This document shows, one piece after another, positions 1-64,000 of a stretch of 64,000 bases of DNA (the first letter of the stretch is position 1; each line of letters starts with the position of its first letter). The DNA is taken from contig OX439041.1 in NCBI GenBank assembly GCA_949317995.1, positions 45,555,269 through 45,619,268 on the forward strand, in the 5' to 3' direction. Below the pieces are notes generated by a model. It had not been told where the DNA came from and ran no database searches. It saw only the letters and a list, made by a program, of their open reading frames with translations. The DNA is from Acholoe squamosa (taxonomy: Eukaryota > Annelida > Polychaeta > Phyllodocida > Polynoidae). The position numbers and the translations under genes are program-made.

Positions 1-139
1 GATCTGCTGGTGGAGCTGTCTCTGTGTCAGCAACTATACCCCTTAAAGCATCTCGTTTCAACAACATTTTCGCTTGGACCTTCCATGTGGCATAATTAGG
101 CCCTTTTAATGACACTATTTCAAACTTCTTGGTAGCCAT
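1..139 (-). CDS. Ty1/copia-type Gag, N-terminal fragment (cut by the window edge)
   Basis: Reading the minus strand from the ATG at 139 gives 46 codons to the window edge. The translation begins MATKKFEIVSLKGPNYATWK and continues with a VQAKMLLKRD block. This is the typical start of Ty1/copia Gag: a short lead, a G-x-NYxTWK block, then a Lys/Met-rich helix. The rest of Gag and pol must lie beyond base 1. A leader and a copia-like LTR (712-957) lie directly upstream in the correct orientation, which supports the call. Gag packages element RNA in cytoplasmic particles. No break is visible in the short piece present. Confidence 0.8.
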   Translation of the reverse strand, partial: MATKKFEIVSLKGPNYATWKVQAKMLLKRDALRGIVADTETAPPAD

Positions 140-711
140 TTTGAAACTTGAATTTACCAAAACAATTTCAAAAAGCAAGGGCAAAAGTCTCAAAACTGTC
201 ACTATGTAGTACGGAAGGCCAAACATAAATCTAAATGTCTAGACAACCAGTGTATGGTAGATCAATGTCATGTTGAAGGTCACTGAGTGGTAGAGCCAAA
301 AAGACCAAAGTCTCAAAAATGCAGTGTGTGGTAAACCAATAAATGGTCCAAATTTCACTAAGTGGTAAAGCAAAGTATCTCAAAACTAGCACTGTGTGCT
401 AGGCTCACAACTAAACAGGCAAATGTCGCTGAAAGTACTGTCACTGTGCAATGTCACTGTGCACTGACCATGTGCTGTCAACATAAAGTTTGTCAAACAT
501 TGATAGTGAACTGACAGATAGAGTCCCTCCATGTGGTGAAGTCAGTATGAAGAACCATGTGCTGTCAAACAATAAAGTTTGTTAAATATTCTACTTAGCT
601 GACAGAAATACTGTGTTCCTCCTTGTGCTCAAGTCAGTGTGCAGTGTGAAGAACTATACATGTAGACTGAGTCCATAACCTATAGCTGTAGTAGAGGAAA
701 GAACACAGAGA
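140..711 (-). repeat. Copia element leader with an internal tandem duplication
   Basis: This is the untranslated stretch between the LTR and the gag ATG. It holds two imperfect tandem units at about 469-554 and 555-651, both starting CCATGTGCTGTCAA followed by TAAAGTTTGT and both ending in AGTCAGT...GAAGAAC. The many short CACTGTG/CAGTGTG words across the leader suggest further old slippage. There is no obvious TGG-type primer site next to the LTR, so priming by an internal tRNA fragment (as in Drosophila copia) is possible but not shown. Confidence 0.6.
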
Positions 712-957
712 TGTTGCCTCTGCTGTGGTCTTCAAAGTTGTGAGACAGATTTATTGTTGGACAGAAGGCACATTGACTTCTGAGCATGCTCAGACTGTAA
801 CCAACATGTTCTGATGTAGTAAAAGTATTTAGCTGTATAACACTAGGAGGAGATACTTACAGTGAGGTAATAGTTCATAGTGTGACCACTAGGGGACACC
901 ACTGTTTAGACAGTCTCTGAGAGTTAGACATATATATAGGAAACGTTATATTCAACA
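712..957 (-). repeat. 5' LTR of the truncated Ty1/copia element (246 bp)
   Basis: On the minus strand the segment runs TGTTGAATATAAC ... GGCAACA, with 5-bp inverted ends TGTTG/CAACA. It carries a TATATATA box close to the start and an AATAAA signal near the end, as expected for a compact copia LTR. The gag start lies 573 bp downstream. The 3' LTR and the target duplication would be outside the window, so the boundaries rest on one copy. Confidence 0.68.
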
Positions 958-999
958 ACTTCCTGGCGTTCTCCCGCCACGGATTTCTACACAGCACCT

Positions 1000-1031
1000 A
1001 CTATACAGCACTACATTTGTAGTGCTGTATA

Positions 1032-1033
<2 letters not shown>
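1000..1033. repeat. Perfect 16-bp inverted repeat, 2-nt loop
   Basis: ACTATACAGCACTACA, then TT, then its exact reverse complement. The right arm runs directly into a (TA)n tract, so the hairpin may have seeded or limited the expansion. Confidence 0.9.

Positions 1034-1098
<65 letters not shown>
1031..1098. repeat. (TA)n microsatellite
   Basis: About 33 uninterrupted TA units. It starts inside the right arm of the preceding hairpin. Confidence 0.95.
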
Positions 1099-1101
<3 letters not shown>

Positions 1102-1410
1102 GGGAGTGGATCCTACAGCAGACGGTTCAAGCTATGAGTTAGTTGGGGACGTACACCAGAGCTTGCCTCCAGTATTCATGCAGTCATCATATGACAGACT
1201 TAGATGGCGTGGCGAAACTGCAAAGCAATAAAGACTGAAGTTAAACGGTTGGGGTTGAGTGCTTCTTTCCTATGCTGGGGTTAGAGAAAAGCTACAGATG
1301 ATCTCATGAGGTGGAGAAAATGACCGCAGTAGGACCTACCAGTAGGCCTAGCCTCTGCCATACCCCGAGGGCCATACCACATGTAGTACATATAGTATGG
1401 CTTATAAATT

Positions 1411-1583
1411 TTGAGGCCATCCACAAATGACGTTATGCTGAAGGGGGGTAGGGGGATCAAGCCTGGCATGACGAAATAAATTTTCCATATGCCTTCAGCA
1501 TTGCAAAATTGGCAAAAAACATGACGGGGGGGGGGGGTTAAAAATGGTCAAATTTTCCATGACGTCATTTATGGATGGCCCCA
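1411..1583. mobile_element. MITE-like element with ~23-bp terminal inverted repeats
   Basis: The left end TTGAGGCCATCCACAAATGA and the reverse complement of the right end, TTGGGGCCATCCATAAATGA, match over about 23 bp with two differences. Both continue into ACGT. The 173-bp interior has a long G run and no ORF. I could not define a convincing target duplication. Confidence 0.65.
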
Positions 1584-1684
1584 ATATATAAGGTGAACCC
1601 TTATGTATAGATCCTCTATTAAACCTGCTCCATGGGCCACAGTGCAGCGCGTATAGCTGAGAGATGAAACACCAGTATTCAGCT

Positions 1685-1850
1685 TGTGGTGGTCGCGAGT
1701 CATCCTCAAGGGATTTTCGATGGTTATCGATCCCTCTTCAATGACATCGAGGACATTTCACTTACCCGACACAAGAGGGCGCTGGAGCCCTGCACCACAT
1801 CACCATCTTTTCATGTGGCTCTCAACTCCAGCATATATATAAAGCAGGAG
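1685..1850 (+). mobile_element. Diverged LTR relic related to the Ty3/gypsy element at 2506-15405
   Basis: The plus strand starts TGTGGTGGTCGCG, matching the LTR start of the complete element (TGTGGTGGTCCCG). It then follows the same order of blocks: the TCGATG region, CCCGACACAAGAGGGCGCTGGAG against CCCGACGCCTGGGGGCGCTGGAG, the CACATG/CACGTG E-box region, and a TATATATA box. Orientation is opposite to the complete element. Only the first ~165 bp is recognisable, so this is an old fragment and not an intact solo LTR. Confidence 0.7.
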
Positions 1851-1859
1851 TAACACGAC

Positions 1860-1944
1860 ACAACTAGTTGTATGCAATTTGTTGCTGGCAACTTGTTGCA
1901 TGCAACTAGTTGCTGCTGTTAAAAGTGCATACGCAACTAGTTGC
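1860..1944. repeat. 14-bp palindromic minisatellite, GCAACTAGTTGC units
   Basis: Self-complementary or nearly self-complementary 12-mers lie at 1860, 1874, 1888 and 1902, exactly 14 bp apart: ACAACTAGTTGT, GCAATTTGTTGC, GCAACTTGTTGC, GCAACTAGTTGC. A fifth copy is at 1933. Confidence 0.85.
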
Positions 1945-2045
1945 ACCAAAGCAATACCTATGCACCTTAACCAAGCACCTGCTGCTTAAAATAACATAGA
2001 TTGGACTAGAAATGCACTAGAAATAGATGTTTGTCCTTGCTTGTA

Positions 2046-2103
2046 AGGTTTAGGGATTGATCCTGGGATTGATCAGGTTTAGGGATTGATCCTGGGATTG
2101 ATC
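2046..2103. repeat. 29-bp unit duplicated in tandem
   Basis: AGGTTTAGGGATTGATCCTG followed by GGATTGATC occurs twice back to back without a difference, pointing to a recent slippage event. Confidence 0.9.
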
Positions 2104-2300
2104 ATTCATAACTTGAGCAGCCAGTCTGATTCTTGACATCTACTCAATGATCAAAATAGATCTAATCTATGGCATGTTTAGGTAACTGTTCCCTGACATT
2201 CTTCCTTCTCTCACCTGCTGCTAATTGATACAAAATCTGGCTGTACTGTACATATGTGACAGGATCTGCGAAAAGGGACCTTATTTCAAGGGGAATTTTC

Positions 2301-2354
2301 AGTCATAATATCAAGTAATCTACCCGACAGGGTAGATTACTTGATATTATGGCT
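2301..2354. repeat. Long hairpin, 25-bp arms around GACA
   Basis: The left arm 2301-2325 is the reverse complement of 2330-2354 with one mismatch. The 4-nt loop is GACA. There is no ORF nearby. It could be a foldback relic. Confidence 0.85.
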
Positions 2355-2505
2355 GAATATCTTACTTGATATCAGAACTCATATTATCCATTAGGAACTG
2401 AAATCAGTGCCTAAACTCGATAACCATGTTATATACTGTCATACTGTTATACAGTCAAAATGATGACTTTGGGTCGTAATCCTGATGACCTGAGTCGTCA
2501 ATATC

Positions 2506-2897
2506 AACTTTATTGTCTAATAACACATAGGCATCAGCCGTTCTCGATCACAGTTACAGGTGGCAGAGTTTGAACTCTATTGCAGGTTCGACACTAGGCC
2601 TTCTAGTGTCTAGAGTTAATATTCCACATGAACCCCCTCTGTGCAGTAGCACAGAGGAGTATTAGAATATGGTAGCCGGGCAGCCGCCGACCATTGCTCA
2701 CAATGGTCAGTCGGGGCTGGACTGACCCTGAGGAAGGCCGTACAACGGCCTTATATACACCGGAGTCGAGGGCCACGTGACCAAGTGGTGACGTGGCGCT
2801 GGACTCCAGCGCCCCCAGGCGTCGGGTAATAGAGGTGCTCTCGACGTCGCCCACGAGGACCACGAAGGTACCTCGAAGACGACGCGGGACCACCACA
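2506..2897 (-). repeat. 3' LTR of the Ty3/gypsy element (392 bp)
   Basis: On the minus strand it starts TGTGGTGGTCCCG and ends ACAATAAAGTT. Against the copy at 15014-15405 I see two substitutions. A TATATAAG box lies at 2757-2750 with a CACGTG E-box upstream, and AATAAA lies near the LTR end. The 3' end is TT and not the usual CA. Confidence 0.92.
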
Positions 2898-2911
2898 CCA
2901 CCCCCCACTAG
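2898..2911 (-). other. Polypurine tract of the Ty3/gypsy element
   Basis: The minus strand reads TAGTGGGGGGTGG immediately before the 3' LTR start. This is the position where plus-strand DNA synthesis is primed in LTR elements. Confidence 0.85.
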
Positions 2912-3492
2912 ACTGAAACGAGGTCTCTGAAAATTCAGAGATCCCGGATCAGTCTAAACAATTAGATAATAATATGAACTACTGGATCCGTCGACATAGT
3001 CGACAGAAACAGTAGAGGAATATATAGAAATATAGTTTCTACTGTACTGTAGAAAAAAAATTATTATCACAGTTAAATTATAAGGCGTTGCTCCATCCAA
3101 CGTAGGAGACCAGTGTCGAAACACTGCTTCACGACCTGCTCCTGGTCGATCCGAGGGAGGCACGACCGGGTATGGCAACCGGGGTCGTGTCGTTTCCTCC
3201 CTGTCTCGTTGAGAAGCTCCTTCCAGCGTAGGAAGCCCATCGATAGCGTACAATACTACTATGATGGTCCTTCGACCGTGAGGCCGAGGATGTGTGGCAC
3301 CACCGGGCCCTAAGACCAGGGTGGCGTCGGATCCACACAGCTTCGCAGGGAGGTCCGGGGACAGGAAAGGTACCCCCACTCGTGGAGGGTACACCGTCGT
3401 CCGGGAACGAGTTCCCGGGGGTTCCGTGCTGACATCGAGACTCTGTTCGATGTCAGCGATCCAGGCTGACGAGGAGGAGCAGTAGTTTCATA
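2912..3492 (-). other. 3' untranslated region between ORF3 and the polypurine tract
   Basis: This 0.58-kb stretch lies downstream of ORF3. Short open frames occur in several phases, but none has a recognisable motif, and the GC-rich composition of the element explains them. I see no gene in it. Confidence 0.6.
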
Positions 3493-6400
3493 CTACTGAT
3501 CCTCCGAGATGGACCCTGTAGCGGCGTCGATTTCGGCCTGCTCTCCGTCAGTGCGCTCCTCTCCATGTGGAGCGCTGGCGGCTAGCTGGCCCGAAAACGT
3601 CGGCGACTCCGGCAATGGGACCTCACGGTCCATTGTCGTACTCCAAGCCTCGTTAGAGGTCTCGGGTGCATCCCGGGAGTCCCCCTCAGCATCTGAGTGG
3701 AGAACGGCCGAGTCTGCTGAGTCGCTTCCGTCGTCGTCGTCGCTCTCCTGACCTTCACGGTCGTCCTTGTCTCCCTGGTCAGGGGGAGGCTTTGGAGAAT
3801 GATCGACGACATCGACGTCCCCGTCTATATCCATCGACTGTTCCACCTCGGCAGGTTCTACTGTTTGGGCGGAAGCCGACGGGTCCGGACAGACGGCTAC
3901 GTTCGCCGGGGCCAGGGGAGTGATGCCCTGAAGATCCGGATGGATCCTCGGTGACACCACTCTCTGGACCGGTGGCGGCGTAGGCTCGGTGGTTCCCGAG
4001 AGGGTTATCAAGGGAACCGAGGAGGAAGACGGGGCTGCTGGCGGGTAGACGGAGGCACCGAGAGACCTACCCGGGGTGTCAGGCTTGTCCTGCACCACCT
4101 GCTCTCGGCCCAACATCGTCATAGCCGAGCTCAGACTGTCAATCTTTGGAGACAACTCTCTCAAAGGATTCGTCTGAGCCGCCAGCGTCCTGACGTCAGG
4201 AATCACTCCACCCTCGACGAGGTACCTCTGCGCTTCGCGAGAGGGCTCGGTTCGAATGGGCTTCAGGGTTCGGACGCCATGGTGTTTGTCCCTCATCCAT
4301 TCCGAGAGTTGGACCCCGAAGACTCTAAAGAATTCGCGGTCTATTTCCTCCCAGCCTTCTATGATACTGTCCCTCTTGGTAATATCATATTGGGCCTGTG
4401 CCTCAAAGTTATTGAGACGCGTTCGGACGTCGGTCAGACGAGAGTCCATCTCCATCTGAACGGTCTGGCGCGCCTCATTCCTAAGAGCCGGAAGGAGCTC
4501 GTTACGGATGGCCATGTTTGTTCTATCAAACAGGCCGAACAAGTAGGCACTCGCTTCCTCACGGAATGCCTCACCGAACTTGTCGATAGCAGGGCTGCCT
4601 GTCATCTGTAGAAGTCCCTTACAACGTTCCACGAACGTCTTCGGGACCCCACATTCGACGCCATCGCCGTATGCAGGCTGTGCCAACTCCCAACGCAAGG
4701 TTGCTGTCGGGGTGTCGGCGCCTGTCACGACGTTGGAGAAGCTAGCTCCTGCTGCCGAGGTCAGTGTCGCGCCTCCCACGTGGACACGCGGCGTGGCAGC
4801 TGGGGTGCTGCCCTCTGCCGCTGCAGGGGGTTTGACAGGGGGAGACGAGTTGGTGGTCACCTTGGGTTGCCGATCACGACCACTCCGGGTTTCCACTGTC
4901 TTGCCTCCAGTTTTAGCACCACTAGTGCTTGGTTTGGCCGAACCGGTCGAAGCACTCTTCGACTTTTTAGGAGCCGGGGCCGGGGCGGCTTTCGATGCCT
5001 TTTCGGGCTTCGAGGGAGCAGCCTGCGGCTTAGGCTTCTTAGGTTCAGTCGAACCGGCAGACTTAGCAGCCTCTGTAGAGTGGGGCCTCTTGTTCCCACT
5101 CGTAGAGGCTGTAGGTCCTGGGTCCCGAGGACGACTGGCCTCCCGCTTCTTCCGTTGCTCTACCCTGAACTCGGGGTAGGCACCGTAGAAAGCGGGCATC
5201 AGCTCCGGTCTGATATACAGGCGCTTCGTAGACGGGGGTGCGGGGGCCATCCGCATCCAGTGTCTCGTCGGCGCGCCTGTCTTCTCATTCCGTTCACACT
5301 TTCCAACCAGAGTCTCCACTAGTTGGATAGCGCCCTCGGCGTTGTACTTATGGGGCTGCTTGTACGACTTGAGATGACGCGCCATCAAGCCCCTTCGTGA
5401 AGTCACGAAAGGAGGAGAGGTCGGGTCATCCGGGTCCTGGTAACATGGAATGGTCTTTTCCACCTTAACACAACCGAACTGCGGACGGATGGCTCGATGC
5501 TCTTCAACCAAGTGTCGAGCATACCTGCCGTCCGTCGCATATACGCGAGGGGGGAACCCCTTACGTGTGCAGTTCTCGAAAGCACACTGCTGCCCTGGAT
5601 TGAAGATGCGCCATGCGAACCCAATCCGCTGTCGCTCGGGCAGCGACACCCCCGACGAGTCTGAGGCATTCGTGATATTCTCGATCATCGAGACATACCA
5701 GTCAATGGCATGACTGTCGTCCGAATACCATTCCTCGTCGTCACTACCATCCTTTCCGACGAGACTTGGGAGTACCACTTGACCATTCTTGCGGTAGTCC
5801 TGAAGCTTTGTCAGTGGCCTGTCATCGACGTACTCAGCACGTCGTTTGGCAGTGATCGCTGACAGTCGCTTCCACTCGTCGACAGCCCTGGCCGTGTCTG
5901 GGGGTGAGGATACGGTGCTCTCCACGGCACCGGCATCGACCTCCGACGGCTCGGTTCCAGGTTCCGGTGGAGCAGTAGACTCGCTACTCCTCTCCCGGGC
6001 TGGAGCCTTCTTGGCTGCGGACTCCTTTTTGCTACTTTCCTTCTTGGGCACCCTAGGGATCTTGAAATCCTTCAAGGTGCCCTTGGATGCCTTTGATTCA
6101 GTCGGCTTCTTGCCCTTAGAACCTGAAGGGGTAGCACTTTTCGATGGAGCAGGTGTCGACGGCTCGTCGACCTCCATCTCATCGGGAGAAGAGTCTCTCG
6201 AGGCGGCAGCAGCTGCGACCTTCAAGTCGCGCTTCTGCTGCTTAGCTGCCTCCTTCGCCTTCCGGCGGAGCTCCTTCTCCCGCTCCTGGGACTCAGCCAA
6301 GGCTTTCTGTGCATCCTCGATCTGCTTCAGAAGGGCTGCACTCTTAGCCGAGGTAGACTCGAGCTCTTGCTCGGGTCTGGTCCTCTTGGACTTCTTCTTC

Positions 6401-6498
6401 TTCTTCTTCTTCTGCGACTTGTGGCTCGCCGAAGAGCTGTACCCTGACTGCTCGTCGGACGAGGACCCCATGGTTCTTCCTGAACTGCCGGGTTCCAC
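3493..6498 (-). CDS. ORF3 of the Ty3/gypsy element: 1001-aa protein with two zinc-finger-like motifs
   Basis: This is an uninterrupted 1001-codon frame between pol and the 3' LTR, where envelope-bearing elements keep env. I see no signal peptide, membrane helix or furin-like site, so it does not look like an envelope protein. Residues ~30-100 are Ser/Lys rich with a heptad-like helix. About 305-335 holds a C-x4-C...H-x4-H pattern (CAFENC ... HLVEEH), and ~342-380 holds a second Cys/Cys...His/His set. About 440-560 is a Pro/Ser/Lys low-complexity linker. About 620-830 is predicted helical, and the C-terminus is acidic. Nucleic-acid binding is an inference from the fingers and basic linker. It could be a captured host gene or an extra structural protein. 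I do not recognise the family. Confidence 0.75.
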   Translation of the reverse strand: MEPGSSGRTMGSSSDEQSGYSSSASHKSQKKKKKKKSKRTRPEQELESTSAKSAALLKQIEDAQKALAESQEREKELRRKAKEAAKQQKRDLKVAAAAASRDSSPDEMEVDEPSTPAPSKSATPSGSKGKKPTESKASKGTLKDFKIPRVPKKESSKKESAAKKAPARERSSESTAPPEPGTEPSEVDAGAVESTVSSPPDTARAVDEWKRLSAITAKRRAEYVDDRPLTKLQDYRKNGQVVLPSLVGKDGSDDEEWYSDDSHAIDWYVSMIENITNASDSSGVSLPERQRIGFAWRIFNPGQQCAFENCTRKGFPPRVYATDGRYARHLVEEHRAIRPQFGCVKVEKTIPCYQDPDDPTSPPFVTSRRGLMARHLKSYKQPHKYNAEGAIQLVETLVGKCERNEKTGAPTRHWMRMAPAPPSTKRLYIRPELMPAFYGAYPEFRVEQRKKREASRPRDPGPTASTSGNKRPHSTEAAKSAGSTEPKKPKPQAAPSKPEKASKAAPAPAPKKSKSASTGSAKPSTSGAKTGGKTVETRSGRDRQPKVTTNSSPPVKPPAAAEGSTPAATPRVHVGGATLTSAAGASFSNVVTGADTPTATLRWELAQPAYGDGVECGVPKTFVERCKGLLQMTGSPAIDKFGEAFREEASAYLFGLFDRTNMAIRNELLPALRNEARQTVQMEMDSRLTDVRTRLNNFEAQAQYDITKRDSIIEGWEEIDREFFRVFGVQLSEWMRDKHHGVRTLKPIRTEPSREAQRYLVEGGVIPDVRTLAAQTNPLRELSPKIDSLSSAMTMLGREQVVQDKPDTPGRSLGASVYPPAAPSSSSVPLITLSGTTEPTPPPVQRVVSPRIHPDLQGITPLAPANVAVCPDPSASAQTVEPAEVEQSMDIDGDVDVVDHSPKPPPDQGDKDDREGQESDDDDGSDSADSAVLHSDAEGDSRDAPETSNEAWSTTMDREVPLPESPTFSGQLAASAPHGEERTDGEQAEIDAATGSISEDQ

Positions 6499-7414
6499 CA
6501 GGGAGAGAAGACTCCGGGTCTCGAACCGTTCTCAGACGGGACGAGACGTCGAAGAGGATCTTCGAGGTTTTTCGATCCGCACTCTGGCGGGTCGAAGCCT
6601 CGAAGGTGCCTTCGATGTACCTCGAACCGCACTCAGGCGGCTCGAGGGACCGAAGACTGGAGTCTCGAGAGAACACGAACCTGCGCTCACACAGGTCGTG
6701 TCCCTCGACACTAGGCAGGGGAGACCTCCTACACTCAGGTAGGGAGTCCCCAGACGGAGCGTACCAGCTGGAATAAGCTAGGCTTAGTCCAGCTTATCTG
6801 CGTCCGACTCTCACGAGAAGGGCGCAGATGTGACCTCCGTGGTGGGCGACGCGGCCTTTTATCCCTGTGGCGCACGTCTCTGATTGGAGGAAGGGGCTAC
6901 GTGACCGAGGAGGGCGAACCCTATTGGTCCACAGCGCATCACGCCATGACCAAATAAGGTACTGCTCAAAAAAAATAGAACGACTCACTCTCCCCTCACC
7001 GTCACGCTCTGCTTCTCCAGTCGCAATGTTTGCATATGCCGTTATTTCCTATGCGGTCTATGGGTTCCAACACTATTAACATGGATTAATCTGGGCACCC
7101 CCTCCTTCATCAGACTACCGGGATTAAAAAAAATGGTTCCAATATGGATCTACCCTTCGGGCAGTATCCACCAGCCTATGCTGGGAACCCGTCCTCACAG
7201 TCAATAAAATCAGAGGCTCCAAATTTCCATGTTTCCAGTGTCAGTTTGTCTCAAACTAAGAGGCAATCGTACGACTTCTCGTTGTGTAATTTTTTATTCA
7301 CCGTCGGCTTCACGTCCACAGACAGATTTACTCAAGAACGGCACCCGTTATTTTAAAGTCTCATTAAAAACACAGGTTAGTAAAGCTGCTGCTTAGTATT
7401 GTGCGAAACATCGA
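6499..7414 (-). other. Spacer between pol and ORF3
   Basis: This 916-bp non-coding stretch inside the gypsy element separates the pol stop from the ORF3 start. Its ORF3-proximal third carries repeated TCGAAG/CTCGAG words and the candidate promoter at 6855-6927. A separate ORF3 transcript, from this promoter or by splicing, would explain how a gene this far downstream is translated. Confidence 0.6.
6855..6927 (-). promoter_or_regulatory. Candidate internal promoter for ORF3 (two CCAAT boxes and a TATA box)
   Basis: On the minus strand: CCAAT at 6927-6923, a GTCACGT word, CCAAT at 6887-6883, then GATAAAAGG at ~6863-6855. A start site near 6825-6830 would give a leader of about 330 nt before the ORF3 ATG at 6498. 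Part of the arrangement (GTCACGTxGCCC followed by a TATA box and AAGGCCG) parallels the LTR promoter. Confidence 0.5.
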
Positions 7415-10400
7415 TTACTGAGTAGGGTTTAATCTAGGGCTTTTCCTGATTTTAACCTTTACTACAGGAACGAGTGTTGAGCCTCGGGGCGGGTTACTAT
7501 CACCCCCTCCTAGCCCGCCGTCCTTTGATGTGGCCGGGCCGACCGGGCTATTAACCCGTTTCCGTCGGCGTCTGCCCCCCATCACTTGTGACGGTGTGGA
7601 TGCAGGAGCCAGAGTGTTTGCTCTGGGTTTCCTTTCATCCTCGACACTCGCTGACCGTTCCTTTGATGAGCCTTGGCGCTTAAGCCTCGCTCGAGTCATA
7701 GGTCCGGACTGGAGTGACTGATCTTTCACTTCAATCGAAACGTTTCGATGTGAAGTTTGTTCAGTCGTTCGCACCTTCGAGGGGGGGTCGGGCTTCCGAC
7801 ATCCCTTCAAAGGCTGTTTAGATGTTTTCGACTTATCTCGACGGGCCGGTCGACCACGGCGCCGCTTTGATGGTTTACTGGCATCCAACACCTCCACCTC
7901 GCTCAGTTTTCGAGCTTTTTGCTGTCGTTTTCGATGACCCTGCTTAGTTTGTTCTTTAGACTGGACTTCCGGCCGCGACCTTTCGACCTCTATTTCGACC
8001 TGTCCAGAAACAGACTTAGCCCTTTTCGTAGCCTTACGAGAAGGTGAATCATCATCAAGTTGTGGTTGCAACAACTCGACAGTTTGTGATAGTTCTACGC
8101 CCAACCACCGGCGCACTCTATCAACATTGCTCTTTTGCAACCGTCCGCGGGATGATCGAAGTAATAATGTCGACTCAGAGAGGACAGAATCTACAACGAA
8201 CGGCCCATCCCAGTTGGGGGCAAGCTTCATAGCTGCCTGGGGGGTGTGGTACCTCACCACCTGTTCACCAACTGAGTATCTTCTCTGCTTTAGCCCATAG
8301 TCATACCCGACCTTCTGGCGTTCCGCAGATTTACCTAAGTTTTCCCTTACCATGCTATAACTCTCCCTCAATCGGTCACGAAGTTGTTCCACGAAGGTGA
8401 CGGAACAAGGGACTTCGAGTGGGTTCTCGATTGAGCCGAAAATCACATCCGCTGGCATGAGAATTTCTTCCCCGAATACCATCATATTTGGACTGCATCC
8501 AGTAGAACTGTGCTCAGAGCTGTTATATGCGGACACCACATATTTAGCCTGTTCATCCCAGTCGTCCATATGTTTGTCTACCAACATAGTCAGACTCTGA
8601 ATCAACGTTCTATTGAACCTTTCCACCTGACCATCACTCTGTGGTCTGTATGGATTGGTTCTCTGTTTTACAATCGTCAAATATTCACACATCTCAGAGA
8701 AGAGTCGAGACTCAAACTCTCGACCTTGGTCGGAATGCAGAAGCAACGGGACTCCAAAGGTCAAAACCCATTCGTTCACTAAGGCCTCTGCACAGGTCTC
8801 TGCCGTGTGATTTGGTAGGGGAATAGCGCGTACATACTTGGTGAAGTAATCCTGGATTACTAACATGCAAGTATTCTTGTTTGGCGTGGGTGCAAATCCC
8901 GAGATGATATCCATAGCTATCCTCCCGAATCTCACCCCGAACAACTCTTGGTGCAGAGGAGACTTACCCATGCCCTCGCCGGGCTTTACCAGGCAACAGG
9001 TAGGACAGTGTCGAACCCAACGACCTATGTCCTTTCCCATCCCGGGCCAGTAATATCTCCTTTTCACTTTTTCGAGCGTTCGTTTACGACCAAAATGTGC
9101 CGCTGTTCGGTGTCCGTGGCAAAAGGAGAGTACCTCACCCCTCAGTTGGCGTGGTACAACTACTTGAATCGTGCGCCTAGCTCGACCCGCCTCGACTTTC
9201 CAGCGACACAACAAGCCTTCACGGAAGGTTAGTAGAGGCCATTGCCCTACTAATTTCCGTACCTCGGCGCTCTCGATCGATACATCAGGCCTAGTGGGTT
9301 TAGCCCCCTTAACTAGCCATTCAGCAACTCGTTTGATGTCAGCGTCCGCTTTCTGAGCATCAATGAGTTCATTGAGAGACCAAAATGCAACACCCACCCG
9401 GCTGTCTACTAAACCACTTACAGCTGCCAAAACAGCATTATGACTGCCGCAGTCTGTGCAATCCGACCTCTGGCATAGCCGCACAGGGATACGACTAAGG
9501 CCATCGGCGTTTAGATGCTTGGCCCCACTTCGATGTTCGATCTTAGAGTTTTCGAGACCGAACTCCGAAAGGTGGGCCAGCCACCTACCCATCATTCCCT
9601 CAGCCTCTTTGAAATTTAGGAGCCATTTCAAAGACGAATGATCGGTGCGGATAGTGAAGTTACCACCATAAAGGTAGTGCCTAAACTTCCTGGTGTACAC
9701 GACAACTGCCAACAGTTCCCTTTTGGTAGTGCAGTAGTTTCGTTGTGTTTTACTTAGAGTGTTGCTGGCAAATGAGATCGGGACCTCCATTCCATCCTGC
9801 ACCTGGGATAGAACAGCCCCGATCGCTGTGTTGCTAGCGTCAGTGTCCAAGATAAAACGACCGTCGGGTGTGGGGAATCGAAGTACAGGTGTCTCCCTGA
9901 AACTTCGTTTTAACTCGACAAAAGCATGTTCGGCTTTCTCCGTCCACGCGAATGCCTCGTAACGACCTCTACTACCTTTAGGTTTTTGGATCACTAAGTC
10001 CTGCAAAGGACTCACGAGTTCTGCGAACCCCGGGATGAACTCTCGGTAGTAGGAACAAAAACCAATGAAGGATCGGATTTCCTTCACTGTAGTGGGCCTA
10101 GCCCAAGTCATTACATCGCTAATTTTCCCCGGGTTGGCTTCTATACCCTGTTCAGACACGATTCGGCCCAGGTACTCGACTGAAGTCCTAAAAAGTTGAC
10201 ATTTTTTAGGTTTCAACTTCAGTCCCCATGCCCGAATCCTGTTGAAGACTTCTGCCAGATTCGCCATTGCTTCATCCGTCGTTTTGCCGAAGACGATGAT
10301 ATCATCGAGGTAAACCAGGCAACTTTTACCTAGCAAACCTCTCAACATCTCCATCATTCGCTCGAATGTGGCGGGGGCGTTACACAAACCAAACGCCATG

Positions 10401-11908
10401 CGATCGAACTCGTAGAGCCCCCTCTGGTAGGAAAAAGCGGTTTTCTCGACGTCGTCGGGATTCATCCCGATCTGCCAATATCCAGATTGGAGATCGAGAC
10501 AACTAAACCACTTGTTTCCTCCTAGGGCATCCAAGGATTCGTCGATGCGCGGGAGGGGGTAAGCATTTTTCTTAGTCACTCCATTCAGACATCGATAATC
10601 GACGCAGAATCTCATGGTCCCATCCTTCTTCGTCACCATCTGGACGGGACTGGACCAGGGACTAGTACTTGGCCTAACCACCCCCGTATCCAACATCTCC
10701 TTAAGTTGTTCATCCGCCGCAGCCTTCTTGCTGAGCGGAATCCTTCTATAAGGGACTCGGATAGGTTGTGCGTCACCCGTGTCGATGTTATGCAGACATC
10801 GATCGGTGCGCCCTAACGGCTCATCTGGGGATTTAAAGACATCCACATGCTTACGTAGTAAGGCGGACAGCTTCAGTCTTTCCTCTGGCTGGGTCAGGTG
10901 GGTGTCGCCATACATGTCTAACAGCCAGGTAGGGAGCTCCCCCGTGTGGGTGCTCGCGATTTCTGCCGTCTCGATGTCTGCAGCTTCTTGCTCGAGACGC
11001 ATCATCACGGATCCTACCTCCGGTGACGAGAGTTCACCGTTTCTGTCAGCATACTGTATAGTACCGACCACCTGGCCTTTCTCCAGGACAATGTCTCGAT
11101 TCAGTGGATTACAGACGGGAAACACTGTTCGACGAACATTGCTGACAAGGGCAGCCTCACCAACCAACCCAAAACATCTCAGAGTGTTCAGGTCGGGTTC
11201 GACTATGCCCTGTCGGTCTCTTTCCAGACCTTCGGATTTTACCAAGACATCGCACTGATGTCTGGCAGGTATCCTAGTGGTCTGTGCTACTGAGGCTATC
11301 GATGACACTCTCTTCAGTTTACACTGATGGTGCTCTTCTACCGGCTCGGTCATGACCAATTGACCCGTCCTTGGGTTCAGGATCATACCGTATAATGCCG
11401 CGAAGTCGAGCCCCAGAATGCCATCGTCAGCCACATCGGCCACTATTGGGCTAAACACATAGTGGGTCGATGCGACCTTAAGAGGTAGAACCAATCGACC
11501 ATAGGTCCGCATTTCGGCTCCAGACGCAGTGCACGCCGTTATTCCCTCGTAGAGATTATCTGACGGCACCACTAACGTTTTCGCGAGTTCTCGAGAGACA
11601 ATGGTGTGGCTGGCACCAGTATCTATCAGGAAGTCCAGAGAACGCCCTCGAATCTCTGCAGACAGGTACCATCGTTTCCCCGACAAGGGGGCGGTTCCTG
11701 CTAGCATTCTCAACCCTACGTCAGTACTCAGATCGATCCCCCTCCTCTTCAGAAAAGAGAGACAGGGATCATCTGAGGGAAGCTCTGTTGCGCAGACTCT
11801 GGCCAGCTGCCGCATCAGGGCTTCTCTCCCGGCGTCGACTTTCACTTTCGATCCAGTCGAACCCTCGACCTCGGAGTTCGGGCTGCCAGCGCCCTGTTCC
11901 TTGGCCAT
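7415..11908 (-). CDS. pol: Ty3/gypsy Pol: protease, reverse transcriptase, RNase H, integrase
   Basis: The 1497-residue frame is counted from its first Met. It stays open upstream across the gag stop to 12124, so it is probably expressed as a Gag-Pol fusion by -1 frameshifting. An aspartic protease DTGAS lies at residues 96-100. The RT has its YLDD catalytic box at ~532-535. RNase H begins near 687 (DTDAS). The integrase has an HHCC zinc finger (~930-970) and D, D, E at about 1000, 1058 and 1092. After residue ~1270 the tail is very basic and contains a KRRRGRPARR block that resembles an AT-hook. All key residues are present, so the enzyme set looks intact. Confidence 0.95.
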   Translation of the reverse strand: MAKEQGAGSPNSEVEGSTGSKVKVDAGREALMRQLARVCATELPSDDPCLSFLKRRGIDLSTDVGLRMLAGTAPLSGKRWYLSAEIRGRSLDFLIDTGASHTIVSRELAKTLVVPSDNLYEGITACTASGAEMRTYGRLVLPLKVASTHYVFSPIVADVADDGILGLDFAALYGMILNPRTGQLVMTEPVEEHHQCKLKRVSSIASVAQTTRIPARHQCDVLVKSEGLERDRQGIVEPDLNTLRCFGLVGEAALVSNVRRTVFPVCNPLNRDIVLEKGQVVGTIQYADRNGELSSPEVGSVMMRLEQEAADIETAEIASTHTGELPTWLLDMYGDTHLTQPEERLKLSALLRKHVDVFKSPDEPLGRTDRCLHNIDTGDAQPIRVPYRRIPLSKKAAADEQLKEMLDTGVVRPSTSPWSSPVQMVTKKDGTMRFCVDYRCLNGVTKKNAYPLPRIDESLDALGGNKWFSCLDLQSGYWQIGMNPDDVEKTAFSYQRGLYEFDRMAFGLCNAPATFERMMEMLRGLLGKSCLVYLDDIIVFGKTTDEAMANLAEVFNRIRAWGLKLKPKKCQLFRTSVEYLGRIVSEQGIEANPGKISDVMTWARPTTVKEIRSFIGFCSYYREFIPGFAELVSPLQDLVIQKPKGSRGRYEAFAWTEKAEHAFVELKRSFRETPVLRFPTPDGRFILDTDASNTAIGAVLSQVQDGMEVPISFASNTLSKTQRNYCTTKRELLAVVVYTRKFRHYLYGGNFTIRTDHSSLKWLLNFKEAEGMMGRWLAHLSEFGLENSKIEHRSGAKHLNADGLSRIPVRLCQRSDCTDCGSHNAVLAAVSGLVDSRVGVAFWSLNELIDAQKADADIKRVAEWLVKGAKPTRPDVSIESAEVRKLVGQWPLLTFREGLLCRWKVEAGRARRTIQVVVPRQLRGEVLSFCHGHRTAAHFGRKRTLEKVKRRYYWPGMGKDIGRWVRHCPTCCLVKPGEGMGKSPLHQELFGVRFGRIAMDIISGFAPTPNKNTCMLVIQDYFTKYVRAIPLPNHTAETCAEALVNEWVLTFGVPLLLHSDQGREFESRLFSEMCEYLTIVKQRTNPYRPQSDGQVERFNRTLIQSLTMLVDKHMDDWDEQAKYVVSAYNSSEHSSTGCSPNMMVFGEEILMPADVIFGSIENPLEVPCSVTFVEQLRDRLRESYSMVRENLGKSAERQKVGYDYGLKQRRYSVGEQVVRYHTPQAAMKLAPNWDGPFVVDSVLSESTLLLRSSRGRLQKSNVDRVRRWLGVELSQTVELLQPQLDDDSPSRKATKRAKSVSGQVEIEVERSRPEVQSKEQTKQGHRKRQQKARKLSEVEVLDASKPSKRRRGRPARRDKSKTSKQPLKGCRKPDPPSKVRTTEQTSHRNVSIEVKDQSLQSGPMTRARLKRQGSSKERSASVEDERKPRANTLAPASTPSQVMGGRRRRKRVNSPVGPATSKDGGLGGGDSNPPRGSTLVPVVKVKIRKSPRLNPTQ

Positions 11909-12108
11909 TGAGGCTTTTTCTACACCGACATCTTCGGAACCCGACCGGTGATCAACCGGTGCCGCTGTGGTAAAGGGCTGGGACGGCCCTACCGGGACCT
12001 TACCTAGTTCCCTCGAATCTACTGTCGTCTGATCAGGAGTGCCAGAGGTGCTGATACCTTGGCTTTTCGATGGTCGGGCAGCTCGATTGCCACGTCGAGC
12101 CGCCCGCC

Positions 12109-12124
12109 TCAGTTTTCCGCCGCG
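12109..12124 (-). promoter_or_regulatory. gag/pol overlap with candidate -1 frameshift site
   Basis: The pol frame opens after a stop at 12127-12125 and gag stops at 12111-12109, so any shift must occur in this 16-nt window. It contains GGAAAAC (12118-12112), read in gag as G GAA AAC directly before TGA. The last codon can re-pair as AAA after slipping back. It is not a canonical X XXY YYZ heptamer. Confidence 0.55.
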
Positions 12125-14877
12125 TCAGGTGGTAGTCCTTTAATCGGCTCGGGGCAAGTTCGTGCGAAATGCCCCTGCTTCTTGCAGTTCCAACACTTGG
12201 CGTCGGACGGAGGGGTACTCGGCTTCTCTGAGCTAGTACCAGGGACATCCCCTCCCTCGATAACCCTGAGTAAATTCTTCAATTGACTCAGCGAGAAGGT
12301 CTGCTCCTGTACCTTGGGTTTGGAGGCCTTGTTTGGTGTTTTCGATTTACCAGCGGATTTCTGACCTTTCTTAGTCTTACTCCCCGCCCCGGGCTTCGAG
12401 TATGAGGAGACTTCGCCCTGTCCTTCCTTAACCAAAGCGGCGTCGGCCAACGCCGACAATGCATTTGTCGAGGTAGGATTCACCAACTTCGGCAGGAGTT
12501 GTCGTTTCCGCAACAACTCGTCTGCCAAGTCCATGAGATCCTTTAGGGACATGTAAGTACGCCACTCCCGAAGAACGTCTTGTTGTAAATCAACGTCATA
12601 CAATCCTCCTATGAACAACTGGTTGACTTTGGTTATGAGCCATTCAACCGAGAAGTCCACACCTGGATAGGCATCGCCGGCAAGACGTCTCAAAGCAAAG
12701 CCATAGGCTCTAATGCTTTCGTTCTTGCCTTGGCGTCTCTTCTCCATTGTAACAATGGGGTCTTGAAGGCTAGAAGTCATGGCTTCCGTTACCATGTCGA
12801 CCAGTCCCTCCAAAGTCCCATCTCCATGCTCCTCCCATAGCCACACAGTATCAGCTGCAGGGCCATTCTGGAGTAACATGAGGAGTTGAGCTAATGCCAT
12901 ACTCGAGGTCCATACATTTACTCGACGGACGTGATTGAATCCGTGGTACCAACGGAGCCAATCGTCCTTCCATGTAAATGGAGGGCACTCGACTGACCTA
13001 GTTCGGGCTGGTTCATGCCCGATAGAGGTATTTTCAAACATTCTGCTTGATCTCCTGACCTGATCAAGGGCGAATGTTGTGCCTCTTCTAGGTATTTGAT
13101 GGTCCATCCCCATGTTTCTCATAGTCGTGTCTGCACGACTGTGATTCATCCCCCAGGGATTACCAGAATCGGCATCACTCAACCGCGAAGCCTCGAATCT
13201 GATATCCCTATATTTGGGTGGATCAACATGTTGTTGGGTCGTGATAGGGGTCGAGAACTGCCCGATCACTTCACTTAGACCATCGGTGCGCGGCATTGAA
13301 GGAACTGGTTGGGTCCGGCGCGACCTCGAATCCACTTTCGAGATGTCGTCGATTGCTCCCACCATTCTATCTATCTCCGCCTGCTGTTTTGAACGTTCCG
13401 CCTGTCTTAATTCCGACACTAGGAATTCCAGGCGGGCATGTTCGGGTTTCGAGAGATCTCGTTGCTCGCTGATGGCAAAGAGTTGCTTGGCCTCCTTCAT
13501 GGCATGGTCAAGCCACTCTCTGTAGTCAGGGTTTTCGACTAGATCCCCTTGAGTAGCAACTCTAGTAGTGCTGCATTCACTACTTTGTTGCTTATCTCGA
13601 AGTCTAGCGGTACGCAATTTCGATTCCGTCTGCTCCTTCAGACGTTCTTCGAGTGCGAGTTCATCACGAACTTCTTTATTCACCCTGGCTTCATCAGCCT
13701 TTCTGCGAGACAATATCTCTCGTCGGAGCTCATCGATTTCACCACGTATGGCTCCCAAAGTGTCCGAATCCTTCTGATCTTTCAGTGACTGGGCTACTAG
13801 GGATTCAGACTTCAAGGAATTAAGCTCGGCCTCATGCCTCGCTTTTTGTTCCATTAAGACCTGATATTCCGCCATTTTGTTTGCGTGTTCGATTCGTTCC
13901 TCACAGCGACGACGCATTTCTGCCTCGTCCCTGGCTCGAGCATCCTCGTCAGCTTGCATCTGACAGAGTAACGACTCCCGTTCCTGACGTAGCTGTTTCA
14001 CCTGCTTTTCATAAGCCGTTAGGTGCTCAGCTACTTCTTCAGTATGCTCGGCTGATTGTTGGTTCAATTTATGCCACAACTCTTGCAGTTGTTCCTCCAA
14101 CATAGTCTTTTCTACTTCTTGTAGTTTCAACTTATGTTTAAGGGACGTCTGCTCGTGCTGGGCATCCCGAAAATCGTTTCGAGCTCTCTCGACACATTCT
14201 CGGCGGCTTGTAGCAAGGCGATCGATCTTTGCTTTTAGCGATTGACAATCCATTGCTGTCAACCGACTACGCTCGATCTCTGACTTCGTTGCAAGCAAGG
14301 ACTCCTTTTCGCTAGAGAGCTGCTTGACCTTCTCCTGAAGATCAGTAAGTTCTCTATTTGCGATCTGAGTCTTGTTCGAAGCCTCTAACGCCTGCTGCCT
14401 AAGCTGTTCCAATTTCAGCTCTATTTCTGTACTCTTCTCCTGAGCTTTCATGGTGTTACTTGCGAGAGCATCCAACTGTTGGCGACCCTGGCGCAGTTGG
14501 CGTTGCTGCTCTTGTAGCAACTCCTCGTTGAGCCCCCTGCCACTGTCAATACTTCCTTGTATCGACACGGGCGAGGGACCCTCGAAGGACCAACTGCCAA
14601 GGCCCATTGGAGTTCCCACGGGCGAGGCTGATTTTTCTACATAGGACAAACTCTGTGTCCTCAAGAAGTTCTCAGCCGCCGGAGAGAGTTGAGTCGATAC
14701 TCGCCAATTGAGTAGCCGGCTCCTTTGATACAGGCCCAACGGGTCAGACGATGGGCCTAATATCAGGGTGTGGTTCAAACCACCACCAATTAGTGGATCA
14801 TTCATATCCACTAACGGGCCTGTAGTCACTTGATGTTGATGATTGGGGTCATCACCTTCATCCAAGTGACCCTGCAT
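12109..14877 (-). CDS. gag: Ty3/gypsy Gag with a long coiled coil and CCHC knuckle
   Basis: This 922-aa structural protein begins 136 nt after the 5' LTR. Residues ~130-480 form an extended Gln/Glu/Arg/Leu-rich coiled coil, far longer than in usual Ty3/gypsy Gag (often 300-450 aa in total). Residues ~640-800 contain the capsid-like region (WKDDWLRWYHGF, then WLWEEHGDGT). A single zinc knuckle CWNCKKQGHFARTC lies near residue 894, ahead of the stop at 12111-12109. The knuckle binds element RNA. The pol frame overlaps the last 16 nt in the -1 phase. No internal breaks are visible. Confidence 0.93.
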   Translation of the reverse strand: MQGHLDEGDDPNHQHQVTTGPLVDMNDPLIGGGLNHTLILGPSSDPLGLYQRSRLLNWRVSTQLSPAAENFLRTQSLSYVEKSASPVGTPMGLGSWSFEGPSPVSIQGSIDSGRGLNEELLQEQQRQLRQGRQQLDALASNTMKAQEKSTEIELKLEQLRQQALEASNKTQIANRELTDLQEKVKQLSSEKESLLATKSEIERSRLTAMDCQSLKAKIDRLATSRRECVERARNDFRDAQHEQTSLKHKLKLQEVEKTMLEEQLQELWHKLNQQSAEHTEEVAEHLTAYEKQVKQLRQERESLLCQMQADEDARARDEAEMRRRCEERIEHANKMAEYQVLMEQKARHEAELNSLKSESLVAQSLKDQKDSDTLGAIRGEIDELRREILSRRKADEARVNKEVRDELALEERLKEQTESKLRTARLRDKQQSSECSTTRVATQGDLVENPDYREWLDHAMKEAKQLFAISEQRDLSKPEHARLEFLVSELRQAERSKQQAEIDRMVGAIDDISKVDSRSRRTQPVPSMPRTDGLSEVIGQFSTPITTQQHVDPPKYRDIRFEASRLSDADSGNPWGMNHSRADTTMRNMGMDHQIPRRGTTFALDQVRRSSRMFENTSIGHEPARTRSVECPPFTWKDDWLRWYHGFNHVRRVNVWTSSMALAQLLMLLQNGPAADTVWLWEEHGDGTLEGLVDMVTEAMTSSLQDPIVTMEKRRQGKNESIRAYGFALRRLAGDAYPGVDFSVEWLITKVNQLFIGGLYDVDLQQDVLREWRTYMSLKDLMDLADELLRKRQLLPKLVNPTSTNALSALADAALVKEGQGEVSSYSKPGAGSKTKKGQKSAGKSKTPNKASKPKVQEQTFSLSQLKNLLRVIEGGDVPGTSSEKPSTPPSDAKCWNCKKQGHFARTCPEPIKGLPPDAAEN

Positions 14878-14995
14878 GTCGAACTTAAGCTCGCAGTACC
14901 TATGCGGACTAAAGTTAACAACTGGTCACGGCACCAGTGTAGCGTTCTACCCCTCGATGTTATATCGAATCTTTCGATAAACAACGAAGAACAAC

Positions 14996-15013
14996 TATTC
15001 AGGTTCCAGTTAA
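14996..15013 (-). other. Candidate primer-binding site of the Ty3/gypsy element
   Basis: Going inward from the 5' LTR end the minus strand reads TTAAC then TGGAACCTGAATAG. The TGG matches a tRNA CCA end. I cannot name the primer tRNA. Confidence 0.5.
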
Positions 15014-15405
15014 AACTTTATTGTCTAATAACACATAGGCATCAGCCGTTCTCGATCACAGTTACAGGTGGCAAAGTTTGAACTCTATTGCAGGTTCGAC
15101 ACTAGGCCTTCTAGTGTCTAGAGTTAATATTCCACATGAACCCCCTCTGTGCAGTAGCACAGAGGAGTATTAGAATATGGTAGCCGGGCAGCCGCCGACC
15201 ATTGCTCACAATGGTCAGTCGGGGCTGGACTGACCCTGAGGAAGGCCGTACAACGGCCTTATATACACCGGAGTCGAGGGCCACGTGACCAAGTGGTGAC
15301 GTAGCGCTGGACTCCAGCGCCCCCAGGCGTCGGGTAATAGAGGTGCTCTCGACGTCGCCCACGAGGACCACGAAGGTACCTCGAAGACGACGCGGGACCA
15401 CCACA
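15014..15405 (-). repeat. 5' LTR of the Ty3/gypsy element (392 bp)
   Basis: Same boundaries and length as the 3' LTR. The TATATAAG box lies at 15265-15258 and the CACGTG E-box just upstream on the minus strand. The outer flank (15406 onward) shares no 4-6-bp direct repeat with the flank at 2505. Confidence 0.92.
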
Positions 15406-16809
15406 ACAGTAAAAGGCATGACCGGGTACTCCCTCGCAGGCGTACCTGTTACCGTGTTAATTGTGTTAATCTTGTCTGTCCTTATCGCAGAAACACCTGT
15501 TGCTGAAGGATAGGACGCCGATAGGGCACCACAGATAAGGTAATAATAGTACAGGTAGTATGTATACGTGCACATTATCTGAATGTTTTCTGTGTCAATT
15601 ACGATAGACCTCCGCATAATACCGCAAGGAAAATTATGGCAGAGCATCTGTTTGATAGTCATCACGATGATAGTGATTTTCTAATAAACTAATGAGTGAT
15701 TTACTTTTTGCGATATCTCGCATAGGTCCCTTCTTATAAAGTTAGTTGGATTCATCTAAAGATTAGAGGGAAGAAAAAAAAACACGCTCCGGGAGTTGGC
15801 CCAAAATGTCCGGCGAAAGAGTGTAAAATTAGAACATGAAATAACTTATGTAGACCACAAACGCTACTGGATATTGTAGCGGTCGTGTGTCCTATATATG
15901 TATCTACCTCTAGATTTTCAGAGAAAAGATTCTGAAGATGACTAATGGAACATGCATCATAGGAGAGGACGCCTCATGGTGAAGCTACCTATGGTCATTT
16001 AACATGTTCCTAACAGGGTAGACAAATTAATTCGGTTTTATAGAGTGACGCGGGAGGGCCTTTCATAATGATTTAAACTGTACCATTTCCATGCATCATC
16101 TTTTTTTTTGCATAGCGTAATTGATTATATGACCATAATACCCATAATCCACTAGCCTCCATAACCAGATTTTATAGAGACTTTGTGTGACTCATGTGCG
16201 TGATAGAAGCCAAGTGGGCTGTGGATTTAATGTAGGCATAGTTAGTTACACAATACAAATATGCAACTAGAACACTAGAACAGGGATGTGATTGTATGGA
16301 ATAACATTAATTCACAAGTGTTCCCCCATCATTATGCATATGGCTTACACCCATAGTCCACTATGCCTCTATCGCCAGATTTTATATGTGATCCATCCTT
16401 ACAAAATGAGAATTATGTGTATGTCATCATAGCCTCCTGGATATGGATAGCATTCTGATATAAATGGCGATATCTGGTAATGACAACAAATGGATTGTTT
16501 CAGTCTGCCATGGTAACCCAAGGTGAAGTTTTCTTAGCTTTGTTTGAATAGGTAACTCCAACAGCTTTCGGAAAATGTAACATATGAATTATATATCAAA
16601 ACAGCATGTTAAGAGATAATATAAAGTATATCATGGTGATAACTATGTGGTAATAATTTGTTTTCCATGAAATTCATTAGTATTGTGACCGGGGCATTTA
16701 TGAGGTATTTTCTCAGTTTGAGGTATTTTCAGCATATATACAAGTGTAATATATCAAATGAAAACTTAAATTGGTATCTTCTTTCTGAATCTGGGGCTCA
16801 GTCATATTT
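15406..16809. other. Intergenic, no gene recognised
   Basis: AT-rich sequence between the gypsy element and the next MITE. A minus-strand open frame at 15406-15665 is continuous with the LTR but has no motif. The first exon of the PhyH-like gene may lie here, but I could not identify it. Confidence 0.5.
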
Positions 16810-17570
16810 GTGACCCATTAAGGTAAAACACCCCTCCGCAGGGGAATTTTAATTCCCCATTTTGCCACCGGGGGCATTAGAGGGGCAAAATTACACTAAA
16901 ATTATCATAAAAATATGTTAAAGGAGGGCTAGCACGGCGATTTTCAACATTGGTACCGATTCAAAAATCGTTCATAAAATCGCGGGACCCAGCACAAAAA
17001 TCACTGCATCCTGATTGGTCAATGGGTGGTCATGTGACTTGCTAACGTGGGTATGTCTTATCCGTGCTGGCCCCCCTTTAAGCTAATTTTTGATGCAGAA
17101 TTAAATGGTCTCATTTACAATGCACCATTTTCAGTAGAAATGGCCAATATTTGGATGGTAACATTTTTCATGAAAAATCAATCTATATGCCTGTTCCTGG
17201 TTGCCATGGCAACCATTCCTATAATCAAAATTTGCAGATTTTGTTGCCAATTTTCAGGGATATTCACCATTAACCTAAAACTGAAAACAGAATTTCCTTC
17301 TAGATCAAAATCTATGATAAAAATCACCATATTGTTATGTATTTTTTATGAAAAAGGCCAATTTATTGTGTTCTTAGACATTATTATGGTTAATAATGTA
17401 TTTAGAGCTTAATCCTTGATTTCAAATATGAATAACGACCCATGTTCAAGGAGGGGTTCTGACATGACTACTGAGGATATTTAAACCAATGATGTCTCAT
17501 TTTAAAGATCTTGAGATGAACTTTGATAACGAATTTCCCTGCAGAGGGGTGCTTTTGCTTGCCTGGTCAC
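16810..17570. mobile_element. MITE-like element, 761 bp, with a 4-bp target duplication ATTT
   Basis: The left end starts GTGACC and continues to AAAACACCCCTCCGCAGGGG. The reverse complement of the right end starts GTGACC and continues to AAAAGCACCCCTCTGCAGGG. ATTT flanks both sides. The interior contains a 121-codon plus-strand frame (17047-17412) without recognisable domains, probably chance. Confidence 0.65.
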
Positions 17571-18103
17571 ATTTTTTCTTCTGCGACGTATCCCTCACAT
17601 TGTAAGGCTGGGTCACACATAAGCTTTGTATGGTTCATGCATGCGTTAGATGCCAAGGGAACTATGGAGTTAAGAGATATAACCATAATTGTCAACTAAT
17701 TTTGACTACTCTGAATCTATGGAACGGTTATAGGTCTACACAGACGCCCACATAAGAATAGGTCATAACCTAGAAACTATAATTATATACATGTGTGTTT
17801 AGGACATTGGTCCTATTTATTACTGTACCACATCCCATCCCCCACTAACCTGTAGCCTGTAGGTCGGAAGGCTAGTATCAAGGATGGATAAGCCTGATGT
17901 CTACCAGTCAGGTAAAGTAGTAGGTAGGTATTCCGAACTCATTAAGGTACAAGGGTCAACAAAGAATTATACAAAAGCTATTAGCCGAAATGTAGACACC
18001 AAAAATCCTTCAAAATTAGTAAAGTGGTGTCCATAATTATTTAATATAAATACCTAACCTCTGAAAGAAAACGATGATTATTGTATGTGTATTTTCTACA
18101 CAG
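17571..18103. other. Intron or upstream region of the PhyH-like gene, nothing recognised
   Basis: AT-rich, no repeat or ORF of note. The upstream exon that should supply one nucleotide to the codon split at 18104 was not found. Confidence 0.5.
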
Positions 18104-18185
18104 AATGTAGATTTGACAAGGACAACTTCTGTATCACTGAAGAAATAAAGCAAGCATTCAACTGGGATGGGTCCGTCATTGTAAG
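18104..18185 (+). pseudogene. PhyH-family dioxygenase, N-terminal exon
   Basis: The acceptor CTACACAG precedes base 18104 and AG|GTAAAC follows 18185. The phase-1-start reading encodes FDKDNFCITEEIKQAFNWDG followed by SVIVR. This matches the usual start of phytanoyl-CoA dioxygenase-like proteins: an 'I..E...AF..DG.VIVR' helix and strand. The exon itself is intact. I call it pseudogene because later exons of the same gene carry a stop, a damaged donor and a missing exon. The family comprises non-haem Fe(II)/2-oxoglutarate dioxygenases that hydroxylate small molecules. The substrate is unknown here. Confidence 0.7.
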
Positions 18186-19099
18186 GTAAACTTAGGTGGT
18201 AGTATTCCTTTAGTTATCCTGATTCTTAAAACGAAAGGTGTTACTATTTTCTGTGAGGATTTGTATATTACACATAGACCATGGTTGTATGCGTGTACCT
18301 TATGATAATTTCGAATCCCACATGGCGACTTAAAGCTCCAGGGTGAAGCTCATGAGTATGGCACAGACTCCATATATGAGAATGTCACAAAGTTAGTACT
18401 AAAATTTCATTTGGAAAATACAAAGAAAAAAGATGTTAGACAAATCAGGTTTTTATCGATGACATAGATGACATTCTTGCCATTCCCATGATGTTATTAA
18501 CGGGTTTTTATTGTATTTTTCTACTTTTTTGTACTTTCCACAAAAATCCTTTACAAATATAAATAAAATAATTATCGATTACTTTTTTTCCCAAGAAAAT
18601 GTGATTCGGTCTGTTGCATGTTATGGCCTTCCTGTGGGCACAGAATGCAAGGATTACTGTCCACTGGGTCTTAGATTACAGTGGGATTCGATATGAGTTG
18701 AACAATCCTTGCGATCTAGGGGCCCTGGAACGCCCTAAGAATGCAACAGACAAAATCGCAGAGATATGGCAGCGCTAAATCGCCCTGTGGGAGTCGATCT
18801 ATGGGATGTAACATTATATATCAGCCACTCCTATAGCCACTCATAAAGAAATAAAACCGCCAATCTGGTCTTATGTCTAAAGATAGCAACACAAGCACAG
18901 CACTATGGTCATAAAAGAGGGGCCTGTTCTTGTCCTGATAATGATAACCATGTCAGGGGATGCTGTGTCCTGGCACCAGTATGATATATAGAGACAAGAT
19001 GCTGGGTTGTTCATGTTTAAGTAGGCCTGTTCAAGACAACAACATACTTTGCTTTATAATCATTACTGTATTACTTCATTGAAGGAAACTATGATTCAG

Positions 19100-19181
19100 A
19101 GGCTTGTTGGGTAAGGCTGAACTCAAGAAGGTGTAATATACGTTTGAGAAGAATGGTGAGGTGACAGATACAGCGTGGAGT
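19100..19181 (+). pseudogene. PhyH-family exon with an in-frame stop
   Basis: This exon lies between ATTCAG|A and AGT|GTAAGT and is phase-compatible with the exon before it (AG+A = Arg). It reads GLLGKAELKKV, stop, YTFEKNGEVTDTAWS, which continues the family pattern 'VRGLL...EL.K....E.N'. The stop is TAA at 19134-19136. Both sides of the stop fit the family, so a point mutation is the simplest explanation. A sequencing error is possible. Confidence 0.65.
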
Positions 19182-19688
19182 GTAAGTAACTTACCTCAAA
19201 CACCATATATACCTTAAACGATACTTGGAGTCCAGGCAGGAGGAAGGTGGATACTAGGCCTCTCAGGACAAATAGTAAACTGCTGCCTGCACAATGTATA
19301 CAGAGCTGGGCAAAATGGATATGCCACGGTTCAGCGACTATGTCAGTGACAGGGTGGGGGGTGGGGGATTATTTAAACATCACTTCATTGGCCATTGAAA
19401 GAAAGTTTTCCACAAAGTAGTTTTTGCATTACATTTGACCTTCTCTAACCCACAAGACTATGAAACATTTCCCCCCAAATGGTGTTTATTGTGTTTTTTT
19501 TAAACTAATTAAGCTCTTCAATTTAAAATAGTGAATTTCTTTCTTTAAAACAGCCTGATTCAAAATGTCGCTCCACCCCACGCGTTTATAATGAAATATC
19601 TCATCAGTATTTTTGAGATGCCACATGTACATATCATAATCGTCCCATTGAATGTCATTGTAAACAGTTCAGGTAGATTTATATTTAG

Positions 19689-19797
19689 ATATCGGATGGT
19701 GCCCGGGGATCATGTCTTCTGTTGATCTGGTTTAACCCCGGTGATGACCCGACAGGCATGTTGGCCCAGTCAGAGAAGGTGGCAGGAACAGCAGCAC

Positions 19798-19799
<2 letters not shown>
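19689..19799 (+). pseudogene. PhyH-family exon ending at a (TA)n tract
   Basis: The acceptor ATATTTAG precedes ATA TCG GAT. The 37 codons include [20 protein letters not shown] and AGTAAQ, the conserved 'NPGDD.TGM.A.SEKV.GTA.QLLG' block of this dioxygenase group. The next exon starts with Leu-Leu-Gly, so the exon should end after CAG at 19799 in phase 0. The bases that follow are ATATAT and not GT. Either the donor was lost to microsatellite expansion, or the exon runs through the tract (encoding Ile-Tyr repeats) to a weak GTGTCT donor near 19890. Confidence 0.8.

Positions 19800-19883
<84 letters not shown>
19800..19883. repeat. (TA)n microsatellite on a splice donor
   Basis: About 42 TA units start at the first intron base of the preceding exon and replace the expected GT. 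Confidence 0.95.
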
Positions 19884-19887
<4 letters not shown>

Positions 19888-22800
19888 TTGTGTCTTTATG
19901 GTGATAACATAAATCAAGTGTGGATAGATTTCAAGTGGCCCATGTTGCAAGCCCACTTTGGATCAAGTCAGTTTTCTCTTAGATAAGGCCTAAACAAAGT
20001 CAAGATTGTGTTCAAGTAACATGGTAAGAAAAAAGGGTGGGTAGGTCGACTTTCTTTCTAACAGTTTTTTTTCAGTGGGAATTTGATGGCTGTAAGTAAG
20101 AAAAAATACGGCAAACTGATTCCGATTCTTTCAAAGGTGTTATAGGTGGTTCTATATGTTGAAGGCTGACTGTATTCCTTGCATCGTGGGGTTAAATTTG
20201 ATACCAAAAATGCCTATATATTCGGACAATATGTGATATATTTTACAAGCCTTTGTATAATTCTAAAGTAAATACCTGGGATACTTGAACACAACCTTTC
20301 ATTTAGGCCTAAACTGTTCAAAGCGGACAGAATACCAAATAAATGTTCATGGTCTTAGGTTGCTAAAATGGCAGGTGTTTAGTCAGGGCCACATTGGGTT
20401 CACTGAAAAAAGTCTTCCTGACAAAATGACATGTATACCCATGTCAACTTGATTTGACACAGAGAGCACACGTCATTGGGACATGTGCACATATGTCACC
20501 ATGACAACTGTAGCACACAGTAATCCTCATATGATTTGACATGCCTTAAAATACCATGTCATCTGTGAGTTGACTAGGGTCACGGCCATGTCGAAGGCAC
20601 TTGACATGTGATGGTTTGACATACATAATTGTTCTAGGATATTCCACTAGATGGAGCAAACAACCATTTTGGTACCAGGACTAATCACTACCAAGAAGTA
20701 CTACCAACACTTGAGACATTTGATGTATCTGTGTCATTTTGTTTTCATGAAGAATAGATCACTAAGGTCTGTAAATACTATCACTGAATGGTAGTGAATT
20801 CTATTTCATTGTTAAATCTGCATTTGTTATTGAATATCAAAATAGACACCCACCATCCTGAATACTCCAACTGGAGTGGTTAGACACCTTATGTGTGGGT
20901 CAGTGAAAATACCAAAGGACTGTATTCTAACCCACAATCTATAATCTCAGTATCTACAGTACAGGGAGACATATGGCATTGCCATGCACCTCCATGCCCT
21001 TGTCTTATGGACTGCATAGAGGTCCTCAGTCAAGTAGGAGTTCTGTAGATATGAAAAAGTGCCTTAGTGTTGCAGGCCTGTGGGACTATGATATCCCCTG
21101 CCTTCTATTATAGGCCTCTCTTGATTGAACCATTGGTACATAGTTATTGACTGCTCTTGACCCTTACATAATTGTCTCACAATATTACCTAGCACTCAGG
21201 TGAATGGATCAGAAATATGTGACGTGTCTTCATTACGCATGTCAAATGGAGTTGACGAACCAAATATGAGAGGGTCAACCTCATTTGACATGCCTTCATA
21301 CATGTCATGTGGGAGACAAATTGTGACCTGTGCAGTATGCCTCAAAGCGATCAGTGTTCTTCTCTCTGTGTTGGCCTAATTGAGCAAACTGAATTGAGAC
21401 TATCACTTCAGCATTATGTGTAGGTCACATCAGGTTAAATGATTTGTGCTCAGATCAGTTTCACAATAGGCAAGGCCTTTGGAAACAAATTAGTTTGAAG
21501 GTGGGCACCCCGAGTCAACTGTAGATCAGTTCCAAGGAAAATTGCCCAGATTGGGCTGAGGGTGGGTTTGCACAAGGCATACTCAGCTGGGAGTTTTCAA
21601 CTTTGACACTAGTCGTCCCCAGAATACAGTGGAGCTTCCCCTCAATGCAAGATTGAATTACTTTAGTGTTTTATAATGAAAATAGGCTAGTGAATTGGAT
21701 AAATAGATAATATGAGTTTATCTTAAGTTTTGAAGCATACATTGCATTCGAAAGGGGGAGGGGTGTCCCGGCCCAGCACTGGCTTTGTTGGTGGATTCCA
21801 CACTTTGATGTAGTTTGTTGTTTAAGTGACTGACCTGCCTTGTGCTAGGCTGTGCTGGAATGTCTCTCTGCAGTCATGGCAGACAAATGACTTCAAACAG
21901 GCCTCTCCCTCTATTACTATGCCTATGAAGTTATGGATGTTATAGAACCATTGCCTCTGTAATTGTAGAGGGGCGTGCTTTCTACCTTCAAATAAATTCG
22001 GTCACCTTAATCCCCCTAGGGTACAGGTATTATACCATTGGATCTCTCACCCTTGACGTGTCATCAGGGCACATACACTGTGGGGATAGCGATGTCCGTA
22101 AAGTGCTTTACGGATCTCGATTTGGTTGAGCGAGTTTGAACCTCCTATACTTTAACATTGCAACTGATATACCATAAAGTAATTGCCAGAATTGGCTAGG
22201 ATCTCTGTAAAGCATTAAAAAGATCTCCATAACATGAGTGATAAACTTCCTATAACTCCCTTTCTTCCTTTTCAAATTGAAAATTGTGTGGTTTGAGACA
22301 ACATGTATACACTGTGGAACTATTTTTGTTGTCATGTTGATGATGCATTGAGTGAAAAAAAATGAAAATACCCTACTCACAAAAGTGATTTCCGTAAAGT
22401 GCATACATGAACACATGCATATATAGGCCCCACTCATAGTTTCACCTAATCTATGATTTCTCTGCTATAAGAAGGAATTCTAGGGATGGGACCATTCTCC
22501 AAGGATTTCAGAACTGAGAGAAAATCCTCTCCTCGTCCAGTTTCCTTGATGACTTCCATGACCTTTTGTACACAGTCTATCAGTTCCTGCCTTCCACCAA
22601 TATAAATCATCTCATCAGGTCAATATTCAGTCTCTGTTGCAGTAGTAGAACTTTTAATCTGAACATGGCTAACATTGTCAGTATGATTGTCAGTGTAATG
22701 TAGCTTTTCATGACAGATCTGTTTTGCATTTGCATTTGGTTTTGGTCCAGTTCTGACAGTCTTTTGGGTCTGATCTGTTTTATGTCAATATAAATTGTAC

Positions 22801-23612
22801 ATTTGAATCCATTCTTCAACCTATCTTAGATTTGGACTCCAGTTATGCCAAAATGAATGGACTGGTATAGTTCCTGTCCACCTGATTCCTGAAGTAGTTT
22901 CCTCCATATTGAGAAAGTCTCATGATTGTGACTCTCAATGAAGTGGTGTAGCAAATCTGTGTCATTCTCCTCTGAATATGTACATGGACTGGCGCTATCC
23001 GCCCAAGCTCCATGGGCATATAGGGCCTCTTATACACCTGAGGAGCGTATACGGGACTCACCCGAGGAATCCTATACACAGGACCAACTCCCTAGATATC
23101 CTATACACAGCACTTCCCGCTGCCATGCCTATAGTAGAAAAAGTCAGTCGAATGAGTAATAAATGCTTAATGCCATTTTGACAGCCAAGGTCATATTCTT
23201 GGTGATTATATTTCATGATTCCACAGGTTTGCACCACACACATAGAGGGGACAGAAAAGATAGACTTAGACCCTTTTAACCCTTACGTGCCCAGATTAGC
23301 AAAAGTGCGATCTTAAGCATGTATACATATTCAATAGACCACCATGGGTTTATTATTTATCAGATTAAGATATTTTTAACACCAGAAGACTCGTAGTATC
23401 AAGGGCTTTCCAACGAAAGCAGATTTGTCATGGTGCATTAGGTAAATAATTATTAATAGATCCTATTGCAGAAAATAATTGATTGAAAATAGGCTTAAAA
23501 AACATGAAAAGTGCGCGCTCTGACTATGAGAATAATGGTAAAATACAGAAAATTCATTAAATTTACAGAAATATTGATAAAAATACCAAAAATATTGATA
23601 AAATATTTTTCC
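19884..23612. other. Intron sequence with dispersed TGACATG words
   Basis: No exon, tRNA or transposon ORF was recognised. At 20410-20630 and again at 21220-21310 the words TGACATG, CATGTCA and related forms are dense on both strands. Near 22094-22120 a short inverted repeat CCGTAAAGTGCTTTACGG occurs. Otherwise the stretch is unremarkable AT-rich intron. Confidence 0.5.
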
Positions 23613-23724
23613 TGTGATTTTCTACAAGGAATCTAATTATAATACATATCCTTTTCAAATTCCATCAATATAACTCTCTTTGAAATTTCAAAATAGTGCT
23701 TTATGAATTGAAAATAGCCTATTC
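23613..23724 (+). repeat. Left copy of the 112-bp duplication flanking the Ngaro element
   Basis: TGTGATTTTCTACAAGGAAT ... AGCCTATTC. The copy at 29126-29237 has the same length and one difference (AAATTTC against AAATGTC). It ends exactly where the element's terminal repeat begins. Confidence 0.85.
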
Positions 23725-23909
23725 AAGCTACTTATATGCGCGCATATAAGTGGTGATAAATGGGCAGTAGCAGTTCCCAATGTATTACCAGATGTCACCA
23801 CTTCCATTCAGGTGTTATGTAACAGGTTCCTTCACTGGTGGCCTTTGTAGTCGGCCATATTGCCTAGCCCCAGGAAGGACCACCGGTCTCACATTGGAGA
23901 TTTTTTTTT
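23725..23909 (+). repeat. Ngaro terminal repeat A1 (185 bp)
   Basis: It starts AAGCTACTTATATGCG, contains the perfect 20-bp palindrome CTTATATGCGCGCATATAAG at 23731-23750, and ends in a T run. I see no difference from A2 at 28896-29080. Confidence 0.92.
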
Positions 23910-23926
23910 GGAAACTCCCAGTCATC

Positions 23927-25675
23927 ATGACTAAATGCGTGGCCTGTGATACTTCCTACCATGGTAACGCGGCCAAGTGCCCGAATTGTGGGGTGACCAA
24001 TCCGGGGAAACGTTATTCTCCGGAGGATTCGGAAAAATTACCTGGTTCAGTGGATTCAGCCGAGCGTGACGGGCAGGAGGCCACGGAGGCCAGGCAGAGC
24101 GACCGGCCGCCCCAGGGAAAGGACGGTCAACATGGTGAGCTTGGCAGCCTTGGGGAGGACTCTACACAAAATGATTTATTGCATCAGATTGAACTTGAAA
24201 AGGCCAGGAAATCAAAAATTGATGAAATGTGTAAACGCAAAGAGTTGGAACTAGAGTTGGCCAGCCTGCGGGCTGAAAATAACAGATCTATCCGCCAATT
24301 TAACGATGGGGTACGTGCTTGGCATGGAGCCATGGGTGCGTTCGAGGCCCAATCTTTTTCCCTTACTGCTAGTCCTATGGGTCTGGATCCCTCAGAGTTG
24401 GATGCGGTAAGGAACGAAAGTGGTGACTCGAACGCACCAGGCTTCCAAACTGGCCAATCACAAGCCAGCTCTAACATTCACTGCGGAGTCCAAAATGGCC
24501 GCCCTGTACTTCTGGAAAGCCGGCTTTCGGCCGCAAACAATGTTTTAGGGCCTAGTTCTAGTGTTATTGGACCCTCCGCAGGCCAATCCGGCCTTGAAAC
24601 CAGCTCAGGTATGTTTGATTTACCCAATTTGTGTAAAAAATTGCCTCCAGGAGAGGGAAATACCCAAGTAAACAAGTCGCTCACCCGCGATAACAAGCCA
24701 CCTTCCCGGTACAATCACCCGGTCCCCAGAGACAATCAACCTGACTATCCAGTGGGTGGAAGACATTTCCATGGTGAATTAGACAATGATTATCAGGAAT
24801 TCTTATTGTGGAAACAATGGAGAAGTGGTGGTGTAGCTCCTAAAAACAATGCTTCAGGCATTTCTAGTGGCATTGACAGTTCTAGTAGTCCTAATGCTAC
24901 TCAGGGTTTATTTCCATCCCAACCTTCCATGGGAAACACTGTTCCTCAGCTGTTCTACAAACATGGCACACCTTATTCCCCACCTGTCACACCTGTTAGT
25001 CAGACTGTCAATTGGCCTGGTGTGGGTCAATTTAGGGCACCAGATGGCAGGCTAAAGTTCCCACCTACACCTATGGTATATGGTAACCCGACTACTTCTC
25101 ATATGTATGGGGTTCCAGTCCCAACATCCCATCAGCAGCAGGCTTCATATCAGTTTGGCGTTATTCCTAACCCACAACAACAGTACCAGGCTGCAGGAAT
25201 TCTACCTAATCAACAAACCCTGTTCCAGGCTCCTGGTGTTCAGTCTGTGCAATCTCAAATTCTACAAAACCCAACAGCATGGTATCCTAACCAACAACTA
25301 CAACATCAGGCTCAAGGCGCCCCAATGGTGATATTTTCGCCGAACAATGCCAGTGGCAGTAAGTTTGTGACCTATGACATTGAACAGCACATGCCGCATG
25401 ACAAAGTAAAAAAACCCACCTTGAATGATGTTATTTCTGCTAGCATGGGTCTCTTGAATAGCATGTTGGCTAGAAACTTCCCATGTAAAAACTATGGTAA
25501 ACATGTTAAATTCCTAACTGACAAGAAAGCATTCTACAATGAGGATGCTCTCATTCAGTATGATCTTGCAATGCGTGAAAGGGGAGAATCGTTTGGTGAA
25601 CACACATTCTGCTATTTCGATCACGACATCTTCTCAAACAGTGTTGGTCTTGAGTGTTGCCGAGCACTTATGTAA
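23927..25675 (+). CDS. gag: Ngaro Gag, main frame
   Basis: The frame is open from 23780, but the first 49 codons lie in the terminal repeat, so I take the ATG at 23927 as the start (582 codons). It opens with a CVAC...CPNC zinc-ribbon-like motif (residues ~5-22), followed by a charged helix (~75-125) and a long Gln/Pro/Asn/Tyr-rich region (~300-490). The frame stops at 25675 shortly after the GEHTFCYFDHDIF block. The Cys/His knuckle expected at the end of a DIRS-order Gag lies in the next frame, ending at 25907. Either a one-base indel broke gag around 25640 or a frameshift is used. Confidence 0.75.
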   Translation: MTKCVACDTSYHGNAAKCPNCGVTNPGKRYSPEDSEKLPGSVDSAERDGQEATEARQSDRPPQGKDGQHGELGSLGEDSTQNDLLHQIELEKARKSKIDEMCKRKELELELASLRAENNRSIRQFNDGVRAWHGAMGAFEAQSFSLTASPMGLDPSELDAVRNESGDSNAPGFQTGQSQASSNIHCGVQNGRPVLLESRLSAANNVLGPSSSVIGPSAGQSGLETSSGMFDLPNLCKKLPPGEGNTQVNKSLTRDNKPPSRYNHPVPRDNQPDYPVGGRHFHGELDNDYQEFLLWKQWRSGGVAPKNNASGISSGIDSSSSPNATQGLFPSQPSMGNTVPQLFYKHGTPYSPPVTPVSQTVNWPGVGQFRAPDGRLKFPPTPMVYGNPTTSHMYGVPVPTSHQQQASYQFGVIPNPQQQYQAAGILPNQQTLFQAPGVQSVQSQILQNPTAWYPNQQLQHQAQGAPMVIFSPNNASGSKFVTYDIEQHMPHDKVKKPTLNDVISASMGLLNSMLARNFPCKNYGKHVKFLTDKKAFYNEDALIQYDLAMRERGESFGEHTFCYFDHDIFSNSVGLECCRALM

Positions 25676-25907
25676 TGTTCTTGGTATCCAGCCTTCATCA
25701 TCTCAAAGTGGTGCTGGTACTGTTGCGGGATCGAGTAGTAAGAGGAAAAAGAACAAAAAGAAAAAGTCAGATGAAATTCACTGTTGCTATGCATTTAACG
25801 GTGATAATGGTTGTAACGCCAAAGATTGCCCTCACCCACATGTATGTCGTTCTTGTGGGGGTAATCACACAAAACTAAAGTGCACTGTGAAAAAATCAAA
25901 TGATTGA
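25640..25907 (+). CDS. Ngaro Gag C-terminal part with Cys/His knuckle, in the +1 frame
   Basis: The translation VLVLSVAEHLCNVLG, then a Ser/Lys-rich segment with KKNKKKKSDE, then CCYAFNGDNGCNAKDC and HVCRSCGGNHTKLKC. This C-x-rich cluster followed by a CxxCxxxHxxxxC knuckle is the usual end of DIRS/Ngaro Gag proteins and binds nucleic acid. It has no start of its own near the motif and overlaps the end of the main gag frame, so it is the displaced tail of that gene. After its TGA at 25905-25907 the same frame stays open to 26156. Confidence 0.7.
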
Positions 25908-26004
25908 TATCAGGCCTTAGTGGATTCTGATTCAGGGGTCAGTGACTCCGAGGAGTCTGGCATAGATTGTGGAATTATAAAATCTTCCGATTCTGACAAT
26001 ACCA

Positions 26005-27882
26005 GTGAACTTGAATATAAGTTTATTATGGGATGTCAACAAATTCGTAATTCCTTGTGGTTCAAATCATGTCACTTCTTCAGATTCATTACCAAATACG
26101 GAAGACATTATATTAACTCCTACTATCTACACTTCCAGAATTGTCGATGGTGTTGAATGGTTTAGACCTTGTCCTTTGGATTGTGATTCCGTTCATGTCT
26201 TAGATGGCATGTGCCTCCAACTCAACCAACACGCCTTCTTTGATGAATGCATGGGGTTTGAGGAAGTTGATGGTAACTATGCTTATATCCTAGACGGTGT
26301 TCGTAACGGGTTCAAAATCGTTGATGTGGATTATAATGGTTCTTATTTTCAAAAAAATTACCATTCCATAATCAAAGAAGGTGTAAAATGCCAAATGGAC
26401 TATCTGGTAAGGAAGGAGTTAATTGATGGTAAAGTCAAAAGGGTTCTTAGTAGACCCCAGTGTGTACATTCACTGGGGGCTATTTTAAAACCAGATGGCA
26501 GCTTAAGACCCATAACAGATTGCAGCCGTGGTGATCCCGATGATAATCTTAAAAGTATCAATGACTTTATGTACACAACTTGCCAACCGTTTCATTATAC
26601 TCAAGTTGATAGTGTTACTGATGTCATACATGAGGGCTCGTTTTTATGTGTATTGGACATCCAATCTGCTTATCGTAGTGTGGCTGTTCATCCGGACGAT
26701 CGTTCCAAGCAAGGTTTTGTGTGGAGTCTGGATGGTGCACCAGAATATTTTGAAGATCAAGCCTTATCGTTTGGTCTTAGATGTGCACCATTTATCTTTA
26801 CTCAACTAACCGAGTTTGTCATCCGGTGTATGAATCGTAGAGGTATTTTCAATGTTTTCGGTTACCTTGATGACTTTGTCATTGTGGCTGACAGCTACGA
26901 GGAGTGTGCGAGGCGTCAGGCGATATTGGTAGATCTGCTCCGACGTCTCGGTTTCCATATTGCATGGAAAAAAATCTTAACCCCTGCTACCAAAGTCCAG
27001 TATTTGGGTCTGGTAATTGACACAGTGAAAATGGAAATCAGCTTACCCCCACAAAAGTTAGACAACTTATTAGTACTGATCGACAAGTTCTTGGGTAAAA
27101 CTGTTGCTACCAAAAAAGAATTACAAGAACTGTGTGGTCATTTGGCACACGCTAGTAGAGTTATTCGGGGAGGCAGAACATTTTCACGTAGAGTCATTAA
27201 CCTACTCAAATACATGGCCGACAGTGTCACAGTGGTCAAACTACCTGATTGGTTTATGGATGACATTCGCTGGTGGAAAAGGTTCAGTTATGTATTCAAT
27301 GGTTCTGCCAAAATCCTACGTACCTTTGATTATCATCCTATTGTAGACACTGACTCATCACTAACTGGTTTTGGCTCATGTTATAATGGTGATTGGTTAG
27401 TAGGTGCATGGAAATTACCTGCCTACAATCAGTTGTATAATCGCTTTCCATTACATCATACTGTTGAACCCCCTTGTGAATATGATGAGACAGCTGACAT
27501 TAACCTACTGGAAGTCTGGCCAGTGGTTGCTGCAGCGCAACGTTGGGGAAATGATTGGTCGGATACAAAAGTTGTAGTCAGAACCGACAATACCCAAGTC
27601 CAACGCATGATAAATACTGGCAGATCGCGGAGTGTTCACTGTATGTGGTGGATAAGAGAATTATTTTGGTTATCAGTTGTACATAATTTTCATATTGTTG
27701 CTACTCGCGTTAAATCTAAAGACAATATTGTTCCTGACTTTTTGTCACGCTGTACGGATAAAAGGTGTGCAAAAGGATTGCCTTCATTTCTGATAAATGA
27801 CTTCTGCTGCAGGGGATGTCTTGACTCACAAACTACGGAACTACCAGTCACAGTGGATGGCTGGAGCCACGGAGCGTACTAG
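26005..27882 (+). CDS. Ngaro reverse transcriptase and RNase H
   Basis: A 625-aa frame. The RT core runs from about residue 150: LKPDGSLRPITDCS, then VLDIQSAYRSV with the first catalytic Asp, and GYLDDFVIVAD (~287) with the catalytic Asp pair. RNase H follows, with IVDTDSSLTGFG (~445), NLLEVWPVVAA and VVRTDNTQVQRM (~530). No methyltransferase follows, unlike DIRS1. It overlaps the recombinase ORF by 86 nt in another frame. The true N-terminus is uncertain because the preceding acidic segment (from 25920) is in a different frame. Confidence 0.93.
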   Translation: MNLNISLLWDVNKFVIPCGSNHVTSSDSLPNTEDIILTPTIYTSRIVDGVEWFRPCPLDCDSVHVLDGMCLQLNQHAFFDECMGFEEVDGNYAYILDGVRNGFKIVDVDYNGSYFQKNYHSIIKEGVKCQMDYLVRKELIDGKVKRVLSRPQCVHSLGAILKPDGSLRPITDCSRGDPDDNLKSINDFMYTTCQPFHYTQVDSVTDVIHEGSFLCVLDIQSAYRSVAVHPDDRSKQGFVWSLDGAPEYFEDQALSFGLRCAPFIFTQLTEFVIRCMNRRGIFNVFGYLDDFVIVADSYEECARRQAILVDLLRRLGFHIAWKKILTPATKVQYLGLVIDTVKMEISLPPQKLDNLLVLIDKFLGKTVATKKELQELCGHLAHASRVIRGGRTFSRRVINLLKYMADSVTVVKLPDWFMDDIRWWKRFSYVFNGSAKILRTFDYHPIVDTDSSLTGFGSCYNGDWLVGAWKLPAYNQLYNRFPLHHTVEPPCEYDETADINLLEVWPVVAAAQRWGNDWSDTKVVVRTDNTQVQRMINTGRSRSVHCMWWIRELFWLSVVHNFHIVATRVKSKDNIVPDFLSRCTDKRCAKGLPSFLINDFCCRGCLDSQTTELPVTVDGWSHGAY

Positions 27883-28756
27883 GAAGAGCCAATGGAACTC
27901 TTATTTGGAATTTTGCATATTATATGATGTGCTTGTTCCATTCCCCGCTAGTATAGAAGTTGTGTTGTTATATGTTACACACTTGGCTGAGAGACTGCGC
28001 TACAGCTCTATTAAACAGTACCTAGGAGGACTTTGGGTGTTGCACAAGGTCCTAGGTTATTCACATGTCAACCCTAATACATTTGAACTCTACATCACTA
28101 TGAGAGGTATTCGAAGGACCCTAGGTGATCATGTGGACCAGGCGCGACCAGCGTCAGTGCAGGACTTAAAGCGTATTTATAAACTATTGGATATGTCATG
28201 TTCTGAAGATGTGGCATTTTGGATCACTGTTATCATGTGCTTCAGGGGCTTATTACGTAAGTCCAATGTGGTTGAACAAGGACTGGCAGTCTGCTTGTCA
28301 GATTTGACCTGGGAAGTCTGGGGGGTCTCCGTCAGACTTCGCCATACAAAGACTATTTCATTTAAGGAGCGGGTCTTGTTCATACCCTTCACATTCATCA
28401 ATGACTCTATCTTCTGCCTTCATTATTACCTGACCTTGCTGTTATCTATGGTGAACTACCCATCCAGTGACTCACAAGTAGTGTCGTACATGAAAAATGG
28501 CCAATGGTGTCGTGGCAGTTACTCATGGTACTTGGGCAAATTGCATAAGTTGTGTGCCAAGTCAGGCATCGATAAGTTGTCTTCACACTCGTTACGAAGA
28601 GGAGGTGCATCGGCCTTGGCAGATGCAGGTTTCAGTCTATTGGACATCAAAAACATTGGTGATTGGAAATCATTGAGTGTGTTGCATTATTTGACAAAAT
28701 CCAAACAAGCTCGTATCGATCTTGATCGGCGTATGGTTAGCGCCTTATTCGTGTAA
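27797..28756 (+). CDS. Ngaro tyrosine recombinase
   Basis: A 319-aa site-specific recombinase that integrates the circular DNA copy, replacing a DDE integrase. The N-terminal helical core-binding region (RTRKSQWNSYLEFC) is followed by the catalytic domain. The first Arg is in FRGLLRKSN (~150), a Lys in RHTKTI, the H-x-x-R motif in SSHSLRRGG (~263), a Trp in GDWKS, and the nucleophile Tyr in HYLTKS (~297). All expected catalytic positions are filled, so the enzyme looks intact. The likely recombination target is the 20-bp palindrome in the A repeats. Confidence 0.92.
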   Translation: MTSAAGDVLTHKLRNYQSQWMAGATERTRKSQWNSYLEFCILYDVLVPFPASIEVVLLYVTHLAERLRYSSIKQYLGGLWVLHKVLGYSHVNPNTFELYITMRGIRRTLGDHVDQARPASVQDLKRIYKLLDMSCSEDVAFWITVIMCFRGLLRKSNVVEQGLAVCLSDLTWEVWGVSVRLRHTKTISFKERVLFIPFTFINDSIFCLHYYLTLLLSMVNYPSSDSQVVSYMKNGQWCRGSYSWYLGKLHKLCAKSGIDKLSSHSLRRGGASALADAGFSLLDIKNIGDWKSLSVLHYLTKSKQARIDLDRRMVSALFV

Positions 28757-28895
28757 TCTGTTTGTTTTTTTTTGTTTTTTTTTTTGTTTTGTTCTCCATT
28801 CTGTTTGGCGTGTTGGCCTGGTTATGTATGTTTATTGGCCAGGTCCAATAAAATATTCGCCCAAACTAGATTGGAGTTGTCGTACGTCTATTTAT

Positions 28896-29080
28896 AAGCT
28901 ACTTATATGCGCGCATATAAGTGGTGATAAATGGGCAGTAGCAGTTCCCAATGTATTACCAGATGTCACCACTTCCATTCAGGTGTTATGTAACAGGTTC
29001 CTTCACTGGTGGCCTTTGTAGTCGGCCATATTGCCTAGCCCCAGGAAGGACCACCGGTCTCACATTGGAGATTTTTTTTT
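28896..29080 (+). repeat. Ngaro terminal repeat A2 (185 bp)
   Basis: Same sequence and length as A1, with the palindrome at 28902-28921. It is flanked by a 13-bp repeat GGCCTGGTTATGT (28815-28827 and 29102-29114), consistent with a B1-A2-B2 right end. Confidence 0.9.
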
Positions 29081-29125
29081 TCTTTCTTCTTGTGTTACTT
29101 AGGCCTGGTTATGTTTTTTTTTGTT

Positions 29126-29237
29126 TGTGATTTTCTACAAGGAATCTAATTATAATACATATCCTTTTCAAATTCCATCAATATAACTCTCTTTGAAATG
29201 TCAAAATAGTGCTTTATGAATTGAAAATAGCCTATTC
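29126..29237 (+). repeat. Right copy of the 112-bp flanking duplication
   Basis: Matches 23613-23724 except for one base. It is followed by unrelated intron sequence. Confidence 0.85.
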
Positions 29238-30487
29238 CCCACCAAAATCTAATTAAAAAAAGATTTCCAGAGCACCTTCATCCAAATCAGCCCATCTCAA
29301 CATCTTTTGCCATCATCATTCCCTAGTGACTCATATAAAACTCTAAACTATGCTTTGTATTTCATTTTCTGAAAGCTATTGTACTGCCCTCTTTGTTATC
29401 ATTTGAATAAGTAATTAAATGTGGACATAATATAGGTAATAGCCGCTACTATCTCAAGTGTGTTAAAAAATCAGGTTTCTCAAAATAATTCTGGGCACGA
29501 AAGGGTTAAGTGGACTAGGGGACCCCTTTTCAAATGGATATTTACACCATATCTATATATCTATGCTTACAGTGATAAATAATTTCAATCTACCAGAGAG
29601 AAATTATCTTTCTGGTTAAGTACATAGATACATTGCATAGGCAGAATAAACGTCCTACCGATAGCAACACCTTCCATATTAAAGATAAATCATGTCCAAG
29701 TGCACAGAGGTCTCTTCTATTGAATCATCTAGGGTCAAAGGGGAAGATACCCTCAATTATCATATCAATGTATTTGGCCAAGCAGGATAAACAGAAAACA
29801 ATGAAAGCTTCCAGTAATATATGCCTATCACTATCATCTACAAAGCCCAAGGGAAATACAAAATAACATAACAGTTATTTAGATTTCTACAAAAAGGCAT
29901 AACACTTTGTATATGATTTTATACAGTGATGCATATCAAACAAATAGAAAGGGTATTTACAGATCCCTGACCTAGTTGCAAGCTTCTGATGCTTAACAGA
30001 GATCACCTGAAAGCAATATAGTTGGCACATTGTGAAAGTATGCTTTACGGTACATCAATAGACAATACATGCGTTTAGTGCTCTATTACTAAGCATATAT
30101 ATATGGCAATATTATGACAAGGGAAGCATTACTACTTGGTCTAATTATAAGTTTCATGAACATTGACAATACATGATGCACATACTAAAGGGGGAACTCA
30201 TCAAAATGCTCCTCTCCTGGTAGACCTGTGTTCCTGGAATGTTCAGGTAAAACCTTGGACAATATGACCACTTCACAGAGATCATCAGTAAATATAGCCT
30301 TTCACTTTACGGTACATCCCAGAAATGCTTATGGTGCATCAATGCTAAATGGACATCGCTCTCCCCACAGTGAAATGTACGGTGTGGGTCACAGTAGGGC
30401 CACACAGCATTTGCTACTAGGGGCAATTATTTTTTGTGATGTTCAGTAGAAGCATGCCACAGAAACATTTATGGAGTCGACTATACA
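29238..30487. other. Intron sequence, nothing recognised
   Basis: AT-rich sequence with a few open frames of 70-80 codons lacking motifs or splice context. I see nothing functional. Confidence 0.5.
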
Positions 30488-32700
30488 CCCAGCAAATTGT
30501 CGTTATCTGTCGCCATGATTGGTCATCAATGGTGACTCCTTTTTGAGTGATAACTCACTGCGTGATCTTTTGCCACTGTGTGTCAGTCTCACATGGCATG
30601 GCGATTTATCACAACAGTCACCAACATGATCTCACTCACTGCGTGAGTATGTGCCACCCCTTGTCATCCCTCACAAAGCATGGTGACTTATCACCACCAT
30701 CGCCAACATGGATCTAACTCACTGCGTGAGTATGTGCCACTGCCTGTCAACTCTCACTCAGAATGGCGGCTTATCACAACCATCACCAACATGAATCTGA
30801 CTCAATGTGTGATTATGTGCCACTCCCAGTCAGTTCCCACTCAGAATGGCAGCCTATCACAACCATCGCCAACATGGATCTGACTCACTGAGTGATTATG
30901 TCCCACTCCCAGTCAACTCTCACTCAGAATGGCAGCTTATCACCACCATCGCCAACATGGATCTCACTCCCTCTGTAAATATGCATCACTGTCTGTCAAC
31001 TCTCACTCAAAATGGTGACTATTCACCTGCATTGCCACATGGCTCTCACTCACTGTGTGAGTTTGTGTCACTCCTAGTTAATCTTCTCTCAAAATGGCGA
31101 CTTATCACCACCATCACTGACATGGATGTCACTCAATGTGTGAGTGTATGCCACTGTCATCAACTCTCACACAAAATGGCGACTTATCACCACCATTGCC
31201 AACATTGGTCTCACTCAGTGCATGAATTTGTGTCACTCCAAGTCAATGCTCTCTGAGGATTGCATCATCTGTCACTCACTCTCACTCAGAATGGCAACTT
31301 ATCACCACCATTGCCAAAGTTGTTGAGACAGCACCACTGTTCAACATGTAGCCTATCTAGAAAGTGTGGGGATGAAGTATAAGTCCCATACGTATCAAAT
31401 GTGCTTTGTTTCAAACTGATTTCCATGTAATACTTCAGAGTTGAATCAAACAAGATTATATAAAGAAAATATCAATTGAATTTAGATAGAGGTATCTCTA
31501 AAATGAAAGCAACTATCTATAAACACCTTTTCTCTGATTACAGGAAAAATACATAGGGAAATATCTACATGAACACCTTGTCTGTGGGTAGAGGGAAGAT
31601 ACATATGGCAATACCTTCTCTGGCAAAACATACTTTGATCTGGCAGATGTGAGGCTGCATGATTACCAATGTCGATCATGAGCTTTTCATCTAACAAGGT
31701 GAGTGATCACCAGCGTCGCCATCACTGGTAAGTCTGAGTGATCACCATTCTCACCATCCATGGTGAACCTGCGCTATGACGTGGTGCGCGTTTCATCTAG
31801 CGAGGTGAGTGATCAACCACCTTGCCATCCCTGGTGAGTGTGAGTCATCACGATCCTTGCCAACCGTGGTAAATGTGCGCTATGGCATGGTGTGCGTTCC
31901 ATCTAGCGAGGTGAGTGATCACTCATGTCGCTATCCCTGGTGAGTGTGGGTGATCAAGATCCTCACCATCTGTGGTAAACCTGTGCTATCACGAGGTACG
32001 CGTTTCATCTAGCAAGGTGAGTGATCACCCGATTGACCATCCCCCGTGAGTGTGAGTGATCATGATCCTTGCCATCCGTGGTGAACGTGCGTTATGACGT
32101 GGTGTGCATCTCATCTAGCAAAGTGAGTGATCACTCATGTCGCCATCCCTGGTGAGGATGAGTGATCACTCATGTCGCCATCCCTAGCGAGGTGAGTGAT
32201 CACTCATGTCGCTATCCCTGGTGAGTGTGGGTGATCAAGATCCTCACCATCTGTGGTGAACCTGTGCTATCACGAGGTACGCGTTTCATCTAGCAAGGTG
32301 AGTGATCACCCGATTGACCATCCCCCGTGAGTGTGAGTGATCATGATCCTTGCCATCCGTGGTGAACGTGCGTTATGACGTGGTGTGCATCTCATCTAGC
32401 AAAGTGAGTGATCACTCATGTCGCCATCCCTGTTGAGGATGAGTGATCACTCATGTCGCCATCCCTAGTGAGGATGTGTGATCACTCATGTTGCCATCCC
32501 TGGTGAGGATGAGTGATCACTCATGTCGCCATCCCTGGTGAGGATGAGTGATCACCATCCTCGCCATCTGAGGTGAGGCTATGTGATCACTACCATTGCT
32601 ATTCCTGGTGATCTTGTGCTATAGCGACGTCATGTTCCATCTAGCGACATGTGTGAGCCACTTCACACAGGTTGACGAGGAGTCACGACAATTTGCTGGG
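30488..32700. mobile_element. Non-autonomous TIR element with internal minisatellites, copy 1 (2.2 kb)
   Basis: The ends are CCCAGCAAATTGTCGT and its inverse ACGACAATTTGCTGGG. The left part (~30600-31320) is an imperfect tandem array with a ~83-bp period containing TTATCACCACCATCGCCAAC. The middle ~350 bp (31330-31690) is unique. The right part (~31690-32640) is a second array with a ~106-bp period rich in GTGATCAC palindromes, with a 281-bp higher-order duplication. It carries no transposase. ACA flanks both ends. It ends 57 bp before a PhyH-like exon. Confidence 0.85.
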
Positions 32701-32757
32701 ACAGCTTTGAATCACACAGCATTCTCAATGTGTGAAACCCCCGATGCTATGTTTTAG

Positions 32758-32849
32758 CTACTTGGGAGTAATGTGTTTCACTACCATACCAAACTCATGA
32801 TGAAATCTGCCAAGACTGGAGGGAAGTTCCAATGGCACCAGGACTATAG
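32758..32849 (+). pseudogene. PhyH-family exon with the iron-binding His and Asp
   Basis: GTTTTAG|CTA opens the exon and AG|GTAGGT closes it (phase 0 in, phase 2 out). The translation LLGSNVFHYHTKLMMKSAKT continues to GGKFQWHQDYR. The H-x-D of WHQD supplies two of the three Fe(II) ligands in the PhyH family. The opening Leu-Leu-Gly fits the exon ending at 19799, now 13 kb upstream because of inserted elements. This exon is intact. Confidence 0.85.
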
Positions 32850-33920
32850 GTAGGTGCTGTCTTCTATTGTGTCTCCTTAGGACATACCCATTATCTAATA
32901 AGGGGTGGGGGGCGGCAGATGATTTTATTTTTGCTCCCCCTCCCGAAAAGGGTTGGAACTTTTGTTAGAACAGCAAATTATCTCTCATGTTTTATAATTC
33001 ACAGGCCTTTTCGTCTGAAAGAGAGTGACATTTCGATACCCCCATCCACTTTGAGGAAGTCTCAAATTACTTTTTATTATGCCATCCCCCTCTTAGTTAT
33101 AATGAGCATTCCTTACCGGCTTTCACGATTGCACATTTGTTCAGTATTCCTCCCCCACAGCCTTCTACCCTGCCTACCTGCATCCCTTCAAGCATATCAA
33201 CTCCTTCATCGCCCCTTCCACACTCACCTTTTCATAGTTTAATTGTAGACCATCAGGTGGCAACACAGCTCCTAGGCCAGACTTGTGTTCTCCCTAAGAG
33301 AGTTTTTACCACTCTTCACCCACGTTAGAATTGGTATTGCCATTTGGCATTATTTCACGGTTATTTCATGACTGATTGGAATAATGTGGGAATTTCAGAG
33401 AATAGAGATATAACCTTTTGCTATCGGTCTGATGGAGTTGATATCGCTGGGGGAATTGTGGAAACTCTGTTCCCCTTGCTTCTTGTCTTACAACCTGGGA
33501 GTAATATAAAGGGGCAAACTCAGTGCATAGGAACAGCTACTGAAATCAATTTGACCTACTTATGAACTGGAAGTGACCTAGTTTTGAGACCAGAAGTGAG
33601 CATATAATTATGTGCATGTGACCTAGTTTTTTTTGGCTGAGAGCTATGACGTCATCATGTGATGATCACATGATCACAGCAGAAAACATAAATAAAAACA
33701 AAACGACCATCACAAAATTAACAACAGGGGTGGTGGGTAGGTAGGTATATAGCTAGGTAGCCACGTAAATAGGTAGGTAGGGGTAGCTAGGTTTATATAG
33801 GGTGTGCGTGTTATACACCTGCGTGTGCGGCCTTCCCCCATAAAATACTTAAGGGATGCCCCCCACCCCATAGTTTACCCTACCTGACCGTTAACGTTAC
33901 CCTACCCTACCCTATTTTAC

Positions 33921-33976
33921 CTACCTACATACCTACCTACCTACCAACCTACCTACCTACCTACCTACCTACCTAC
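33921..33976. repeat. (CTAC)n microsatellite
   Basis: Imperfect CTAC/CCTA tetramer run within the left arm of the inverted-repeat structure. Confidence 0.85.
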
Positions 33977-35121
33977 TTTAGCCTAGTTTACCTTTGGTTA
34001 TTTATATTTTACATTGTGGAGGGAGAATGTTATGATATAGGTGCTAAAAGTTAATACTTTATTCTAATCCATTTTGCATACGTGCTTGAGAGTCTTTAGA
34101 GGCACCATTTGACCTAATTTCAAGATTTATATGGGTTCCATTGTTTAAGCTGTTCTGTCCACTGGCGACTTGTTTCTGTAACCCCAGAGGGCTGTCTGTA
34201 ATCCTGTGTCCCACTTGATTTGCTGCCAGTAAATCCAAGTGATGTGTCCTTAGGTGGAGACGTGGTTTCACGAATTTGATGCATTTGAGGGGCGGGGTGG
34301 TCTCCGAGAAACTTTGGAGTAGGGTGATTTCTCGTTTTATGGATATAATATGGGTGTGGGTGGTTACTATTGCGGAGGTAATTTTTCTTAAATACAGCTG
34401 AAGTAAATATATATTGTTCCGTTAAGTGAGATTTAAGTGACAAATGTCACCAAAGGAACTTGCAGCACTATGCAAAGGTTGCATAGTACTGCATTAGGTT
34501 AGTAGCTAAAATGGTTTGTTATTACATGATTTGGAATAAATGAAAATATAAAAGTACAAAATTTGAGGCTAATTAAATAAAGTTTATAATGCTGTGTTCT
34601 CTGATGTTCCTAACAGCAGCCTCAGTCAATAATGCCTTAAATATCAGCAGAATGCAGATAGAGAAAAAGAAAGAAAGAAAAGGAAAAAAAAATAGCACAA
34701 GAGAGGAAGCAGGAAGCAGAAAAATAGGAATACATGGGGATAGACAGGACAAACAGTACATATAATAAAGGATTTATACTGGCCACATCAGTGGTGAACA
34801 TGGATCGTATATGCAAAAAGGCCTACATATTGCATTAAACTGAGTATTGAGTACTGAGACATTTGTGTGTGTATAGTTTTACTTACCCACCCACCCAGGG
34901 AAGAGACACCAAGAGCTGCAGCCAGGTCAGCTATATGTCTGGTAGATCAATGATATTTTTATCATATTCTTTCTTAAGCCAGGATTTAAATTCCGACATA
35001 GTAATATATTTTCTAACAGCAATATCTAAACTGTTCCATGTTGTGGCTGTCCTAAAAGCAGGGTTAAATGCAGAAGATACTTACATTAGTCTGGCATCAT
35101 GAGCTCTGGTCCTAATGGGCC

Positions 35122-36735
35122 TTAAATCTTGGTTTGAAGGGATAAGGGATTTTCTAAAACAATGGGATAAAGATGTTGTTCCCTTCTATGCTTCAACAGG
35201 TCGTCTGCTAACTTTAATAGTTTTTCATGATTTCTGGTTTCTTTCCTTAGGTAGACTGACCTCAACGCATTATTAACTAAAGGCTGTAGTGTGTCAAGGG
35301 TAGCATCAGGAGCAATGCTGTATACCAGGTCACCATAATCCAATACAGGCAATAACATTGTTTTAACCACATTAAGGCTACCCTTTTCAAAAAAGTTAGT
35401 TTGAACCTTCCTAAACAAGAAAAGCTTATGTTCAACATTCCTTTTAGTAATACCTATTTGTTTTTTTAGCGTCATCCTATTGTCTAGTGTGACCCCTAGG
35501 TAGTTGTAGGTGGGTGCCAGGTCAATGTAATCGCCTCCCAACTTTAACTTTGGCTTCAACAACCTTTTTCCTAAAGCCTGGTAGCAAAGGTGACAGCTTT
35601 AGTTTTTTAGCATTTAGTGACAATTTATTACTATCACACCATTTTTTAACTGATTTTAGTTCTTGGTTAATTGTTAAACTTGCAGTATTGTCTACATAGT
35701 GCTGGACATTAAGTGTATTATGGCATTGACCAAAGTCATTAATATACCTCAGAAATAATAATGGACCAAGGACAGAGCCCTGGGGGACACCACAGGTAAT
35801 GGGATGTACATCTGAGATGCAGTTATTTGCCTTTGTTCGTTGTTTTCTGTTAGTGAGATAATTTTTGAAAAGATTAACAGTACTATTCATAAAGCCAAGA
35901 TCATAAAGTTTTTGGAACAGAATGGAGTGGTTTAAAGTATCGAATGCTTTTTTTGAAATCTAGAAATCTAGCTGTTGTACAGTGGTTATTGTTTAAGTTC
36001 TGAAATACATTGTCAGTTAATTTCTCAAGACTATCAATGGTAGAGCGTCCTGGTCTGAAACCATCTTGATTTCCTGATAAAAGATCATAATTATTTAGGT
36101 AATCAAGAGTTTGTTTGTGTATAATTTTTTTCTAGAATTTTGGCTGGAAGTGGTAAGGTGGAAATGGGTCTTAAGTTGTTAACATCTGTGGTGTTACCCC
36201 CTTTTGGAAGTGGTGAAACTAATGCTATCTTCCAACTATCAGGGAATGTTGAAGTTCTCAGTGACAGATTGATAATATGGAGGAAGTGGGCTTTAAGTTC
36301 TAATAATACATCCTTAAGGACATGGGTTTTTATGTGCTCTTGACAATTTATTGATATTAATTTTTTTAATGTATGGAAGTAAGTCCTCAATGTTAATAGG
36401 GTGTAATTCAAAGGGTCAATAGCATCATTTAAAGGCAACCATGGTTCCTGAAGGCCTGCAGCAAGCTTGTCACCAATGGCAGCAAAGTGGGTGTTAATGA
36501 ATCCTGCTGTGCTATCAGATGGTATATCAATGTTATTAGTTTTGTCTACCAAACAAAAGTGTGGATTTCCAACTTTAGGATGCATTACCTTATTAATACT
36601 TGCCCAATAAGCTTTGGGCTTGTCTTTGTTGTTTTCAACCTCATTAAGATGGAATTCCTGCCTAGCTCTCCTACATTGAGCCCTACATCTCTTTTTCAAA
36701 AATTAAGCAATTCTGAGGTCCTCCAAATCTAAGGT
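35122..36735 (-). pseudogene. Degenerate LINE reverse transcriptase (CR1/L2/Jockey-like)
   Basis: Three minus-strand pieces in changing frames form one RT: 36699-36103 (FPDSWKIALVSPLPKGG and LRPISTLPLPAKILEK), 35890-35522 (CGVPQGSVLGPLLFLRYIND) and 35562-35122 (YNYLGVTLDNRM and LPVLDYGDLVYS). The catalytic box, normally Y/F-A-D-D, reads YVDN, and at least two frameshifts separate the pieces. No endonuclease domain is present, so the copy is 5' truncated and dead. It is nested in the inverted-repeat structure. Confidence 0.88.
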
Positions 36736-38854
36736 CCTTTTGGATTTTCCCCCAGTGAATGAAATTGAAGGGGGCTTGCTCCCCTTCTTGGTTATCATCC
36801 CCTTGCTGACTCATGGTGAGGTGAGCTCCTCAAAGTTGCTACTGCTGCTGCCGACGCGCACTGGACACTAAGTAAGTAAGTGGGCAGTGTGAGAGTACAC
36901 CCCCTGCACCCAGGTTTTACCCCTTTCCCCTGCCCTCCACCCCAAAGAGGGGGAGGGGCTACAGTTAGGTTGTGTCACTTAACTAAACTCCATCAACAAG
37001 TTGACCACCGAGTTGCCACTGTGCGCATTGATGGTGCAAGGTTCACTCACTGCTCAGCTATGACTCCTGCTTCACTACCTCTGAGCTTATCCACTTCTCA
37101 CAAAAGAGAAACGGAGGTTTTTTTTTCAGACCTAAGGGGCTCTACAGGGTATACACTGGTACAGACACTACCCACTTATATACCCCTGCCAAAATCTCGC
37201 TTGCAGTACATTGAAATGGATCACATGGATATGGATATGTGTGAAGTTGGTGCATTTATAAGCTGTGACCTACCACTGCCCATGCTATCACCTCGCCATC
37301 CCACATGTGCATTGTCTCTATTTCTAGACATACCAGAAGCTATCCATCACACATGTAATTTTCATGCTCACTGTTCCTATATACTAATTACCAACAAATC
37401 ACCATCTATCCTTCACTGCTCTAACTCAGGCCAAGTAGAAATAAAAAAAATGCAGCCTTTTCTATAGTATCAATACCATGTCTATGCTCACTCAAAAACC
37501 GTGGAATGATAATGGTAAACTCCAATCTGTCCTGTATTCAGAATATCACATTAAATCCTATTGCCCAAGTGCACATTAATGTTTCTGGTGTAACCATAGC
37601 AACCACTCCCCCCCCCTTGAGGCTACCCAACTTTCAGCGTCTTAAGGACCTCCTTAATAAAAAAATCCTACCCCTAATTAAAGATGTACTCACCCTCAGG
37701 GGTGCTGCAGTAGGTATCCATGATGAATCATCAATATTGTCCACTGATTCAATAACACACCTAGGATACCACCTCGAATTCTCACCCTGGTTACACCTGT
37801 TGTCATCAATCATCACCATTTTCTGCTGCATAGTCACGTGCCGTGTACACACGCGTGTGACACACCTGGTGCAGCTCATCACTATTCACAGTACTCCAAC
37901 CATGGCGGATCCTGCGTCTTGGACAAGGCTTTAAGGAGATGCCAATCAGGAATGTTCCCCTTGTGCCCACCACCCACTGTTCCCATAATGGTGCATCAGT
38001 GGCTCCAGCTGCCAAAACTTTATGATGCAATGCCCAGGGCCCGAGCCGCTCCCAAAGCATCTCGGCATCCAACACTTTCATCAAGCATGGTGATAAGGGT
38101 GCGCATGCTATAGTAGGGTGCAGCATGTAAAAGGTTAATTGGAACATGTCAATAGGGGTCATTTATTTTTGTAACGTTGTGGTGGGAGAATGTAGGGGGA
38201 CAAAAAAAAAACATGCTGCTTGCTGGATAGAATAGAATAGGTTAGGGTAAAGTAGGGCAGGGTAGGGTAGGGTAGGGTAGGGTAGGCTATGGGGTGGGGG
38301 GCACCGCTTAAGTAATAAGGGGAAGGGAAATAAACACACACTTTTGCATGTGTATAACACACGCACACCCTACTTACCCCCCTACATACCTTATTTATGG
38401 TGTTTGCCATAGCAATCAAACTCATGTTTTGCATAAATTTACATAAATTAGCATAAATTATCTCTCAGCCAATCAGAGCTTGAGAAAGTAGGTCATATGC
38501 CCATATATGGTCACTTCTGGTCTCAAAACTAGGTCACTTCCGGTTTGTAAGTAGGTCAAATTGATTTCAGTAGCTGTTCCTATGCGCTGAGTTTGCCCCT
38601 ATATACTACTCCTGGGTTTGCCACCCAGCCTCTATACACTCATTTCACTAAGCTATTACACTTCCCATCCAATAGGGGTGCAGTGTGTCTACAGGGGCAA
38701 GCCTGGACTCCACCCTCAGGCTCCCATAGGCTTACTATAGGAGAAAAGACACCTCTCACAATCCTGCCATTTTGTCAGAGAAGATATGCTCTGATCTCTG
38801 AGAAAAACACAGAGAGAAAATGTTGGCAAACCTGTCATAGTGATATCCTAAAGT

Positions 38855-38954
38855 CTGCCCCTGTAGACCAGGGGAATTTTGAAGACTGACACTAGCGCCC
38901 TCTGCTGCCCCTGTAGACCAGGGGAATTTTGAAGACTGACACTAGCGCCCTCTG
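38855..38954. repeat. 50-bp unit duplicated in tandem
   Basis: CTGCCCCTGTAGACCAGGGG followed by AATTTTGAAGACTGACACTAG occurs twice, with a period of 50 bp. Confidence 0.85.
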
Positions 38955-39459
38955 TAGTATAGGCTTGATGAACTGAGTGTATATGGTAGGGCTGATCAGC
39001 TGGTGAGATCCGGAGGTAATTTCTTAATGCACTATGATTGTAAACAGCACTACGACTTGAAATCTCAATGCTATTCCTATGGGGAATGGCCTGCAGAGTA
39101 ACGCGAGCACCTTAGACGCACACACTTCTATGGCACCTATTGCTTTTCCTTTGTACCCACATTTACAAATACTACGATTCTGAAACTCAGTTAGATAGAT
39201 CTATCTGTAATTAGGGAGTTGTGAATAAACCTTACAGGCCTCTAACATCTTTTTGTGTTCTTTCCGAATAATATCTCACACAAATTCATAAGACTAGTAT
39301 AGGCCTATGTTTCGTGGCCATACTCTACCAAACCATTTCAAAATTCCCTGTGATCTGATTTTGCAAATGACGAGTATCTGTTGATCTGGCTTTTGTACTG
39401 CCCCACTGCTTAAAGGATAATTTAACTCACTAAGCTAATCTGCATACACACGGTTACAG

Positions 39460-39522
39460 GTACTGGTACAAGAATGGCTACCTCCGTCCTGACCTTCTGA
39501 CAGCGTTTATGGCTGTTTGGAG
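39460..39522 (+). pseudogene. PhyH-family exon YWYKNGYLRPDLL
   Basis: GTTACAG|G opens and AG|GTAAAA closes a 63-nt exon (phase 2 in, phase 2 out). It reads YWYKNGYLRPDLLTAFMAVW, the conserved strand after WHQD in this family ('YWY.NG...P.L...F.A.'). Joined to the previous exon it gives DYR-YWYKNG, where Gly is more usual than Arg. The next exon of the family, with the NGCLQ.-type core, is not found before 40552. Confidence 0.82.
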
Positions 39523-40334
39523 GTAAAATCGTCTAATCTATTTATTTCCCCTTGCTTAGCTAAATGATATGAGGGTATATAGGGGGATGGTGTTTCAGCA
39601 GGCAGTGTGTGTACACGTACACACTTTTAATGACCAATACCCATATCCAACAGGCACAGCTGACGTTACTTCAGTTCAAATGAACAAATCATGAACCGAT
39701 TTCATCCACCGGGCCTTTTTGTACACAAAACAATTCTACATAAATTAGTTTTATTTTCACAAAAAAACAATGTTCAACAATAAACAAACAGCAACAACAA
39801 CAAAAAAAGACTTTCCTAGATTGGCTATAATACCTTAATGCATACCAAGCCTAACTCTCAATAGAAATTGTTTTACCATCGTCAATTGCCTCTTAATGGT
39901 TATTTGTTGCATATTATTACATGGTATTGTATCATTTATTGCTATGGTTGAAATTTGAGGACATTTTTGTGGTGAGAGTGTATAAAATACGATGGAGACA
40001 TCTATCATTGAAACAGCTCTCAAAAGGTCTCCTGCAAAAGGGCTCTTTATATAGATACCTGGAGTGTTTTATTCAATAAAAGTAGTCCTGATTAAGACCC
40101 TGACAGGTCGAAACGTTGACTCATAGAAATCTGATGTACCTGTTTATTTTCAATTCCACTAGCAGTATAAACCCGAAGAAGTTTTGGGAATATTTATTTC
40201 AACATAAAACAATTCTGTAACTATTATAGATTTTGCTGGGGTCACATCGTTGTGGACGTGTTGATCATGTGACCGGATAAATCTCATCAGTAAAGAGTCT
40301 GATCATATCACAGTTCCTCTAGACGCAGCTAAGT

Positions 40335-40353
40335 GGGGGGGGGGGGGGGGGGG
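40335..40353. repeat. Poly-G tract (19 G)
   Basis: An unbroken run of 19 G between a PhyH-like exon and the terminal exon. Confidence 0.95.
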
Positions 40354-40551
40354 AATCACCTTACTAATCACCGTAATAAAGCAATTCAATTGTTTTTCTT
40401 TGTGAGTCTTTCTGTCTTGATGAAAGTTGATGATGACCTTTTATTCTGTATGAAAATATATATTTTATCAAATCATTGTACACACATACAGCATTATATG
40501 AGCTAGCTATTAATTCACGGTTTAATCTGTTAACCTATACATTCATTTTAG

Positions 40552-40742
40552 GGGACTGCCTCTTCTTCCATAGCAATGTGTTACACTGCAGCAGTAAGAA
40601 TGAGTCTGGTATGCGCAGATGGGGTATCCTGACGGCCTATGGTCGCACTGACAACCTATCTACTACAGGGGTGCACCCAGTGGTCTTCAGTCCCGTGCAG
40701 AAGGTTTGTGATCAGTTGGATAGATTCTTAGGCAAAACATAG
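40552..40742 (+). pseudogene. PhyH-family terminal exon with the distal His
   Basis: ATTTTAG precedes it. The frame reads GDCLFFHSNVLHCSSKNESG, MRRWGILTAYGRTDN and ends ...RFLGKT with TAG at 40740-40742. 'GD.LFFHSN.LH.S..N.S..RR' is the C-terminal signature of PhyH-like dioxygenases, carrying the third Fe(II)-binding His and the 2-oxoglutarate-binding Arg. Its entry phase (1) does not fit the exit phase (2) of the exon at 39522. That confirms that an intervening exon is absent or unrecognised. Confidence 0.85.
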
Positions 40743-40925
40743 AAATGGATAAGGGTGGTGGCAGCTGAGATTTTGGTTCAACATCACTTAATAGTAACAC
40801 CTATCATCACCCCACACTGAAAATATAATACTCTGTAGTGAGGACTTTAGTTCATCTTTTTGATGATGACTGGGGAGAGTACCCCATGATCTTTTAAGCA
40901 GGGTGATCATGTATGACTATACTTG

Positions 40926-41174
40926 TGTAGAGGTCGGCGGAAAACGTCTTGGAGAAACCGGGAGTCGAAACCGGGACCCTCCAACCTGCAGGCGGAAGCT
41001 CTACCGCTGAGTTACTTCCCCGTCTGACATTCTCTACCTTCCACCTACATCTGGATCGGTATAATACACAAGGGGGGCAGCTTATACCGGATGACCAGCC
41101 CCTGAGGGCTGGTGCAACCGGAACGGGGCAGATGGCCTACCGCCATGGACTTACAGCCAGAGCTGGCCCCTACA
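40926..41174 (-). repeat. 3' LTR of the TRIM-like element (249 bp)
   Basis: It differs from the other LTR at about four positions, all within the tRNA-like part. TGTAG...CTACA ends. Confidence 0.88.
40950..41021 (-). tRNA. tRNA-Cys(GCA)-like sequence in the 3' LTR
   Basis: Same 72-nt layout as the copy at 41691-41762. The anticodon stem pairs better here (4 of 5), while the D stem has one mismatch and the T stem/B box one changed base. More likely a retrotransposon part than a working tRNA gene. Confidence 0.6.
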
Positions 41175-41337
41175 CTCCTCCCAACCAGCTTCAACCATGG
41201 CCAACCAGCACCAAGCATTCCTCCCAACCAGATCGATTGGGCTTTATCAAGCAGTGTGAGGCACTCCTGACTTCCCAGTTGACCTACCAGTACACAGTAC
41301 TGCCAGGGTCGAAGCGTATCTGTATTATACCGTTCCA

Positions 41338-41460
41338 GGCACCTACACCTGGATTGGTATGACACACACGTAGGGGGGAGCTACCACCGGATGCCTGCCC
41401 CTGGGGGCTGGGATCTCCAGAAACGGGGCTGCTGGCCTTACGGCAGAGCTGGCCCCTACA
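41338..41460 (-). repeat. Decayed partial LTR inside the TRIM-like element
   Basis: It resembles the right half of the 249-bp LTRs (CACCTACACCTGGATTGGTA ... GAGCTGGCCCCTACA) and is also followed by CTCCTCCCTACCAG, the polypurine tract complement. This suggests an older element or an internal duplication. Confidence 0.7.
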
Positions 41461-41651
41461 CTCCTCCCTACCAGATTCAATATAGGGTTCAGTACCCTAT
41501 AGGTACCAGATACCCGGGACTAGTACTGAGTCGCATACCGGCCACCTGTTTCCAAGTCTCCCCAGTACTAGCAAATTGAATCGTCATTTGTGTCATACCA
41601 GCACAGGTACCGAGTTCTTGTAGTCCCCCCTCACACGGGTCAGGACCAACT

Positions 41652-41665
41652 CGGTTTCTCCACCA
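41652..41665 (-). other. Primer-binding site complementary to the element's own tRNA-like 3' end
   Basis: The minus strand TGGTGGAGAAACCG begins one base after the 5' LTR. It is the reverse complement of CGGTTTCTCCA plus CCA, and the tRNA-like sequence in each LTR ends CGGTTTCTCCA. Confidence 0.8.
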
Positions 41666-41666
41666 G

Positions 41667-41915
41667 TGTAGAGGTCGGCGGAAAACGTCTTGGAGAAACC
41701 GGGAGTCGAACCCGGGACCCTCAAACCTGCAGGCGGAAGCTCTACCACTGAGCTACTTCCCCGTCTGACATTCTCTACCTTCCACCTACATCTGGATCGG
41801 TATAATACACAAGGGGGGCAGCTTATACCGGATGACCAGCCCCTGAGGGCTGGTGCAACCGGAACGGGGCAGATGGCCTACCGCCATGGACTTACAGCCA
41901 GAGCTGGCCCCTACA
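41667..41915 (-). repeat. 5' LTR of the TRIM-like element (249 bp)
   Basis: In minus orientation this is the upstream LTR. The tRNA-like block ends 24 bp before the LTR end and 25 bp before the primer site. Confidence 0.88.
41691..41762 (-). tRNA. tRNA-Cys(GCA)-like sequence in the 5' LTR
   Basis: 72 nt folding by eye into a cloverleaf: acceptor GGGGAAG/TTTCTCC (7 pairs, two G-U), D stem GCTC/GAGC, anticodon loop CTGCAGG with GCA, T stem CCGGG/CCCGG, loop TTCGACT, discriminator A. The A box is TAGCTCAGTGG and the B box GGTTCGACTCC is a perfect consensus. The anticodon stem is weak (2 pairs plus a G-U). It could serve as an internal Pol III promoter. A working tRNA-Cys is unlikely because of the stem and its place in a repeat. 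Confidence 0.75.
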
Positions 41916-41919
41916 CTTG

Positions 41920-42229
41920 CATTACCTGATCAGAGAGTCCTGAGCTTGTAAATGGCAATTGTGTCATCAATTAGGATGTTTTAATTTTCTTTTCAAATCA
42001 TTGCACAATAATTATTACCCCCCACCCACCCACAATCAAGCCTTTATCGAGAGCATTTACAGCCGACTTATGTCCTCGTAAGACATACATTGCGATGTCC
42101 GGATAACAAATGGTAATTCCCATGGTTATAATAATAGCTTCGGTGACAAAAGAGTAAAATGTTCTAATAGGGAGTCCATGGGTCCTTCATCAGGTGAATA
42201 GACTGGAGTCTAGAGAGGGCACCTACCAG

Positions 42230-42230
<1 letters not shown>
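41920..42230. other. Intergenic, nothing recognised
   Basis: AT-rich sequence after the TRIM-like element. No ORF or repeat of note until the ATC microsatellite. Confidence 0.5.

Positions 42231-42271
<41 letters not shown>
42231..42271. repeat. (ATC)n microsatellite
   Basis: About 13 CAT/ATC triplets. Confidence 0.95.
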
Positions 42272-42456
42272 GATGGCCTAGTACCTCCAAACAGAGGTGG
42301 TAGTACAGGTGTGCCTCCAGGTAAAACACCAGGTCTCTGTGTACTAGTAGTAGGGGGGTCTGTGCTTACTATGTCCAGTATCTTGGAGACTCCTCGCAGG
42401 TCAGTTACAGTGTCCTTAATGAGTGAGAACTCATTGGCCAGGCCTGTAAGCTGTTG

Positions 42457-42711
42457 CTATTGAGACTCCAGGTAGCCCTGGAGAGCCTGAAAGTCAGACT
42501 CCTCCTCCTGCTCTGAACTTGAGTCAGTGTCACCCTGACCAGGTGGGGTGGTGACTTTCTGTAGGAGTACCTGCTGGCTCATAGACAGGTTAGCTGGGTC
42601 AAAGCTGCACTTCTTGCCTGGGGGGGGGGGCACATGCTTGTACCCACATGTCCTACAGTTCCTGGGGTGCCTTTTGGTGGCCAAAAAAGAAATTGGGCAC
42701 CACCCAAACAA
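42457..42711 (-). pseudogene. Fragment of a mobile-element protein with a zinc-knuckle-like motif
   Basis: An 84-codon minus-strand frame with NCRTCGYKHVPPPPGKKC, a CxxCxxxH...C knuckle of the kind found in Gag-like and transposon proteins, followed by an acidic Gln/Ser stretch. A C run in the coding strand (Pro codons) makes indels likely. No flanking repeats or further domains were seen, so the parent element is unknown. Confidence 0.4.
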
Positions 42712-42781
42712 TATGGTGGCCTTGGTATGTGCGAAGTGGTGTGGATACCTGGACAGGTGACCTGGATGAAACTATACAGGC

Positions 42782-44316
42782 CTGCCCCCTAGGTGAGTCC
42801 TAGGGTAGTACAGACATAAAGTAGACATATATACCGTTATAATGAAACCTGTACCATGATTAATTATAACACCTGTATATTTTTACTAGTCATGCCTTTG
42901 AGAATTCTGACCAGATAACTTTCATGATCAATTGAGATTTCAGTGTGGTAATATGCTTAACATCTCCCAAGTTAAAAGTACTCATGACCAAGAAAATTTT
43001 AGATAGAAATCCATGTAACCCTTTATAGTGAGTACTGTATATCCGGCAGCTTTTATGTCTCACCATCATTTCTTTTTACAAAGGTTCCTTACAATTATGA
43101 TGGTTACTGTAAAGTTTTATAGGATGCTAGGGAGATTCAACAGACTCTGATAAATGACACTTTCGTGGCTGCAAGTTGGAAATGACGCTATCCACTACTG
43201 CACCAACTTCGTCTTCAACGATCATACAGTAAAACTGAAGAATGATTCCCAAGGAAGGTAACATGAAAATCGCAAAGCAGCCTTGTATTCTTCTAGGCTT
43301 AACACCTTCAAAAAATACATTTCAATTACTATCAATTACCAAACTGCCACCAATGGCTATGCCTGCATGGTAAAATGTCGCTGGATAAGCCAATTTATAC
43401 TATGTTCAAAATTGCGCAAAACCGTGACGGAATTATTTTGTTCAATTTCAATTTGCTCTTACCAATCCTGTCCCATTAAGCGCACCACCTCTCAAACTCC
43501 GGAAAAGATTTTCCATTTTCACCTGGAGATATATTTTTCAAATGTCTCGTTTCACGTCCCCAACTGGGTTTAAGGAAATTAAGGTACCAAACTGCCTTCC
43601 ATGTATTGAATACAAAAATAACGTTGTTCTGGTACTTTGACCAATATTTACAAGGACATATCAGTGAAATGCGTTGCAAATTGCATTGATAGAATCTGGA
43701 ATGATGAAGACAACTGATGATATTATATAAGAATATATACATTTTATTATTCAAAACATCCCAAACTCGCTCTCTGATTATAGTAATATGGTGGTTACTT
43801 GTTGTGTAAGCTACTTAGTGCTTCTGTACATCTGAAAAAGTAATACGACAAGTGGCAATTAGGAGATAATGGTGACAGTCCAGAAAGGTCTTAAATGTTA
43901 AGAGTGAGATCCCTGCTCCTAGATATTCTTATAGAAAAGAGAGTCCATATGTTATATCGCCGTGCTCTTTCAATAAAACATATTCTCCCAATGATCAATC
44001 AGTAAGGAATTTAATCTGTCAAATATGCTGGTGATTATGCCTCCCACTTGATCATGCCTAGCATAAATCGCGTTTTATTTCAATGGGGAATCTGCCACAT
44101 CATATTTGCAGATCATATGCTTGCATATTAACATTAGATATCATAATTCATATAACCTAAGGGGATTAATTTCTTTTGCATAACATACTTAGGCCACTAG
44201 ATACTACCAAACCATCATAAATGGCATAACCTACTGCAAAAGAAAATAAATATAATGTGCGGTCAACGCTTCTAATGTACTCTATCATAAAAAGGCAACA
44301 AAGAAATTTCACTCAC
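42782..44316. other. Region downstream of gene A; last exon expected but not found
   Basis: The gene on the minus strand leaves its third exon at 44317 in phase 1, so a terminal exon should lie here. I found no Gly/Tyr/His-rich or basic exon with a fitting acceptor, and no other gene. Confidence 0.45.
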
Positions 44317-44596
44317 CGACACATTCTTTCTCTGGTTTGTAAGCATAGTCTCCACAGACAGCCTTGGCCTCTCCCTTCACATGTGTGGCAAGGTAGTGAG
44401 CATGGTTATACTTGTTGACAGCTGTCTGGATATCTACCTCATGAACCTTATAGCCATAGCCATATCCGTGTTGATGTCCATATCCAGGTTGGTGTCCATA
44501 TCCCTGCTGGTGGCCCTGACCATAGGCCTGACCATGTGGGGCAGCAGCATGCTTATTGTTGTGATGGTAGTTGGGGGTTTTGATGTGGGCAGGCAC
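44317..44596 (-). CDS. Gene A exon 3: His/Gly/Tyr-rich repeats and Cys pair
   Basis: CACAG|GTG opens and TCG|GTGAGT closes (phase 0 in, phase 1 out). The 93 codons contain a run of GYGHQ-type repeats (QQGYGHQPGYGHQHGYGYGY), then KYNHAHYLATH and CGDYAYKPEKEC. The CGDxYxxxxKEC end is shared with gene B exon 2 (CGDKYVKEC). Secreted Gly/Tyr/His-rich proteins often form cross-linked or metal-binding extracellular material (shell, beak or cement proteins). That role is inference from composition only. The terminal exon is missing from my reading. Confidence 0.78.
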
Positions 44597-45177
44597 CTGT
44601 GAATATTAAGGGCATATTACCTAAATTATGCTTGGTATAATGTGATTGGCTTTAATGATTCAATACAGATTATTATATTTTGAGAGTATGCACAACCCAT
44701 GGGGTTCTTGAATCCCAAAGTCACATATTGAAATATCGCTCAATTAGGGGCCATTAATCACTACACCCTTTTCTTTTTAAATTGATAGCCTAGTTAGTAT
44801 CAAACATGTGTCGTCTTGTGGACCTGCTTTATTTCAATATGTTTCGGTCCCAACCCTGTTTTTTTCTTGAGATCAACTATGAGGGGATATTGAGAACTAA
44901 ACATTCATAATTGCAGAAGTGAGTTAAGTGGAAAATCCAGCGCGAGGTTATCATATAGAATTTTAAATAATTGTACCTTGCACTTACCTTACTACCTTTG
45001 TGATATTACAACTATGAGCATATGAATTTTCAACTGATTTTACAATTCGTACATTGATACATCATGATACACCCATATGATTAATGTAAAGAAATATCTT
45101 ATCCTTGCAACCCGATAAATATTGGCTACTCTGCCTGATGGGATGTTGGCTCTATTGAAACCCCAACGTTTTTTTAC

Positions 45178-45326
45178 CTTAACTGTGGGGCACCTGACCA
45201 GTTCCACGTCGAAATATTTGTAGACATGTTTGTCGTCATATCCATGCTTCTTCTCCTTCTTGACACACTTGTACACCTGACATCTGTTATCAGGGTCCAT
45301 CACAATGTCTCCATCTTCATGACAAC
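45178..45326 (-). CDS. Gene A exon 2: cysteine module
   Basis: GTTTTTAG|GTTGT opens and AAG|GTAAAA closes (phase 1 in, phase 0 out). It reads CHEDGDIVMDPDNRCQVYKC, then a Lys/Tyr-rich segment and VRCPTVK. The spacing C-x13-C-x4-C matches gene B (CYREGDIVLDAYNRCKYRVC). The module resembles small extracellular VWC-like cysteine folds, but I cannot assign a family. Confidence 0.82.
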
Positions 45327-46125
45327 CTAAAAACGTTAACAATTACATTCAATTAAAAAAGTAAAGTAAAAACAGACAATGCCCTTAAGCATTACATAGA
45401 AATAAAATCTAAGAGTAAAAAAAAAAGGAAGGGGGGGGGGTGTCCTGCATGAGTGTGGTCACTTATGGAAAGGGCAAGGATCAATTGGCAAATGTTAGGC
45501 TGCTGTACGCATGCATGGTGATTGACATTGTACCAGCTCTGACTTGAACTTGTTTGTAACATAACTATTGCGGTCACACATAGTACAGAACTATATAAAA
45601 CCTAACATTGTTGGAGGATTTGCTTTTCTTTTGCCACGTCTATGGGGGTTGCATCTGACAGAGGAAACATTGAAAAACAGAGGGCCAACTATAAAGCAGT
45701 GTGACCTTACAGAGCAATAATGGGTCAGAGTGCTATCAAGAGCTGCGCCAATATCAGATTAATAATTTGACTTAGCATCTGAATTACAATTGTAATCCAA
45801 TGTAAAACCTATTGCCTGGGAAGATGTATAGGACATATGAGCAGGCTCTTATGGCAAATTATATCAAGGTTAGCTGACCCTGGTTTTTTAAGGTTAAGAT
45901 GATATTGATACCGTCAAAGTTTTTTTTGTTTTTGGATAAGATGAATTTCCCCTGGAGCTGAATTTATTTAGTCTTTTCATATTAGTATCTGGAAAACGTT
46001 CACCCCAACCATTCACAAAAAAAAAGATCACAAAACGAGTATTTTATGTCCGTTTTTTTTTTCAGAACAAAACAAAATAATCCATAAATTGACAGGTTTA
46101 AGACAAAAAAAAATCCGTTACTTAC

Positions 46126-46282
46126 GTGGGTCGCTTCCAGGGAAACCAAAGACACGGTGTCCATATTGGTGACCATATCCCTGATAATGATAGCCCTGGG
46201 GAGCATGGTAACCAGTGTCAGCCTTGGTGTCACTAGCAACAGCCACACCCAATAAGGCAGCAAGACACACAAAGACCTTCAT
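46126..46282 (-). CDS. Gene A exon 1: signal peptide and Gly/Tyr/His-rich start
   Basis: The ATG is at 46282. MKVFVCLAALLGVAVASDTK is a clear secretion signal. YHYQGYGHQYGHRVFGFPG follows, and the exon ends C|GTAAGT in phase 1. The protein is secreted. A TATAAAG box lies about 90 bp upstream on the same strand. With exons 2 and 3 this gives about 195 residues before the missing last exon. The paralogue at 50992-54336 is transcribed in the opposite direction. Confidence 0.85.
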
Positions 46283-46369
46283 TTGTATATACATGTATAA
46301 CCAATGGGGGTTAACAGTGAGTGGTATGAGGACAGAGGGAGGAGTGAGGGAGCTGGGAGTGTTGTGGCT

Positions 46370-46377
46370 ACTTTATA
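46370..46377 (-). promoter_or_regulatory. TATA box of gene A
   Basis: The minus strand GCTATAAAGTAGCC puts TATAAAG about 90 bp before the ATG. Confidence 0.6.
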
Positions 46378-46436
46378 GCTTCATGACAAGGTGTGTCATG
46401 ACAAGGTGTGTCCTGAGTCAGATGTCACAGGCAGGG

Positions 46437-46437
46437 A

Positions 46438-46486
<49 letters not shown>

Positions 46487-46487
46487 T
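46437..46487. repeat. (TG)n(AG)n compound microsatellite
   Basis: About 16 TG units followed by about 8 AG units, just upstream of the gene A promoter. Confidence 0.95.
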
Positions 46488-49434
46488 ATGTGACAGTAAG
46501 TGTGGGCATGTGTATAAGTACAGATGGGTGTATGGGAGGATGAGGTGCGGCATTTAGGTATGTGGCCATAGGTGTAAGTCCATGGGGATATTGCTAAAAC
46601 CTAGATTCCAATGATAACTAAAATTTCTAAAATATGTCAGACCATGTAATCATAATATTATTGGTATCCTATCTAATGAAATTACAATCTATCATATTCA
46701 GAATAACCCCTTTTAATTTTACCAATCTTACAATAACGTTTGATAATGACATTGATATCCAGCCTATCTTACTAATCCTCTTAACTCCACTCCTCCTGAA
46801 TGTATTTCCCCTGACATGATTCAGTGCATGGCTGACCAATACAATATAGATATAGAAGATATTCTTGAATTAGTTGCCCAATCGCCCATCTCATCGATAA
46901 ACAAATGATACACTTTTCAGAAAATCAAGAAAAGATAGTCACGGTTAAAAGGAATCGTGGAATTGAGGCCTAACTCAGAGCACGTCATCTTGAGTTTCGG
47001 TCAGAATTCAGAGACAGGTCATTATTCACCAACTCTCTACCTGGTGCAGCCACTCCACTGTGATAACTTTGTGATTTAATTAGGTCCATTTGGCTTTGGG
47101 CAGTATCCTGAGTCCGCTAGGGTCAGGTCATGGCAAGACTAAAGCCACAAGCCGATGCTTAATATTGGAAATATATTCAATGTTAGAAAAAAAAGTTAAG
47201 TAGTCATTGACCTCCTGTATTATCCCTTATAAAACGGAAAGCAGAAAATATCTTTTATAATGGGCAGATAATACTTCACTGCTTACAGTTTCATTGTTTA
47301 TGATGAGTGGGAGCCTAGCTTTCCATAACTATCCTAATACAGATTTTCTAATCCAGGCTTTGCTCTTGTTATTTAAAAGTAGGTTGTATGAAAACATACA
47401 TTCCTCAGTATTTTTCTAAGTATAAGCACGACTATATTATCCTCAGCGTATATACAAAACATTTTAGACATTTCTTAGGTCCCTGATGCAGCCCTTGCAA
47501 AGTATGTGCCAGCTGTCCCCTGGTCAAGACTTCTTCCCCCCTTGCAGGATCCAGCTGTCCCCATGACTATGGAGCATTTGAACTATGTCGACAGAGCTGT
47601 GTCTTTTCTTACTCATCCGAGCTAGAGCTAAGAAATCATAATGTAATCATTCATGCTTTTTATAACATCAAGAAGGGTAGTATTTTGCTTACTTCAGAAA
47701 TACTTCAAAAACACAATATCTTTACACTATAGATAGAGGTTTATAGAAAATGCCCCTTCATTTTGATAGAGAAAAGGGAGAGCGCCTCCTTCCTTTCTAA
47801 ACCATGGATCCAACACTGAGTTTGGCCTTCTGACCATATTGATCACTGCACTGTCAGAATATGTGCAATGCATGCAATAAAATGTGATTTCCAAGAATAA
47901 AAAGTTCAGTTTGGGGACTACTTAGGGTCTCTATATGCTATCACCCCTTTACTGTTAATCTTTAAGAAACTTCTGGATAGGCCTAATCTTTTATAGTTGT
48001 CACATTTGAACTGCATGAGATCTAAATCGGTCCTGATTGGCATGGACTGCATATATCTGCTGGTATGATGTGTTTGGGAACTTTGACTGTCAATATGAGA
48101 AACAACCCTTGTGTTTTAAGCAGTATTCATCCCAAAGGTCAAAGTGCCATTCTACATGTATAGCCTTGGGCGGCGTGAGGACAGGTGTTCCACCTGTACA
48201 ATAGGTCATTACAGAGACATAGCGGACAGGTGGGATGGATTCTATTGTTTGTGTATTTCATTACTTGCACTGTAATATCTACAACGACAGAGCAGCTTAG
48301 AAATTTAGCTGATAGGCCCATATTTTCTGTTCTCAGGCTAGCCTCTCCATTGAAAAGAGGGAATTCAGCCCCCGCCACCCGTGGCACTCCAAATGATGTG
48401 GTGATCCATGTAATTTAGCAGTCAATTATTGTTGTCTTTACATATGTTTGATTGGTTTGATATGAAGGGTCGGCAGTATGACAGGGAAATATGACTTCCA
48501 CAATTTAGACAGGGCTACGGATATTTAGGAATGGGATAGCCAAGGAATCCATTGAAAATCAAAGTGGAGTTTTGAATTTAGATTCACGGTTTAACGTTCT
48601 TTTTCTACCAAATTGTTTTAGGCTTAAAATCGGCCTCTAGGGGGAGTCATTGTCTTTCAAATACTGTTTGAATTGTATTGATATTCCTACTAGAAGCTAT
48701 AAGTAATGAGTGCCCAAGGTAAGCATATGGGCAAAAATAGATGGAATCCCGATGGTCTGTATCTCCTCTGATAAGGGAGATAGGATGGAGATAACATAGC
48801 ATACCTCTCCTGCAAAATGATGATTTCACAAATGATGTTATCTAAGAACTCCCTTTATCAATTGACATGAAATAAAAGGCACATGGTAGGTATTGTTGAA
48901 TATTTTTTTAGAAATTTGAATTACATGGTCACATGGTCCCTGTTCCATTCGGTTACCATGGCAACCAAATCAATGTAAAATTGCTATCTTAAGTATGTTT
49001 GTTGCCATGGTAACCAATAATTTGTTCAGGAATCCACAAAAAAAACCCAATAAAATCGTTGGTACCATCTTTTTCCATAAAAAAACTGCTCAAAGTAGGT
49101 TTTGTTGAAAAAATGAAATTATTTTACCTTTTTTGGAGTTGCAAGCCGCGTAAGCGGCCTGGAGCGTAGCGACCATGCAACTCCATTATGTTTTCGGTTT
49201 GCCTATGATGTCACTAGTGATGTCATGCAGCCACTATGACATCATCCATGACGTCATCCGTGGCAACTCCTATCCGTGGTCCTTGCCACATTCTTCTTGT
49301 TCATGATTTTTTTGCCATAAATACTCATTAAAATCAGCCCAATCTTTTCTTAATTCTCAACCATGTTTAGAGGCTCACCATATCTCACCACAAAGAAGTA
49401 GAGACTAATGGTTTAGGGTACATAGAGACCCCAT
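46488..49434. other. Intergenic region between the divergent paralogues, left part
   Basis: Mostly AT-rich sequence with no supported exon. At 49133-49185 GGAGTTGC...GCAACTCC forms a short inverted repeat, and at 49200-49265 several TGACGTCA/TGATGTCA words cluster (CRE-like). I see no gene. Confidence 0.5.
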
Positions 49435-50194
49435 GCCATATAGCAGGATGCAACTTCTCGACCCGGACTATGCCCCCGGGGCATTCACGCGCTGCTCTAC
49501 GCATGACAGCAGTCCCTGCTGTGCTGTGCTGTGTCAGATTGTGACTCTGGTGTGAGTTTATAAGGAAAGGCCCCGGGGGCATTCTCGGGCCAGTGATGCC
49601 CCTGGGGCATACTTTAGTCGTTTCTTGTGTAGGAGTAACGAAAATGCCCTGGGGGCATTGATGGAATTGCTGATGCCCCCAGGGCATGCCATTGTAGATT
49701 TCAGATTATAGAAGAAAGGCTATGCCCCGGGGGCATTTGTGGTGTGTGTGATGCCCCCGGGACATAATAGTATTCAGTCTATAATATAGAAGTAAATGCT
49801 ATGCCCTGGGGGCATCATCACACATCATCCATATTATGGATGCCCCAGGGGCATGGTACAGAGAACAATGGGGGACAATGCCCTCAGGGCATTCATAGTA
49901 AGGATAATCATACATGCATAAAAAAAATTGACGATGCCCTGGGGGCATCCATGTACTAAACGATGCCCCCAGGGCATAGTCCAATACCCTATATAGGCCT
50001 ACATGTCCTGGGAGCATCATCCTTACCATGGATGCCCTGGGGGCATTTTCCCAGACTTGCCATGGGGAGTGTGGGAAAGGGCACGCCTCAGCCACTGCTG
50101 TCCGCGTAATTTTCGCATCACTCCCACGCGGCAGTCTGTAGGCCCCGGGGGCATAGTCCAGGTCAAGAAGTTGCGTCCTGCTGCCATATAGCAA
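49435..50194. repeat. Inverted-ended element with 15 copies of a GC-rich palindrome
   Basis: The outer ends are inverted copies: CCATATAG, GCAACTTCT and GGACTATGCCCCCGGGGC at the left, mirrored at the right around 50140-50194. Inside, 15-mers of the form ATGCCCYNGGGGCAT lie at 49470, 49569, 49596, 49644, 49673, 49722, 49751, 49801, 49840, 49878, 49934, 49963, 50003, 50032 and 50140. Paired copies are separated by 27-39 bp. No ORF explains the pattern. Confidence 0.85.
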
Positions 50195-50922
50195 GCCCTG
50201 CGAAAATCAGAAGATTCTAGCTATTTTTGAGGGAGAGAGAGGGGGTACAGAAAATCGGCCAAAAATCGGTGATTTACTCGCAGAAATGCGCGTCTGGTAA
50301 AAGAAGAGACATATATATCTTTAAGTCAATATTCTGTTCGTTTTCTTTTGATTTTAACGATGATATAGGTAATGCCATAATCTACACCGCTCATCCGTCA
50401 CATTTTTGGTTTCCCCATGGCCCTTAGCTACGATATATCTCACACAGTGAATGCAAATGTGTGGATCAGTCCTATCGGTCCCTACGGTTCTCTTTCAGCA
50501 ACAATAGGAATGGTGACTTTGAGTAGACTAATATCCACTACAGATAAATCATGAATGACTATCAACAGCTACCATCTTAAAAGCGGCCTGGGAATAGCGG
50601 CGTCAGCCCACACCTGATCTGTCAGGTAGATGGGCCAAGTAGCGATATATGCAACGTGGTTTAAGTTAATCGAATCGAATCAAGATACACTTCAAGTCAG
50701 GTATTTAAACTTTAACCTCGGTGCCCATCTCCCCATCATACTTCCATAAAAACTCTGACCCACAGGGCACGCTTAAGCCCTTCTGCCCCCAGGGTCCTCA
50801 CTGCACATGCATGTACGGATGACACAGTCACGTGCCTCGCTTTCAGACGCAGTGCTGCACAGATTTGAAATCCAACATGGCGGCGTGTGATTCAGCTGGT
50901 AGCTTCAGGAATGTGAGTGTAG
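50195..50922. other. Upstream region of gene B
   Basis: No ORF or repeat of note. An AACATGGCGGCGTG word lies at ~50874-50887, just before the TATA box. Confidence 0.45.
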
Positions 50923-50930
50923 TATAAAAG
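50923..50930 (+). promoter_or_regulatory. TATA box of gene B
   Basis: TATAAAAG, 69 bp before the ATG at 50992, which predicts a leader of about 40 nt. Confidence 0.75.
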
Positions 50931-50991
50931 TGTCCGGCGTGTGAGATGTTGCCGTTAATTGTCCGTTAGACGACCACCTACAACATACAGT

Positions 50992-51061
50992 ATGCAGCCT
51001 TTATTATTCTTTGCCCTGGTGGCCGTAGCCTCAGCCAGCCATGCCATCCACTCCTTTGATG
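50992..51061 (+). CDS. Gene B exon 1: signal peptide
   Basis: MQPLLFFALVAVASASHAIH followed by SFD, ending in G|GTGAGT (phase 1). The hydrophobic core and Ala-x-Ala-like end mark a secreted protein. Joined to exons at 53645 and 54200, the complete coding sequence is 456 nt (151 aa plus stop). Confidence 0.88.
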
Positions 51062-51220
51062 GTGAGTAGGCCTATGTGAACAATAATTATGCATTCTTGT
51101 TGCTCAAACTATGTATATCTCTAATTTAAGTTTAATACCAGCAATGTAATGTGACCCTTCTAAGAAGAGATATTAATGAAAATAACGAATTTTGAAAAGG
51201 TTAGTAAAGCCAACATTTAA

Positions 51221-51286
<66 letters not shown>
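51221..51286. repeat. (AT)n microsatellite
   Basis: About 33 AT units in gene B intron 1. Confidence 0.95.
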
Positions 51287-51290
<4 letters not shown>

Positions 51291-52476
51291 TCAGTCTCTC
51301 TGTTGTGTTTGACAAAGAGTCCCTGACACTGATGTGATATGGGTTCAATACGGGCCTAGCATATTGCTAGTGCTAGCTAGGTTTATCAACCAGGTGCCTC
51401 ATGTAGTCGGGGGCTAGATTCACCTTTGGCCTCTTTGAATAGTTTAATTTGACTACCTGCTAATTAATTACTATCCATTGGAATTCTCTATGAATTATAT
51501 CTATAGGTTCCCCATATCAACATCATCAACTAGGTAATCCTGAAATAAGTGAAATGTTTGAAATAGAAGAGCAAAAGATTATTGAAATTTCTGTTTGATA
51601 CCATAGCTCAGACAATCAGGGCATTGACTCCCTATCAGTGCTATCACCTTACTTCACACCTAAAACAATCAGGGGTACTTGGGGTGATTAAGATAAGGGC
51701 CAGTGTGCAGCTTGTCAGGCTTATCACTGACCATTGTTCTGGAAGCTGATAAGAAATTTACCAAGAATGCACTGCTCTGGAGTCGGGGGCCTTACCAAGA
51801 TGGCGACCTCCATAGCCTAATATGCTAATGCCCTATACAGTATAGCTAAAATACAATTTCACTGTCCTTGAAGACCAACGCATTGATCCCGTTCAGAAAG
51901 TGAGCATGAATCATACTGAGTGCTCAACCTAAATGCTTTCATAAGCCACTTTCCAAATACACCACATAAACAATATTCCATATTGAAAGGCAGATCGAAT
52001 ATTGAAGCAAAATTCCTCAAATCTGAAAAAAACACGGTATATACATAAATATATTAAAAATGCCATTCTTTTAAACATTTTTACATGTGTTTAGAAGGAT
52101 ATTGTATTTGCAAAAACGTAATATGATTTGTGGGTTTGTGGAGGATTAATTAGATGTCAATAGTGTAAGAGAGAAAACGTGAATAAAGAGGTCACATTTC
52201 TATTCTATATGACTATAACCATATAATGAATCTTAGGCCTCCAACATAAATAACAGAATGGAGGTGGTAGGTTCCTTTTGACTAATGAGTTCAGAATCGA
52301 AATGAACCAGATGCATTATGCATATTATTTCCTAATATCCTCTGTACTCTTTTAATGTCACAGTTAGATCATTTAGGAGGAGAAAATAATTTAATTACAA
52401 TCTTAAACATATCCGTATGCCCTCATAAACTTAATCTTTTATGAGCGTTACGTTCACACCATATTATATGACCATG
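51287..52476. other. Gene B intron 1, nothing recognised
   Basis: AT-rich intron sequence without exon-like open frames. Confidence 0.5.
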
Positions 52477-52698
52477 CCCAGCAAATTGTCGTGAGTCCTC
52501 GTCAACCTGTGTGAAGTGGCTCACACATGTCGCTAGATGGAACACAACGTCGTTATAACACAAGATCACCAGGAATAGCAATTTCTATGCCACATGAGTC
52601 TAACACACAGTGGCGAAAGATGACGGAATGAGTTATCACTCAAAAAGGAGTCACCATTGATGACCAATCATGGCGACAGATGACGACAATTTGCTGGG
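52477..52698. mobile_element. Short copy (222 bp) of the CCCAGCAAATTGTCG TIR element
   Basis: It has both terminal regions of the long copies (CCCAGCAAATTGTCGTGA ... GACGACAATTTGCTGGG) but lacks the central unique part and both minisatellites. TG flanks both sides. It lies in gene B intron 1 and appears to be the basic unit or a deletion product. Confidence 0.88.
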
Positions 52699-53644
52699 TG
52701 CATTGCCATGTTTGATTGATAAGCATGCTCGGCGGCCTTCCGCCTCCTTAACCATTTAAGAGGGGTGTATACTATATAATACACGTAATTAAACACATTT
52801 TACTTTAGGTTACCATGATTCGTGGACAAAACTTGGCAGGTTACTCAACAGGGCCTACATTCAGTTGCCATCATGGCCCTGTGGTATTAATGACCTGTCA
52901 AATGCCTTGCAGCAATCTCCAAAGTAGCATCCATACAGTCCGTAAAGGACTAACATAATAAAACATGTCAGGATTTATTCTGTATGAAAACCCGCTGAAT
53001 TGCCCCTATTTCTGTAAGCTGAAGTGGACCTGAATGAAGTGTATCTTTACATTTGTTTTAAAGAATTTTCATATCAAACTAGAGCTGTACTTATCTTCAT
53101 TTAATTATCATGATCTAGCTTATTACTTTCAGGCCCAAAAAGAGTTTGTTTCTGGTAACCCGACCGACCTCAGCTAAAGAGTGCCGACCTCCGAAGTTTT
53201 CGAAGATTTTTTCAAATTTTTCAAGATTTTTTTAAGATTTGTTTTCAAAATTTTCGAGATTCTTTTCCAAAATTGTTATTTGACACGTGCACACATATTT
53301 TCCAATCATTTTCTCATTTCCCATGCAGGAAATGAACATTTCTTACACCCACCAGTGAAAACCTAGCAATTAGTGACTATAATGAGGCCTTGGATGCAAT
53401 TTAAAAAAAAGAAGTCCGACCTACCGACCTTAACGTTTTGGACCATGTTCCCGGAAACACAGTTTTTGTTGCCTAGCCTGCCTCTGACTGTACACGTCCT
53501 TCCTGGCTAAACTATCATGGCATTGGATTAGTGTAATCTAACTATAACTCATATTTCACTTTCACACGTTACCATATTGAATCACCGCAGTTTCTCATCA
53601 ACTAACACACAAAATATATAACTACTGTTACTTCCCTATCTCAG
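52699..53644. other. Rest of gene B intron 1, nothing recognised
   Basis: It contains repeated GACCTACCGACC/GACCGACCTC words around 53160-53450 and T/A-rich sequence. No gene. Confidence 0.45.
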
Positions 53645-53893
53645 AGTGTTATCGAGAGGGTGACATCGTGTTGGATGCCTATAACCGTTGTAAATACAGA
53701 GTATGTGAGAAGGTAGAACCAGAGCACGGCTATGGCCACTTTGAGCTCAAGGACAAGGAGTGTGCCAAGGGTAGCGGTGTACCCTACTTCCTGCTCCAGC
53801 AGTACATGCACGGTGTGTATGCTGGACACCGTTTCATCGGCAGCCATCTTGCCTCTACTGTCTGTGGAGACAAGTATGTGAAGGAATGCACTG
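53645..53893 (+). CDS. Gene B exon 2: cysteine module
   Basis: CTATCTCAG|AG opens and CTG|GTAAGA closes (phase 1 in and out, 83 codons). It reads CYREGDIVLDAYNRCKYRVC near the start and CGDKYVKEC at the end. This exon equals exons 2 and 3 of gene A without the intron and without the long Gly/Tyr/His repeat. The middle part (GVPYFLLQQYMHGVYAGHRF) aligns with gene A's VNKYNHAHYLATH region only loosely. Six cysteines are conserved in order between the two proteins. Confidence 0.88.
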
Positions 53894-54199
53894 GTAAGAA
53901 GAAACATAGGACCACCTGACCTTTAATACATACTTTTCTATAACCTTATTTCTAATGGTCAAATCACACAGTGTGGAAAAGGTCACAATAGCAATATAAT
54001 TCAGTGAGGCAGGACACCTTGGCAATTTATGGCATTCATCTCATTTGAAAAGCAAAGATCGAATCATTTAGATTGTGTTTTCAAATACCTCTTATCCCAA
54101 AGGAATCAAAGACACAACTATTTAGAGCCCAGTGATGGAAATTGTATTAAATTTTATGCAATTATAAGAGCTGTGCTCTTTTTTTTTTACTATTCTTAG

Positions 54200-54336
54200 C
54201 TCGTCAAGGTTATGGTTATGGACATGGATATGGTCATGGTTATGGACATCAAGGATACTATGTCGCCCCTTATGGACACGTCCAACATAATGCCTACCCC
54301 ACAGTGAAGAAGGAGGAGGAGAAGACATCTGAATAA
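54200..54336 (+). CDS. Gene B exon 3: Gly/Tyr/His repeat and acidic/basic tail
   Basis: TATTCTTAG|CT opens. The frame reads ARQGYGYGHGYGHGYGHQGY, then YVAPYGHVQHNAYP and VKKEEEKTSE, with TAA at 54334-54336. GYGH repeats of this kind occur in histidine-rich structural proteins of invertebrates, and the role here is inferred. An AATAAA lies 32 nt after the stop. In gene B the repeat is C-terminal, while in gene A it lies before the last cysteine pair, so the repeat block has moved or arisen twice. Confidence 0.88.
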
Positions 54337-54367
54337 TATATCACCATATATGTACATCTTTCTTACA

Positions 54368-54373
54368 AATAAA
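54368..54373 (+). terminator. Polyadenylation signal of gene B
   Basis: AATAAA, 32 nt after the stop codon, in an AT-rich 3' untranslated region. Confidence 0.75.
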
Positions 54374-54750
54374 ATTTATATTTATGACATAACTGTGTTG
54401 AACTCTTTCTTATGGATAGATTTTATACTTACATAGCTGTTCGGATATTCATTACCGCGTAAATGCCTTTTTGTTTAAATTGATTGCTTTATCTGGCTAA
54501 TCCTGAAAAGCTTCAACTGTATGGTGTTATTTGGCAAATAATACTCATTAAACTCAAACACAATGGTAATTATAGTACTGTTAACTCAAGTTTATTTTCG
54601 CACAGCCATATGACCAGTATAACTGTCTCACCTTCACATATATAATTACAATATGATAATTCCCATTTCCTCCAACTTGTGCCTGATGTCCATATGCGCG
54701 GACATAGATACCTTTGGAAGTGATACTTTACCATACTCACTCCCTCACTA

Positions 54751-56445
54751 CCCAGCAAATTGTCGTGACTCCTCGTCAACCTGTGTGAAGTGGCTCACAC
54801 ATGTCGCTAGATGGAACACGACGTCGCTATAGCACAAGATCACCAGGAATAGCAATGGTGGTGATCACATGGCCTCACCTCAGATGGCGAGGATGGTGAT
54901 CACTCAGACTCACCAGGGATGGCGACGTGGGTGATCACTCACCTCGCTAGATGAAACACGCACCTCGTCATAGCACATGTTCACCAGGGATGGCGAGGAT
55001 CGTGATCACTCATCCTTACCAGCGATGGCGACATGAGTGATCACTCACTTCGCTAGATGAGACGCACACCACGTCATAATGCACATTCACCATGGATGGC
55101 AAGGATTGTGATCAGTCACCTTGCTAGATAAAACGCGTACCTCGTGATAGCACAGGTTCACCACAGATGGTGAGGATCTTGATCACCCACACTCACCAGG
55201 GATGGCGACACCAGTGATCACTCACCTCGCTAGATGAAACGCACACCATGCCATGGCGCATGTTCACCACGGTTGGCGAGGATCGTGATGACTCACACTC
55301 ACCAGGGATGGCAAGGCGGTTGATCACTCACCTTGCTAGATGAAACGCGCACCACGTCATAGCGCAGGTTCACCATGGATGGCAAGAGTGGTGATCACTC
55401 AGACTCACCAGTGATGGCGACGCTGGTGATCACTCACCTTGTTAGATGAAAAGCTCATGATCATCGACATTGGTAATCATGCAGCCTCACATCTGCCAGA
55501 TCAAAGTATGTTTTGCCAGAGAAGGTATTGCCATATGTATCTTCCCTCTAACCACAGACAAGGTGTTCATGTTGATATTTCCCTATGTATTTTTCCTGTA
55601 ACCAGAGAAAAGGTGTTTATGGATAGTTGCTTTCATTTTAGAGATACCTCTATCTAAATTCAATTGATATTCTCTCTATATTATCTTGTTTGATTTAACT
55701 CTGAAGTATTACATGGAAATCAGTATGAAACAAAGCACATTTGATACATATGGGACTTATACTTCATGCCCACACTTCCTAGATAGGCTATATGTTGAAC
55801 AGTGGTGCTGTCTCAACAACTTTGGCAATGGTGGTGATAAGTTGCCACTGTGAGTGAGAGTGACTGACAGATGATGCAATCCTCAGAGAGCATTGACTTG
55901 GAGTGACACAAATTCACGCATTGAGTGAGACAAAGGCTGGCAATGGTGGTGATAAGTGGCCATTCTTAGTGAGAGTGAGTGACAGATGATGCAATCCTTA
56001 GAGAGCATTGACATGGAGTGACACAAGTTCACGCATTGAGTGAGACCAATGTTGGCAATGGTAGTGATAAGTCGCCATTTTGTTGAGAGTTGAAGCCAGT
56101 GGCACGGGAGCGGTACATAATCACACAGTGAGTCAGATCCATGTTGGCGATGCTTGTGATAAGCCGCCATTCTGAGTGAGAGTTGACAGTCAGTGGCACA
56201 TACTCATGCAGTGAGTTAGATCCATGTTGGCGATGGTGGTGATAAGTCACCATGCTTTGTGAGGGATGACAAGGGGTGGCACATACTCACGCAGTGAGTG
56301 AGATCATGTTGGTGACTGTTGTGATAAATTGCCATGCCATGTGAGACTGACACACAGTGGCGAAAGATGACGCAGTGAGTTATCACTCAGAAAGGAGTCA
56401 CCATTGATGACCAATCATGGCGACAGATAACGACAATTTGCTGGG
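54751..56445. mobile_element. TIR element with internal minisatellites, copy 2 (1.7 kb, inverted relative to 30488-32700)
   Basis: CCCAGCAAATTGTCGTGA to AACGACAATTTGCTGGG, flanked by TA on both sides. The order is reversed relative to the copy at 30.5 kb: GTGATCAC-rich array (~54840-55440), near-identical ~350-bp unique centre (55440-55800), then the TTATCACCACCAT-type array (~55820-56330). The arrays are shorter than in copy 1. No transposase. Confidence 0.87.
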
Positions 56446-56454
56446 TACACTATG

Positions 56455-56476
56455 ACAAACAAACAAACAAACAAAC
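56455..56476. repeat. (AAAC)n microsatellite
   Basis: Five AAAC units next to the TIR element end. Confidence 0.85.
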
Positions 56477-57110
56477 ATATCGCTTTGTAATACTAAACTA
56501 AACTGAACAAAGAAGGGAGTCAACATTGGAACAATTACATATCAATCCAATTAAAAGCTAAATTGCCAGTAAATTCAATTCACTTTATTCCAGGTAGCCG
56601 TCCAATAATCCTGTTATAGCTTCAGGGAACAGATCATTTATGTAATGCCCCCATGGGGGAATGAGGGACATTCTAGCCTTTAATCAATGCAGCAGAACCT
56701 GCATGGATCCCTCACACACTTTATCCAACATGAACCTGCAGGGCATTTCAAAACAATATCTATAGCTATGGTTTTGAAATGCCCTCCTGCACTACCTGCA
56801 CCATGTACACGGGCCAGAAGCCGAGCAGCAAGCAAACAGGCAACATAGACATCAGCTATGCCATACAAGATAAGGCAAGCAATTCAACTACTCCCTTTTA
56901 CTATAACTTCCCCTAATGATTATAAGACAAAGTACAGTGAATCTAGCTTGACAATTTTCTGCTTTTGCCTATACAGACTAACCGTCCCAGATTAGTTTGA
57001 ATTTCATAAAAAGGGCAAACCATATCATGTAAAACTGAATGTAAGACGTAAAATCTAACATCATTGGCCTGCTTCTTATCAGTTTATGTGATAATCTCTA
57101 CACTATCGGG
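56477..57110. other. Intergenic, nothing recognised
   Basis: No supported exon. Around 56735-56790 GGGCATTTCAAAACA and TGTTTTGAAATGCCC-like words form an imperfect inverted repeat. Confidence 0.4.
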
Positions 57111-57220
57111 ACTGGAGATAATTTCTTAACACACTACGACTGGAACCCATAGGAATAGCATAGGTTTGCTTGTCATATGGGCTGGGTACAATCGTAGTGC
57201 CATAGGAAACTATCTCCAGT
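57111..57220. mobile_element. MITE-like 110-bp inverted repeat
   Basis: ACTGGAGATAATTTCTTA...CACTACGA at the left matches the reverse complement of the right end (ACTGGAGATAGTTTCCTA...CACTACGA). A similar left half occurs near 39005-39030. Confidence 0.6.
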
Positions 57221-58258
57221 TAGATATTTAAAAAAAAGTGATGAATTAACCATTGATTCAAATGATTTGAAATAACCTCCTGCAGTCTTTGCAGAAAGAG
57301 GAAAACCACAGGTTATCTTCTGGAGGTGAGCATTAAAATCAGAACCAGTAAGTTTGTGTGCCACTCGATAGAGACAAAGCCACATAAACCCCATTGGTAT
57401 TCCTGTGAAAATAAGGAAGGATATTGCATTTGTCACGGCTAGTTGACCTTTAGATTTTATGATTCTTAAGGGCACAGGGACAGTAGTCATGGAAGCTTTT
57501 AATACTATGTGCTTAATCTTAATATAAACTTACAACGACAATGCAATATACCTAAGCCGCAGCATGGGGTGTCCGTTGGAAGTGGCAGGGGATATTTTGG
57601 GTTTAGGGTGACATTTCACCTTCTCCAACATGCAGCAGGTATTAGGCTACCTGGATATTAAAGCTTATCAACATATACCAGTGGACAAACAGACAATACA
57701 GGCAAGGACGATGTAATTGAGACAAGCTAAGCACTTTCGATACAGGCTGTTACCATGGCTACATTTTAGCAGGTGGTCTAAGGCAGGGAATTGGCAAGTT
57801 TCTACAGCTGTGTCCCACATCGGTTTGATGGCAATCCAGACGATATTGGAGCATTTAATGGCATTTGCGAGTGTACACATGGGTTTGGGTAATATTCAAG
57901 AACCTAGCATATAAAGCCTATGATATTTCAGGAATATGTTCAATATTTTTACACTGCAGCAAACAGAAGTCATATTCATAATCAATGTGTAGATCATGGC
58001 GGTTTTGAAATAAATTTCTGTGAAATGTGTGGAAATTCGGAGGTACGTATGTATTCCACATGCTGCACCTTTCTGGTATAATGTTTATTATTCAGTCTAT
58101 ATGATTATGTGCCATACATACCATAGATGATAACAGCTAAACATAGCGTCGGGTAAAACACTTGAATTTGTGCATTGTGAGGGTATTCTGCACATCATAA
58201 ACATAAGTCATAGGATGGACATTTAAGATGCACCTGCAGAATTGAGCCAATATTTGCA
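57221..58258. other. Intergenic, nothing recognised
   Basis: No exon or repeat that I can support. Several open frames of 65-105 codons lack motifs. Confidence 0.4.
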
Positions 58259-58380
58259 ACGGGCCATTTCATAACGTACTGCGATAGCACTCAGTGCATT
58301 AACTGGGAAGTCCCGTACCATTCCTATGGGGTACGGCTTGAAGGATCCAGTTGTATTATGATAAGAAATGGCCTCCTGAT
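58259..58380. mobile_element. MITE-like inverted repeat
   Basis: GGGCCATTTCATAA at the left against AGGCCATTTCTTATCATAAT from the right end. The centre shares ATTCCTATGGGG with the segment at 39071-39085. Confidence 0.45.
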
Positions 58381-58984
58381 GGAAAATTGAGAGGTAGGCA
58401 ATATTGTCAGACCTGCAGTTGTTGATTCTGCAGAGTACACCGCTAGGAATATATAGATAGGCTCGTGGAAATCTAAGTACTTAGATATATATTATAGAAA
58501 CTTATAAAAGAGCATAATTCTGTGGTAGAAATATGAATCATTATATTAGTACAGAAGGATATGTTACATGATGATTATGCTTGTACATGTATGTTAAGGT
58601 GTGGAAAGTAACTCTACAGATATGGAGCCCGAAGTTTGCACTTCTCCTTTTTGATATCCACTTCGGATATTGCAAGACACAAAAGTAATACAATAAAAAA
58701 CTTTTATCACTTATCTCTATTATCAAACATCCCCTTTATCAGGGCTATACTGATGTCGAATCCTGCTGCAATTATTACAAAACCTTTATTGTCCACGAAT
58801 TCAAATTTGAATTATATGCAGTGAAAAAGAAGTTAAGCCATTTCTTTCAATCAAGTACACAATGTACAATTAAATGTGACATGCGAGTCAAATGTGTTGA
58901 TTTGAGTTTATGTTTTGGGTTTAATAGTATGAAAGATTAAGAGATGATACTAACAAAATCATCATCCTGTGTTTTATTTTATAG

Positions 58985-59076
58985 TTTTAATCACAATGTG
59001 TCTGCAAATGATCTCTTTGAAGAATTCTTGTATAATCAGAGTTACAATCCAAACATTCGACCTGAGAATACACATG
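58985..59076 (+). CDS. Cys-loop ligand-gated ion channel, N-terminal exon
   Basis: TTTATAG|T opens and G|GTGAGT closes (phase 2 in, phase 1 out). It reads FNHNVSANDLFEEFLYNQSY then NPNIRPENTHG. A short helix followed by 'L....YNP.IRP' is the start of the extracellular ligand-binding domain in pentameric (nicotinic/GABA/glycine-type) channels. The signal peptide exon should lie upstream and was not found. The subtype and ligand cannot be told from this piece. Confidence 0.65.
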
Positions 59077-59320
59077 GTGAGTATGCAAAAGTTTTCATTT
59101 TGATAAAGTGTGAGGAGACTTTGTGACATTTCTATTGAGTATCGTTAAATCATTTCATCATCGTGATGTGCAGGACTATATCTATTCCATTAATCTTTTT
59201 CCCTATAACGGTAGACACTCTTATAATCATTACCTGAAAATTATGCCTCTACAATGTCAGACCACCTCTGCCACCCCAGTTAATATAAAACTCGCTTGAC
59301 ACTGGTCATATATAGTGAAC
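59077..59320. other. Intron of the channel gene
   Basis: Nothing recognised. Confidence 0.4.
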
Positions 59321-59442
59321 AAGTAATTAATGGATATGTCATGACGCGTGACTGATATCAAACAATAACATGCAACTTGGGGGCCTCGCCCCCTCGTTGC
59401 ATGTTATTGTTTGATATCAGGCACAAGTCCATTAACTACAAG
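59321..59442. repeat. Foldback element with a perfect 25-bp hairpin
   Basis: 59352-59376 (CTGATATCAAACAATAACAT then GCAAC) is the exact reverse complement of 59396-59420. The loop itself contains GGGGGC/GCCCCC. Outside it, AAGTAATTAATGGA and TCCATTAACTAC form a further imperfect inverted pair. A short tandem repeat AAGTCCATTAACTAC follows. Confidence 0.8.
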
Positions 59443-59623
59443 TCCATTAACTACAATATTTTCATTAACTACTTATTTTATTACACAATTAATCAATAAA
59501 TAATCAAAAGAATATCAATAAATTCAATTTGAAAAAAAAATTCTTCACCTCCCCATGGGACTCGAAGCCTGCCATAGTGTATGTACACACAAGGTTTGAC
59601 AGCTTGCACTGCAAAAAAAGATG

Positions 59624-59695
59624 AACCAGACCTGGACGCGAACACCTGTACCTAGGGTTAGGAGTCTGACTTGCTATCCATTAAACCATAGCCAC
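59624..59695 (-). ncRNA. Degenerate tRNA-derived sequence (possible SINE head)
   Basis: The minus strand has an A-box-like TGGTTTAATGG and, at the right distance, a B-box-like GTGTTCGCGTCC, with an anticodon-loop-like CTCCTAA (Arg-type) between. The stems pair poorly, so it is not a working tRNA. Confidence 0.35.
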
Positions 59696-59968
59696 AGGCG
59701 TCTGGACATTGTCGCGGTGTGATACTGGTGTGATTGCCTCTATGATTACAATGCCATTCTCACCTTGCGCACATGACAAGCTGGGGTCCCTACTGACCAG
59801 GCCAAACCTATGGCATTGTGTATATACAGGCAAACACACACTGTTACTCATCATCCCCTGTGGGGCAATCCATAGGATGCTGGCATAGGGAGCAGTAGGG
59901 TATGGGTTCGACCCCTACCTCTGACAATGAAATTCCCGTAGGTTTTAACATGTGACATGTATTGTGTG

Positions 59969-60019
59969 CCTGTTATCCTTGGATAACAGCAATGGGTGCC
60001 TGTTATCCATGGATAACAG
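59969..60019. repeat. Two adjacent 20-bp palindromes
   Basis: CTGTTATCCTTGGATAACAG (59970-59989) and the perfect palindrome CTGTTATCCATGGATAACAG (60000-60019) sit in a directly repeated context GTGCCTGTTATCC. Confidence 0.8.
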
Positions 60020-62420
60020 CACACCTTACAATAGCCATGATGCATGCATCATGGCATGCAATATCGACAGGTATCAGAACGGGAATATCCAGAAAAAGCT
60101 CCCAAAATCACAGAAGTCATGTAATAACCTGCAATATCGCTGCAGGACCAGTTTGACATTGTCAGACTGCTGGACAAATTGACTGGCTGTGACCTTGGGA
60201 CCTTGGGTTTTAAGTTTTTACGCTTGTATATCGGACCATTATCAAGGGGTTTACAGATTTACAGGCTAAAACAAAAAAGCAAATTAGTTGAATGATTGAA
60301 ATGGTAAGTTATTGTTTTTTTCTTTATTTCTTTCCTGATAATCATGATCTTAAGGTATTCGGTCCTGCCAAAATTAATCCAGGCCTGTGGAGTAAATACC
60401 CACAGGACAAAATGGCCTGCATGATGAAAAGCCTTTTGTATACAGACTGGCATTCTGCAAGTTTACTACTCCCATCTCAGGGTGCTTCTGTTGGCTAATG
60501 GCTTCCTGTACTTGCCAATATACCGATGCTGATCAAACATTGTTCATCTTACACCAATATTTATGATGTTGACAAGACGTAGGGAACCAGCTTATCTTGA
60601 GTGTATAATACTTAGCTTTAAGCAGTTGTTCTCCCCGACAAAAGGGGGATTCATATAAAGCACAGGCTTTCACTCACTGACACTGAAACCAGAAAACTTC
60701 TAGATCCTATTTTGAAGATACTGCTGCCCAGTGGTGGGAAATGTCACACCTGTCTGCATAAATTATTGAAGTTTGAATGTTTTGTTTGGCATTTACCCAA
60801 ACACCTTTTTGAGATGTGATCCTTCATTTTCACTGGGGTGGTAATCGGTCCATCCTGAATATGCTTGCTAACGAAATATGAATAGACCAAAAAGTAGACT
60901 TTTTTAAACCTGCTATTTTGTAAGACCAGCTTGAGAGGACAGACCAGATCTTTACGTGCCATTATCACCTGGAAGTGTACAATACTGCCCAATTACATTT
61001 CTCATTCTATAATCTCTTTGATTTCTGAACTAGTGGGAATTCAATCCTGGCAGGTGTATCTAATTTTTCAGATAAAAAGACAGTTGTTCAGGTACAAATA
61101 AGAATAAATCTGATCAGCGATGTCGACCAACTCAGCCAGGTCAGTTCAATTAGCCCTAATTATAAGCATCCATGAAATCCATAGGCTTTTCTTGCTTAGG
61201 GCAAATCAACTCAGAATAATTTTAAGATAAAGCCGCATTCATCCATTCCCCCTAAAGAGTAAAGCAGGCCTATTTACAATGTAAATGAAAGTATGGTTGT
61301 TATATTATGGGGTAAACAACAACGCATGTGTGTCTAACAATGGGGCAGACATGTCTACGTGATTGAATCCTTGATGTACCCAAGACCAGAAAGCCATTCT
61401 GTCTAATTCACATTGATACACACTTTCTTCATGAAGAAATTGCCGATTCTATAACCAATTATATATGCGAGAAAGTAGGCCTACCAAGTGCGCTTGAAGT
61501 GTTATCTTCCTTACCGGTTTTAAGCTATGAAACCTATTTAATATTTTAGGTACATGCCCACAGGGTGAAATTTTAGGTTTTTTGAAATAACCTCCAGATC
61601 TAGTAAAATAACCACATGGAAAATATAGTGAAAAGGAATAAAATATGATACATTGTATTTTTCTCTGATTGGAACCTAGAAATAAAACAGTACGTTTTTA
61701 TCAATGTCATCATTTAAATTTCTCCTTGTTGGTGTGGAGAGACTCTACCTATGAAACATTGTTTTGAAGCAGTTTCCTTTGACCAGACTGGCTTATTGCT
61801 TTGTTAGTTAAGTAGGTTTAGCTGATGAGGAGTAATGGTGCACAAACGGTGCATCCATCTTCTCTCCTCCTGGTTCCTATCCAATTGACCCTCCCATGAA
61901 GTTGCAGCACTACTGTAGAAGGAATTGCGACCTCTCAACCTCATTGGGAGGCACAACCCCATGGATTTAAACCCAGGATTTAATCAACCCCAGAGAAACT
62001 GAAAACCTTGGGGTTTTCACTGCTCATTGATCTAAACAAAAATTGATGAAACAATAAATTGCAGTAAAAATCATGTTACAACTCACAAAATATATACTGT
62101 TTTCATAGATTGGGGATATCTCTTGGATAAATTGATATATGATTGAGTCTTCCCTCCATCATCACTTCCAATTTATTTAGAGGGATACACTCTCACAGCA
62201 GACTCTCAATTACCCAGCCTTCCTCTGGAAATTCAGTTAGGTCACATGAGCAAATTGCTGCCTCCTCATTGGATAGCACTTTAGTTGTCATGGTCTTTTA
62301 ATAGTGGATGCTAAAAGTCAAAGTTGACACTTTGTGGTAGCGTACAGAAGGATGCAGACACATGGCTCCTTCCCTAATATTTACCTATGAAACTAATTAT
62401 AAACAAATAGGAATTTACAG
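60020..62420. other. Intron of the channel gene; expected middle exon not found
   Basis: The exons at 59076 and 62421 both break in phase 1, so a symmetrical exon of roughly 35-45 codons (the V.V....S...E..M.Y strand region) should lie between. I could not identify it. No other gene or large repeat is visible. Confidence 0.45.
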
Positions 62421-62627
62421 TGGAGATGATGCTACGGTTATTCTGGACCGACCCCCGGCTGCAGAATGACTTTGGGGGAAGGGTGGTTCTGTCAAAGGAA
62501 GGAGTGCTCTGGCAACCAAATATCTACTTCCCTAATGGGAAGACTTCTCTTCTCCATGAATTAATCTCATCGGTCCTAATCTTGTATACTTTATCACTGG
62601 AGATGGCAAAGTGGTACACAGCAGAAG
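62421..62627 (+). pseudogene. Cys-loop ligand-gated ion channel exon with a frame break
   Basis: TTTACAG|TG opens. The frame reads VEMMLRLFWTDPRL, then GVLWQPNIYFPNGKTSLLHE, which is the loop D / loop A region ('.RL.W.DPRL ... LW.P...F.N.K'). After 62560 the match jumps to another frame, NLIGPNLVYFITGDGKVVHS then RR, which is the following 'N.L......DG.V..S.R' strand, closed by AG|GTTAAT. One base is missing (or two extra) between 62558 and 62563. It could be a mutation or a sequencing error, so the gene may or may not be functional. Confidence 0.72.
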
Positions 62628-63038
62628 GTTAATGGTCAGTTCCCACGAAAATGGAGCACAGGCTCACTATACCTTTCCCCATCCATGTACACTTAACAGG
62701 GGGTCTACCCAAGAATAGAATAGGTTCTATTGAAGCTTCTTGGTCTAACTGCTATATTGTTTATACATTCACATTGCTGCTAACATTATCATACTATGGG
62801 TACCCACTTTTGCCCATGTAGTGATCTAATCTATGCCAATAACAGGGTAAAATGTGGATATTTCAAAGGTTTTCAACTAAAAAATATAAGTAAAACACAT
62901 TAGGTGATTTATTTGAGGTACAATAAGGTCCACAATAACACTTTTCATATGGACTATTGTAGAATTGAAAAACGAAGAGCTCATTTTCAATTATTTTCTT
63001 GTTATTTATAAGGAAAAATGTAGTTGTGTAATATTGGC
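62628..63038. other. Intron, nothing recognised
   Basis: AT-rich. The Cys-loop and membrane exons of the channel would be expected further downstream. Confidence 0.4.
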
Positions 63039-63799
63039 ATCACCATATGTAGGTACACTAGAATGAGTATAATGTCAAGGAGAAAATCCTCTTGGGATAT
63101 ATAGATGTCTCAGTTGTTATGGCTCAGTGGGGGGCAATATAATATTAATATAAAATATTTCTAACATGCATATGTCATAGACCTATAGGACTGACAAGCA
63201 TGTGGTGTACCCCTTAGCACCACCGTACATAGGTACATTGAATCATTGACTAAAGGAGAGTAATTAATATTTAGTAAATTATTTCATAACATGTTAATAT
63301 ATGTGGTCCAGGGAATATCCATGCAAAATATTGTCATAACTGGATGAATACATTACAGCCTATTCGGAGAAATCATAGAAATATCACCGTACGTAGGTAC
63401 ATCACCATGCATAGGTCCATGATTGAAACCTATGCCATAGAATGATAGAAATAGCTAATGCTATCTATAAACCTATTGATATACTTCAACTGACTAAGGA
63501 TGAATACTATGGACCAGTTACAATACCAGAAATCAATAAATTTGTGAAGATAATGACTGCAATACATAGACATCACCATACGTAGGTACATCACCATACG
63601 TAGGTCCAGCTCCATAAGTGGGTATAATTAATTGCAGCATAATCTATTCTTATCATAGATATAAATGATAAACACCCCTAGCCAACATGTTGTTTGACTG
63701 TATGAACAAAATATATCAGTTTTCTTGCAAATAATTCTGTTTTATAGCAACCCATGTAATTTGTTCATATACAAGATTCATCACCGTAGGTAGGTCCCC
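63039..63799. repeat. Recurring 16-bp motif CACCRTACGTAGGTAC
   Basis: Copies start near 63041, 63221, 63386, 63403, 63574, 63592 and 63783. Two doublets have an 18-bp internal spacing and successive groups are about 165-190 bp apart, as in a degraded satellite. The sequence between copies is not obviously conserved. Confidence 0.6.
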
Positions 63800-64000
63800 A
63801 GTTTTTTACCAGTTTTTTTGCCAGTAATTAACATTATATGCTGCCTTTCAGCCCACAAGAAATACAAAACATCTGAGCAGTTCAGATTTTTTCTCCTCCT
63901 TGGCCATGTGCTCCATTTTCATGAGAATTGACCAAATACTCTTGAGGGCAGTCTATTGAACTGAAAGCAAATGTAAAGCATATGAATTTATACATGTGTT

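Follow-up and report, generated by a model that had tools for sequence, protein, structure and literature searches.

A Helenus-type TRIM of Acholoe squamosa with a primer binding site complementary to the tRNA-like block in its own LTRs

Results

Structure of the element

The window, that is, the whole stretch of 64,000 nucleotides analysed here (Acholoe squamosa, contig OX439041.1), contains on its minus strand a short LTR element with the following features.

40926-41915, minus strand: complete Helenus-type non-autonomous LTR element (TRIM), 990 bp (from sequence, LTR comparison and target site duplication, TSD)
40922-40925, no strand: left TSD, CTTG, identical to the right TSD at 41916-41919
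41916-41919, no strand: right TSD, CTTG (from sequence); CAAG in element sense
41667-41915, minus strand: 5' LTR, 249 bp, TGTAG..CTACA
40926-41174, minus strand: 3' LTR, 249 bp, with 4 mismatches to the 5' LTR, all within the tRNA-like block
41691-41762, minus strand: tRNA-like block in the 5' LTR, 72 nt, with an Ala-type acceptor (G3:U70, A73) and the 3' end CGGTTTCTCCA (ARAGORN; Rfam RF00005, 47.7 bits)
40950-41021, minus strand: tRNA-like block in the 3' LTR (Rfam RF00005, 37.4 bits)
41745-41755, minus strand: A-box-like TAGCTCAGTGG in the 5' LTR (from sequence, compared with the box consensus)
41702-41712, minus strand: B-box-like GGTTCGACTCC in the 5' LTR (likewise)
41682-41685, minus strand: TTTT, 5 bases 3' of the tRNA-like block, a possible leaky Pol III terminator (from sequence)
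41652-41665, minus strand (sense 41665 to 41652): primer binding site (PBS), TGGTGGAGAAACCG, complementary to the tRNA-like 3' end plus CCA over 14 nt
41609-41655, minus strand: predicted stem right after the PBS, CCGAG with CTCGG (single-sequence fold), found in the A and B types and absent in the D type
41340-41460, minus strand: diverged partial LTR (U3) copy within the internal region, 72% identical to LTR positions 1-133
41175-41182, minus strand: purine tract (PPT), GGGAGGAG, adjoining the 3' LTR

Read in element sense, the order is TSD (CAAG), 5' LTR (41915 to 41667), one base, PBS, internal region, PPT, 3' LTR (41174 to 40926) and TSD. In each LTR the tRNA-like block has the same sense as the element and is followed by TTTT and then by the LTR end; this TTTT was present in 100 of 100 junctions among the matches listed in the junction search described below. 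The PBS lies one base off the 5' LTR and 25 bp off the tRNA-like block. The longest stop-to-stop frame within the element is 143 aa. The parts described in the first-pass annotation, namely, the 249-bp LTRs, the CTTG duplication, the purine tract, the 72-nt tRNA-like blocks and the 14-nt primer site 25 bp away, are all present.

Identity of the tRNA-like block

The tRNA family of Rfam (RF00005) exceeds its gathering score of 29 in both LTRs and is the only family at gathering threshold within the window. ARAGORN called positions 41762-41691 tRNA-Cys(gca), as in the first-pass annotation; yet the anticodon varies among LTR types (gca, gct, cga and tgc), whereas A73 and the acceptor pair G3:U70, which we take to be the alanine identity pair, are kept across the blocks compared, the search rule for this comparison having admitted only blocks with GGGG and TCCA ends. 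In family D the block is identified as tRNA-Ala(tgc), and six LTR blocks of this family score 63.9-72.5 bits; for comparison, two host tRNA-Ala genes score 68.4 and 70.4 bits, and a host AGC gene and its variant 49.4 and 43.1 bits. When eight blocks were aligned with three host tRNA-Ala types, 53-63 of 73-75 aligned positions were equal. The differing anticodon and the constant Ala-type acceptor rule out a tRNA-Cys, and to judge from its sequence the block is derived from tRNA-Ala. As possible functional tRNA genes, the TTT types combine an Ala-type acceptor with a gca, gct or cga anticodon, so that isotype and anticodon disagree; in family D (tgc) they agree. RNA folding, earlier proposed as a check on the block, gave no support, since the fold energy is unremarkable (z -0.23) and uninformative as tRNA evidence; this evidence comes instead from the covariance model and the relatives of the block.

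The acceptor and T arm half of a tRNA serves 3' processing and CCA addition, not decoding. Among seven LTR types (21 pairs), the median identity was 0.94 for the acceptor and T arm, 0.89 for the D part and 0.77 for the anticodon and variable part, as well as 0.61 for U3, 0.80 for U5 and 0.94 for the PBS, the last value not being clean because the seven representatives include four rearranged copies in which the PBS region is itself tRNA-like. The apparent conservation of the acceptor and T arm fits a need for 3' maturation rather than for decoding.

Copies in the genome

At least 42 near-full-length matches, the window copy included, were found in the genome, the others having 98-99% identity and some being neighbouring units of one array. 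The 42 loci fetched include two that overlap places already fetched, leaving 40 distinct loci, 31 of which (again with the window copy) have exact 4-bp TSDs. The TSDs and termini establish integration by an LTR-type integrase. Among the nine loci without an exact TSD, one has flanks with 3 of 4 bases matching and eight are preceded by gaggag or gaggat; because these are PPT ends, the eight loci lie within longer arrays. Some genomic copies are indeed LTR-internal-LTR arrays with a period of 741 bp, and a second LTR type forms a tandem array within one locus (L041). Thus, the genome search proposed in the first-pass annotation recovered many copies with paired LTRs and 4-bp TSDs, and the structure is not due to chance. 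A tRNA-derived SINE, with a single 5' tRNA head, no LTRs, a 3' tail and a variable TSD, is ruled out by the paired LTRs, the fixed 4-bp TSD, the PBS and the PPT, which also dispose of the plain tandem SINE that had been named as the refuting case.

Among 38 copies with two LTRs, the median number of substitutions between the LTRs is one, and 14 of the 38 have none (gaps ignored); the small median difference indicates recent activity. The tRNA-like block, 72 of 249 bp, holds 20 of the 46 differences (p 0.03), a slight excess over the 38 pairs to which the window copy itself contributes 4 of the 20.

Complementarity of the PBS and the block

The PBS pairs with the CCA-tailed end of its own block over 14 contiguous nt. 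Its first three bases, TGG, pair only with CCA, which is not encoded after the block. There are three block states, with the 3' ends CGGTTTCTCCA, CGGTGTCTCCA and CGGTATCTCCA, and the PBS of each state matches the blocks of the other states over 9 nt; the third state, TAT/ATA, occurs at few loci. The junction pattern CTCGGNNNCTCCACCAN{20,28}TGGAGNNNCCG had 1291 matches in the genome and none in the control. Among the 100 matches listed, which are the first places, on C1 and C2, 81 are TTT/AAA, 15 are TGT/ACA and the remaining four, each with a mismatch, show one each of four other combinations. Position 67 is complementary in 98 of these 100 junctions (Fisher p 1.5e-17, computed as if loci were independent, which they are not). 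Of their 39 distinct U5 spacers, 31 occur with T/T alone, 6 with G/G alone and 1 with the mixed T/G alone (locus L135), and 1 has T/T together with a C/T locus.

Under a looser rule (CTACA-N-TGG), the fetched loci gave 64 distinct junctions, 45 of which could be parsed; 38 of the 45 match over all seven acceptor bases, five have one mismatch, one has two and one has six. A search for A or C at position 67 found seven loci, all with A, and the PBS has the matching T in three (L158, L159 and L160) and not in four. The match of L158 is not independent, because this locus is palindromic; L159 and L160 are ordinary, the latter with one further PBS change. The pair 6:67 is T6:A67 in L159 and L160, A6:T67 in family A and T6.G67 in family D, the PBS of which has the ACA state. 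At position 66, ten loci do not have T and none of the ten has the matching PBS base; thus, there is no covariation at this position. The 13 matches without T at position 68 are one element locus, which does not match, and 12 places of an unrelated repeat. Since reversed-pattern controls gave 14 versus 7 matches (position 67) and 16 versus 13 (position 68), a match at these positions carries weight only where it can be read as an LTR junction. TGGTGG and some other bases were constant in the search patterns, so that elements with unrelated PBSs fall outside the sample.

In ordinary elements, PBS nucleotide 15 is A where the block would call for G. The predicted stem after the PBS may fix this nucleotide against the primer; this would account for the end of the match at 14 nt. 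The covariation as a whole amounts to two or three state changes with shared ancestry.

Host tRNA-Ala genes

A tRNA-Ala pattern matches 214 places in the genome, 16 of which were read; a single tandem array on C12 holds most of the 100 places listed. The 3' ends of these 16 are GGGTTCTCCA (AGC), CGGCATCTCCA (TGC) and CGGCATCTCCA or CGGCGTCTCCA (CGC). The PBS matches the three common host tRNA-Ala types over 9-10 nt, versus 14 nt for its own block. The tRNA-Ala-AGC array on C12 is large (51451334-51477176), with units a few hundred bp apart, and contains three genes with an altered 3' end (L099-L101).

A search for tRNA-Ala-like genes ending in CGGTTTCTCC gave 16 matches, namely, 13 element LTRs and these three tRNA-Ala-AGC variants, which are identical in sequence, lie in the tandem array and have the full 14-nt 3' end CGGTTTCTCCA of the TTT state. 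The corresponding pattern search for TGT and TAT ends gave seven matches, all of one TGT sequence, and no TAT; six of the seven form three pairs 498-499 bp apart, and the two that were read (L167) are family D LTRs. A further 1820 places in the genome match the T arm plus CCCGGTTTCTCCA+B, and 50 places have another T-stem base, 34 of which were read and all of these have an element-type U5 next. A host gene may be hidden among the element copies, tRNA-Ala being the isotype surveyed. An ordinary host tRNA-Cys with exactly the same acceptor arm had been named as the finding that would make a self-encoded primer unnecessary; for one of the three states, the 3' end is shared by the three variant tRNA-Ala-AGC genes.

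Rearranged copies at the primer site

The block is followed directly by CCA at 26 places (none in the control), of which 25 were read, the other being C4:36099668. At 24 of the 25, one base and then a reverse-complement LTR end come next. The other arm extends beyond the tRNA 5' end into the LTR in 17 loci (palindromes) and stops inside the block in seven; the remaining locus is odd (L154), and the tRNA 5' end itself is the stopping point in none of the 25. Because they extend beyond this end, the 17 would not be produced from a mature tRNA; they would fit priming by a longer element RNA with its 3' end at the block. In the odd locus (C11:32427064-32427304) the block is followed by CCACCA and then A-TGTAATGG, which is explained equally by a CCACCA tail copied into DNA or by slippage.

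Three of the seven loci in which the tRNA-like part stops inside the block lie in elements with exact TSDs; here LTR-N-TGG is followed by tRNA-like sequence in reverse complement. In L170 (TSD ATAG), 49 nt of reverse-complement block are followed by internal sequence, and in L172 (TSD AACA), 23 nt are followed by U5 and a normal PBS. The third, L175/L176 (C11:9.19 Mb, TSD CTGT), has 35 nt of reverse-complement block, then approximately 1.2 kb of Gypsy pol, an LTR that starts at LTR position 34, and finally PBS, internal region and LTR. A fourth locus, L171, resembles L170, and its flanks, CCAG and CCTG, agree in 3 of 4 bases. L170 and L171 are of different LTR types and have extended PBSs; the block in their 5' LTRs has the same change, TTTATCCA for TTTCTCCA. 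In L135 (C1:15587700-15588900), reverse-complement internal sequence has taken the place of the LTR block and is joined at the PBS-like 3' end.

Reverse-complement block sequence at the PBS is what copying of a self-encoded primer would be expected to leave. These scars are supporting rather than decisive, because strand switching at short inverted homology explains palindromes too. Plus-strand copying of an unmodified tRNA primer is known to run on, according to a review (PMC13191261).

Gypsy and other retroelements

The chimera L175/L176, a TSD-flanked TRIM with a Gypsy pol fragment, is probably a fossil of template switching between TRIM and Gypsy RNAs. It suggests copying of the two RNAs within the same particle, in agreement with a Gypsy helper. 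When the PBS of the TRIM was sought next to LTR ends that are not ACA, 27 places matched (2 in the reversed control), and 20 of them were read as 298-bp stretches; no autonomous element was recognised in these 20 of 27 places, which are copies of the element with altered or truncated LTRs or chance matches. One of the 20 (L128) reads like Gypsy protease coding sequence.

The window also contains a Gypsy-type LTR element (2506-15408, minus strand) with long open frames for protease, reverse transcriptase, RNase H, integrase and a CCHC knuckle. Its LTR copies are 99.2% identical over 395 bp, and its PBS, TGGTGCCGTGACC near 14936, presumably fits tRNA-His and differs from the PBS of the TRIM. A DIRS-like retroelement lies at 23771-28756 (plus strand), with a reverse transcriptase frame and an overlapping tyrosine-recombinase frame (Pfam RVT_1 and Phage_integrase).

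Discussion

Relation to known elements

Reverse transcription of retroviruses and LTR retroelements is generally primed by a tRNA taken from the host; in a few fungal elements, the element's own mRNA serves as the primer. In the Tf1 type, it is the 5' end of the element mRNA that primes. In mitochondrial retroplasmids of the Mauriceville type, reverse transcription is tied to an element-encoded 3' tRNA-like end with CCA; these plasmids differ from the present element in having no LTRs, no integration and another reverse transcriptase. Tf1-type elements, named as self-priming LTR retrotransposons (PMC6934838), supply their own primer, as would the present element, for which the proposed primer is a tRNA-like 3' end with CCA.

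The first-pass annotation knew of no described animal family with this layout, but one has already been named Helenus (TRIMp3; Kojima 2024, PMC10886601). These animal TRIMs are named by the presence of a tRNA-derived block in each LTR, and because the element has such blocks it is a Helenus member. It shares with Helenus, as characterised in that report, the TRIM form, the block in each LTR, the PBS and PPT, the 4-bp TSD, conserved A and B boxes and an animal host. The reported property of a PBS for host tRNA is not found: the present PBS matches the element's own block and co-varies with it, whereas Kojima's families are described without such complementarity. According to section 3.6 of the report, there is no complementarity between block and PBS in Helenus, so the block takes no part in priming (PMC10886601). 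The host primers given there for bivalves are Lys, His, Ile, Pro, Glu and Ser; bivalve molluscs are among the hosts, one family forms tandem arrays, and mobilisation by Gypsy is inferred for animal Helenus (PMC10886601). In the open literature we found no published case of a PBS matching the tRNA block of its own LTR beyond the denial in that section (PMC10886601). What sets the element apart from the described Helenus families is a PBS that is complementary to its own LTR block and co-varies with it; the LTR layout itself was already known.

Other TRIMs can be compared by description. Cassandra and Ajax also have a Pol III-type small-RNA block in TRIM LTRs, here derived from 5S rRNA, and Cassandra is transcribed from its 5S block according to Kojima (PMC10886601); however, a 5S rRNA block would not serve as a tRNA primer, and the window element has no 5S block. 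The biv-TRIM elements of bivalves likewise are TRIMs with tandem arrays and solo terminal repeats, but are described with TDRs of 202-218 bp, an internal domain of 77-80 bp and no unambiguous PBS (PMC6934838).

A possible self-encoded primer

We consider it probable, with some reserve, that the element is a Helenus-type TRIM with a Gypsy-type helper in which the LTR block acts both as Pol III promoter and as source of the element's own primer. The narrower proposal is that the element encodes its own primer for reverse transcription, a tRNA-like RNA from the LTR that would be matured and CCA-tailed by the cell, with the PBS kept complementary and no particular host tRNA needed; here we lean only slightly towards acceptance. 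It is preferred because PBS and block covary, the sampled host tRNA-Ala genes match less well, and rearranged copies carry reverse-complement block sequence at the PBS. The suggestion of the first-pass annotation that the element may encode its own primer thus gains from the covariation, the poorer fit of 16 host tRNA-Ala genes and the rearranged copies, and loses from the three variant host genes that match one state. The alternative offered with it, capture of the primer tRNA when reverse transcription continued past the primer site, does not account for the LTR block, which has sense orientation and lies 25 bp within the LTR; rare derived copies do seem to show tRNA-like sequence copied past the PBS.

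In such a cycle, the tRNA-Ala-derived block would be an internal Pol III promoter with transcription starting at the block, and readthrough of the leaky TTTT would yield element RNA. An RNA ending at the block 3' end could be a short tRNA-like transcript, or it could arise by cleavage of a longer element RNA at this point. Cleavage would occur after A73, and CCA would be added by the cell. This self-encoded 3' end would then anneal to the element's own PBS and prime reverse transcription, and the enzymes of an autonomous, probably Gypsy, element would move the TRIM. The complementarity of the PBS is possibly maintained by copying of the primer into it, which can take place in each cycle. We infer the transcription, processing, CCA addition, priming and Gypsy helper of this scheme from genomic sequence. 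Against self-priming, a primer copied for 18 nt should have rewritten PBS nucleotide 15, where the mismatch persists, and the predicted fold of the 162-nt region lacks a full cloverleaf. The main doubts concern the small number of independent co-changes, the selective search patterns and hairpin conversion.

One possible explanation without a self-encoded primer is that the element is an ordinary Helenus primed by a host tRNA-Ala isodecoder, the block being a Pol III promoter descended from tRNA-Ala and the resemblance of the PBS being due to shared ancestry. The block is Ala-like, with the 53-63 of 73-75 positions equal to host tRNA-Ala noted above, three variant tRNA-Ala-AGC genes end exactly in CGGTTTCTCCA, and the host comparison covers 16 of the 214 tRNA-Ala pattern places plus these variants. 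Host-tRNA primers are also what Kojima names for hymenopteran, vertebrate and bivalve families (PMC10886601). We nevertheless hold this explanation to be unlikely: the bases at which the PBS differs from the common host tRNA-Ala ends are those at which its own block differs from them, no host gene was found for the TGT and TAT ends (the seven matches being one sequence, with the two read being family D LTRs), and each of the three states would require a host primer of its own, fitted to the respective LTR variant.

Two further explanations concern the complementarity itself. If gene conversion or template switching between the two short inverted sequences, 25 bp apart, corrected one by the other as in a hairpin, the match could be kept without function. 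Template switching does happen there, given the block joined to a reverse-complement LTR end at 24 of 25 CCA-ended loci, and the LTR block of L135 was replaced in such a manner; however, conversion should also make PBS nucleotide 15 match, and it leaves unexplained the TGG before the match, the standard spacing of PBS and LTR and the poorer fit of the sampled host tRNA-Ala, which makes this account quite unlikely in our judgement. Pairing of U5 with the PBS occurs in many retroelements. The 3' strand of the block may pair with the PBS in cis in the element RNA, hiding the PBS or shaping the packaging region while another molecule primes, and the covariation is equally expected of such a helix. 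In the single fold made, the PBS does pair with U5, but the helix with the block is absent from this predicted fold of the 162-nt region (a single sequence). A cis helix would also leave the PBS bases TGG, the complement of CCA, without partners, and no better host primer was found except the three variants; a cis hairpin as the whole explanation thus appears improbable.

If the element does supply its own primer, this would show a new way in which primer choice can evolve. The three PBS/block variants in one genome would predict three matching primer/cDNA junctions. Furthermore, it would run counter to the published view that the Helenus tRNA block plays no priming role, at least for this host.
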